In this document: in pieces, positions 1 to 64,000 of the stretch
Numbering within the stretch: the first letter of the stretch is position 1
How the letters are laid out: every line of letters starts with the position of its first letter
Assembly (NCBI GenBank): GCA_033239005.1
Contig: BSQZ01000100.1
Span: forward strand, 1,482,501 to 1,546,500
Reading direction: 5' to 3'
DNA from: Lamellibrachia satsuma
Taxonomy: Eukaryota > Annelida > Polychaeta > Sabellida > Siboglinidae
DNA length: 64,000 bases
Translations under genes and position numbers: made by a program
Notes under the pieces: model-generated
What the model was told of the DNA's origin: nothing
The model's input: the letters and a program-made list of their open reading frames with translations, nothing else
Database searches by the model: none

Positions 1-91
1 TTCGCCCGTTATGCCATCTCCAAGAGGAGAATCTCATTCCTCCAAATTATATAATTTGGCATAGCTGCAGTATTGTTGTATGCCTACTTAC

Positions 92-5657
<5,566 letters not shown>

Positions 5658-6180
5658 CGTGTCCTCGCAGACGGTTCAAGCGAATGTCCTCTCTGAAAAG
5701 ACGACGCACGCCAGCTTATTCATCGTCTACGAACAGACCAATGAGTCTAACTCGCATTTCTAATTTGTAAAGATCTGGATGTTTTCTAGGTGTTCTAAAA
5801 ATTAAAACAACAAATTGAACATGATTGTTTGTGGTGAGCTCGTGGTTGCCCCATTCGGTGTTCCAACGAGTATTCGCTGCAAAGAGGAAACCAACCAGTG
5901 TGCCAGTCCAAGAGAAGTGTGCAAGATTGGGCAAAGATTGCATGACAGTTGGCGCAATGATACATCAAGGGATCCTGAATATTTTTGAAGATGCAGGCAA
6001 TTTTAGCAAGCACCTGTATATCCAGCAACAAAACGCGGAAACTAAACATACACCAAATAAAACTAAAACTAAATAAAATATGCAAGCTTCGTTGCGGGTT
6101 CCTTCTATCTATGAGCATAACTGGTGGATATATATTTGCATAACTGGTGGATATATGAAATAACTGACGCATAAAATATC
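5658..6180 (-). promoter_or_regulatory. Upstream region of gene A, conserved with gene B
   Basis: The sequence upstream of the start codon is recognisably homologous to 63039-63850 upstream of gene B. Shared blocks include GTCCTCGCAGACGGTTCAAG and AAAGAGGAAACCAACCAGTG. It probably contains the 5' UTR and promoter, but I see no clear TATA box or initiator, so the start of transcription is unknown. Confidence 0.45.
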
Positions 6181-8290
<2,110 letters not shown>

Positions 8291-8304
8291 TTAAGGGAGA
8301 ATAG

Positions 8305-8845
8305 GTGGTAAGAGATGATGCTTACAATTACCTGGGTATTGTGATTGATTCAAAGCTAAATTGGAACTATTTTGAGGCAGCCTGTTGTGGGGGGGAATGT
8401 TTCAAATCAAGGTCAAGGGAGGTTGGATAAAGTCATACATATAGCCAGTCATATTCTTGGTAGACAGACAACGTCCAGTCTTTGTATCGAAGGGAAATGT
8501 TACTGAAAGCTTGTCATATACTCCAAGACCCCTCGCACCCCCTACATGTCGAATTGTATTCAAGGCTCAGCCACAGAAGCAGCAGTTTTTTACTCCCTAA
8601 CATCAAGACAAACCGCTACAAGTATTATTTTTTACCCTCTGCCATTTATATTCTTAACGCTAAATTAGACACAAATCTATGATTAAATATCCTGTATATG
8701 TGTGATGTGCCAACTCTAGACCTACTGCTCAAGGTTTGTTTCTATATTGTTGTAAGTGTCCATCGGCATTGTAATCTCGTGGTCGAACGAATCAAGTATT
8801 ATTGTAGTGTATTATGTTGTATTGTATTAATAAAACAACGGTACA
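8305..8845 (+). pseudogene. Non-LTR retrotransposon 3' end relic
   Basis: Fragments read in shifting frames: DDAYNYLGIVIDSKLNWN, DKVIHIASHILGRQTTSSL, KACHILQDPSHPLHVEL and NIKTNRYKYYFLPSAIYILN. They follow the C-terminus of animal LINE reverse transcriptases (YLG..ID..L.W, K...A..I.G, A..I..D..HPL, KTNR.K.SF.P.A...LN). A 3' UTR with AATAAA follows near 8829. At least two frameshifts make it dead. Confidence 0.85.
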
Positions 8846-9036
8846 TGTACATTTATTTCTTCCGTATTGTGTATTCTGTCGATGTATTTTATATATGGTC
8901 AATGCACCTGGCGGTGGAACTGTGGAACTCTACTCGCTCTGCCGTAATGCTTTGCCTACCTATGTTTCTTACTCATGTTATTTTTACTGTTTCTGTTCCG
9001 GCAGTGCCACTTGCGGCCGACCTGCCTGCCTAGTGT

Positions 9037-9306
9037 TGGGCCTACGGTACACAATGTAGGGCCTACGGTACACAGTGTATGGCCTACGGTACGCAGTGTA
9101 GGACCTACGGTACGCAGTGTAGGGCCTACAGTACGCAGTGTAGGACCTACGGTACACAGTGTTGGGCCTACGGTACACAGTGTAGGGTTTACGGTACACA
9201 GTGTAGGGCCTACGGTACGCAGTGTAGGACCTACGGTACGCAGTGTAGGGCCTACAGTACGCAGTGGAGGACCTACGGTAGGCAGTGTAGGGCATACGGT
9301 ACACAG
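9037..9306. repeat. 21-bp minisatellite, about 13 copies
   Basis: The unit GGCCTACGGTACACAGTGTA plus one base repeats with few changes. Because 21 is a multiple of 3, all six frames stay open and give spurious proteins such as YGTQCRA repeats. No start-site or splice support, so not a gene. Confidence 0.95.
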
Positions 9307-9319
9307 CAGCACAGAGGCC

Positions 9320-10015
9320 ATGTACGAACACCATGCACAAATCACTGTTACTGCTTGAGTACGTAATTTGTGTATGACCTCCTTATCCTTATGACTCACT
9401 TATGTAACGTAGTGACTTTGACGTGTCCCTAATACAGGTGTTAGCTTCTGAGTCTACCACACACACAAGCACACACGCATGCACGCACGCAAGGGCAAAC
9501 ACAATCGCAAACACCCATGGCGCTGTGGGTGTGTGAGAAAGTAGAAACGCATGGTTGACTACAGCCCGCACTGCGACCCTTCTGCTACGTGTAAATTTGA
9601 TTTCGGCTCGGCCTATCTATGACAACCACGCCAGCACAGCAACATGTTGATGCAAGAGACAACGAATGGGTGCGGCATGTGACCTACATTCCCGTCTTTG
9701 AACCTTGATGACTCACACGCTTCTAGTTCGGGTGTGGCACAACATTACCTGCACACTATTTATATCTTTCTCAGTACCGTATAATGTAGGCCAACCTAGC
9801 AGTAAATAGATGCTCTTCTCTTGTGATATTCAATGCCGATGTCATTCCTTGCATAGTACATGTGGGTAACATTATTGTTATGGTTTTATGGGGATACATA
9901 TACAAACATAACTAGTACTAGCGTTAATCCTGTTGATGCGATTTTGTAATTGTAAGTTTGATTTATTACTTTCTTGGTTATGCATTATTTTAATAGAAAT
10001 TACGTATATGTAGTG
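9320..10015. other. No feature recognised beyond a short CA/GCAC-rich tract
   Basis: A CACACA/GCATGCACGCACG tract lies at 9458-9490. The rest shows no repeat or coding signal I can support. Confidence 0.5.
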
Positions 10016-10017
10016 TT

Positions 10018-10312
10018 AAAAGGTACGTTCTTATATAGCGCAGTATCCAGCCCGTAGGACCGCTCAAAGCGCTTTACACTTCACCCCCTGGCAGACCTGT
10101 TCATTCCAAGGCCATCTCAACTTTTCTGGGAAGCATTCAGCCACGCTGCAATTGCGCGAAGACTATTCGTTCACATTTCCACCACTATCAGTATTGCCAG
10201 GTACTCATTTATACAGCTTGGCAAATATTCGAAGCGACCGCATTGGGATTTGAAACCGTGTTCTCTCGATTGAGAATCCGTCCTTCTAACCGGTATGCCA
10301 TCGCACCCGTGT
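10018..10312 (-). mobile_element. tRNA-derived SINE copy 1
   Basis: On the minus strand the element begins with a tRNA-like head: GGGTGCGATGGCATACCGG (A-box-like), then GGTTTCAAATCCC (B-box-like). It ends with AAAGCGCTTTGAGCGGTC. Copies of the same ~300-bp family lie at 25455-25776, 34305-34602, 59224-59510 and 61788-62074. Only a Pol III promoter is expected; there is no coding sequence. Confidence 0.8.
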
Positions 10313-11338
10313 TATTGGTATTATGTGGAATTCAAATGTGCTTCCATATAGGATTGTCAGTTACGAGCTAAATATGGTGTATTTAGAGTATTTGCACGAA
10401 CACGAATACATTCATGAAAATATTCGTTTACTGTTAGAAGGTACTGTTCGAATACGAATTATTGAAGTCTGGTTCTACATTTAACGTATAATTTATGTTC
10501 TTGTCAATGCTGCTTACATCGTATTGCTTAGCTTGCAATTTGACATTCGGGCAAACGCTTGACATGCTGTGACAGTGACAAATCTCCAGAGGTTGTCGTG
10601 TTTATACTTATGTCAACGAATGCATTTACGTAGACCAACATGGAGGCTAAAGGCATACATAAAAAATATGCCACCCCTGACTACTGGCGAGTCCCTCTTA
10701 TGGTTTATGTACCGTCTTCAATGTACACTCCAAGCCTGTATTTTAAATGAGCGTTAATTGACTTTATTCGTTTGATCTGGCAAGGCTCAAAATACTGGAT
10801 ATCCTAAATGGTAAACACTTTGCTGGTCAATACCAATCATTGACGTGACTTCCATCCTCGCACCGAGCACACGACAAAGTTACGAAATTTCACCTTTGGT
10901 GAGTTTACAGCGTCACCCTTTTCACCAAACATTATGTAATTTCATAGTGTGTGTGTTGGTGTCACGCACAAAAACTACATACCGTTGCAGAAATGAGCTA
11001 GCATGCTGTAGTGGATGTCAGATAAGTTTGTTATGTCGTAAAATGAATCTGAAATGAGACTAGCAACTCAGTTGAATTGTGGGGGACTAATATACATGTT
11101 ATATACCTCTCACGAACCTTGGTCGTATTCTGCTCGTATTTCTGTCGACATCCTCGGCCCTCATTCGCTCTGAAGGCAGAGGGAGTCGCCCGAAATATTC
11201 GCAGAATACTACCACGTTTCATGTCTACCGAAACCATCAAAGAAACAGGAAACACATCCATTCAAGGAAGCTTAGCCAGAGCTACCAAGTCTCACGCAAT
11301 TGGCGTGATACTCATACTTCCATTTCAGACGCTCACGC
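10313..11338. other. No feature recognised
   Basis: Mixed DNA without recognisable exons or repeats. Open frames are below 120 codons and lack motifs. Confidence 0.45.
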
Positions 11339-11340
11339 AG

Positions 11341-11391
11341 CTATCATCATCATCATCATCATCATCACCATCATCATTATCATCATCGGTG
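11341..11391. repeat. (ATC)n trinucleotide repeat
   Basis: About 50 bp of TCATCA repeats with minor interruptions. Confidence 0.95.
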
Positions 11392-11560
11392 ACGTCACGC
11401 AATAAACGACACTTGTGGCTTCACATATAATAATAGACAGACATACAGCAGTGATTGGTCTTCCTGTATTTTGGAAGAAATCACTAAATGGATTGGTAAC
11501 AATAAGTTTTGATATGATAGTTTCAGAGCAGTGTTGTATTGCTGCTTCAAATGGTAATCA

Positions 11561-11680
<120 letters not shown>

Positions 11681-11934
11681 GCGCTTCAAAATATATAGGT
11701 TGAGCGTGGACTACCTGAAAACTACGATACCTCAGCATACACGTGTGACGTTGACGTTCTTGCAGCTAAGATAACGCCCAGGTCGAAAAGTACCGAATTA
11801 CACCTAAATGGCACAGCAATACGAGAGCCTATTGGACAAAGTAAACGGGAAAACAATCACTAATTTACATCCGTGTCCATGGTAGACGAATATGTGCACC
11901 TAATGTCGTCTCCAGTGACGTGTCTAGGATCTCG

Positions 11935-12062
11935 CAAAGGGGGAAGCCAAACTGGAAGGCCAAAGGGGGAGTTCAAAGGGGGAGGCCAAACGGGGAGGCC
12001 GAAGCGGGAGGCCAAAGGGTGAGGCCGAAGCGGGAGGCCAAAGCGGGAGGCCAAAGGGGTGC
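11935..12062. repeat. GGGAGGCCAAA-type minisatellite
   Basis: Units of about 11-17 bp such as GGGGGAGGCCAAA and GCGGGAGGCCGAA follow one another. Purine-rich on the plus strand. Confidence 0.85.
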
Positions 12063-13009
12063 CACGTTTAGTCACCCATTAGTTTAACATGGAGAGGCGC
12101 AACGGAAAAATATGGAAAATAATAAAGCCAAATGGTGCCTGGTTCTCAAAAAACCGCCAACATTGAAGGGGAAATGAGTGATATAATCGTAGCCTGAAGA
12201 CGTTTGGTCGTGCCGTGGATGAGAGCATGTGAGTCGAACATCGCTACTTATTCGGGATAAGGCCGACGCGTGTTGCCTGAGTGCAGAATACAAACTGTGA
12301 ATACCGGTGGTATGCTATGAATTAGGCATGCTGTGAATTGTGCATTCGTTGTTTATGGAGGTCATTCCCATGATCAGAATTGACCCACACGTACAGTGTT
12401 TACCATTTTTGGATATCCACTATTTTGACCCTTACCAGATCTAATGACTAAAGTCAATTATTTCGATGATTTGAAAAAAAAATAGGATTTTTTTTATTAA
12501 ATCGACTGCTGATGTTACAAAAACTATTCACATACTACATATTTGGCACCAATGAGCCGGATTTGCGAAAGGCTAAATCAGTTGAGGAAGCAGTTTTAAA
12601 ATACGCAATACGCTTTACCATTGTTCAACTTGATAAACCACCCACCGTCTCAACCGCATTCACACTGACTTTTCCCATTAGTTTCCTTGCCCAGTTTTCC
12701 AATTAAGGTTTTGGAGTTGTGCCAGTCCGAGGTCAGAGCAATTTAGCAAATGTCTGGATTAAAGGGCTGCACCCGTCTTCCATTAATGGAGGACTGAAGT
12801 TACTAAATACTTCCATCAATCTTTGGCACCATATGGATTCTGTCAATATCCACTTGGGTGGGTTAACTATACACTTTTCGAAACCTGCTTTTCTGTTGCT
12901 AATCTAGGCTTAATACATCGATTAAACACCACCTTAAACATCTAATGACTTAATAACATTAGCTATTAAACACTAATTAAATCAAACTGGCATATACTTT
13001 ACAAAATAC
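12063..13009. other. No feature recognised
   Basis: AT-rich DNA with short open frames (60-64 codons) and no domain. Some may be LINE-derived, but I cannot support it. Confidence 0.4.
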
Positions 13010-13322
13010 TTAGCAAAGCTAGATTGGAATAACATGCTGAGGAATAAGACCGCATTTGAATGTTTAAAATATGTTCCCTTGAAAAAATAAGGAAAACGGT
13101 CTAGAAAGAAACACTTGTCAAAAGAAGCTATTATAAAAAATAGCGCACAACCAACCTATGTGGAGGGTTTATAGGCGAACCAGAAAGAATGATGACTACA
13201 CAAATTACAAAGAGGCACTTAATGCAGCTACGAATGAAACTAGACAATCTAAAAGAAGCTATGAGCAAAAATAGGATGTAACATGAAAAAAATGACAACA
13301 AGAGCTTTTATGTATATACACG
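13010..13322 (+). pseudogene. Non-LTR retrotransposon ORF2 linker fragment
   Basis: Between two stop-broken stretches one frame reads NDDYTNYKEALNAATNETR, SKRSYEQKIGCNMKKND, NKSFYVYTR. This is the segment between endonuclease and reverse transcriptase in many animal LINEs (Y..Y..A.N.A..E.R..K..YE..LA.NIK.D.K.FY.Y.R). The match stops at 13322, exactly where the left arm of the inverted repeat begins. The RT was therefore cut at that boundary. Confidence 0.75.
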
Positions 13323-13905
13323 TCACAGCTCATTTGCATAAATTAGCATAAATTACACCGTTTTGTAGTGAAACCGTCACCAGGGGGCGACACGGGGGTA
13401 ATTGTATCGATGGATCTGATTGGTCGATAGCCATCACGTGACCTATGACGCCACAGCTCATTTGCATAAATTTGCATAAATTACCAAAAATCGCACTCCT
13501 TTGCAGTCATACCGTCACCAGGGGGCGCAACGTGTCATCCCCTATTATCACCCCAGAGACATTGTTTTGCGGTAATATTGTCACCAAGGGGCGCTACAGG
13601 TCAATTGTGTCGACGGTTTGTGACCTAGTTTCGGCTGTTCTGATTGGTCGACAGCCGTCACGTGACTTATGACGTCACAGTTCCTCATTTGTATATCACG
13701 TGACTTCTCTATACATGCCGCCATCTTGTTTTACTGCCATGTTGTTTTGCGATGATACGGTCACCAGGAGGCGCTGCTACAACGTCACAGTTCCTCGTTT
13801 GCATATCACGTGACCTCTCTATGGAGGCTCCCATCTTGTTTTGGGGCATTGTTTTGCGCTGATACGATTACCAGACGGCGCTGCGGGGCAAGATCGAAGG
13901 TCAAA
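13321..13905. repeat. ~120-bp monomer array, left arm
   Basis: About five diverged monomers, each with ATTTGCAT (octamer-like), a CACCAGGGGGCGC block, GATTGGTCGA (inverted CCAAT) and CACGTGAC (E-box). Inverted copies lie at 20450-20970, where they continue toward a LINE ORF1. The motifs suggest a promoter-type monomer. Confidence 0.7.
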
Positions 13906-13933
13906 GGTCACCGATTTTTGTGCTGATACGATT

Positions 13934-14092
13934 GCCAGTTAGGGTTAGGGTTAGTAACCCTAATTCCGACGTCTGTAGTGAACCCTAATACGGACCCTGT
14001 AGGGTTATTAACCCTAATGAAAGGTAAAAGATCGCCGATCTGTTGTACTTATGCAATTGCCAGTTAGGGTTAGTAACCCTAATTCTGTCGTC
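13934..14092. repeat. Short TTAGGG-like tracts
   Basis: GTTAGGGTTAGGGTTAGTAAC and related GGGTTA/TAACCC pairs form small hairpins. There are only two or three repeats each, not telomeric arrays. The inverted copy is at 20180-20340. Confidence 0.8.
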
Positions 14093-14580
14093 TTCGGTTA
14101 ATACTGACGATTATTACGTGTCTGGGTACAGAACCGGTATGAACCGGTTTTCATGTAGTCATTCGAACGACGTCATGGAATTTTCCACGCTCACGAAAAG
14201 AAACACCATCCCGCATTTTCACCCTGCTAGCAGACTGAAACCTAGCGGACGAAAGTTCGTACATGCAGCGGGAAAAACGTAACCGTGCATGTAAGCTATG
14301 CGATGCATATTGCCTCGTTGCATTATATCGAGAACCTTTCGACGTATTTCGTTTCGCGTCGACATCTACGTACCGCCTATTTCACAACGAGTCTGCAAAA
14401 AACACCGCGAGGTCAAAAGGTCAAGGTCAACAAAACAAACACCACCGCTTTCTGGAACGTTCGAACGAAGTCACGCCTTTTCACCCAGCTAGCAGACTGA
14501 AATCTAGCGGACGAAAGTTCGTGCATGCAGCGGGAAAAACACGGGAAAAACCCAGAAAAAGTACATCGTCAGCAAACTTT

Positions 14581-14940
14581 CAGGGTAAACTGTAGGAGGT
14601 ATGGGTAAATTGTAGGAATTATGGGTAAACTGTAGGAGTTATGGGTAACCTGTAGGAATTATGGGTAAACTGTAGGAGTTATGGGTAACCTGTAGGAATT
14701 ATGGGTAAACTGTAGGAGTTATGGGTAACCTGGAGGAATTATGGGTAAACTGTAGGAGTTATGGGTAAACTGTAGGAGGTATGGGTAAACTGTATAAAGG
14801 CTTGTGCGCTCCCACTCGTCTTGTCTTTTTTCACACTGGTCAGTCGCAAAACTGTAGGAGTTATGGGTAACCTGTAGGAATTATGGGTAAACTGTAGGAG
14901 TTATGGGTAAACTGTAGGAGGTATGGGTAAACTGTAGTAA
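14581..14940. repeat. ~21-bp minisatellite, left arm
   Basis: Units of TGTAGGAGTTATGGGTAAAC with A/C and T/G variants, about 15 copies, interrupted by one partial 63-bp unit near 14800-14850. The inverted copy is at 19262-19618. Confidence 0.95.
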
Positions 14941-15115
14941 GGCTTGTGCGCTCCCACTCGTCTTGTCTTTTTTCACACTGGTCAGTCGCTGTTGGTGGAC
15001 TTTGGCTTGTACGCTTCCACTCGTCTTGTCTTTTTCACACTGGTCAGTCGCTGTTGGTGGACTTTGGCTTGTGCGCTCTCACTCGTCTTGTCTTTTTTGA
15101 CACTGGTCAGTCGCT
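14941..15115. repeat. ~63-bp tandem repeat (shared with palindrome 2)
   Basis: Nearly three units containing CTTGTGCGCTCCCACTCGTC, then TTGTCTTTTTTCACACTGG and TCAGTCGCTGTTGGTGGACT. The same unit occurs at 16880-17140, 19020-19260, 49955-50190 and 50585-50815. Confidence 0.95.
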
Positions 15116-16105
15116 GATGGAGACATTGACCACAATGTGAAATACACGGAGACACTGACTGCTATGTGACATGTATGGAGACATTTACCGCTGTGTGATA
15201 TGTATGGAGACGTTCACCACCATGTGATATGTGTGGAGACAGTTACCCCTGTGTGATATGTATGGAGACATTTGACACCATGTGGTATGCATGAAGACAT
15301 TGACTATCAAGTGACATGCATGGAGACATTGACCGTCATGTGACATGCATGGAGACATTTACCGCTGTGTAATATGTATGGTGACATTTGACACCATGTG
15401 ACATGCATGGGAACATTTACCACTGTGTGATATGCGTGGAGACATTGACCACAACGTGACATGCATGAAGACATTGACTGCTATGGGACATGTATGGATA
15501 CATTTACCGCTGTGTGATATGTACGGAGACGTTCACCACCATGTGATATGTGTGCAGACATTTACCCCTGTGTGATATGTATGTATACATTTGACACCAT
15601 GTGGTATGCATGGAGACATTGACTGCCATGTGACATACATGGATACATTGACCACCATGCATGGAGACATTTACCGCTGTGTGATATGTATGGAGACATT
15701 CACCACCTTGTGATATGTGTGGAGACATTTGACACCATGTGACATGCATGGAGACATTGACTGGTATGTGACATGTATGGAGACATTTACCGCTGTGTGA
15801 TATGTATGGAGACGCTCACCACCATGTAATATGTGTGGAGACATTTACCCCTATGTGATATGTATGGAGACATTTGATACCATGTGATATGCGTGTAGAC
15901 ATTTACCGTCATTTGACATGCATGGAGACATTTACCACTGTGTGATATGTATGGAGACATTTGACACCATGTGATATGCGTGGAGACATTGACCACCATG
16001 TGATATGCATGGAGACATTTGACACCATGTGATATGCATGGATACATTGACTACCATGTGACATGCATGGATACATTGACAACCATGTGACATGCATGGA
16101 GAAAT
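15116..16105. repeat. ~29-bp minisatellite (ACATGCATGGAGACATT type)
   Basis: More than 30 variant units such as GACATGCATGGAGACATTGA and GTGATATGTATGGAGACATT. Open frames on the minus strand with repeated MSHGGQCLHAC-like text are artefacts of the repeat. Confidence 0.95.
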
Positions 16106-16865
16106 TGACCGCCATTTTTGAAAGTTGATGTTATGAAAGTTTGTAAGTTGGAAGTTTTGGAAGTTTGCTTCACCGCACACACATGTTTTGAAAGTTTGTA
16201 TTGTGAAAAATGTGTAAGTTGGAAGTTTGCTTCACGTCACACACACACGTTTTGAAAGTTTATGTTATGAAAGTTTGTAAGTTGGAAGTTTGCTTCACCG
16301 CACACACATTTTGTGTGAAGTTTGCGAGTTGGAAGTCTGCAAGTTGGAAGTTTTAGCTTTGGAAGTTTGTATATTGGAAGTTATCCACTCCACTCCACGC
16401 CTGCGAAGTTGTGTAAAGTTGTGTGAAGTTGTGCAAAGTTGTACGAAGTTGTGTGAAGTTTGCGAGTTGGAAGTCTGCCAGTTGGAAGTTTGTACTTTGG
16501 AAGTTTGCAAATTGGAAGTTTGCTTCACCGCACACACATGTTTTGAAAGTTTATGTTATGAAAGTTTGGAAGTTGGAAGTTTGCTTCACCGCACACACAT
16601 GTTTTTGAAAGTTTGTGTCATGAAAATTTGTAAGTTGGAAGTTTGTGATGTGAAAAGTTCACGTTTTGAAAGTTTATGTTGTGATAGTTTGTAAGTTGGA
16701 AGCTTGCTTCACCGCACACACATGTTTTGAAAGTTTGTGTTATGAAAATTTTTAAGTTGGAAGTTTGTGATGTGACAAGTTTATGTTATGAAAGTTTGCA
16801 AGTTGGAAGTTTGCTTCACCGCACACACACATGTTTTGTAAGTTTGTGTTGTGAAAAATATGTAA
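16106..16865. repeat. GTTGGAAGTTTG-rich complex repeat in palindrome loop
   Basis: Imperfect units containing AAGTTTGTAAGTTGGAAGTT and GCTTCACCGCACACACATGT recur about ten times. Found only in the loop, so single copy with respect to the palindrome. Confidence 0.9.
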
Positions 16866-17140
16866 GTTGGAAGATTGGTTTATTTCACATTGGTCAGCCA
16901 CTGTTGACATACTTTAACTTGTACGCTCCCAATCGTCTTGTCTTTTTAATATTGGTCAGTCACTGTTGGCAGACTTTAACTTGTGCGTTCCCACTCGTCT
17001 TGTCTTTTTGACATTGGTCAGTCACTGTTGGTAGACTTTGACTTGTGCGCTCCCACTCGTCTTGTCTTTTTGACATTGGTCAGGTACTGTTGGTGGACTT
17101 TAGCTTGTGCGCTCCCACGTGTCTTGTCTTTTTGACATGG
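16866..17140. repeat. ~63-bp tandem repeat in loop
   Basis: About four units of the CTCCCACTCGTCTTGTCTTT / TTGGTCAGTCACTGTTGG repeat, same orientation as 14941-15115. Confidence 0.9.
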
Positions 17141-18178
17141 TATGCATGGAGACATTTTACACCATGTGGCATGCATGGATGCATTGACCGCTGTGTGATA
17201 TGTATGGAGACATTGACCACCATGTGGTATGCATGGAGATATTTACCACTGTGTGATTTGGAGACATTGACCACCATGTGACATGTATGGAGACATTTGA
17301 CACCACGTGGAATGCATGGAGACATTGACTGTGATATGACATGCGTGGAGACATTGACTGCCATGTGACGTGCATGGAGACATTGACCGCCGTGTGACAT
17401 GCATGGAGACATTGACTGCCATATGACATACATGGAGACATTGACTACCATGTGACGTGCATGGAGACATTGACCGCCATGTGACATGCATGGAGTCATT
17501 GACTTCCATATGACATACATGGAGACATTGACTACCATGTGACATGCATAGGGACATATACCGCTGTGTGATATGTATGGAGACATTTGACACCATGTGA
17601 CATGCATGGATACATTTACCAATGTGTGATATGCGTGGAGACATTGACCACAATGTGACATGCATGGAGACATTGACTGCTATGTGACATGTATGTAGAC
17701 ATTTACCACTATGTGGTATGTATGGATACGTTTACCACCATGTGATATGTGTGGAGACATTTACCCCTGTGTGATATGTATGGAGACATTTGACACCATG
17801 TGATATGCGTGTAGACATTGACCCTCATGTGACATGCATGAAGACATTTACCACTGTGTGATATGTATGGAGACATTTTACACCATGCGATATGCATGGA
17901 GACATTGACCGCCATGTGACATGCATGGTGATATTGACCACCATATGATATGCATGGAGACATTTGATATCATTTGATATGCATGGAGACATTGACTACC
18001 ATATGACATGCATGGAGACATTGACCACCATGTGTGATATGTATGGAGATATTCACCAGCATGTGATATGTGTGGAGACATTTACGCCTGTGTGATATGT
18101 ATGGAGACATTTGAAATCATGTGATATGCGTGGATACATTGACCGTCATGTGACATGCATGGAGACATTTACCACAAA
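17141..18178. repeat. ~29-bp minisatellite, second block
   Basis: The same ACATGCATGGAGACATT unit family as 15116-16105, same orientation, more than 30 units. The long minus-strand open frame at 17080-17673 is repeat-derived. Confidence 0.95.
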
Positions 18179-18227
18179 TGTGCTCTTTGCCAACCCTATC
18201 ATCACATAGTTGTTTGCTCGTAGATAG

Positions 18228-18370
18228 CCTGCATTGAAACGTTGTGTATGACAATGTCTTGTTTTCTTCAAGTTGTGTGTGACAATGTCTTGTTTTCTTC
18301 AAGTTGTGTGTGACAGTGTCTTGTTTTTTTCAAGTTGCGTATGACAGTGTCTTGTTTTCTTCAAGTTGTG
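18228..18370. repeat. ~31-bp tandem repeat
   Basis: Units of AAGTTGTGTGTGACAATGTC plus TTGTTTTCTTC repeat four to five times at the switch point between loop and right arm. Confidence 0.9.
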
Positions 18371-19018
18371 TTCAATGTCTCCACGCATATCACACAGTGG
18401 TAAATGTCTACACACATATCACATGGTGGTGAATGTCTCCATGCATGTCACATGGCAGTCGATGTCTCCATGCATGTCACATGGCGGTCAATGTCTCCAT
18501 GCATACCATATGGCGGTTAATGTCTGCATACATATCACACAGTGGTAAATTTCTCCATGCATGTCACATGGCAGTCAAAGTCTCCATGCATACCACATGG
18601 TGTCAAATGTCTCCATACATATCACACAGGGGTAAATGTCTCCACACATATCACATGGTGGTGAACGTCTCCATACATATCACACAGCGGTAAATGTATC
18701 CATACATGTCACATAGCAGTCAATGTCTTCATGCATGTCACGTTGTGGTCAATGTCTCCACGCATATCACACAGTGGTAAATGTCCCCATGCATGTCACA
18801 TGGTGTCAAATGTCTCCATACATATTACACAGCGGTAAATGTCTCCATGCATGTCACATGACGGTCAATGTCTCCATGCATGTCACTTGATAGTCAATGT
18901 CTTCATGCATACCACATGGTGGTGAACGTCTCCATACATATCACACAGCGGTAAATGTCTCCATACATGTCACATAGCAGTCAATGTCTCCGTGTATTTC
19001 ACATTGTGGTCAATGTCT
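18371..19018. repeat. ~29-bp minisatellite, inverted (right arm)
   Basis: Reverse complement of the 15116-15800 block, including its rare variants, so it is a true arm copy and not independent expansion. Confidence 0.9.
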
Positions 19019-20179
19019 CCATCAGCGACTGACCAGTGTCAAAAAAGACAAGACGAGTGAGAGCGCACAAGCCAAAGTCCACCAACAGCGACTGACCAGT
19101 GTCAAAAAAGACAAGATGGGTGGAAGTACACAAGCCAAATTCCACCAACAGCGACTGACCAGTTTGAAAAAGACAAGACGAATGGAAGCGTACAAGCCAA
19201 AGTCCACCAACAGCGACTGACCAGTGTGAAAAAAGACAAGACGAGTGGGAGCGCACAAGCTTTCCTACAGTTTACCCATACCTCCTACAGTTTACCCATA
19301 ACTCCTACAGTTTACCCATAATTCCTACAGGTTTCCCATAACTCCTACAGTTTTGCAACTGACCAGTGTGAAAACAAGACAAGACGAGTGGGAGCGCACA
19401 AGCCTTCCTACAGTTTACCCATACCTCCTACAGTTTACCCATAACTCCTACAGTTTACCCATAATTCCTACAGGTTACCCATAACTCCTACAGTTTACCC
19501 ATAATTCCTACAGGTTACCCATAACTCCTACAGTTTACCCATAATTCCTACAGGTTACCCATAACTCCTACAGTTTACCCATAATTCCTACAATTTACCC
19601 ATACCTCCTACAGTTTAACCTGAAAGTTTGCTGACGATGTACTTTTTCTGGGTTTTTCCCGTGTTTTTCCCGCTGCATGCACGAACTTTCGTCCGCTAGA
19701 TTTCAGTCTGCTAGCTGGGTGAAAAGGCGTGACTTCGTTCGAACGTTCCAGAAAGCGGCGATGTTTGTTTTGTAGACCTTGACCTTTTGACCTTTTGACC
19801 TCGCGGTGTTTTTTGCAGACTCGTTGTGAAATAGGCGGTACGTAGATGTCAACGCGAAACGAAATACGTCGAAAGGTTCTCGATATAATGCAACGAGGCA
19901 ATATGCATCGCATAGCTTACATGCACGGTTACGTTTTTCCCGCTGCATGCACGAACTTTCGTCGGCTAGGTTTCAGTCTGCTAGTAGGGTGAAAATGCGG
20001 GATGGTGTTTCTTTTCGTGAGCGTGGAAAATTCCATGACGTCGTTCGAATGTTCCAGAAAAGAAGAAAAAAAACTACATGAAACCGGTTCAAACCGGTTT
20101 GAACCGGTTCATACCGGTTCTGTACCCAGGCACGTCTCGGAAAGCGCGTCATAATCGTCAGTATTAAACCGAAGACGAC

Positions 20180-20345
20180 AGAATTAGGGTTACTAACCCT
20201 AACCCTAACTGGCAATTGCATAAGTACAACAGATCGGCGATCTTTGACCTTTCATTGAGGTTAATAACCCAGCAGGGTCCGTATTAGGGTTCACTACACA
20301 CGTCAGAATTAGGGTTACTAACCCTAACCCTAATTGGCAATCGTA
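20180..20345. repeat. TTAGGG-like tracts, right arm
   Basis: GGGTTACTAACCCTAACCC-type tracts, inverted counterpart of 13934-14092. Confidence 0.8.
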
Positions 20346-20449
20346 TCAACACAAAAATCGGTGACCTTTGACCTTCGATCTTGCCCCGCAGCGCCGTCTG
20401 GTAATCGTATCAGCGCAAAACAATGCCCCAAAACAATATGGCAGCATCC

Positions 20450-21175
20450 ATAGAGAGGTCACGTGATATGCAAACGAGGAACTGTGACGTTGTAGCAGCG
20501 CCTCCTGGTGACCGTATCATCGCAAAACAACATGGCAGTAAAACAAGATGGCGGCATGTATAGATAAGTCACGTGATATACAAATGAGGAACTGTGACGT
20601 CATAAGTCACGTGACGGCTGTCGACCAATCAGAACAGCCGAAACTAGGTCACAAACCGTCGACACAATTGACCTGTAGCGCCCCATGTTGACAATATTAC
20701 CGCAAAATAATGTCTCGTGGGTAATAATAGGGGATGACACGTTGCGCCCCTGGTGACGGTATGACCGCAAAGGAGTGCGATTTTTGGTAATTCATGCTAA
20801 TATATGCAAATGAGCTGTGGCGTCATAGGTCACGTGATGGCTCTCGACCAATCAGATCCATCGATTCATTTACCCCCGTGTCGCCCCCTGGTGACGGTTT
20901 CACTACAAAACGGTGTAATTTATGCTAGTTTATGCAAATGAGCTGTAACGTCATAAGTCACGTGATGGTTCTCGACCAATCAGATCCGTCGACACAATCA
21001 CCCCCTTGGCGCCCCCTGGTGGTGAAACTGCTCTCGACCAATCAGATGCTTACCCAAATGTTGCAATTTGAGCGATAATAGGGGATTATACGGTGGCGCC
21101 CCTAGCGGCAATAAGCGCACGACCAATCAGAACGCTCCATTTCAAATTTCAACCAATCAGAAGCTTGGAGGATTC
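20450..21175 (+). promoter_or_regulatory. CCAAT/octamer/E-box monomer array upstream of LINE ORF1
   Basis: Monomers carry GACCAATCAGA, CACGTGAC or CACGTGATGG, and TGCAAATGAG. The array passes the end of the palindrome (about 20970) and goes on with three more CCAAT-type boxes (about 21036, 21120 and 21158), ending some 250 bp before the ORF1 relic. Tandem promoter monomers ahead of ORF1 are known in some LINEs (for example mouse L1). That role here is inference. Confidence 0.4.
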
Positions 21176-21348
21176 AAAAGCCCCCACATACTACTGGTGT
21201 CATAATAATTACAAGACTTCTGGGGAGGGCGTGATGCACCGAGTATCCTGAAGCAATATGAGGTAAAGTTACTGAGGAACAATAAATATAACAGCAACTG
21301 TATTATCGCCCAGACAGTGACAACTGATGCGTAACGGCTACTGCCCAA

Positions 21349-22067
21349 TTGTCAAGACTAGTCGCTCGTCCAAAGTCCAGCTCCACACACCCAAATAACA
21401 AACAACAATCGATGGTGCCGAAGTCGCGCAAACATAGTTCTACGAGCGACGACTCTACCATGGCCAAACTAATGGAAATTCTGAAAGACGAGACTTCGCT
21501 GAACAAATCGCCGATGTTGTTGCACAGAAATAAAAATTGCGATTCGAAAACATGGAGAGAGTGACTGCTACCCTTACCTAAAAAATGTGTACATTGGAGG
21601 AGAGGGTGGAAACCTTGGAGGCGGAGGCAGACAGACGCGAGCAGTACACGCGTCGTCCGAACCTCCGCATCTCCGGCATTCCAGAAAATACAAACGAGGT
21701 CACGAATGATCTAGTGATTGCAATAATAAAGAAGTTTGGATTTGATAACATAGGTGTCTCTGATCTGGAAAGAAGCCATCGTCCTGTCCAGAAGATTGAT
21801 GATCGTGGCCGCCCCCGCAGACGCACGATCATAGTGCGCTTTCGCAGCGAGGCTGTAAGAGATGACGTGTATCGCTCACGAACCAAACTCATGAATCACA
21901 GTCAACACCACCGAGACGAACAAGTGTATATCAACGAAGATATAACGTCGAAGAGGGCATCACTAGCATACAAAGACAGATCCCTCAAAAAGGAAAACAA
22001 AATCAATGATTGCTGGACATATACAGGGAGAGTTCTCGTAAAGACAAACGCCGGAATGATCAAATAA
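21349..22067 (+). pseudogene. LINE ORF1-like protein (coiled coil, RRM, C-terminal domain)
   Basis: The best frame, 21585-22067, starts with a heptad-rich LEERVETLEAEADRREQY. It then reads RRPNLRISGIPENTNEV, LERSHRP, RRRTIIVRFRSEAVRDDVY, VYINEDITSKRASLAYKDR and LKKENKINDCWTYTGRVLVK. This is the layout of L1-type ORF1 proteins of aquatic animals: coiled coil, RNA-recognition motif and C-terminal domain, an RNA-binding chaperone of the retrotransposon particle. The upstream coiled-coil part (21349-21564) is in another frame, so the copy is frameshifted near an A-run at 21577. No intact ORF2 follows. Confidence 0.75.
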
Positions 22068-22097
22068 ATCCAATCTGCAAAAGACTTGGCGATATAT

Positions 22098-22512
22098 TAA
22101 ATTGAGCTGAACATTCCTTGTTCACTGTCCACTGAACACCTACACCTATCTCTGTTCACTGTCCACTGAATACCTACACCTATCTCTGTTCACTGTCCAC
22201 TGAACACCTACACCTATCTCTGTTCACTGTCCACTGAACACTTACACCTATCTCTGTTCACTGTCCACTGAACACCTACACCTATCTCTGTTCACTGTCC
22301 ACTGAACACCTACACCTATCTCTGTTCACTGTCCACTGAACACCTACACCTATCTCTGTTCACTGTCCACTGAACACCTACACCTATCTCTGTTCACTGT
22401 CCACTGAATACCTACACCTATCTCTGTTCACTGTCCACTGAACGCCTACACCTATCTATATTCACTGTCCACTGAACACTTACACCTATCTCTGTTCACT
22501 GTCCACTGAACA
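22098..22512. repeat. 34-bp minisatellite, about 12 copies
   Basis: The unit TCTCTGTTCACTGTCCACTG plus AACACCTACACCTA repeats with 34-bp spacing (for example starts at 22149 and 22183). It follows the ORF1 relic directly. Confidence 0.95.
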
Positions 22513-22960
22513 TTCTTCGAGCATTCCTTGAACAATCATGCAAGAGTGACGAAAATATAGACCTGCACAAACTGCTACATATCATGTTACATATCATGTT
22601 ACATATCATGCTACAAACTATGAACACTACATGACATGTGGCGAATTATTTCGACAGTATTTGGGCGGCTTACAGAACAACTTAAACAATATCCTAGATG
22701 ATAATACAAATCAGCCTAATGAATAAAATAAAATAAATCATAATTAAGTAAATAACAAAGCCAACTGCCAACAAAGTCTCCAGGCATAAAAGTACTAACT
22801 TTGTAGGATAATATTAATATAATAATAGTAATTTTCATGGATGCACCATTGTAACTGTCTGAACATTACCTAAGAAACAGTAAAACAGAAAAAAAAATAC
22901 ATACATGTAGTTAGATGAGTAAACTGGGCGACATAGGATCATAATAACGGAACTAGCAGA
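22513..22960. other. AT-rich spacer, no feature recognised
   Basis: Contains a triple TACATATCATGT and AAATAAAATAAAT-like tails that may be the 3' end of an older insertion. No coding signal. Confidence 0.4.
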
Positions 22961-22961
22961 G

Positions 22962-23385
22962 GACTGGCAGAAGACAGAGTTATGGCACGAGGAAGACCTC
23001 TTCGTTCAGTGTCTCACAGCCTGCGAGTAAAAGCTGTTCTTAAGCCTTGTGGTTCTAGTCTTGGTGGTGCTGTAGCGTTTACCAGAGGGAAGAAGCTCAA
23101 AGAGATGGTTTGCTGGGTGGGTTGTATCCCGTGCAATGCTCCTGGGTTTACGCGCGCATCGAGCATGGTAAATAGACTCTATGGATGTCAACTCGCTCCC
23201 AATGATTCTGATTCGCCCTTCACAAAGGTTTCTAGTTGCTGTTTCTCCACCTGACCGGCGCGGCCAAACCACACTACGATCGAAAAAGTGACGATGCTTT
23301 CAATGTTTGCGCAGTAGAAACGTATTATGATCTCCTGTGCAATGCCGAATCTCCTGAGCTGCCTCAGGAAGTACATGGGTACTTA
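22962..23385 (-). pseudogene. Non-LTR retrotransposon RT C-terminus relic (minus strand)
   Basis: The minus strand reads YFLRQLRRFGIAQEIIIRFY, CANIESIVTFSIVVWFG, then frame-shifted SIESIYHARCARKPRSIARD, HPANHLFELLPSGKRYSTTK and TRTTRLKNSFYSQAVRH. This is the extreme C-terminus of LINE polyproteins abundant in aquatic animals (FFLR.LR.F......L..FY...VES.LTF....WFG; A..I..D..HPL...F..LPSGRR; KT.RLK.SF.P.A...LN). Two frameshifts are visible. It abuts an oppositely oriented LINE piece at 23386. Confidence 0.85.
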
Positions 23386-23458
23386 TAAACATGGGGGTCC
23401 CACAAGGCTCAATACTAGGTCCTCGGTTATTCATTATATATATATATATATGTATATC

Positions 23459-23506
<48 letters not shown>

Positions 23507-24265
23507 CTCACAAGTTAGTACTTTCTTTAAACTCATTACATATGCCGATGATATTTCTCTAGTAAGTACGCTCGGGTCATTTGCAAATGGTACAAACAAT
23601 CCAGATATTGAATATATGATATATACAGAACTACACAACATAGCAGAATGGCTAAAATTGTAATTGGCATAACCATATTGAGAAAATAGTAAATAGATGT
23701 TCTAGGACAATCGGAATTATAAACAATTTGAAAGCATGTCTTACAAAAAAGTATCATAATTATAATATATAATTAATTAGTATTACCCCACATAAATTAC
23801 TGCCTAATGATCTGGGGCTACCAGTGTAATAGGATAAAACAAATTACAGAAGAAAACAATTAGAATAATATCTATAACCAAATACAAATCACACACGGAA
23901 CCATTATTTAAAAGTTTCTGTGTTCTAAAGGTTGAAGAGTTACTTAATATACAGATACTACGATTTTATTATAAATTCATGCACAAACAATTACCAGCAT
24001 ATTTACAAAACCAGAATACGTACAAACACAATCATCTCACGCGTAAACACAACAAAATACACACATTTAGAACACAACACGAATTTACAAAAAAATTGTG
24101 AAATATAATTTACCACATATCATCAACAATATTCTAAACATTTTAAAAGATAAGGTGACCACACACAGCTTACAGGGATATATACATTATGCTAACAAGT
24201 ATATTATAAAAAGCTATAGATGCGTATGCACCATACTAACTGCTACACTTGCATACATGGTCAAT
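23386..24265 (+). pseudogene. Non-LTR retrotransposon RT (YADD) relic, split by (AT)n
   Basis: MGVPQGSILGPRLFIIYI is the RT motif before the active site. It is interrupted by a TA array (23437-23501) and resumes as FFKLITYADDISLVST, which contains the YADD catalytic box, then HNIAEWLKL. Later frames give CSRTIGIINNLKACL and HINYCLMIWGYQCNRI, both typical of the region after the active site in CR1/Jockey-like elements. Many stops and shifts show it is dead. Confidence 0.85.
23437..23501. repeat. (AT)n tract inside RT relic
   Basis: Imperfect TA run with GT and CT interruptions that separates the GVPQGSILGP and YADD motifs. Confidence 0.95.
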
Positions 24266-24340
24266 CATAAATAACTAATCCAGCTATAGGCGTTAACATT
24301 AATTTATACTAGCTGAAATATACAATATATTCATTCAAAA

Positions 24341-24508
24341 CGTACGCATGCATGCATACATACATACATACATACATACATACATACATACAAACATACA
24401 TGCATACATACATACATACATATATACATACATACATACATACATACATACATACATACATACATACATACATACATACTTACATACATACATACATACA
24501 TACATATT
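24341..24508. repeat. (CATA)n tetranucleotide repeat
   Basis: About 165 bp of CATA units with few variants; spurious HTYI frames. Confidence 0.98.
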
Positions 24509-25181
24509 CAAGTTTAGCTGGAATCTACTCCCCACTGAAATAATAAGACTCCCTTCAATTCACCCCTTCACCCGTGAGCACTGTTTATCTTGCCCCTCCA
24601 GCTCACCTCATTCGTCTATAAGTAGGATATCTGAATTTAATCCACTTTTTAATTGCAAATTTTTTTTTCAAAAAGTATTGTTTCCCACATTTATATGCAC
24701 TTTTTCATGCGCACCAAGAACCACACTCCTACGTTAGTCCCAGAAGGAGCTGTTTGGAGTAAGCAAATTAAAGACCAAAGATAATAATAAGTTCCACATT
24801 CATAACGTTTAAATTCATTAACAAGTTAAATGTATAAGATAAGTCACAATAAATTGAGAATAAATTAAGATAAGTTAAAACCAATTAAATAAGTTACGCT
24901 AAACTAAGATGATGACCGCAACAACTGTGTTAGCATATCTCACTGCAGTAGACAGGGCATTCCACAACGTCGGACCAGCTACGGAGAACGGCGTCCTTAG
25001 CCTTCAAGGTTGTATCGCGGAACAGTAAACCGGAGCCAACATAAACACGTAGATGTACAATGACACACTTCCATCATAATACTACGTATCTGACCAAATC
25101 AATGGTGAAGTGCGACACGAAAGGTTTGCCGCACTATTTATAATATTTGTTTCCTATAACAAAGGTTGAACGGAAACTTAC

Positions 25182-25270
25182 CTGAACAGTGTCGTCAGAC
25201 AACACGTGTTCTCCTTAGAGTCCTGGGAGTAATAACAACGCCCACGGAAAAAAAAACACCGTAACCAATA
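25182..25270 (-). pseudogene. Possible Cys-rich exon relic (copy 1)
   Basis: The minus strand ends with GGRCYYSQD-like text, KENTCCLTTLF and a GTAAGT donor. The paralogous block at 34030-34112 is better preserved. Here a T-run makes the frame uncertain. It could be an exon of an unknown secreted protein, or chance conservation within a repeat. Confidence 0.2.
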
Positions 25271-25454
25271 CTTTGAAAACGAGGCTACAGCGGAAAGTCT
25301 TCACGACTCTCCAAATATGGTAATACGTCAGTTACCCCGAGATGTCCTGCATAGCAGTACGACAATACAAACCCACGCAGTACTGACCTCATTGACGCCC
25401 ATCTCAATCTACCTGTTGGTAGTGCACTGCGGTAGAGTTAGCTCAGCTATAGGT

Positions 25455-25776
25455 AAAGGTACTTTCCTATATAGCGAGGTATCCAGTTCTTAGGACTGTT
25501 CACCGCGTTGTACACTTAACCCACTGAAAAACCTGTTCATTACAGCGCCATCTCGACTCATCTGGTAAACATACAACCTAGATGCTATTACTGCGCGAAG
25601 AATATTCGTTCACATATCCACCACTGTATATTTCCAGCCACTGTTTTATACAACTGAGTTAACTGGGGCAAACGTGGAGTGAACGAAGTTGCCCAAGTTT
25701 CGAAACACTAGATCCAAACCCGGATTCATTCGATAGAGAGTCCGATGTTCTAACCACTACGCCACCGCGCCAATGC
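25455..25776 (-). mobile_element. tRNA-derived SINE copy 2
   Basis: On the minus strand the head is GGCGCGGTGGCGTAGTGGTT (A box) then GGACTCTCTATCGAATGAAT and GGGTTTGGATC (B-box-like). The body and the 3' end match the other copies in this window. Confidence 0.85.
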
Positions 25777-26310
25777 TAAGTTGGAATGCCACAAGAACTG
25801 GGTTTAAATCGTCGGGCTGAATACACGACACAGACATTTATTTCCCCACAGAAACACACCTGATTGTGAGACGTATCCCACTGATAACGCATTCACGCTA
25901 GATGCGTGTTGACGGTGTATTAAATGCATAATAAACATTAATAAAAGAAGGGCGCATCACAAAGGTGTACTAAATTATTATATCAATCAGTGGCGGAGGT
26001 GACGCGATTTGACTGCAACATTGTGCAGTGTCCAAACAAAGATGGTCATCCGTCAACTTAGATAGTCATCGACCCGAAACGTGTCACGCTAACATGGTAC
26101 AAATGGTTACATCAGGCAATTTTAGAATGGGCGGACACGGCACCTTTTAGTAGGCTTATGCATTGACAGTGCCGTGTGGCACGTTCGTGGTTTGATGTTA
26201 TAGTACGCCTGTATCTGTGCAGCTGTCATAACACATGATATCGCGTAATAACGAATATTAAGTCGGCAAAAATAATAACATTACAGTCGTTGTCGCATGC
26301 AGTTTCAAAA

Positions 26311-26616
26311 GGGGCCATCCATAAAGTACGTCACGCTCAGGGGTTTGTGGTATCCGGGTAAGCGATACGTATGCATAATAGGTGTGGGGGGGGTGTATTT
26401 CTCCAAACGAACGTAGTCTGAGGGATGTGTAGGGCCCATAGGCCATCGCCACGAAAGCGTGAATACGGGGTGGTTGGTCTGACAAATACGGGGTGGGGGA
26501 TCTGAAAAATACGGGGTGGGAGATCTGAAAAATACGGGGTGGGAGATCTGAAAAATACGGGGTGGGGATCTGAAAAAAAGTTAGCAAATAGCGTGACGTA
26601 CTTTATGGATAGCCCC
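26311..26616. mobile_element. MITE with GGGGCCATCCATAAAGTACG inverted ends
   Basis: Left end GGGGCCATCCATAAAGTACG followed by TCACGCT; right end reverse complement GGGGCTATCCATAAAGTACG, also followed by TCACGCT. The TIR is about 27 bp and the element is 306 bp. Four ~25-bp repeats with GATCTGAAAAATACGGGGTG lie at 26480-26580. No transposase. A second copy at 35044 carries a large minisatellite. Confidence 0.85.
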
Positions 26617-27083
26617 TAACCAGTGAAACGGCAGTGTTTCTTACAAAAGTTGTTAAGGCGATCTGTATAAATTATTATCTTAGAACTTAGAAATTGAGCG
26701 AACACTTGTTCTAGTCGCAAACTGGACTGCTTACACATAGTCTTACAAGTCAATAGAGACGTTTCCCTTCTTATGATTTCAGGGCCCACAACCCATATAT
26801 AAGTGATGAGTAATATGATTTGATGTGATGTTTAATTTTGTAATTGATAGTAGGTATCACAGTACGTCCCGTTATTATTACAGTGACAGGGGTGTTGAGG
26901 GTTAAGGTGATTAGCGTGGGGGTGATTATAATAAATTTGTGTAAACCTGATTTTTTCCTGATATATTGTCACTAATGCACTTAAAAGTGTGATTTTATGA
27001 GGAAAGGAATATGTGCACTACTGTGCCTTGGGATAATGACTCGTATCTATACAACTATAGTGCAAATGTATTTCTAATCTGGT
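26617..27083. other. No feature recognised
   Basis: AT-rich spacer within the duplicated segment; no coding or TIR signal. Confidence 0.45.
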
Positions 27084-27205
27084 TTATAGTGAGGCAGATG
27101 TTGTGTGCATCAGTGAATACGACTGAATCGCGTCTATGCCTTTATTCCTTAAGTGTTGCTTCACTGCATCTTTGAGTCTAAGCTCAGGGCGACCTCTGCT
27201 TCGAG
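27084..27205 (-). pseudogene. LINE polyprotein C-terminal tail fragment
   Basis: The minus strand reads ARSRGRPELRLKDAVKQHLR then NKGIDAIQSYSL. This matches the GRP.LR.KD..K.DL...GID tail found at the end of many LINE RT proteins. A sister fragment lies at 36780-36893. Confidence 0.65.
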
Positions 27206-27224
27206 CAGGCTTCTTAATAAATGT

Positions 27225-27355
27225 AAATGCACTTGAATGCGCATTTGAATGTTGATCTTTTGAATGCGCATAAAATGCCTCCATAAAATTGTAAATATGT
27301 TTGCATTTGAATGCGTACCTTAAACATTTGCATTTGAATGCGACCCACAAACATT
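27225..27355. repeat. GCATTTGAATGCG-type short repeats
   Basis: GAATGCGCATTTGAATG and TTTGCATTTGAATGCG blocks recur several times. Confidence 0.7.
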
Positions 27356-27670
27356 TGATTTGTCAATTGCACAACCAAGTTCATAAGCCAGGCGTTTCTT
27401 TCACATCACGCGGGAATGAACCGCCTGCGGCTTTGTGTTCACTCAGTTTATGTAGATAGACAAAGCTAGGCCTATATATGTTGTGGAATGTGTTTATTGT
27501 TATAATGGCCCCAAATAAGGCACGTTTGTGTGTCGTGGATCAAAGATACACTGTTAAACGACACGTCGGACTCGCAAGCAAGCGTTTCACGAATTTGTTT
27601 AAAGCAAAAAGTACCCTAAATAAGGCATGATTTTATTGCCTGTAAAAATTGCAAACTTGTATGACTTGCC

Positions 27671-27730
27671 GGCCAGGCGTTTCGTTCACAGGCCAGGCGT
27701 TTCGTTCACAGGCCAGGCGTTTCGTTCACG
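27671..27730. repeat. 20-bp repeat, 3 copies
   Basis: GGCCAGGCGTTTCGTTCACA repeated three times; the same core is in the longer array at 27898. Confidence 0.95.
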
Positions 27731-27897
27731 CCACGCGGGAATGACCTGCCCGCGGCTTTGTGTGTACTCAACTTGTGTACAAGACAAGGATTTAATAAAA
27801 TATAAGCAAGCGTTTCACGAATTTGTTTAAAGCAAAAATTACCCTAAATAAGGCATGGTTTATTTCCTGTAACAACTATTCACTTGTATGACTGGCA

Positions 27898-28318
27898 GTC
27901 CAGGCGTTTCGTTCGCAGCTACGGCCACGACACAGGCCAGGCGTTTCGTTCACAGCCACGGCCCACGACACAGGCCAGGAGTTTCGTTCGCAGCCACGGC
28001 CCACGACACAGGCCAGGCGTTTCGTTCACAGCCACGGCCCACGACACAGGCCAGGCGTTTCGTTCACAGCCACGGCCCACGACACAGGCCAGACGTTTCG
28101 TTCACAGCCACGGCCCACGACACAGGCCAGGCGTTTCGTTCGCAGCCACGGCCCTCGACACAGGCCAGGCGTTTCGTTCACAGCCACGGCCCACGACACA
28201 GGCCAGGCGTTTCGTTCACAGCCACGGCCCACGACACAGACCAGGCGTTTCGTTCGCAGCCACGGCCCACGACACAGGTCAGACGATTCGTCCGCAGCCA
28301 CGGCCCAGGCGTTTCGTG
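27898..28318. repeat. 38-bp minisatellite, about 11 copies
   Basis: Units of AGGCCAGGCGTTTCGTTCAC plus AGCCACGGCCCACGACAC. All frames stay largely open, which gives spurious arginine-rich frames up to 169 codons. No independent gene evidence. Confidence 0.95.
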
Positions 28319-28559
28319 CACGCGATACGGGAAAGAACCGCACGGCTGAATAACATTATCATTTGTGGCGTGCCTAACGCAGGATGTTATTAGTAAGTAG
28401 TTCATTAGTTTATTAAAGTTGCGACACCCATACAAAATTGTATGACTAGTTAGGTGGCGCCTCACTGTGCAACGCGGTTGCTTAATATAGAATTACAATG
28501 TGAGCAGTTTGTAGGTGACGTCATGTGCATGAAACGTCTGGCTTTCAGACACACGTCAT

Positions 28560-29900
28560 AGGGTCATGAGTTATTGATTGACCGGCCTTGACATCTGGGC
28601 GTTGCTGTCCTAACGAACAGAGGGCGGTGCATTACGGCGCCTGTGCGGTCTGGGATTGAGGAGAGCAAAGTGTCAGCTAGTCTGACCTTTTCTCTGTGTA
28701 CCCGGTTATCTTTCCTGTTTGTTGCTGATGTAACCACAATTAACGTTGTCCCGCGGATGCGAGTGACGATCCATAGTGGGTCCCAACGTGATGTGAGTGT
28801 GGAGCGCTCCTCGGCAGACACACCAACACAATCATCTTTCTTGATGTCTTGATACCTTCATATCGATATCGATTGTCCACGGTGTTCTGTTGCAGAACCC
28901 GAGCCAAATAATTCAACCATAGACGTATACTATTATATAAGTATTACTATGTATCTAAGATCAGCTGATTGTGAAGTATTCGTCACTGACACGCAACGTG
29001 TTTGTTAAAGGCACACGACTAAATCGTCCATAAAAATAGGGACTGAATCCAGTGACTTAATTAACGTTAATGCAAATGGAATTAATCCAGTGACCGAATA
29101 AACGCTAATTCGATAAACAGCAAAGACATCACCCGATCTATCCTGCCACGTACAGGTCTCGTTGTTAACGAATGTCGCAAGCATTTCCTTAAAAGTGCGA
29201 TTAAGACGCTCAACATTTACATGGCTCTCTGGGTGGACGGGGTCGTTCTGTGGTGTTCTCTGGGGTGGACGGGGTCGTTCTGTGGTGTTCTCTGGGGTGG
29301 ACGGGGTCGTTCTGTGGTGTTCTCTGGGGTAGACGGGGTCGTTCTGTGATGTTCTCTGGGGTGGACTGGGTCGTTCTGTGATGTTCTCTGGAGTGGATGG
29401 GGTCGTTCTTTTGTGTTTTCTGGGGTGGACGGGGTCGTTCTTTGGTGTTCTCTGGGGTGGACTGCGTCGTTCTTTGGTGTTCTCTGGGGTGGACGGGGTC
29501 ATTCTTTGGTGTTCTCTGGGGTGGACGGGGTCGTTCTGTGATGTTCTCTGGGGTGGACGGGGTCGTTCTTTGGTGTTATCTGGGGTGGACGGGGTCGTTC
29601 TGTGGTGTTCTCTGGGGTGGACGGGGTCGTTCTGTGGTGTTCTGTGGGTTGGACGGGTCGTTCTGTGGTGTTCTCTGGGGTGGACGGGGTCGTTCCGTGG
29701 TGTTCTCTGGGGTGGACGGGGTCGTTCGGTGGTGTTCTCTAGGGTGGACGTCTCATGCCATGCCACACGTTCGCTGAGACGAGTAACAGTTGTATTAACT
29801 GAATGACTAACTTCGCGATGAGCGGGATCAGTCACATCGTTTCTATTCACTGATGGCAAGACAAGCCGTGGGCACGCCGGTGCTGCCGACGTAAAGTGCA
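28560..29900 (-). pseudogene. Ty3/gypsy retrotransposon integrase relic
   Basis: From right to left on the minus strand: PRLVLPSVNRNDVTDPAHRE with VSHSVNTTVTRLSERVAWH resembles the H2C2 zinc-binding region of gypsy integrases. NVERLNRTFKEMLATFVN, TCTWQD and VYRISVYSVTGLIPFAL match the end of the catalytic core (ER.NRTL..ML..........W...L....AYR.S.H..TG..PF). LTSRWDPLWIVTRIRGTTL and NRVHREKVRLADTL match the C-terminal domain. Most of the core, including the expected D,D(35)E residues, is replaced by a 32-bp minisatellite. The C-terminal part is in another frame, so the element is dead. Confidence 0.8.
29225..29748. repeat. 32-bp minisatellite inside the integrase relic, ~16 copies
   Basis: Units of GTGTTCTCTGGGGTGGACGG plus GGTCGTTCTGTG. 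Three units equal 32 codons, so each frame is read in turn without stops and the minus-strand frame passes through. Seen directly. Confidence 0.95.
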
Positions 29901-30011
29901 AGGCCTTTCCAGTTATTTTGCAAAGTTATCTATTAACTTTCTGATACGTTATATAGTTGACTGACGAGGTAGGTAAACCTAGTTGTCCGAAGAACAAAGC
30001 ACAGTCAGGCC

Positions 30012-30252
30012 ACGTTCGTGTCCTCGGTGTCCTCGGTGTCCTCGGTGTCCTCGGTGTCCTCGGTGTCCTCGGTGTCCTCGGTGTCCTCGGTGTCCTCGGT
30101 GTCCTCGGTGTCCTCGGTGTCCTCGGTGTCCTCGGTGTCCTAGGTGTCCTAGATGTCATCGGTGTCCTAGGTGTCCTCGGTGTCCTCGGTGTCCTCGGTG
30201 TCCTCAGTGTCCTATGTCGTCGGGATCCTCGGTGTCCTCGGGATCCTCGGAA
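30012..30252. repeat. 9-bp GTCCTCGGT minisatellite
   Basis: About 25 units of GTCCTCGGT with a few changes. The flank AACAAAGCACAGTCAGGCCA is paralogous to 33430-33450, where no array is present. Confidence 0.95.
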
Positions 30253-30333
30253 GGATTTCCGTCCATCCGTGGTAAGATTAAGGGATTAGTATGCCAAAGG
30301 AAATTGACTTATATCGAACATTGATCTACATTT

Positions 30334-30444
30334 CTACTGCTGCTGCTACTGCTACTGCTACTGCTACTGCTACTGCTACTGCTACTGCTACTGCTACTGC
30401 TACTGCTACTGCTACTGCTACTGCTACTGCTACTGCTACTGCTA
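30334..30444. repeat. (CTGCTA)n repeat
   Basis: About 18 hexanucleotide units CTGCTA, with the first few CTGCTG. Confidence 0.98.
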
Positions 30445-31039
30445 ATACCGTAGTTGTAGGGCTGTTGTAGAGTAGAGCTGTAGTAGAGTAGTTGTAGTAT
30501 ATATATTGTAATGTGTATAACTTCAACTTCGTTGTGATTAACTCAGGAATCACTTCTTATCATTCATTCATTCGTAAATGTATAAGATAATGAATATAAA
30601 CACACACAATTTTAAAATAACATATAGTATATATTATTCTGACTCATATATACTAAACATAAACTTTCGTGCACATTTATATGGGGGTTAAGATATCCAT
30701 GTTGATTGGGGATATTTTTTATTGCTATTGTTTTTAATACAATTAATATAATGTTTAATATTTATTTTTTATATCATTAATAATTTTATTTTTTATTATA
30801 ATTAATAATATTATATTAAGTTATAATCGCATGTATGTAAATCAATACAACCGGAATCAACACAACGTGACTGCTGACTGTAAATACCAATCAGTGGCTG
30901 TGGTAATGTATTAACGTTTTATATAGCGTTAAACTATATGAGTTAGCTATAGAATAGATAATAGGTTCTAGAAAAAGTGCGCGTTTCTTCTAGTCTACGT
31001 AACGAGCTATATCGACGACGGCGTACTAGGTTAAAATAT
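30445..31039. other. AT-rich spacer, no feature recognised
   Basis: Very AT-rich with ATTAATAAT runs near 30720-30830; nothing coding. Confidence 0.5.
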
Positions 31040-31045
31040 GTCTTG

Positions 31046-31528
31046 CAGACCCTAGGTCAGAAGCCCCTTTGGTCAAAAGCCCTAGATCAAAAAGCCATCT
31101 AGGTCAAAAGCCCTCACATTTTATATATATTTATCTGATATTTTACCCTTGGGTCAAAAGCCCTCTTATTATATATTGCATTGAATAGCCATATTGTAAT
31201 ATAATGAACAGAAACACTTTGATTTGCCAACATTTATTTCCATGGAGTATATTGAACATGATATGTACATTCGTTCTCATTCATAGTTATGAGTTGATTC
31301 AAACCATAGTCATACACATTCATGTTCATGAGTACATTCAGTACCACTATATACAGAGATTCCTTCCATCTTATACAATGCCCAGTGCCAGTCACGATTT
31401 GCTTGGTTCCATAATAAAATCTTAATGTGAGGGCTTTTGACCTTTTTTAAAAGTAAGGGGTGAGGGCTTTTGATCGAGTGGCTTTTGACCTAGGGTTTTT
31501 TTGACCTAGAGGGCTTTTGACCTACACC
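31046..31528. mobile_element. MITE-like inverted repeat with GGTCAAAAGCCC ends
   Basis: The left side has AGGTCAGAAGCCCC, TTGGTCAAAAGCCCTAG and TAGGTCAAAAGCCCTCACAT. The right side has the inverse: ATGTGAGGGCTTTTGACC, GAGTGGCTTTTGACCTAGGG and AGAGGGCTTTTGACCTA. The ~480-bp element is mostly multiple inverted copies of GGTCAAAAGCCC with an AT-rich centre. No transposase and no clear target duplication. Confidence 0.65.
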
Positions 31529-31530
31529 TG

Positions 31531-33106
31531 GGTCAAATACATGAGCAATGTACTTAAATACAAGTACACGTACTTTAAATTTGTCCAAGTCCAAGTACTC
31601 ATCTAAACAATATAGGCAAGTACAAGTACAAATACAGCTTATGCTGCACCTCCCCTTTCACACCTGTGGCCGAGCACATTGTCATGAGAACGAGTACGAG
31701 TACATTGCTAAAAGCTGAGTACGAGTATGAGTACATATTTTATAAATATTAAATAGTAACATATTTTAAACTAAAAGTTATTAATTAATCTAATTTATAT
31801 AACTCAGCAACAAGTGAATATGCAATGGCAGTTGATAAGATTTTTTGATAAGGAAAACTGTAAAAAATATCTTTATTTCATCAACATTAACATTCACTTC
31901 AAGTAAAACAAAGCAGCCAATATGAGGATTTGCTACCTGACAACACACTGGTTACATTTCTTTGTTTAGCATTTCTGTTATCTCTGCTCCCTCAGGATCA
32001 TCTTACATTAATCACTGTCACATACTTTGTTGCATATTTTCTTTTAGGAAAATATTTCCAATAGTTGTACAGGCTTTGTACGGTAGGGAAGTTCTCCATA
32101 GATCAATACAGTATAACTATGGTTTACCACAATATATATAATATATTATTTATACTTGAAGTGTGGCAATTTGAATAAAGTCTGTTTGTCCTTGTTTTGA
32201 ATAAAGACCACATGATACCATTTTACATGCTTATGCATCAGTTCAGTTTATCTATTTTTGTTGCACAAAGTCAGTGTTGCAATTTCCAATGTTTTTATAT
32301 TAGAAGTGTTCAACTTATGTTTTCTGATCTTAGACTACTGGTTGTTGAGAGGGTTAGCACATACCAATACAACAAGCTCAAAATCCCCATTGTACTTTTT
32401 AGCCAGACTGCTGGCAATAGATTATTCTGGTGTAGAAGGTAGTTTGACTTGAATCACCTTACTTCTACTGAGGAAGACTCAGTTGGCAGTCGTTAGCAGT
32501 CAGCACTGTCAGCTAGTGGCAAGTGGCATGGTCTCCTGACTGCATCAAAGGCATTTCATGGCTAACTGGTGGGTTAACTTATGAATGGCCCTTCATTGAC
32601 ATCCTGCTGGCTTAAAAAACGGATAATGGCCTGAATTGGTAGCCTACAATTGTTTGGTTAACAGGGTGTTTCTGATTGGGAAAAGATGCCGCCTGTTGCC
32701 TTTTTTGGGTATCATAGTCATGGTTATTGGAGAATGGGGGCGTAATGAGTGTAGGGATAATAAAGTATTAAAATTAATAGTTGAACATTCAATTACTTCA
32801 GGAAAGTTTAACTTTGTTAACTACAAATAAATATTTTTTCACAGCATATATTGAGAAAGTACTCATATTAAAGTACTCGTAATGTACTCGTAAAATCTGA
32901 GTACATTGAGTATGAGTACGATATAACCAAATATTAAAAAAAGCATAAAAAGTACTTGGGAAAGTCTAAGTCCAAGTACTTTGGCAGTCAAGTACAAGTC
33001 CAAGTACAAGTCTCAGCAAAATGACAAGTACAATTACAAGTACAATTACAGTACTTGCTGTACTTAAGTACACAAATACTCAAGTACTTGAACCAATCCC
33101 TGGGTA
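31531..33106. mobile_element. Non-autonomous hAT-like element with AGTACAAGTAC subterminal repeats
   Basis: Left end CCTGGGTCAAATACATGAGC; right end reverse complement CAGGGATTGGTTCAAGTACT. Both ends are followed by 150-250 bp crowded with AAGTACAAGTAC and GAGTACGAGTAC words. Dense subterminal repeats and a CAGGG-type end suggest hAT. The inner ~1.1 kb has only short open frames (64-81 codons) without transposase motifs. No 8-bp target duplication is evident, so the borders are approximate. Confidence 0.5.
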
Positions 33107-33540
33107 GTATTATGTTCAATATTGCTTATATGATGGATATTGTATAGCTGTGTTATTGTGCGTATAGCATGAATATATCTAGCTGTGTTAATTTGTTTAC
33201 AAGCTAGATATATTAGATATATATTGTTGTTCGTCACTTGCTATAATAATATATTATTGTACTGTGCGTTTATTGACGCGGTACTGGATAGTTGCTAGTT
33301 ATTGTATAATTATTATTGTAAGTTATTATTGCAAGTTGTGACACGGCCCTGATGTTTTTAATTGTACTATTTTATAAGTGAAGACAATTTCTTCACTGGT
33401 GAGTTAGGTCAACCTAACTGTCTGAAGAACAAAGGCCAGTCAGGTCACGTTCTTGATTCCTCGGTACATACATATGAAGGTGGATGTTACCGTAAACGTT
33501 ACGAAAATTATTTATTCTTTTACACGCTCCAAAATAATTG
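33107..33540. other. AT-rich spacer with paralogue of the 9-bp repeat flank
   Basis: 33390-33455 matches 29957-30015 (flank of the GTCCTCGGT array) but lacks the array. No gene seen. Confidence 0.5.
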
Positions 33541-34029
33541 TATATTAAGTTCGACATTCATGACACGCGGTATATCCTGATAAAACATGCATAAAGGCAT
33601 TAACAAGTAAAATATGTAAGGTAAGTCAGACAAAAATAAGAAAAATTAAGATAAATTAAACCAATTAAATAAGTTAAGGTAAATTAAGATGAGTTAAGAC
33701 CAGGTAATACGGTAAATAAGTAAAAAGTCTTGGTCATTAAATGGCATTGCTGGTATAAAGTAATGCCTACAAGGCCGCACGAAACAGATGTGTCTGTAAC
33801 ACTCCCATGAACGCAACCACTGTGTTCACGTATCACACTGCAGTAGACAGGACATTTATCAAGGTTGTATGGCGGAACAGTAAGCCGGAACAACATAAAG
33901 ATGTAGATGTACAATGACACGCTTCCATCATAATACTACATACCTGACCATATCAATGGTAAAGTGCGACACGAAGGGTTTGCGCACTGTTTATTTGTAT
34001 TCTATAATATAGGTTGAAGGGAAACTTAC

Positions 34030-34112
34030 CTGAAACGTTTCGTCAGACAACACGTGTTCTCCTCAACGTCCTGGGAGTAGTAATAACGCCAACGGAAACA
34101 CACACCGCAATT
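34030..34112 (-). CDS. Possible Cys-rich exon (unassigned)
   Basis: On the minus strand a pyrimidine-rich tract and CAAAG precede 83 nt reading NCGVCFRWRYYYSQDVEENT then CCLTKRF, followed by a GTAAGT donor. Four cysteines and conserved splice-like borders suggest an exon of a secreted protein. No neighbouring exon was found and the sister copy (25182-25270) looks broken. It may also be repeat sequence. Confidence 0.25.
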
Positions 34113-34304
34113 CTTTGAAAACGAGGCAACAGCGGAAAGTCTTCCGAGTCCCCAAATATGGTAATACGTAAATTGCCTCGAGATGTCCTGCATAGCAGTA
34201 CGACAATACAAATACTCGCAGTACTGACCTCATTGGCGCCCATCTCAATCTACATATTAATACACGATCACTAGTGCACTGGGATAGAGTTACCTTAGCT
34301 ACAG

Positions 34305-34602
34305 GCGCGGTATCCAGTTCTTGGGACTGTTCAAAGCGCTTTACAATTCACTCACGACATACCTGTTCATTACAGCGCCATCTCGACTCATCTGGTAAAC
34401 ATACAGCCTAGCTGCAATTACTGCGCGAAGAATATTCGTTCACATATCCACCACTGTATATTTCCAGGCACTGTTTTATACAACTGAGTTAACTGGGGCA
34501 ACGTGGAGTGAACGAAATTGCAAAAGCTTCGAAACGGCACATTCAAAGACGGATGATTTCAATAGAGAGTCCGATGTTCTAACCACTACGCCACCGCGCC
34601 CC
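34305..34602 (-). mobile_element. tRNA-derived SINE copy 3
   Basis: Same head GGCGCGGTGGCGTAGTGGTT and same body as 25455-25776, as part of the duplicated segment. The B-box region is more diverged. Confidence 0.8.
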
Positions 34603-35043
34603 TGCTAAGTTGGAATGCCACAAGAACTGGGCATAAATCATCGGGCTTGATACACGACACATACATTATTCTCCCCTCAGAAACGCACCTGACAGTGAGA
34701 CGTGACCCACTGCTAGCGCAATCATGCTAGATGCTTGTTGAAGGTGTGCTAAATGCACAATAATAATTAAGATGACACGACTAGACCGTAGCACTGTACA
34801 GTGGTCTTTCATCATCCACCAGCGCTGAACTAGAAACAGGTACATCGGGCAATTTTAGAATGAGCGGACACGGCGCCTATTTGCAGGCCTATATAATGAC
34901 AGTATCGTGTGGCAAGTTCGTTCTTTAATGTTAGAGTACGCCTGTGTCTGTGCTGCTGCTATGACACATGGTAAAGTGTAATAACGATTATAAGGTCGGT
35001 AAAAACAATAACATAACATTCGTTATAGCATGAAGTTACACAA

Positions 35044-36725
35044 GGGCCATCCATAAAGTACGTCACACTCAGGGGGTTGTGGTGTCCGGTTAAGCGTTGC
35101 GGAGCGTTACGAGGGGTAGGGGTTTCTTGAAGATAGTTACTTAGTTATTTAAAAAGTGCTTTTGCTCGTCTTGATATGAGATTGATAACAATGATTGCTA
35201 CGGTTGTTTCGGGGTATATTTCAACCGTAGATATCAGAATGATAGTATTGATTGCTACGATTGTTTAGGGGTATATTTCAACTGTTGATATCAGAATGAT
35301 AGTATTGATTGCTACGGTTGTTTAGGGGTATATTTCAACTGTTGATATCAGACTGATAACATTGAATGCTACGGTTGTTTATGGATATATTTCAACTTTT
35401 GATGTCAGAATGATAGCATTGATTGCTACGGTTGTTTAGGGGTATAGTTCAACTGTTGATATCAGACTGATAGCATTGATTGATAAGGTTGGTTAGGGGT
35501 TTATGTCAACTATTGATATCAGACTGATAGCACTGATTGCTACTGTTTTCTAGGGATATATTTAAACTGTTGATATCAGACTGATAGCATTGATTGCTAC
35601 GGTTGTTTAGGGGTATATTTCAACTGTTGATATCAGACTGATAACATTGATTGCTACGGTTGTTTAGGGGTATATTTCAACTGTTGATATCAGACTGATA
35701 GCATTGATTGCTACGGTTGTTTAGGGGTATATTTCAACTGTTGATGTCAGGCTGATAGCACTGATTGCTACGGTTGTTTAGGGGTATATTTCAACTGTTG
35801 ATATCAGACTGATAACATTGATTGCTACGGTTGTTTAGGGAATATTTAAACTGTTGATATCAGACTGATAGCATTGATTGCTACGGTTATTTAGGGGTAT
35901 ATTTCAACTGTTGATATCAGACTGATAACATTGATTGCTACGGTTGTTTAGGGATATATTTCAACTGTTGATATCAGACTGATAGCATTGATTGCTACGG
36001 TTGGTTAGGGGTATATATCAACTCTTGATATCAGACTGATAGCATTGATTGATAAGGTTGGTTAGGGGTTTATATCAACTATTGATATCAGACTGATAGC
36101 ATTGATTGCTACGGTTGTCCATGGGTATATTTCAACTGTTGACAACATACTGATAACATTGATTGCTACGGTTGTATAGGGGTGTATTTCAACTGTTGAT
36201 ATCAGACTGATAGCATTGATTGCTATGGTTGTTTAGGGGTATATTTCAACTGTTGATATCAGACTGATAACATTGATTGCTACGGTTGTTTAGGGATATA
36301 TTTCAACTGTTGATGTCAGACTGATAGCATTGATTGCTACGGTTGTTTAGGGATATATTTCAACTGTTGATGTCAGACTGATAGCATTGATTGCTACGGT
36401 TGTTTAGGGGTATATTTCAACTGTTGATATCAGACTGATAGCAAAGGTTGCTACGGTTGTTTAGGGATATATTTCAACTGTTGATATGAAACTGATAGGA
36501 TTGATTGCTACGGTTGCTTAGGGGTATATTTCAACTGAAATCGATCGGAAAAGGCACAAGGGCTCTACAACGCATCAGTGAAGTATGTTATGGAGCTCGA
36601 AAAATCTGCAAACGTAGTGAAAATAAATGCATCCATAATTGTTGTGGGTCTTTCTCAAAACGAAGGTAATCTTAGGGGTGTGTACAGACCAGCGCCACGA
36701 AGCGTGACTACTGGGGGTCTCAAGA
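35044..36725. mobile_element. Second GGGCCATCCATAAAGTACG MITE, expanded by minisatellite
   Basis: The left end GGGCCATCCATAAAGTACGT is conserved. The inner sequence matches 26311-26460 up to about 35130 and again from about 36655 (CAGCGCCACGAAGCGTGA). Between them lies a 1.4-kb minisatellite. The right TIR is not recognisable. Confidence 0.65.
35160..36532. repeat. 57-58-bp minisatellite, about 24 copies
   Basis: Units of TTGCTACGGTTGTTTAGGGG plus TATATTTCAACTGTTGATAT plus CAGACTGATAGCATTGA. Variants at fixed positions (GATAGC or GATAAC) group neighbouring units. Confidence 0.97.
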
Positions 36726-36779
36726 AGTGCTTACAAACAGTCTTAGACGTTCACTAATCTAGTGTGTAGTGAGGCAGTT

Positions 36780-36893
36780 GTAGCACGCATCAGTGAGTGC
36801 CACTGCACTGAATCTATGCCTTTATTAGTCAAGTTTTGCTTCACTACATCTTTGAATCTTAGCTCAGGGCGACCTCTGCTTCTAGTAAGCTGA
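36780..36893 (-). pseudogene. LINE C-terminal tail fragment (sister of 27084)
   Basis: The minus strand has the RGRPELRFKD-type block followed by an IDS-like stretch. It is diverged from 27084-27205, part of the duplicated segment. Confidence 0.5.
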
Positions 36894-37336
36894 TTCAGGA
36901 GCACGCCGGCGAATACGTTGCCATCTGCACACAGGAACGATATTGGTATCTAATTTACACACACTGGTCGTTTTCTGTTTTAAAAGACTGATACATTTAG
37001 CACTCACCATTTTTTGAGACATATGCATCGTTCCGGGCTGACACTATCCATCTCACTTTGTATTTCATTTATGTTCAAGATATATCAAAATTACCAGTCG
37101 CTTTTATCTTCTTCAGTGAGTCAGTGTTTTTTTAATCTCAAATAGTTCAAGTGGTTCAGTAAGCAAATTAGTACTTGACAGTGTTTTAATCACTCAAAGG
37201 TATCTGTGGAAAAATGTATAACGGCATAGTTAGTATGTGCTGGAATTAGTTCAAAGATAGTCTTTCTAATGCAATTCTACGGAGATGTCAATGCGCTTGC
37301 TTAGAGTGTTGTTTCCTCAGGTTGAATTTCAGTTTG

Positions 37337-37696
37337 CATCTCGTCTACCGGTGATACGTCGAGCAGTTGGCTCCCCTCATGACTCTTGTGCATATAACGT
37401 CCGTACGATTATGTGCTAAGTGATTACATCTCGTCTACTGGTGATATGTCGAACAGTTGGCTCCCCTCATGACTCTTGTGCATATAATGTCCGTACGATT
37501 ATGTGCTAAGTGATTACATCTCGTCTACTGGTGATACGTCGAGCAGTTGGCTCCCCTCATGACTCTTGTGCATATAATGTCCGTACGATTATGTGCTAAG
37601 TGATTACATCTCGTCTACTGGTGATACGTCGAACAGTTGGCTCCCCTCATGACTCTTGTGCATATAATGTCCGTACGATTACGTGCTAAGAGATTA
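37337..37696. repeat. 90-bp tandem repeat, 4 copies
   Basis: Starts at 37337, 37427, 37517 and 37607, each beginning CATCTCGTCTACTGGTGAT and containing AGTTGGCTCCCCTCATGACT. A single inverted relative occurs at about 59665-59762 and again at 62229-62326, so this is a local fourfold expansion of a dispersed repeat. Confidence 0.95.
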
Positions 37697-38099
37697 TATA
37701 ATCAACGAAGTGTCTGTGGTTGTATCATGGATGAGTCCACGGTGTTTTGCGAATATCAAAATGTTTGAACCTCTCTATGACATCGTAAGTTTGTATTCAA
37801 TACAAATTGGCAGTAACATTCTATATTTGTGTTAGGCCATATCGAATCATATGAACGTACACAGGCATTGCATTCTCATATAATGATGATGCTGTCGTTG
37901 GAGCGCATGTTGATGAGGAACTTAGCAAGATTACCATGGAAAGCTTATACTACGTCATCAGCGTCTTGCGTTGTCTGTTCATATTACATCTTTATTTTGT
38001 TTGGTACGCTGCTGATTTTTTTTTAAATCTCTCAATTTCAAACAATTGTTGACAGTGTTTGCATTGGAAATGAGTTTAGAAACACGATACTGTTCGTTT

Positions 38100-38400
38100 T
38101 TGTTTGAGAGTAAGAGCACAGTTGCGATGACGTAGTATGTCGTAAACAACAATCGCGTTGGCCAGCCAACCAGTCGTTTATACCATTCCGCAACTGTCTA
38201 TTTAGAATTTACAATCAAGTTGTGGCAGTGGTGATGGAATGATGACAGGTGCCCCTGTTGGAGTGTGTGACGCTTGTTGTATAACGCTTATCGTATCCTT
38301 TCAGATACATACAAGCGTATTTCACTTAACCCATGACGCGGGTTTCATGTGATGTTTGCACTAGTAAATCCAGAAAACAAGAAGAAACCAACGAAATAAC
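38100..38400. repeat. Rearranged fragments of the EGF-locus intron
   Basis: 38160-38270 matches 1490-1590 in gene A orientation. From about 38278 the sequence matches the EGF-exon neighbourhood in the opposite orientation. An inversion breakpoint therefore lies near 38278. Confidence 0.6.
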
Positions 38401-38425
38401 CGAACAACCGTTATTAGTGTTTCAG

Positions 38426-38478
38426 GTAACTTAACGTGCAGCGATAATCCGTATAAGAACAACGCTACGTATGTAATG
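38426..38478 (+). pseudogene. Truncated inverted EGF exon
   Basis: After TTTCAG on the plus strand it reads NLTCSDNPYKNNATYV and then departs from the family. Two of the EGF cysteines are tyrosine and the 3' half is lost. Unlike all other EGF exons here it is on the plus strand. A dead exon moved by inversion. Confidence 0.75.
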
Positions 38479-38479
38479 C

Positions 38480-39720
38480 TCTATTACATACGTAGCTCTG
38501 TGATGCTCTATGACGCTGGCCTATTCACTCCAGAAAGCGACTTTTGGTTTCGACAAGGAAGACCCAACATTAATATCATGTATACATCTACTTGCCTGTA
38601 TTGATTCTTAATTCACAGGTAGAATATAAATATGTGTAGCTAATAATCAACAACATCCCACGTCCATGTTGGTGTACGTTTAATATGTGTAATGATACAT
38701 GTAATGACTCCCTTGGGTTTTTTTTCTGTATTGATACATGTATGGTACTAATGGACACTCACTGGCATAGCAATTACATTAGTCAGTCTGGCATTGACAG
38801 CTAGATGTGCCAAAGCGTTTTTTGTAATCGTTACGTCACCCCACCACGTATTGCGCATGAGGCAGAGGAAGGGAGACATTAATCCATGGTATGAATTGCC
38901 CAATCTGAAAAGTACCTACATTTCATCACATACGAACTACCGGGTTACCCATGGAGCGTTATTTTTAATAGTACTAATAATCATAAACAGAACAGTCACG
39001 ACAAGTAGTTAGACTTGAGTAGCTAAACGTTAAATAGTTTATTATTTGGCTAACGTGTTTAGTAATTGCTGTAGTCTTAATGAAAAAACACTAAACCAAT
39101 GTAACTGTGATATAAGAAGTGTGCGCAATTTCACAAGATGAACAGTAAACGTACGGAAGCTGTTTCATGTATCAACACGAAACAAATAAAACGAACAAAT
39201 GTGTAAGTAAACACGATGAAGTAATAATCGTAATTAGTATTGATTTAATTATGGTTCAACGTTCATTTAAGTAAATCACTGTTAGTAAGCCGTGTTACAG
39301 GAATCGCAAAAGTTTTACGTGTGCTGCATCTAAGCCTTTTTTTTAATTAATGTCCTGTAGTAGCGGAATATTGGACGGGGGTGATTTATCAGTATATCAT
39401 TTGTTTAAATAGTGCAAATGTGGTCGGCAGAGGGCGCCACATTTAATTTACTATACGTTGCGTACTATTAAACACTGCGAATTGATGTTTACCTATCAAT
39501 GAAAACTAAATGATTTCCGAATACACAAATCCCACGATGTCACTATTGACATTATATCCGATTAAATCATTTCCATTTATATTATACCTTCGACAGGTGA
39601 TATCTGATTAAATAATCTCCAATTATACTATACTAGCTATAGCTATATTATAGTCACTCGGTAGATGACTTCTGTTATGACTAAGTTGTAGTGCGCCGGT
39701 GCTACGTCAGTACCGCATTT
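38480..39720. other. No gene recognised; probable 3' flank of gene B
   Basis: AT-rich with short open frames. It should contain the gene B 3' UTR next to 39721, but I cannot fix the poly(A) site. Confidence 0.4.
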
Positions 39721-39795
39721 TCAGCGATCTCTGTGAAACGACGAACGGACTGATTCCAGGTCACTCGTGCCCAGAAGGTTCGTGGACGTCAGTTC
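39721..39795 (-). CDS. Gene B terminal exon (cytoplasmic tail)
   Basis: The acceptor TATCTTTCAG is followed by 25 codons, ELTSTNLLGTSDLESVR then SSFHRDR and TGA. The phase-0 entry matches the phase-0 exit of the TM exon. The tail has serines and threonines and no domain. Confidence 0.5.
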   Translation of the reverse strand, partial: ELTSTNLLGTSDLESVRSSFHRDR

Positions 39796-40098
39796 CTGAA
39801 AGATATAAAACAAATAAACAAATATATTATACACTTAATTAACACTACTGGGTTGTATGCACGATTTTTTTCAAAATGCTGTAGCTTGCGAGCCCAATGG
39901 AACATTCTAAAGCAACGAGTGAGTATTTATTATATGGGCTCATAACTTCATAACTACCATCAACAATTGGGTATTTATTATAACGGTTCACAACTAACAT
40001 TTCAACATATTCAATGCAATACAACCATAATTCACGCATGATACAGCGCTCGCCGTTCGAATTAATTGTTAGACGCGCGTGTGTGACAGTGCGATACT

Positions 40099-40231
40099 TA
40101 GGGAATAATACACTGTTTGTTGATGTCACGTGAGTGTTACCAGCCAGATAAAATCACGAGTGTCGCAAGCACGAGTTATGTTATATGACTGTTGACACTC
40201 GAGTGACATCAACAAACAGTGTGTTATTCCC
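40099..40231. mobile_element. Hairpin MITE with ~38-bp inverted repeats
   Basis: GGGAATAATACACTGTTTGT plus TGATGTCACGTGAGTGTTAC on the left pairs with GACACTCGAGTGACATCAAC plus AAACAGTGTGTTATTCCC on the right around a ~55-bp loop. Non-coding, in the gene B last intron. Confidence 0.7.
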
Positions 40232-40289
40232 GTTATATAACGGCTAGTTAACATTTGAGCATACGTTTCACTTACTACATTTGTAAATA

Positions 40290-40495
40290 TGTTGTTGGGC
40301 CGGTTTCACGAAACATTCCTACCGTTCGAAGGAACTGATGTGGACGTTTGACGCAGATTACGTAAATCACAACAATCACACAAAACACGCAAAGCGTTCA
40401 AACAATAGCGTGTCTATGCCAACGCGCGTACTCGTTCGCGTTCGAAATTATTCAAACGTCAGGAGGTTTCTTAGAACGAGGCTACCATATGTTAT
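40290..40495. mobile_element. MITE-like element (GGGCC-GTTTCACGAA family)
   Basis: Begins GGGCCGGTTTCACGAAACAT and contains the GGAACTGATGTGGACGTTTG block also seen at 670 and 44000. Ends with a TTCTTAGAACGAGGC-like stretch. Confidence 0.45.
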
Positions 40496-40756
40496 TATGG
40501 TTGATATGTCACGGTGAACTTTCTCTAGACGAATCAAGAAGTCTTATTACCGTGATATATCCATCCAGATAATGCACGGCAGACTCGTTCTGAGAATCCC
40601 ATGTTAAACATATGTTGGTGTATGTCAAGTCGGTATCAGCACGGCTAGCCGTTGTATAACAGAACACTGGACGTCACACCAAGTAGGACAGCGTGTATCG
40701 CCGTAGACAGCGCGTTATCAGTAGCATCTACCACACACACGCACACACGCACACGC

Positions 40757-40842
40757 ACAGCAGCGGATACAGGGGGTCTTAGGGGTCGCAAGACCTCCCC
40801 TAGACCATGGAGGGGGGTATTTGACCCCCTGTGTCCGTGGCA
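40757..40842. mobile_element. Short hairpin element (GCGGATACAGGGGGTC ends)
   Basis: GCGGATACAGGGGGTC on the left pairs with GACCCCCTGTGTCCGTGG on the right, with TCTTAGGGGTCG-type inner sequence. About 85 bp. It follows a (CA)n tract at 40731-40757. Resembles widespread tiny transposon derivatives. Confidence 0.5.
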
Positions 40843-41042
40843 AATATTACTGCAAAGGACAACGGAACTAGTGCCAACGTAAAGACTGAAATATTAGCAG
40901 CCGGCTAATAGTAACCCTTCTGTAAACAGACCGAGACATGTGTCGTCCCTCCCCTCCCCCAGTTCGTAAGTAGAACGATATATGACTACGACTGATTGAG
41001 ACCCCTGCTAATAAGTCTAGATCATCCACACATATTACATAC

Positions 41043-41116
41043 CTTGAATGTTGGCGGATGACAACGTCGCAATCACAATACTGCGAGCAAAATGATGACT
41101 GCGATGCCCGCTGCCA
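41043..41116 (-). CDS. Gene B membrane-anchor exon with in-frame TGA
   Basis: The 74-nt exon has acceptor ATTAACAG and donor GTATGT. Entered in phase 1 after an EGF exon (G + TG gives Val) it reads VAAGIAVIILLAVL, then TGA (41075-41073), then LRRCHPPTFK. A hydrophobic helix followed by basic residues is a stop-transfer signal. The frame on both sides of the TGA makes sense and leads into the last exon. The TGA may be a mutation (Trp or Cys codon lost), a sequencing error, or the true end with a short anchor. Confidence 0.5.
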
Positions 41117-41314
41117 CTGTTAATAAAAGTAGATTATATGTGTCAAAATATTCATTGAATGGTTACGATTTACGCGAATTAAACCTTTGATATGTAATAT
41201 AAAACAACATTTTGTTTAACACTAATAACAATTCATCTCTGAAAGACATACAAACAAATAAATATGTAACGTAGTACAGATGCGATGCCCCATAACTATT
41301 TCGTATGCTACTCA

Positions 41315-41512
41315 CTGGCTGCTTTCGGGACGTGTTCGTGTTGTATGGAACTGATTCGAAAGTATGACTATTATTACATAGCTCAGAGCAATTGCAGACA
41401 ACGCGAAGAACAAACAATTGTACGAAAGTTCGAGCTAAGAATGTATCATAAACTGAGAACCTTCGCATGAAGGTTGGCACTGTACTAACGCGGAACTATC
41501 GTGGAACAGGCC
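41315..41512. mobile_element. MITE-like element in gene B intron
   Basis: Paralogue of 648-832, ending CGTGGAACAGGCCCC. Same place within the repeated intron module. Confidence 0.45.
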
Positions 41513-41519
41513 CCAGTTA

Positions 41520-42200
41520 TGTTTTCCCACCTGCCTCGCATGCTCCTCAATATGCATTGTTTAAAAGGAAAAAGTCATGGTTTTGGGCCTTTGCATCTAT
41601 AATAGTTACCAAAACATAACCATTTACAATTACAATTAAGAATATCACGCCCTTGATTTACTAGAAAAACTGAACACACGCCATCTTAGCTTCATGGGCC
41701 GCGCCACATAGTTAGATAACCCTACGTCACGATTATCAAAGTATAGCAGAATTCGCTCGCCAAATAAAAATATATTTATATACACCTATTCCTATATTTG
41801 TTAATACGATACGGATATGTTGTTTGTGTCTCGACTCGACATATGAAACATGTGTTGACCTTTGTTTACTAAACTATTTCTCTTTCTTCAAAATAACACG
41901 TTTGTTCGAGACTCTGTGCATGTCGGCCTCCCATAATACGTCACAATATTCTAGGTTACCCGATTTGTATACATCTGAACATGCGCTTGTCGTCGATCTC
42001 GTTGGTTAACATATAAACGCTCAGTCAACTGGAGAAATGACCGGAATCTGCCACGTCTAGAAAACATTCTGAGTAAACCAGTGGCGTGATATTCTTGATT
42101 TTAGTTTGACAATGTTAGTTTTTATTATCTCTTATGTTCATACTACTGCATAGCCACAAAACAATGACGTTTGCTTCACTTTAATGATGGTCATGCTATG
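41520..42200. other. Gene B intron, no feature recognised
   Basis: Mixed DNA without matches to the other intron modules that I can see. The first bases continue the module (ATGTTTTCCCACCTGCCTCG, like 840). Confidence 0.45.
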
Positions 42201-42217
42201 GCTTGTATTTAACGATG

Positions 42218-42220
<3 letters not shown>

Positions 42221-42305
<85 letters not shown>

Positions 42306-42308
42306 TAT
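42221..42308. repeat. (AT)n microsatellite
   Basis: TA run at the position equivalent to 953-1100 in gene A; followed by the same TAGATGTAATACATTG block. Confidence 0.97.
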
Positions 42309-43486
42309 CAAAGTTTTAGATGTAATACATTGAGTCACCTGATGCTGCAGTCACAATAGCGTTACCGGATGTGGCCCTTGGTACTTCTGAAAATAAAACC
42401 TGCCTTGAATTGGGCGATACATTTCCATAGTATGAAACCAACAATACATGTATTTAACATAACCCAGTTTCGACGTGTCCAAATGATGATATGATGTGAA
42501 TGATATGCTCTGGATCAGCTCACTTGAATGCATGTCTTATTCCAAATTCCCCACCAGTGGCACCACTCACCATTTCAACACTGCCACAACTTGTCGCAAG
42601 AAATCTCTTCATTTCAGTTGCATACAATTGTGGATAGCGTATGTATTGAAAATATGTCAACTGACCATTGTGAATTGATAATCAAGTTCGTTCGTTCGTT
42701 CACTGCAATTGGTCGTATTCACATCAGATAAGTAATAATCACTAGGTGGCGTTGGTGGTACGATAAACGAGTTAAGGGTAGTAGAAGCGCAAATATTAAA
42801 ATATTGTTGGCGACGTTTGCGCGGCTTTTGCAACGATCTTAACCATAACACATGTGGCACGCATTTGAATTGTATATAGATTATGTGTGTATGCGTACGT
42901 GCATGCGTGTGTACATGCGTGCGTGCTTGATTACAGTAAATTACTGGTTTATTTTTATTTTCCGAACACGGAATGTTGTTTTTTTTCATGGTAATGTCTT
43001 ATTGCATGGTATACTAATGAAAATAACACAACCTATCCACGACTTCAACTGACAAAACAAACAGGAGATGTTGACTGCTAAACACAGTATGAGAGGTCCC
43101 CAGTCTCCTGGTCTTGAGAGGAGATGACCCCAGTCTCCTGGTCTTGGGAGGAGATATCCCACTCTGTTGAAAGTTTTGTCATTTATCCCGCTTTTCCTTC
43201 GTTTTCAAATAATCGCATTCTTTATGCGTACACCAATTCATGCAAAACTGTGAAAGGCGAACATTATAAAGTAATTAGATATATGTGATACATTCGTCAT
43301 TTTACGTGGTTACGTTTTAGATAAAAGTTTGGTAGAGAATGCATAAATTGGAATATTTCCGTACTGTGCGTCTTCTCCCTCTCCACCTTCCTCGTGCAAT
43401 TCATCGGGTATACCATCTCCAACAGGAGGATCTCCTCCTAATGATCTAACTCGGTACACCTGCATTAATGTCACATACTAACTTAC

Positions 43487-43600
43487 CGACGGTGCAGTTG
43501 GGACCAGACCATCCGGACGTACACTGACATTCGTAACCACGATCTCGGCTGATGCACACAGCGTTGTTCTTACACAGATTGTCGCTGCACGTTAAGTGGC
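43487..43600 (-). CDS. Gene B EGF exon (last before TM)
   Basis: 114 nt, phase 1-1, donor GTAAGT and acceptor TTTCAG. Reads HLTCSDNLCKNNAVC, ISRDRGYECQC, TSGWSGPNCTV; six cysteines intact. It differs from 57924-58037 at few positions, pointing to recent duplication or conversion. Confidence 0.85.
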
Positions 43601-43968
43601 CTGAAACATTAATAACCGTTGTTAAGTAATTTCATTGTTTTGTGATTCCTTTGTTTTGTGATTACTTTCCTTGCAAACATCAAGTGATAACTGCATCATG
43701 GGCTAAGTGAAATACGGTTGTGTGTGTGTTTTAAAAGATGGGATAAGCGCTATATAACAAACATCACACCCCCCCCCACAACAGTGTCGTCAATTATCAT
43801 CATAGTGCATATAAAATGGTTAAGGCGAATTAAACATTTGAGGTAAAATGTAAAACAGCATTTTGTGTGACAGTAATGACAATTGATCTCTCAGCGATAT
43901 ACAAACAATTAAATATGTAGCATAGAACAGAGACGATGCCCCGTAGTCCTTTCATCTGCTGCTCTGGG

Positions 43969-44085
43969 GCCAGTTCCTCGAAGCGTTCGTATCGTTACAA
44001 GGAACTGATTCAGACGTTTGACGACGATTGCGTAGCTCAGAAAAATTGTAGACAACACGAAGAGCGTTACGAACAATTGTACGTA
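43969..44085. mobile_element. MITE-like element cut by the palindrome
   Basis: Begins GGGGCCAGTTCCTCGAAGCG and matches 648-760 up to ACAATTGTACGTA, where palindrome 2 begins. The rest (GCTACGAACTG) resumes at 56691 and is shortened. Confidence 0.6.
44080..44085. repeat. Putative 6-bp target duplication, left
   Basis: TACGTA immediately before the palindrome; the same word follows it at 56685-56690. The paralogous unfilled site (751-756) has one copy. TACGTA is its own reverse complement, so the border could also lie further out. Confidence 0.6.
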
Positions 44086-44105
44086 AGTAGTATGTAAGTC
44101 GTTTT

Positions 44106-44600
44106 CATACCCCCAATTGTGGGTCGATTTTTGTGGTAGCTAAAAATAGACGGTAGCTAAAAATAGACATTGGTTAATTTTAATTTTCTAAAAATAGACA
44201 TTGGTTAATTTTAATTTTTATTTAAAATTTTTAATTTTTAATTAAAATTTTTTTTATTTTAATTTTTTTTTTTTTATTTCAATTTCAGGAAAAACCCACA
44301 TATCGCTGACGTGGCATACATTGGTTAAAAATAGACATTGGGAAAAACCCACATATCGCTGACGTGGCGTTTATTTTAATTTTTTTTTTAATTAATTAAA
44401 ATTTTTATTTTTTATTTTATTTTTATTTTTTATTTAAATTTTTTATTTAAATTTTTATTTTAATTTTAATTTAAATTTCGGGAAAAACCCACATATCGCT
44501 GACGTAGCGGTTAGTGGGAAAAACCCACCTATCGCTAACGTGACGGTTATTTAGGGAAAACCCACATATCGCTGACGTGGCGGTTATTGAGTATGGTATC
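44106..44600. repeat. Terminal block: CCCACATATCGCTGACGTGG repeats and AT-rich runs
   Basis: GGGAAAAACCCACATATCGC plus TGACGTGGCGG occurs about five times between A/T homopolymer-like runs. The inverted copy is at 56170-56665. The unit holds TGACGTGG, a CRE-like word, but function is unknown. Confidence 0.85.
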
Positions 44601-45309
44601 AATGAATGAGAGAGCTAATCAATCAGGGTTCAGTACGTTATCGGTGAATGGTATAAAGAGCTGTGATTCGTCGGTTATAGTTTTATAAATGTTATGCGTA
44701 TGAGTTTCATAAAAATCGTGGATGATTAATGAGGCAAGGAGGATGAATGGCTCGTGTGTCCATCTGGTAGGAGATGGGTAGATGCTCGCGGGGCATACCG
44801 CTGACGTTGCGGTTAGGGTATATGCTCCCGTTTCGCGGAATGCAGCGGGCTACATACCATGTTAGGAATGCGGTCGTGTTGTATTCCGTAATATGACACC
44901 GCTCTGCCGCATTCCCGAAAGGACGCATTAAGGCGATACTAACAGCTGATTAGTGGATTTTGGTACTCGAGAAATGCACGTTTTAAATAACCTGGCTATA
45001 TGTAGTCATATTAGCGCTGTAGTTAAAGCGCTGGTTCGCCCACTGGATGTATGCAAGTCTGAACACGTTGAAAGATAAGCCCGTCATTTGCACAATGCTG
45101 TGCAGTAATTTATTCGATGCCAGCTATGATGAAAATCGGGTTTCATTATTGTTATTTTTGTCGTTTCTCTAAGAAGAGTAGACCACGTGACGTCCTGTCT
45201 GCATAAAAATAAAAAAACAGCTGTATATGCATCAACGAGTTGACCTGTATGCGTACATCTAACATATTTAGGGTATTGGTTATCGTATGAATCATACATA
45301 GCACGAGTA

Positions 45310-46190
45310 ATGAGAAAGAGTACCGATTTGTCTAAGAAAATACCGCTTTTATATGTATTTTGTCACACTTAGTTACGTATGTAATGCTGTTGAGCTAAGT
45401 GTTTACCACATTTATCTGCCTGTTAACATGTTAAGTAAATGTCACTTTTATTTGTATCTTACCACATTTTAGCTACGTAATTGCCACGCTTGTCTGTGTG
45501 CTAACGCTTTTAGCATATTAAGTATCACTTTTAATTGTATGTTAACGCTATTTAGCTAAGTATATACCACATTCTATGTTAAGTTTGTTTTCGCAAAGTA
45601 AATATCACTTTTAGTTGTACGTTACCGCTTTTCAGCTAAGTAAGTACCAAATATGTTAATGAGTTTAGCTAAGTAAATACCGCATTTAGCTGTAAGTTAA
45701 CGCTTTTAAGATAAGAAATTACCACATTTAGCTGTATGTTAGCGATTTTAAGCTAATTATTCACCATATTTGCCTGCATGTTAACGGTTTTAAGCTAAGC
45801 AAATACAACTTTTAGCTAAGTAATTAGCATTTTTAGCTAAGTAAGTACCATATTTAGTTGCAAGTTAACGCTTTTAAGTTAAGTAATTACCACATATGTT
45901 AAAACTGTTTAGCTAATAAATGACCACATTTAGCTGTATGTTAGCGCTTTTTACCTAAATAATTACCACATTTAGTTGTATGTTAACGCTTTTAAGCTAA
46001 GCAATTACCGCATTTAGCTGCGTGTTAACGTTTTTAGCTAAGAAATTACCATATTTAGCTGTATGTTACTGCTGTTTAACTAAGGAATTACCACATTTAG
46101 CTGTATGGTAACGCTTTTTAACAAAGTATTTATCGCATTTCGTTTCATGTTAACGCATTGAAACTAAGTATTTACCACATTCACCTGTAT
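45310..46190. repeat. ~46-bp degenerate repeat (TTAGCTGTATGTTAACGC)
   Basis: About 18 units of TAAGTAATTACCACATTTAG plus CTGTATGTTAACGCTTTTA. Inverted copy at 54590-55440. Confidence 0.9.
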
Positions 46191-48884
46191 GCTAAGGTAC
46201 TCGGGAAATGCGCGTGATTAATAACACGGTTTTCTGTAGGAATTATTATTGTAATACCACGCCTGTCGGGGCGCGCTATAGCAGAGAGCTATTTTAAAAC
46301 ACTGGGCGAGGTAAGTACATCAGTATAGACGAACGAGTGGACCGTGGACTGTGGACTCCGGTTGCCTTAGCAACGAACGGGGTGCGCTGTTACGATCGAT
46401 GTAACAACCTGCATCGTTGTAAGAACTGCATCTATAGTTTATGTTTGTTTTGGTACACTTGCATTGTATGACTAATCTTAGTTAATTGTGGTACACTTTA
46501 ATTTGCTAACTGTATATACGAGCGTCATAACATCATGGCGTTAGCCCTGTGTCTGTATTTTTAAACTGTATGACATTTCTCTACCATTTTCTAAACCATG
46601 TGTCATTTTTGCCGTACCATTTTTATTGAATGTATAAAAGATTGCCGCACCGGGTATCTGGTCATATGATACCCTTTTATGGTGGCGTATCGAAATTAAA
46701 CCGTTCACCTTGTATCTTATCAACTAGAAGTATAAAAGCAGTCACCCAAACAATAAATGTTGACAAGTCTGGAATTTAACCGACATCCTGTTAAAACTGA
46801 CACAATTTTTAATTTTCTTACAAAGTTATGGCATGTTTGGTTAAAAATAATCAAGCAGTTATGTGAATATTTGTTGGAAAATAAAATCGTTCTTAGGTTT
46901 CCTGCGGTATTGAAGTAATGATGCTATGACAGCAAATGTTTAACATCTCTAACCTACAATATAAACATATGAAAGGTTTTTTCGTAGATATTTTTCTACT
47001 GTACACTTTGAGCAATCTAAACAAAAATCTCAACAACACTATTGTTAAATTATCCTGGGTGTGTGTGTGTGTGTGCGTATTGCATATGTTGTGTATTATA
47101 TTCTACTTCCAAAGTGGCCTGGTATCGCATATTGTTTCTGTATATTTCATACACAAACATCCGTGAACTTGGGATCCATGTATAATATAAATATAGCAGG
47201 GTATATCAGCTTCATCCAGTTGATATCATATTTATTTTAATTGTATTATCATATAAATACATAACCATATATTTTTATATTCCAATACCCCAACTGAAAA
47301 CTGGCGAAATGCTTTAATAACATAAAAAAATGGATGGTGAAAAAAACTACATACATATTAGTCTTCTAAATAGGCCACCCATGTGACCAAGATAAACTGG
47401 TCTGATTACAGAGGCTGGTGAGATATACAAATGTGTAGATCTGACAAAAACACGGGGTTTAAGGGGTGGCTGTTTCCAACGGGTGCTTTTTGTAACTGGT
47501 TCTACTGTATCTATGGAATCAACCTTTTAGCTACTACACACATCATTCTTGAAACCTAAATATTAGTTTATCAAATGTTGTATTTGTATTTTTGCATGCT
47601 CTTCGTTGATTGCATTAAATATACACATCCTTATCAGACAATGAAATATGTTTTGCTAGATTTGGACCACCATTTGTACCAACAACAAAAAATGAAATCC
47701 AATTCCAGGTACCTTTAACATTGTTTTTCTGTAGTGCTGTTTTAGTGGGTCTTAATATAATTGTTAATTTGCTTTTATAAGTTTTGTACATATGCGCAGA
47801 TTCAGAATATATAGATATAACAAATGCTGTATACAACCTCTTTTCTTGACCCCAGCACGTTTTAAACCTTTGGCGAACCAAGTTGTCTTGTTAGTGCTAC
47901 GATACTCTAGGATGTGTTCTCAGGCTAGTGACTGGAATAGTTACTGCAGGCCTTTTTAGACAACTGGGTAACACGACTGTGAACTATCCTGTAATACCTA
48001 CTGTTAAGCGAGCACTTAATTCAGAGTTAATTGCGAATTTGTCAAAGAGATTAAATTAGGCTGTAATTTTCTTGACTGGGTGTTGAATGAAAGAAAAAGA
48101 ACAAAGAATGCGCAACGACTGCAATGACATCAGCAACTATTTTAGTATTCGTGTTTCATTGGTAGTCTCGTGAATGGAAACATTGTTGCATCGCTTTTAA
48201 AATGTGTATACTCCCGCCGGTAGACACACACGATGAGACAATTGGTATTTTCTTTAACTGCGAGACATTTCGCAGTCATTTTTCTTTTAACTGCGTGACC
48301 TGTTATTTTCTTTTGTTGTGACATTTTTGTGTATTTTTATTTAACTGCGTGACATTTACCAATCTTAGCTAATTCGGTTTGTCACACATGTAACGCTGTT
48401 TTATAAGTGTGTAACACATTCACTATGTAGTAACGCGTTTAGCTATTCTTCCAATGGCATACACAGCGCTGTCTCCACAGCATGTACCATCCGTTGACCT
48501 TTTTTTCCATTACTGGTCACCACTTCCACCATTTACCTCCGTCTGACTGTCCCTAAGAGCAACTCCATACATTGCCCCTACATTCATATGTGTCCGTAAT
48601 TTGGTTAGTTAATGACATTTGATACATTGTTACTAGGTACATGATAGCTGGTATAGAAAAAACGTCACTGCTCATTAATTTCAAAAGATCCAGTTTGCAC
48701 AAGGGTTACTCCTAGAGCGAGATAAATACGCCGGACGAGAGTGCAGTCGTCAAGAAATCGGTTACGTAATGGGAAGTAAAAATCTAGCTGCAGGAAAAGC
48801 ACATGCCTTGCAGTAGACACGGTTCCCCATGACGCAATAGCTGTCAGTGTCTGGTGCAGGCTCCAACGGCCGTTTCGCTAGGAA

Positions 48885-48963
48885 GGGGTCAGGGTTAGGG
48901 TAGGGTTAGAACTCGAGGGTAGCGATAGGAGGGGTTGGGTTAGGGTAGGGTTAGGTTTAGGGG
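48885..48963. repeat. TTAGGG-like tracts in palindrome 2
   Basis: GGTTAGGGTAGGGTTAG and similar tracts; inverted copy at 51815-51895. Comparable tracts occur in palindrome 1. Confidence 0.8.
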
Positions 48964-49954
48964 GTAGCGAAACGGATACGAGGGCGCCACCTAAACGCTC
49001 CATTATATTTCGAAAAGTTTGTGTTTTGACTTCAAATCATATGATATTTGACCTAATTAATATTGCCATTTGACCTAGTTCATTTGACATAATAATAATA
49101 ATAATATAATTATAATAACTTTATTGTAAAAAAAAAAAAATGGAAATACGTCTTACACTGAGGAGATAGCATAAAAACATACTTTAAATCACATTCAACC
49201 ATGCAGTATGTACAGTAATAAAATCAAGTATGTAGACAGAGTAGATAATGAGTAATACCAAGTGTTATATACATTATAATCATTTGCCTTAATTAAGTTG
49301 AGATTTGACCTAATTAAGTTGACCGTGTATTTTATGGGAAGAACAGCTAAACGCGTTGCATAGTGAATGTGTTACATCCTTGGCAAACAGCTTTACATAT
49401 GTGACAAAAACGCATACGTAGTTAAAAAAAGACACAAAAATGTCACACAGTTAAAGGAAAGGTTGTTTTGCTAAATCGTTATTTCGCCACTTCGTGCAGT
49501 CAGACGTATGTGAAGATTGGGGGTAGAGGGCATTGATGGATGAAGAGTCAACGAACGGATGTGGATGGAGATGCAGGTGGCCAGTAATGGATGAATATTC
49601 TTGCAGAGGTAGACGAACGGCGGTCAATGTAGGGGTAGTGGGAGGGGATGAATGAAAGGAGAGATGGGCGGTAAATAAAATGTTTGAAGATACTACGAAG
49701 GGCAATTGTGGATGGGGTGAACTGACCAGTAATGAAAGAATATTCTGGTGCATGGGGTGACTATACAGGACTGTATACGAAGATGGTAGTGGACGGAAAT
49801 GAAGATAGCGAACAGACAGGCGGACATACGTAGCTAAACGCGTTACTACATAGCTGAATGCATTGCATACTTGGTAAAAAGCGTTACATACGCAGTTAAT
49901 ATTGGCCTGTAATGGTTAGTGAGGTGACAATGAACACTGTAAGTGTCAGGTAGG

Positions 49955-50190
49955 TGACTTGTGCGCTCCCACTCCTCTTGTCTTTTTGACATTGGTCAGT
50001 CGCTGTTGATGGACTTTGACTTCTTTGACTTGTGCGCTCCCTCTCGTTTTACTTTTTGACATTGGTCAGTCGCTATTAGTGGACTTTGGCTTGTGTGCTG
50101 CCACTCATTTTATCTTTTTTTGACATTGATCAGTCGTTGTTGATGGACTTTGGCTTGTGCGCTTCCACTCGTCTTGTCTTTTTTATATTG
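49955..50190. repeat. ~63-bp repeat near palindrome 2 axis, left
   Basis: About four units with TTGTGCGCTCCCACTCCTCT, TGTCTTTTTGACATTGGTCA and GTCGCTGTTGATGGACTTTG. Homologous to 14941-15115 and 16866-17140. The inverted set is at 50585-50815. Confidence 0.95.
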
Positions 50191-50199
50191 GTTACACCT

Positions 50200-50577
50200 T
50201 CTTGCAGGCTATCTAGGGTTATTCAACCGACAAGAGGTTGGGGTTACACCTTTTTCCGTAGCGTCGCCGCTAAAAAGCTGGTAGGATTGTGCAAACAGCA
50301 CTGTCTCGATGCAGTCTATCTAGGGTCATTCAACCGACAAGAGGTTGGGGTTAGGCTTTTTCCGTACCGCCGCCGCCACGGAACACGCGCGTGCTCCGTG
50401 GCGGCGGCAGTACGGAAAAGCCTAACCCCAACCTCTTGTCGGTTGAATGACCCTAGATAGACTGCATCGAGACAGTGCTGTTTGCACAATCCTACCAGCT
50501 TTTTAGCGGCGACGCTACGGAAAAAGGTGTAACCCCAACCTCTTGTCGGTTGAATAACCCTAGATAGCCTGCAAGAA
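50200..50577. repeat. Axis-proximal direct and inverted repeats of palindrome 2
   Basis: Each half has two copies of CTAGGGTTATTCAACCGACA plus AGAGGTTGGGGTTA followed by a GC-rich TTTTTCCGTA-CGCCGCC stretch. The centre is GC-rich and would form a long hairpin. Confidence 0.9.
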
Positions 50578-50584
50578 GGTGTAA

Positions 50585-50815
50585 CCAATATAAAAAAGAC
50601 AAGACGAGTGGAAGCGCACAAGCCAAAGTCCATCAACAACGACTGATCAATGTCAAAAAGATAAAATGAGTGGCAGCACACAAGCCAAAGTCCACTAATA
50701 GCGACTGACCAATGTCAAAAAGTAAAACGAGAGGGAGCGCACAAGTCAAAGAAGTCAAAGTCCATCAACAGCGACTGACCAATGTCAAAAAGACAAGAGG
50801 AGTGGGAGCACAAGT
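50585..50815. repeat. ~63-bp repeat near palindrome 2 axis, right
   Basis: Reverse complement of 49955-50190. Confidence 0.95.
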
Positions 50816-53800
50816 CACCTACCTGACACTTACAGTGTTCATTGTCACCTCACTAACCATTACAGGCCAATATTAACTGCGTATGTAACGCTTTTTACCA
50901 AGTATGCAATGCATTCAGCTATGTAGTAACGCGTTTAGCTACGTATGTCCGCCTGTCTGTTCGCTATCTTCATTTCCGTCCACTACCATCTTCGTATACA
51001 GTCCTGTATAGTCACCCCATGCACCAGAATATTCTTTCATTACTGGTCAGTTCACCCCATCCACAATTGCCCTTCGTAGTATCTTCAAACATTTTATTTA
51101 CCGCCCATCTCTCCTTTCATTCATCCCCCCCACTACCCCCTACATTGACCGCCGTTCGTCTACCTCTGCAAGAATATTCATCCATTACTGGCCACCTGCA
51201 TCTCCATCCACATCCGTTCGTTGACTCTTCATCCATCAATGCCCTCTACCCCCAATCTTCACATACGTCTGACTGCACGAAGTGGCGAAATAACGATTTA
51301 GCAAAACAACCTTTTCCTTTAACTGTGTGACATTTTGTGTGTCTTTTTTTTAACTACGTATGCGTTTTTGTCACATATGTAAAGCTGTTTGCCAAGGATG
51401 TAACACATTCACTATGCAACGCGTTTAGCTGTTCTTCCCATAAAATACACGGTCAACTTAATTAGGTCAAATCTCAACTTAATTAAGGCAAATGATTATA
51501 ATGTATATAACACTTGGTATTACTCATTATCTACTCTGTCTACATACTTGATTTTATTACTGTACATACTGCATGGTTGAATGTGATTTAAAGTATGTTT
51601 TTATGCTATCTCCTCAGTGTAAGACGTATTTCCATTTTTTTTTTTTTACAATAAAGTTATTATAATTATATTATTATTATTATTATGTCAAATGAACTAG
51701 GTCAAATGGCAACATTAATTAGGTCAAATATCATATGATTTGAAGTCAAAACACAAACTTTTCGAAATATAATGGAGCGTTTAGGGTGGCGCCCTCGTAT
51801 CCGTTTCGCTACCCCCTAAACCTAACCCTACCCTAACCCAACCCCTCCTATCGCTACCCTCGAGTTCTAACCCTACCCTAACCCTGACCCCTTCCTAGCG
51901 AAACGGCCGTTGGAGCCTGCACCAGACACTGACAGCTATTGCGTCATGGGAACCGTGTCTACTGCAAGGCATGTGCTTTTCCTGCAGCTAGATTTTTACT
52001 TCCCATTACGTAACCGATTTCTTGACGACTGCACTCTCGTCCGGCGTATTTATCTCGCTCAGGAGTAACCCTTGTGCAACTGGATCTTTTGAAATTAATG
52101 AGCAGTGACGTTTTTCTATACCAGCTATCATGTACCTAGTAACAATGTATCAAATGTCATTAACTAACCAAATTACGGACACATATGAATGTAGGGGCAA
52201 TGTATGGAGTTGCTCTTAGGGACAGTCAGACGGAGGTAAATGGTGGAAGTGGTGACCAGTAATGGAAAAAAAGGTCAACGGATGGTACATGCTGTGGAGA
52301 CAGCGCTGTGTATGCCATTGGAAGAATAGCTAAACGCGTTACTACATAGTGAATGTGTTACACACTTATAAAACAGCGTTACATGTGTGACAAACCGAAT
52401 TAGCTAAGATTGGTAAAATGTCACGCAGTTAAATAAAAATACACAAAAATGTCACAACAAAAGAAAATAACAGGTCACGCAGTTAAAGAAAATGACTGCG
52501 AAATGTCTCGCAGTTAAAGAAAATACCAATTGTCTCATCGTGTGTGTCTACCGGCGGGAGTATACACATTTTAAAAGCGTGCAACAATGTTTCCATTCAC
52601 GAGACTACCAATGAAACACGAATACTAAAATAGTTGCTGATGTCATTGCAGTCGTTGCGCATTCTTTGTTCTTTTTCTTTCATACACCCAGTCAAGAAAA
52701 TTACAGCCTAATTTAATCTCTTTGACAAATTCGCAATTAACTCTGAATTAAGTGCTCGCTTAACAGTAGGTATTACAGGATAGTTCACAGTCGTGTTACC
52801 CAGTTGTCTAAAAAGACCTGCAGTAACTATTCCAGTCACTAGCCTGAGAACACATCCTAGAGTATCGTAGCACTAACAAGACAACTTGGTTCGCCAAAGG
52901 TTTAAAACGTGCTGGGGTCAAGAAAAAGAGGTTGTATACAGCATTTGTTATATCTATATATTCTGAATCTGCGCATATGTACAAAACTTATAAAAGCAAA
53001 TTAACAATTATATTAAGACCCACTAAAACAGCACTACAGAAAAACAATGTTAAAGGTACCTGGAATTGGATTTCATTTTTGTTGTTGGTACAAATGGTGG
53101 TCCAAATCTAGCAAAACATATTTCATTGTCTGATAAGGATGTGTATATTTAATGCAATCAACGAAGAGCATGCAAAAATACAAATACAACATTTGATAAA
53201 CTAATATTTAGGTTTCAAGAATGATGTGTGTAGTAGCTAAAAGGTTGATTCCATAGATACAGTAGAACCAGTTACAAAAAGCACCCGTTGGAAACAGCCA
53301 CCCCTTAAACCCCGTGTTTTTGTCAGATCTACACATTTGTATATCTCACTAGCCTCTGTAATCAGACCAGTTTATCTTGGTCACATGGGTGGCCTATTTA
53401 GAAGACTAATATGTATGTAGTTTTTTTCACCATCCATTTTTTTATGTTATTAAAGCATTTCGCCAGTTTTCAGTTGGGGTATTGGAATATAAAAATATAT
53501 GGTTATGTATTTATATGATAATACAATTAAAATAAATATGATATCAACTGGATGAAGCTGATATACCCTGCTATATTTATATTATACATGGATCCCAAGT
53601 TCACGGATGTTTGTGTATGAAATATACAGAAACAATATGCGATACCAGGCCACTTTGGAAGTAGAATATAATACACAACATATGCAATACGCACACACAC
53701 ACACACACCCAGGATAATTTAACAATAGTGTTGTTGAGATTTTTGTTTAGATTGCTCAAAGTGTACAGTAGAAAAAATATCTACGAAAAAGCCTTTCATA

Positions 53801-54589
53801 TGTTTATATTGTAGGTTAGCGATGTTAAACATTTGCTGTCATAGCATCATTACTTCAATACCGCAGGAAACCTAAGAACGATTTTATTTTCCAACAAATA
53901 TTCACATAACTGCTTGATTATTTTTAACCAAACATGCCATAACTTTGTAAGAAAATTAAAAATTGTGTCAGTTTTAACAGGATGTCGGTTAAATTCCAGA
54001 CTTGTCAACATTTATTGTTTGGGTGACTGCTTTTATACTTCTAGTTGATAAGATACAAGGTGAACGGTTTAATTTCGATACGCCACCATAAAAGGGTATC
54101 ATATGACCAGATACCCGGTGCGGCAATCTTTATACATTCAATAAAAATGGTACGGCAAAAATGACACATGGTTTAGAAAATGGTAGAGAAATGTCATACA
54201 GTTTAAAAAATTACAGACACAGGGCTAACGCCATGATGTTATGACGCTCGTATATACAGTTAGCAAATTAAAGTGTACCACAATTAACTAAGATTAGTCA
54301 TACAATGCAAGTGTACCAAAACAAACATAAACTATAGATGCAGTTCTTACAACGATGCAGGTTGTTACATCGATCGTAACAGCGCACCCCGTTCGTTGCT
54401 AAGGCAACCGGAGTCCACAGTCCACGGTCCACTCGTTCGTCTATACTGATGTACTTACCTCGCCCAGTGTTTTAAAATAGCTCTCTGCTATAGCGCGCCC
54501 CGACAGGCGTGGTATTACAATAATAATTCCTACAGAAAACCGTGTTATTAATCACGCGCATTTCCCGAGTACCTTAGCATACAGGTGAA

Positions 54590-55440
54590 TGTGGTAAATA
54601 CTTAGTTTCAATGCGTTAACATGAAACGAAATGCGATAAATACTTTGTTAAAAAGCGTTACCATACAGCTAAATGTGGTAATTCCTTAGTTAAACAGCAG
54701 TAACATACAGCTAAATATGGTAATTTCTTAGCTAAAAACGTTAACACGCAGCTAAATGCGGTAATTGCTTAGCTTAAAAGCGTTAACATACAACTAAATG
54801 TGGTAATTATTTAGGTAAAAAGCGCTAACATACAGCTAAATGTGGTCATTTATTAGCTAAACAGTTTTAACATATGTGGTAATTACTTAACTTAAAAGCG
54901 TTAACTTGCAACTAAATATGGTACTTACTTAGCTAAAAATGCTAATTACTTAGCTAAAAGTTGTATTTGCTTAGCTTAAAACCGTTAACATGCAGGCAAA
55001 TATGGTGAATAATTAGCTTAAAATCGCTAACATACAGCTAAATGTGGTAATTTCTTATCTTAAAAGCGTTAACTTACAGCTAAATGCGGTATTTACTTAG
55101 CTAAACTCATTAACATATTTGGTACTTACTTAGCTGAAAAGCGGTAACGTACAACTAAAAGTGATATTTACTTTGCGAAAACAAACTTAACATAGAATGT
55201 GGTATATACTTAGCTAAATAGCGTTAACATACAATTAAAAGTGATACTTAATATGCTAAAAGCGTTAGCACACAGACAAGCGTGGCAATTACGTAGCTAA
55301 AATGTGGTAAGATACAAATAAAAGTGACATTTACTTAACATGTTAACAGGCAGATAAATGTGGTAAACACTTAGCTCAACAGCATTACATACGTAACTAA
55401 GTGTGACAAAATACATATAAAAGCGGTATTTTCTTAGACA
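54590..55440. repeat. ~46-bp degenerate repeat, right arm
   Basis: Reverse complement of 45310-46190, unit by unit. Confidence 0.9.
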
Positions 55441-56684
55441 AATCGGTACTCTTTCTCATTACTCGTGCTATGTATGATTCATACGATAACCAATACCCTA
55501 AATATGTTAGATGTACGCATACAGGTCAACTCGTTGATGCATATACAGCTGTTTTTTTATTTTTTATGCAGACAGGACGTCACGTGGTCTACTCTTCTTA
55601 GAGAAACGACAAAAATAACAATAATGAAACCCGATTTTCATCATAGCTGGCATCGAATAAATTACTGCACAGCATTGTGCAAATGACGGGCTTATCTTTC
55701 AACGTGTTCAGACTTGCATACATCCAGTGGGCGAACCAGCGCTTTAACTACAGCGCTAATATGACTACATATAGCCAGGTTATTTAAAACGTGCATTTCT
55801 CGAGTACCAAAATCCACTAATCAGCTGTTAGTATCGCCTTAATGCGTCCTTTCGGGAATGCGGCAGAGCGGTGTCATATTACGGAATACAACACGACCGC
55901 ATTCCTAACATGGTATGTAGCCCGCTGCATTCCGCGAAACGGGAGCATATACCCTAACCGCAACGTCAGCGGTATGCCCCGCGAGCATCTACCCATCTCC
56001 TACCAGATGGACACACGAGCCATTCATCCTCCTTGCCTCATTAATCATCCACGATTTTTATGAAACTCATACGCATAACATTTATAAAACTATAACCGAC
56101 GAATCACAGCTCTTTATACCATTCACCGATAACGTACTGAACCCTGATTGATTAGCTCTCTCATTCATTGATACCATACTCAATAACCGCCACGTCAGCG
56201 ATATGTGGGTTTTCCCTAAATAACCGTCACGTTAGCGATAGGTGGGTTTTTCCCACTAACCGCTACGTCAGCGATATGTGGGTTTTTCCCGAAATTTAAA
56301 TTAAAATTAAAATAAAAATTTAAATAAAAAATTTAAATAAAAAATAAAAATAAAATAAAAAATAAAAATTTTAATTAATTAAAAAAAAAATTAAAATAAA
56401 CGCCACGTCAGCGATATGTGGGTTTTTCCCAATGTCTATTTTTAACCAATGTATGCCACGTCAGCGATATGTGGGTTTTTCCTGAAATTGAAATAAAAAA
56501 AAAAAAATTAAAATAAAAAAAATTTTAATTAAAAATTAAAAATTTTAAATAAAAATTAAAATTAACCAATGTCTATTTTTAGAAAATTAAAATTAACCAA
56601 TGTCTATTTTTAGCTACCGTCTATTTTTAGCTACCACAAAAATCGACCCACAATTGGGGGTATGAAAACGACTTACATACTACT

Positions 56685-56690
56685 TACGTA
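56685..56690. repeat. Putative 6-bp target duplication, right
   Basis: TACGTA directly after the palindrome; see 44080-44085. Confidence 0.6.
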
Positions 56691-57923
56691 GCTACGAACT
56701 GTAAATACATTGTGTCATCTGGTCCTGCATTATCAACAGCGTTACTGGTAGTAGTAAATGTTACTTCTTAAAACACAACCGGCTTTGACTTGGGCAATAA
56801 GTTTCCACAGTATGATGCCAACAATACATGCATTTATCATAATCCATTTTCGACAAGTTCAAACGATGATACGATTTCATTCTAAATTCCCTACCAGGGG
56901 CGCCACTCACCAGTTTAATACTGCTACAACTTATATTTGATGTGCACTTTCTGCACATCTTTATTTCATTAGATGAACTCCTAATTTATATCAAGAAATC
57001 TCTCAATTTCAATTGCATGCAATTGTGGATAGTGTTTGCATTGAACATGTGTCTAGAAACAAATCATAAACAACAGAGTCAACCAATTGTTTATACGACT
57101 CCACAACTGTCCAGTTTTAAGTTATAAGCAAGTTGTTGCAGTGGTAATATGACGAGTGGCGCCTCTCTTTGGGAGTGTGGCTTCGTTCAATACAAATGAT
57201 ATGAAGAGTTAAGTAATAGTCACTAGGTGGCGTTGGTGGTACGCTAAACTAGTTTTAGCTAGTAGAAGCACACATCTCTTAGTATTGTCGGCGACGTTTC
57301 CTTTGCAAGGTTTATGTCGTAATGTCGTCTATAAGATATAAAGCACCCATGTGAATCGAACATAGATTATGTGTGTGTGCGTGCGTGCGTGCGTGCGTGC
57401 GTGCGAGCGTGCGTGCGTTCTAAATTAATGTATAGTTTTTACTTTCTAAATATGGGACGTTGCTAGATCTTTAAGGTAATTTCCATGATATATTAATGAA
57501 AATAAAATAACATAAACCAAACACGCTTTCCACCAACAAAACAAACAGGAAATGTTGACTGCCAAACACATTATCAGAGGTTCCCAATCTCCTGATTGGG
57601 AGGAGAGATCCCGCTCTATTGTCAATGTTGTCATTTATCTTGCTTCGTTTTTAAATAAACGTCTTCTTTTTGCACACATTCCTGCACAACTGTAAACATA
57701 ATAAAATAATGATAAGTGTGTGATACATATGTCATTTTGCATGGTTAAGTTTTTATAAAGGTTGGCTAGAAAATGCATAAAATGAAACATGTCCGTACTG
57801 TTGGTTCTCTCCTTCCCACCTGCCTCATATTATTAGTCCTTTATGTCACCTCCAAGATAAGGATTTCCTTCCTCCTAATTAAATAAATTGGCAGACCTGT
57901 ATTATTACCACATGTTTACGTAC

Positions 57924-58037
57924 CGACGGTGCAATTGGGACCAGACCATCCGGACGTACACTGACATTCGTAACCACGATCTCGGCTGATGCACACAGCG
58001 TTGTTCTTACACGGATTGTCGCTGCACGTTAAGTGAT
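57924..58037 (-). CDS. Gene B EGF exon a
   Basis: 114 nt, phase 1-1, donor GTACGT, acceptor TTTCAG. Reads HLTCSDNPCKNNAVC, ISRDRGYECQC, TSGWSGPNCTV. Intact. Its downstream intron contains palindrome 2. Confidence 0.85.
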
Positions 58038-58781
58038 CTGAAACATTAATAACGGTTGCTAAGTAATATCATTGTTTTTGTGATTCCTCTGTTTTGTGGA
58101 TATGCCAGTGCACTTTTTTGCAGATATCAAGTGATACCTGCATCATGGGTTAAGTGAGACACGCGTGTATGTATCGTAAAGGATACAATAAGCGCTATAT
58201 AATATCACACTCCCCAACAGTGTCGTCAATCATCATATCATGGTGCATATAAAATGGTTAACGCGAATTAAAAGTTTGAGATCAAATGTAAAACAGCATT
58301 TTGTGTGACAAACACAAACATTATATTTGTGTGACAGTAACAACAATTTATATCTCAGCGATATACAAACAATTAAATATGTAGCATACTTTCCAAATAT
58401 GGAACGTTGCTAGTTTTTTAAGGTAATTTGCATGATATATTAAAAAAATAATTTAAACCAAACACGCCTTCCACCAACAAACAAAGAGGAAATGTTGACT
58501 GCCAAACACATTATCAGAGGTTCTCAGTCTCCTGATGTCGATAGGAGAGATCCCGCTCTATTGCCAATGTTGCTATTTATTCTGCTTCTTTTTCAACTAT
58601 TCATCTACGGTTTCTATAAAAGGTGGCTGTAGAGTGAATAAAATGGAACATTTCCATACTGTGGGTTTTCTTCTTCGCCACCTTTCTCATATTAGTCATC
58701 GGATATGTCATCTCCCACAGGAGGATCTCCTCCTAATGATCTAACTCGGTACACATACATTAATGCCACATGGTAACCTAC

Positions 58782-58895
58782 CGACGCCACAATTGGGACC
58801 AAACCATCCGGACGTACACTGACATTCGTAACGTCGATCTCGGTTGACACACGTAGCGTTGTTCTCACACGGATTGTAGCTGCACGTTAAGTTAC
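58782..58895 (-). CDS. Gene B EGF exon b
   Basis: 114 nt, phase 1-1, donor GTAGGT, acceptor TTTCAG. Reads NLTCSYNPCENNATC, VNRDRRYECQC, TSGWFGPNCGV. Intact and closest to gene A exon 3728-3841. Confidence 0.85.
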
Positions 58896-59117
58896 CTGAA
58901 ACATTAAGAGCGGATTATACATTCACAATAGTAAGCTGCTATGTAGTATAAACGACTGGTTGCCCGGGCAACGCGATTGTTGTTTACGACTTGCAGCATT
59001 GAAACTGTACACTCACGCATGCGTAAAATAGTTTCAAACAAAATAGAATTGTGTTGTGTTTCTATACACATTTTCAGTGCAAACTTCTTTAAATTGAGTG
59101 ATTGTTTGACAACCATC

Positions 59118-59223
59118 AGGACTTGCTAACTTCCTCAGCAACATGCACTCCAACGACAACGTCATAGTTATGGGAGACTTCAATGCCAGTGTTGGTTCAG
59201 ATTACTCAACATGGCCAAATTGT
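59118..59223 (+). pseudogene. Non-LTR retrotransposon endonuclease fragment
   Basis: Plus strand reads NMHSNDNVIVMGDFNASVGS then DYSTWPN. The GDFNA.VG.D...W motif is the conserved endonuclease signature of LINE ORF2. Only about 35 codons remain; a SINE follows directly. Confidence 0.85.
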
Positions 59224-59510
59224 GGGGCGCGATAGAATACCGGTTAGAATGCCGGACTCTCAATCGAGAGAACCCGGTTTCAAACCCACTTTGGCAAGTT
59301 TGATCACCCCGCGTGGCTACAGTTCACTCAGCTGTATAAATGAGTACCTGGCAATATAGACAGTGGTGGATATGTGAACGAATAGTCTTCGCGCAGTAAT
59401 TGCAGCGTAGCTGAATGCTTCCCGGGGAAGTTGAACTGACCTTGGAATGAACATGTCTTCCAGGGGGTGCAGTGTAAAGCGCTTTACCTTTACCTTTTCT
59501 TACCTTTACC
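59224..59510 (+). mobile_element. tRNA-derived SINE copy 4
   Basis: Head GGGGCGCGATAGAATACCGG, CCCGGTTTCAAACCC (B-box-like), body with TTCGCGCAGTAATTGCAGCG and end AAAGCGCTTTACCTTTACC. Plus orientation. Confidence 0.85.
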
Positions 59511-60156
59511 AAACTCAGATACAGACATTTACTGTAGATATGTACTGAAGACAAACTTACTATTTCATGCAATTTGTTCAAACAGTTTGATATTGTAAAA
59601 ACACCGTGGACTCATCCACGATCAAAACAGGGACACTTGGTTTATATCATCGCTTAGTAAAGAATCATTCGAACATTATGTGCATAAGAGTCACGAGGGG
59701 AGCCAACTTTTCGATTTGTCACCAACAGGCAAGATGCAAACTGAAATTAAACCTGAGGAGAAGCATGCTTGCACACTTGCTGTCTCCAAGCTGAAGTCAG
59801 AGAATGGTCCTACCATACTAAAGGATGAAGGTGCAAAATTGAAAATATGAACTGATGACTTCCAACACATACTCGCTATGCCATAGGTATAGACTCCATG
59901 CAGTTGTACTTACTTCTTCAATATATGCCTACACGGAGAGGACTCTAGCCATCTGAATCAAGCAAACAGTAGTAATCCCAAATCGCTACGTTCAACCAGA
60001 GGAAAGATATAAGAAACATATGTTATTTGTAGTACTTTATAAATGCTATTCCACCTTGCAGACTGGAACAACGAAGTATACAAATATTCTACAATGAGCA
60101 ATCGAATTGTTGTTATATAACGTATTATTGTTGTTGATATAACGTATTATTCTTAC

Positions 60157-60311
60157 TGAATTGACAACATCGGCCATAACCATGATCTTCACATCGGCAT
60201 TGGCTACCCAAGGAGACACCAAAGACACAGTTAAGGCGACACGCGGCTGTCTCGATGACGTCCGATAACGTGAGATGACACTTTATTCCACATGTTGTTG
60301 GACTCCAGTCC
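60157..60311 (-). pseudogene. Gene B TSP/Cys-rich exon, 5' part missing
   Basis: The minus strand keeps the second half: TTCGIKCHLTLSDVIETAAC, RLNCVFGVSLGSQCRCEDHG, YGRCCQF, with donor GTAAGA. The TSP1 W..W..C half and the acceptor are lost at the 60311 junction with the duplicated segment (CCAGTCC then ATGGTTAAG). Confidence 0.85.
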
Positions 60312-60494
60312 ATGGTTAAGTTTTTATAAAGGTTGGCTAGAAAATGCATAAAATGAAACATGTCCGTACTGTTGGTTCTCTCCTTCCCACCTGCCTCATA
60401 TTATTAGTCCTTTATGTTATCTCCAAGATAAGAATCTCCTTCCTCCTAATTAAATAAATTGGCAGACCTGTATTATTACCACATGTTTACGTAC

Positions 60495-60608
60495 CGCCGG
60501 TGCAATTGGGACCAGACCATCCGGACGTACACTGACATTCGTAACCACGATCTCGGCTGATGCACACAGCGTTGTTCTTACACGGATTGTCGCTGCACGT
60601 TAAGTGAT
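60495..60608 (-). CDS. Gene B duplicated EGF exon a'
   Basis: 114 nt, almost the same as 57924-58037 with a change at its 3' edge (ACCGGCG instead of ACCGTCG). Open and splice-competent by sequence. Confidence 0.7.
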
Positions 60609-61347
60609 CTGAAACATTAATAACGGTTGCTAAGTAATATCATTGTTTTTGTGATTCCTCTGTTTTGTGGATATGCCAGTGCACTTTTTTGCAGATATCA
60701 AGTGATACCTGCATCATGGGTTAAGTGAGACACGCGTGTATGTATCCTAAAGGATACAATAAGCGCTATATAATATCACACTCCCCAACAGTGTCGTCAA
60801 TCATCATATCATGGTGCATATAAAATGGTTAACGCGAATTAAAAGTTTGAGATCAAATGTAAAACAGCATTTTGTGTGACAAACACAAATATTATATTTG
60901 TGTGACAGGAACAACAATTTATCTCTCAGCGATATACAAACAATTAAATATGTAGCATACTTTCCAAATATGGAACGGTCCTAGTTTTTAAGGTAATTTG
61001 CATGATATATTAAAAAAATAAAATAATTTAAACCAAACACGCCTTCCACCAACAAACAAACAGGACATGTTGACTGCCAAACACATTATCAGAGGTTCCC
61101 TGTCTCCTGATGTCGATAGGAGAGATCCCGCTCTGTTGTCATTTATTCTGCTTCTTTTTCAACTATTCATCTACGGTTTCTATAAAAGGTGGCTGTAGAG
61201 TGAATAAAATGGAACATTTCCATACTGTGGGTTTTCTTCTTCGCCACCTTTCTCATATTAGTCATCGGATATGTCATCTCCCACAGGAGGATCTCCTCCT
61301 AATGATCTAACTCGGTACACATACATTAATGCCACATGGTAACCTAC

Positions 61348-61459
61348 CGACGCCACAATTGGGACCAAACCATCCGGACGTACACTGACATTCGTAACGT
61401 CGATCTCGGTTGACACGTAGCGTTGTTCTTACACGGATTGTAGCTGCACGTTAAGTTAC
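61348..61459 (-). pseudogene. Gene B duplicated EGF exon b' with 2-bp deletion
   Basis: Copy of 58782-58895 but 112 nt long: GACACACGTAG (plus strand) became GACACGTAG. The frame shifts in the middle of the EGF domain and the last cysteines are lost. Confidence 0.85.
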
Positions 61460-61681
61460 CTGAAACATTAAGAGCGGATTATACATTCACAATAGTAAGC
61501 TGCTATGTAGTATAAACGACTGGTTGCCCGGGCAACGCGATTGTTGTTTACGACTTGCAGCATTGAAACTGTACACTCACGCATGCGTAAAATAGTTTCA
61601 AACAAAATAGAATTGTGTTGTGTTTCTATACACATTTTCAGTGCAAACTTCTTTAAATTGAGTGATTGTTTGACAACCATC

Positions 61682-61787
61682 AGGACTTGCTAACTTCCTC
61701 AGCAACATGCACTCCAACGACAACGTCATAGTTATGGGAGACTTCAATGCCAGTGTTGGTTCAGATTACTCAACATGGCCAAATTGT
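61682..61787 (+). pseudogene. LINE endonuclease fragment, duplicate
   Basis: Duplicate of 59118-59223 with the same GDFNASVGSD motif. Confidence 0.85.
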
Positions 61788-62074
61788 GGGGCGCGATAGA
61801 ATACCGGTTAGAATGCCGGACTCTCAATCGAGAGAACCCGGTTTCAAACCCACTTTGGCAAGTTTGATCACCCCGCGTGGCTACAGTTCACTCAGCTGTA
61901 TAAATGAGTACCTGGCAATATAGACAGTGGTGGATATGTGAACGAATAGTCTTCGCGCAGTAATTGCAGCGTAGCTGAATGCTTCCCGGGGAAGTTGAAC
62001 TGACCTTGGAATGAACATGTCTTCCAGGGGGTGCAGTGTAAAGCGCTTTACCTTTACCTTTTCTTACCTTTACC
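61788..62074 (+). mobile_element. tRNA-derived SINE copy 5
   Basis: Duplicate of 59224-59510, created by the segmental duplication and not by a separate insertion. Confidence 0.85.
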
Positions 62075-62479
62075 AAACTCAGATACAGACATTTACTGTA
62101 AATATGTACTGAAGACAAACTTACTATTTCATGCAATTTGTTCAAACAGTTTGATATTGTAAAAACACCGTGGACTCATCCACGATCAAAACAGGGACAC
62201 TTGGTTTATATCATCGCTTAGTAAAGAATCATTCGAACATTATGTGCATAAGAGTCACGAGGGGAGCCAACTTTTCGATTTGTCACCAACAGGCAAGATG
62301 CAAACTGAAATTAAACCTGAGGAGAAGCATGCTTGCACACTTGCTGTCTCCAAGCTGAAGTCAGAGAATGGTCCTACCATACTAAAGGATGAAGGTGCAA
62401 AATTGAAAATATGAACTGATGACTTCCAACACATACTCGCTATGCCATAGGTATAGACTCCATGCAGTTGTACTTACTT

Positions 62480-62958
<479 letters not shown>

Positions 62959-63038
62959 CTAAAGCATAATTCTCCGATATGCTGGGCCTGGATCGTCCCT
63001 AACAGCATCACGGACACGGTAAGAAAGACCAACAACAT
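62959..63038 (-). CDS. Gene B exon 1: signal peptide
   Basis: ATG at 63038-63036 opens [18 protein letters not shown] then QHIGELCF. 80 coding nt, phase-2 end before GTATAT, as in gene A. The start and hydrophobic core are conserved. Confidence 0.8.
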
Positions 63039-63620
63039 CGTGTCCTCGCAGACGGTTCAAGCCAATGTCCTATCTGAAAAGATGATGCACGTCAGCTTAT
63101 TCCACATCTACGAACAATGTAATGAATAAGCTAACTCCCAATTCTAATTTGTAGAGACCTGGATGTATTTAAATGTGTCTAGGTGTTCTATAAAAATATT
63201 AAAACAACGAAGTAAATTGACTGAATTAAATTGACAGTATTCTAAAAATTAAAACAGCAATTTTAACATGATTGTTTATGTTGAGGGTGATGGCGCCCAT
63301 TCGGTGTTGTAACGGCCACTCGCTGCAAAGAGGAAACCAACCAGTGTGCAAGTATTGTTCAGTTTGTGATACGTGCATGACAATTGGTACAATGACTCAT
63401 CACGGGATGCAGAAAATCTATTTTTTTAGACCTGGATGTACTTTAGACCTGGATGTACTGTTTTCCTAGGTGTTCTGAAATTAAAACAACTATTTCGTAT
63501 ATTTAAATTATATTACTATCACAGCAAAGAGGAAACCAATCAGTATGCAAGATCAAGAGAAATGTGCAAGATTCGGCTAAGATTGCTACGTTTGTGATAC
63601 ATGCATGACAGTTAGCACAA
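63039..63620 (-). promoter_or_regulatory. Upstream region of gene B, conserved with gene A
   Basis: Homologous to 5658-6080. Contains the presumed 5' UTR and promoter. Internal short duplications (TTTAGACCTGGATGTACT twice near 63430). Confidence 0.4.
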
Positions 63621-63623
63621 TGC

Positions 63624-63770
63624 TACATCAAGATTGTTCAGTTCGTGATATATGTTAGTTGGCACAATGATACATCAAGATTGTTCAGTTCGTGATATAT
63701 GTTAGTTGGCACAATGATACATCAAGATTGTTCAGTTCGTGATATATGATAGTTGGCACAATGATACATC
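63624..63770. repeat. 47-bp tandem repeat, 3 copies
   Basis: Starts at 63624, 63671 and 63718: TACATCAAGATTGTTCAGTT plus CGTGATATATGTTAGTTGG and CACAATGA. Gene A lacks the expansion. Confidence 0.95.
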
Positions 63771-63911
63771 AAACGGTACTGAACATTTTCAAATTTGCAG
63801 GCATTTTCAGCAAGCACCTGCATAGGCACCAATAAAATGCGGAAACTATATATATATATATAAACTAAGTAACATTAATTAATAATCATCGCTAACCACA
63901 CTGGCTATACA

Positions 63912-64000
63912 TCTCGAGCTGACTCCTGACATCGTAAGAAACATACAGCCAGGATGTAACCTCTCGAGGTGACTCCTGACATCCTATGAAACATACAGCC
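63912..64000. repeat. ~50-bp tandem repeat at window edge
   Basis: CTCGAGCTGACTCCTGACAT plus AAACATACAGCC occurs twice and is cut by the window end. Confidence 0.8.

Follow-up and report, generated by a model that had tools for sequence, protein, structure and literature searches.

Palindromic elements with Polinton termini in the genome of Lamellibrachia satsuma, interpreted as non-autonomous Polintons of probable snap-back origin

The 12.6-kb palindrome at positions 44086–56684 of the window (the whole analysed stretch of 64,000 nucleotides) is probably a copy of a non-autonomous Maverick/Polinton family whose genome is a snap-back product. Sequence comparison showed ends common to palindrome and Polinton, 6-bp duplications, an origin of the termini from one Polinton end, palindromes of at least two further Polinton lineages, and homogenisation of the arms. 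From these we infer that a hairpin formed outside the chromosome, that replication was primed by protein, and that the enzymes of the Polinton were used.

Structure of the Palindrome and Its Insertion Site

Alignment of window 44080–56690 with its own reverse complement gave 12,640 columns at 99.4% identity. Positions 44086–56684 form a palindrome over the whole length, bounded by exact 6-bp duplications, with TACGTA on the left and on the right. The exact termini are AGTAGTATGTAAGTCG...CGACTTACATACTACT. Some 30 small changes separate the arms of this copy; roughly half are indels of a single base, and the substitutions number 9 in 6,233 bases compared. The flanks, joined end to end, aligned straight over window 612–779 with 82% identity. 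The first-pass annotation had described a near-perfect palindrome with a 6-bp duplication, and a single TACGTA at the paralogous site; both descriptions were borne out. The features are as follows.

612..779, + strand: paralogous empty site with a single TACGTA at 751–756 (joined-flank alignment)
44080..44085, no strand: left 6-bp target-site duplication TACGTA (self-alignment, empty-site comparison and both-end reading)
44086..50388, + strand: left palindrome arm, terminus to axis (alignment to own reverse complement)
44086..44766, + strand: outer 681 bp of the left arm (88–89% to the protease-side Polinton end, two overlapping pieces)
45508..46195, + strand: minisatellite of the left arm, 42- and 84-bp units (repeat analysis)
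49954..50184, + strand: near-axis minisatellite, unit of 64–70 bp (repeat analysis)
50362..50415, no strand: GC-rich axis hairpin (comparison with the axes of other copies)
50389..56684, − strand: right palindrome arm, axis to terminus (alignment to own reverse complement)
50584..50812, − strand: minisatellite of the right arm, 62-bp unit (repeat analysis)
54574..55337, − strand: minisatellite of the right arm, 42-bp unit (repeat analysis)
56004..56684, − strand: mirror of the outer 681 bp in the right arm (position inferred from the arm coordinates)
56685..56690, no strand: right 6-bp target-site duplication TACGTA (self-alignment, empty-site comparison and both-end reading)

The axis hairpin is read as a reduced version of the longer axes in other copies. 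The near-axis minisatellite resembles the repeats of a separate inverted-repeat element at 13320–20951.

The longest open reading frame in the element was 157 aa, and a Pfam scan of six frames returned nothing above the cut-off. Rfam and tRNA searches of the palindrome gave no match. An autonomous Maverick/Polinton has its own PolB and integrase, neither of which was found in the palindrome. The element had been proposed to be non-autonomous and to consist entirely of its inverted repeats, and a whole-length palindrome in which genes were not found agrees with this.

Copies of the Element in the Genome

The 12.6-kb stretch is a real mobile element that has inserted repeatedly and forms a multi-copy family. 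With at most one mismatch allowed, the terminal 16-mer had 89 genomic occurrences, compared with 23 for a reversed-pattern control. Exact 16-mers made up 59 of the 89, which by our own pairing form 27 facing pairs and 5 unpaired ends; the family copy number is a lower bound. The search for the terminal word and the reading of flanking 6-mers had been suggested at first pass, and they returned a multi-copy element with perfect 6-bp duplications in 20 of the 20 elements read at both ends.

The arm identity over the longest block was 98.15–99.59% in 17 of the 19 long copies read, and 94.9 and 96.6% in the remaining two. The arms had been described as meeting with no spacer. This holds for the window copy but not for the family: among 19 copies, 14 axes were readable, and 7 of these contain an additional asymmetric insert. 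In copies C4, C12 and C17 the axis is 94 nt long and is predicted to fold into two hairpins atop an outer stem. C23 and C22 have an identical end on both sides, and were left out of the count of separate doublings because they may have arisen from the large palindrome by internal deletion. Copy C5 adjoins a stretch of N.

Palindromes are a known assembly artefact, and hairpin (missed-adaptor) reads might produce one. The one-base indels among the arm differences and the position of C5 would fit such an origin. It is nevertheless extremely improbable: the symmetry ends precisely at the duplications, beyond which the flanks are unlike each other, every element read at both ends has a perfect duplication, and the differences between subfamilies occur in both arms. 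The artefact, named at first pass as a possible refutation, fails against many copies that each have their own flanks and duplication.

A Gene-Bearing Polinton on the Same Contig

A 15.4-kb Polinton (G000:C100:1648699, hereafter the C100 Polinton) lies on the same contig, 110 kb from the window palindrome. Its terminal 16-mer is identical to that of the palindrome, it has a 6-bp duplication, and its terminal repeat is 199 bp. Its frames include PolB, a chromodomain integrase, a packaging ATPase, a capsid protein and a weakly matched protease. The Pfam matches of the integrase (rve, E 5.5e-13; Chromo, 6e-7) and the ATPase (Adeno_IVa2, E 5.1e-5) were above the cut-off, and that of the protease (Peptidase_C5, E 0.041) was under its cut-off. 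PolB was assigned via relatives bearing PF03175, while a direct Pfam search of its pieces gave no PolB match. The capsid was assigned via a relative bearing PF21738; the named animals among its at least 120 relatives were tubeworms (Lamellibrachia, Ridgeia) among the matches listed.

Judged by its sequence, the C100 Polinton is the missing autonomous partner of the palindromes. The likeness to Maverick/Polinton ends pointed out at first pass extends to an exact 16-mer, and the suggested comparison with an autonomous Polinton of the same genome gave the same terminal word and duplication length. The idea of a class apart from Maverick/Polinton has to be given up, given a gene-bearing Polinton with these termini on the same contig and two palindromes, C53 and C110, built of recognisable Polinton genes.

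Origin of Both Ends from One Polinton End

Palindrome arm positions 1–681 matched the protease-side end of the C100 Polinton at 88–89% in two overlapping pieces, so that the palindrome has Polinton termini by this similarity as well as by the exact 16-mer. Arm 447–681 (window 44532–44766), which lies inward of the terminal repeat, matched L019 449–675, in the protease-side end, at 93.2%, and had no match in the two PolB-side ends read (L020 and L028). Both palindrome ends therefore derive from one Polinton end. One genome end on both sides is also what a snap-back genome has. Non-autonomous deletion derivatives and MITEs are similar in having no genes and being moved in trans, but a Polinton deletion derivative keeps one end of each kind, whereas the palindromes bear the same end twice. 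A plain internal deletion is thus disfavoured.

Inside the Polinton end, each arm has about 5.6 kb of non-coding sequence. This inner part gave no match to the C100 Polinton by tblastx at E 0.1, and only short, chance-like matches by blastn (best E 0.009 among the matches listed). The outer end, and the analogy with C53 and C110, suggest a Polinton origin of the large family.

Two Shorter Palindromes

C53 and C110 (3.4 and 4.3 kb) consist of the protease-side end followed by protease and capsid sequence. Their axes are off-centre, and the loops measure about 60 and 569 bp, respectively. In C53 (3,398 bp), arm one runs from L019 200 to about 1865 and arm two from 1930 back to 200; at the turn, TCGCG and CGCGA form an inverted match of 5 nt whose halves stand about 60 nt apart. 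C110 (4,317 bp) has arms of 1,875 bp that are 99.5% identical. Its turn passes from L019 2381 to 1813, leaving the 569-bp loop, and the microhomology there is at most 3 nt and inexact.

C53 was 99.4–99.5% identical to the C100 Polinton, and C110 was 97.8% identical to the C100 Polinton and 96.9–97.6% to C53. The two were therefore doubled from different Polinton lineages. These identities show palindromes from at least two Polinton lineages besides the large family. Of the 18 diagnostic columns, most have the protease-side state in both arms of C53; in the outermost ~140 alignment columns, the Polinton's two ends are indistinguishable.

The anatomy of the C53 and C110 turns would also fit head-to-head joining, or a longer palindrome that later lost sequence across its axis. 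In the former case, microhomology would join two extrachromosomal Polinton molecules, both truncated, or two sister copies, and integration would follow; each would retain its protease-side end, and fold-back replication would be unneeded. The unequal arms and the turn matches of 5 nt or at most 3 nt fit this equally well. We consider it unlikely, since it requires two molecules broken 60 bp (C53) and 569 bp (C110) apart instead of one folding strand, and alone leaves the homogenisation of the arms unexplained.

Somewhat less likely still is a chromosomal origin, in which a break in an integrated Polinton is repaired by inverted copying of the sister's protease-side end and rejoined through the terminal repeat, the old duplication staying in place. 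The terminal repeats of ~200 bp offer homology for the rejoining, and the outermost ~140 columns do not tell the two ends apart. However, the protease-side states in both C53 arms confine the rejoining to the outermost ~140 bp, and the many dispersed, near-identical 12.6-kb copies with their own duplications are left unexplained.

Homogenisation of the Arms

Among the 38 arms of 19 copies, the divergence was 0.31% within copies versus 1.01% between them, and none of 20000 random re-pairings gave a within-copy value as low. Of 67 shared biallelic core sites, 48 were carried by both arms of a copy only (35 of these private to one copy), 8 occurred in single arms only and 11 were mixed. In the ten close copies, the both-arm pattern was found at 8 of 17 two-carrier sites (0.88 expected), which was reached in 1 of 20000. 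By the re-pairing test, the arms are homogenised within copies. Against this, the nearest neighbour was not the mate for 22 of the 38 arms, and the single-arm, mixed and private sites point the same way. Part of the likeness could come from chromosomal gene conversion or from separate doubling of subfamilies.

Comparison with Known Elements

Maverick/Polinton elements are virus-like, self-synthesising transposons, and their target-site duplication is 6 bp long. The palindrome resembles these elements in its 6-bp duplication, its AG...CT ends and the termini of the PolB- and integrase-bearing copy in the same genome. It differs in that genes were not found and the whole element appears built from one Polinton end, with arms far exceeding the gene-bearing Polinton's own terminal repeat of ~200 bp.

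The long, internally repetitive inverted repeats recall Foldback (FB)/Galileo elements. Galileo is classed with P elements by its transposase (PMC3573991), whereas the palindrome's ends and duplication are of the Polinton type. A foldback transposon of the ordinary kind, belonging to another superfamily and having 6-bp duplications by coincidence, would account for the arm minisatellites, which are like those of known foldback elements, and for arms in which coding sequence was not found. We regard this as very improbable. The terminal 16-mer and the protease-side end sequence are common to palindrome and Polinton, and C53 and C110 contain Polinton protease and capsid sequence.

AAV snapback (defective-interfering) genomes are described as self-complementary, derived from one end, and symmetric or with an unpaired loop; they replicate with helper functions (PMC8235507). 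The palindromes are alike in being self-complementary and derived from one end. AAV is a parvovirus with packaged molecules, whereas the palindromes are integrated and multiplied in the host genome. In a replication model described for Polintons, a single strand is looped out and excised, and its terminal repeats come together as a panhandle for PolB (PMC4046053). A search of titles and abstract beginnings showed no palindromic Polintons among the matches listed, and no publication on Polintons with snapback was found; most subscription papers and bioRxiv lie outside this coverage, which leaves absence from print unproven.

Proposed Snap-Back Origin

In our reading, the palindromes are non-autonomous Polintons that arose through snap-back replication and were spread, presumably, by Polinton enzymes. 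A Polinton would replicate as an extrachromosomal molecule, by strand displacement with protein priming. One strand, begun at the protease-side end, would halt within the element; its 3′ end would fold onto a few complementary bases and be extended to the point where the strand began. The product would be a hairpin in which both strands carry the same Polinton end. Copying round the hairpin would then yield a palindromic linear molecule, both ends of which are valid Polinton termini, and the Polinton integrase would insert it with a 6-bp duplication. One such palindrome, with its non-coding arms inside the Polinton end, would spread as a satellite, and its arms may be equalised through mutual pairing in an intermediate that is single-stranded.

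One-end palindromes from more than one Polinton lineage, with normal duplications, look like fossils of Polinton replication, and through them the replication model becomes testable from genome data. The divergence between arms is a potential insertion clock, as with LTRs. If the snap-back reading is true, a lineage resembling defective-interfering genomes is inherited in an animal genome, and transcription of the palindromes, should it occur, would naturally supply hairpin RNA of great length.

We tentatively speculate that Polinton palindromic satellites reproduce themselves and live as hairpins. Every cycle would include a molecule of 6.3 kb, with one end of the terminal-protein type and the opposite end closed by a T-shaped hairpin, and the arms would be re-equalised each time. 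The element would multiply at the Polinton's expense, like a heritable defective-interfering genome. The predicted fold of the 94-nt axis in C4, C12 and C17 recalls a parvovirus telomere.

Palindrome and Its Insertion

The following features of the window are referred to here:
612–779, a stretch carrying a single TACGTA
13320–20951, a second inverted-repeat element, rich in minisatellites, with outer arms of approximately 2.6 kb (90.6% alike)
35171–36537, a minisatellite with 24 copies of a 57-bp unit
44086–56684, the palindromic element
57740–59915 and 60311–62479, a 98.3% duplication adjoining the palindrome

The element was palindromic over its entire length. Self-alignment of 44080–56690, duplications included, to the reverse complement showed 99.4% identity over 12,640 columns. 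Between the arms there were approximately 30 small differences, of which single-base indels made up about half, and 6,233 aligned bases contained 9 substitutions. The joined flanks aligned to 612–779 at 82%, unbroken at the junction, where the self-complementary TACGTA is present once rather than twice; the element is therefore an insertion with a 6-bp duplication. This bore out the near-perfect palindrome and target duplication described in the first-pass annotation. The longest frame was 157 aa. A Pfam search with six frames from the element gave no family above the cut-off and one weak DUF7175 match (E = 0.0057), and the Rfam and tRNA searches of it gave no match. A unit of approximately 62 bp near the axis was common to the inverted-repeat element at 13320–20951.

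Copies and Target Sites

The genome to which the window belongs (G000; 735 Mb, 279 contigs) contained 89 occurrences of the terminal 16-mer with at most one mismatch, against 23 for a reversed-pattern control. Of the 59 exact occurrences, we could arrange all but 5 into facing pairs, 27 in total. The analysis covered 22 of these pairs: 16 were palindromes on reading (13 long, including that of the window, and 3 short), and 6 pairs spaced 15.4–20.1 kb apart contained one protease-capsid probe match each, among the 40 scored of 1,208 candidates. Together with copies whose ends are altered or absent, the long copies read came to 19. The copy numbers are minimum figures; scoring covered 40 of 361 and 40 of 1,208 candidates. 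Arm-to-arm identity in the longest block, which falls to 2.8 kb where a piece border interrupts it, was 98.15–99.59% in 17 of the 19 long copies, and 94.9 and 96.6% in copies C21 and C3b. One arm of copy C15 is without approximately 1.2 kb adjoining the axis.

Identical 6-mers flanked all 20 elements read at both ends (15 long palindromes, 4 short elements and 1 Polinton), so that listing the flanks of the copies, as the first-pass annotation had proposed, gave a perfect 6-bp duplication throughout. Four other copies were without one end in the sequence read: the left arm of C5 contains a run of N, 8 terminal bases are missing from C17, and C30 and C3b each have one end unmatched in the pieces read. 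The 20 elements show a target-site preference: the middle positions of the duplication favour C, G and T (14, 13 and 14 of 20), and TACGTA recurs in three of the 20 elements. The family also seems to insert into itself. At G000:C21:4293974–4306041 (pieces L033/L034), a palindrome copy lies inside the apparent terminal region of another, and its flanks match arm positions 241–460 and 455–653, counted inward from the terminus.

Gene-Bearing Partner

Approximately 110 kb from the window element, C100:1648699–1664057 has the same ends and the duplication TGTGTC. By its predicted gene content, it is a Maverick/Polinton. An integrase frame matched rve (E = 5.5e-13) and Chromo (6e-7), and an ATPase frame was Adeno_IVa2-like (E = 5.1e-5). 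The adenovirus-protease match was weak (E = 0.041, under the cut-off). A 454-aa frame had 4,080 relatives among 8,000 scored, and one of 120 listed relatives bore the double jelly-roll domain PF21738. A long frame crosses the border between the pieces of the PolB-side end (L020, 1,270 aa) and the protease-side end (L019, 255 aa), in phase by coordinates; its relatives bear PF03175, a PolB family of the protein-primed kind. Pfam on the pieces themselves gave zinc fingers and a weak Exo70 match and no PolB. The Maverick/Polinton-like termini noted at first thus held, whereas the genes of that group, not seen in the palindrome, exist in this partner. Its inverted self-match was 199 bp only, in contrast to the long palindromes. 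The protease-capsid probe had at least 40 matches of 97–100% identity, with 40 of 1,208 candidates scored, and this Polinton lineage looks young and numerous.

One Polinton End Present Twice

Arm positions 1–681 matched the protease-side end of the C100 Polinton at 88–89% in two pieces (Polinton 200–469 and 288–675), whose overlap is due to internal repetition in this region. Matches to the PolB-side end were arm 1–202 and a repetitive 104 bp. The cleanest comparison was with arm 447–681, inside of the terminal repeat: it was 93.2% identical to L019 449–675, whereas neither the C100 nor the C21 Polinton gave it a real match at the PolB-side end. This pattern indicates that the palindrome derives its two outer ends from one and the same Polinton end. 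A derivative formed by internal deletion would keep one end of each kind and is disfavoured.

Doubling was also observed in short palindromes of Polinton sequence. C53 (3,398 bp, with ATTGCT duplicated) consists of the protease-side end doubled head to head. One arm covers 200 to approximately 1865 of L019; its partner starts at 1930 and returns to 200 (>99% identity). At the turn, approximately 60 nt separate TCGCG from CGCGA, which form a 5-nt inverted match. C110 (4,317 bp, duplication GTCGTA) has arms of 1,875 bp that are 99.5% identical; its turn goes from L019 2381 to 1813, with a 569-bp loop and a match of at most 3 nt. Among the 40 scored of 1,208 candidates, only C53 and C110 had two protease-capsid probe matches. 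C53 was 99.4–99.5% identical to the C100 Polinton, and C110 was 97.8% identical to it and 96.9–97.6% to C53; the two were therefore doubled from different Polinton lineages. In the C53 terminal repeat, the outermost 140 or so columns are uninformative, and most of the diagnostic columns have the protease-side state in each of the two arms; doubling therefore most likely came before integration. Two other short elements, C23 (1,865 bp, with a GACACG duplication, arms of 702 bp at 95% and a loop of approximately 480 bp) and C22 (1,247 bp, duplication GCCGCG, asymmetric interior), are composed of large-family sequence and may be deletion derivatives of the large palindrome.

Axis and Possible Origin

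The axis was read in 14 of the 19 long copies. Seven, including the window's, have a compact hairpin, and seven have an extra asymmetric stretch (C12, C17, C30, C35, C4, C46 and C5). In C4, C12 and C17 (L045, L016 and L042), the 94-nt axis is predicted to form a double, T-shaped hairpin carried by a single outer stem (−47.4 kcal/mol, z −6.8), a shape that presumably resembles parvovirus telomeres. Similar longer axes are present in C30 and C35. The 54-nt axis of the window folds at −28.6 kcal/mol (z −6.4). The compact axis may be a deletion derivative of the longer form.

In the published Polinton model, as summarized in PMC4046053, PolB copies a single strand that has been excised and whose terminal repeats form a panhandle; section 10 of PMC6431247 also treats the roles of PolB and integrase. 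If a replicating strand stalled, folded on itself and copied back, a looped palindrome with one end twice, like those observed here, would result. In AAV, an analysis of genomes from single virions found snapback genomes of this kind, both symmetric and asymmetric (PMC8235507). On these grounds, we favour, with moderate confidence, the reading that the family consists of non-autonomous Polintons born by snap-back replication. The sequences themselves show the shared ends, the duplications, the origin from a single Polinton end, doubling in more than one Polinton lineage and the homogenised arms, whereas a hairpin molecule, its priming and the enzymes that act on it are inferred. Head-to-head end joining of Polinton molecules would also give palindromes, and the turns by themselves are compatible with it, but we consider it unlikely.

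Homogenisation of the Arms

A 1.8-kb core was compared in 38 arms of the 19 copies. Divergence was 0.31% within copies versus 1.01% between copies, and 20,000 random re-pairings never gave a value as low as that within copies, although subfamily structure accounts for part of this result. The mate was the (joint) nearest neighbour for just 16 of the 38 arms, as young copies hardly differ from one another. The arms are homogenised within copies. The arms would become alike if they paired in a single-stranded intermediate and underwent mismatch repair, if gene conversion acted on them in the chromosome, or if subfamilies had been doubled separately; the data are compatible with all three. Read polishing could equalise arms slightly but is unlikely to create subfamily-wide differences.

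Among 67 shared biallelic core sites, 48 were confined to both arms of a copy (35 private to one copy), 11 were mixed and 8 were on single arms; a further 66 sites were singletons. Therefore, a variant on one arm is often present on the other. Among ten closely related copies from a single subfamily, 17 variants had two carriers; for 8 of these, the carriers were the arms of the same copy (0.88 expected), a count reached in 1 of 20,000 re-pairings.
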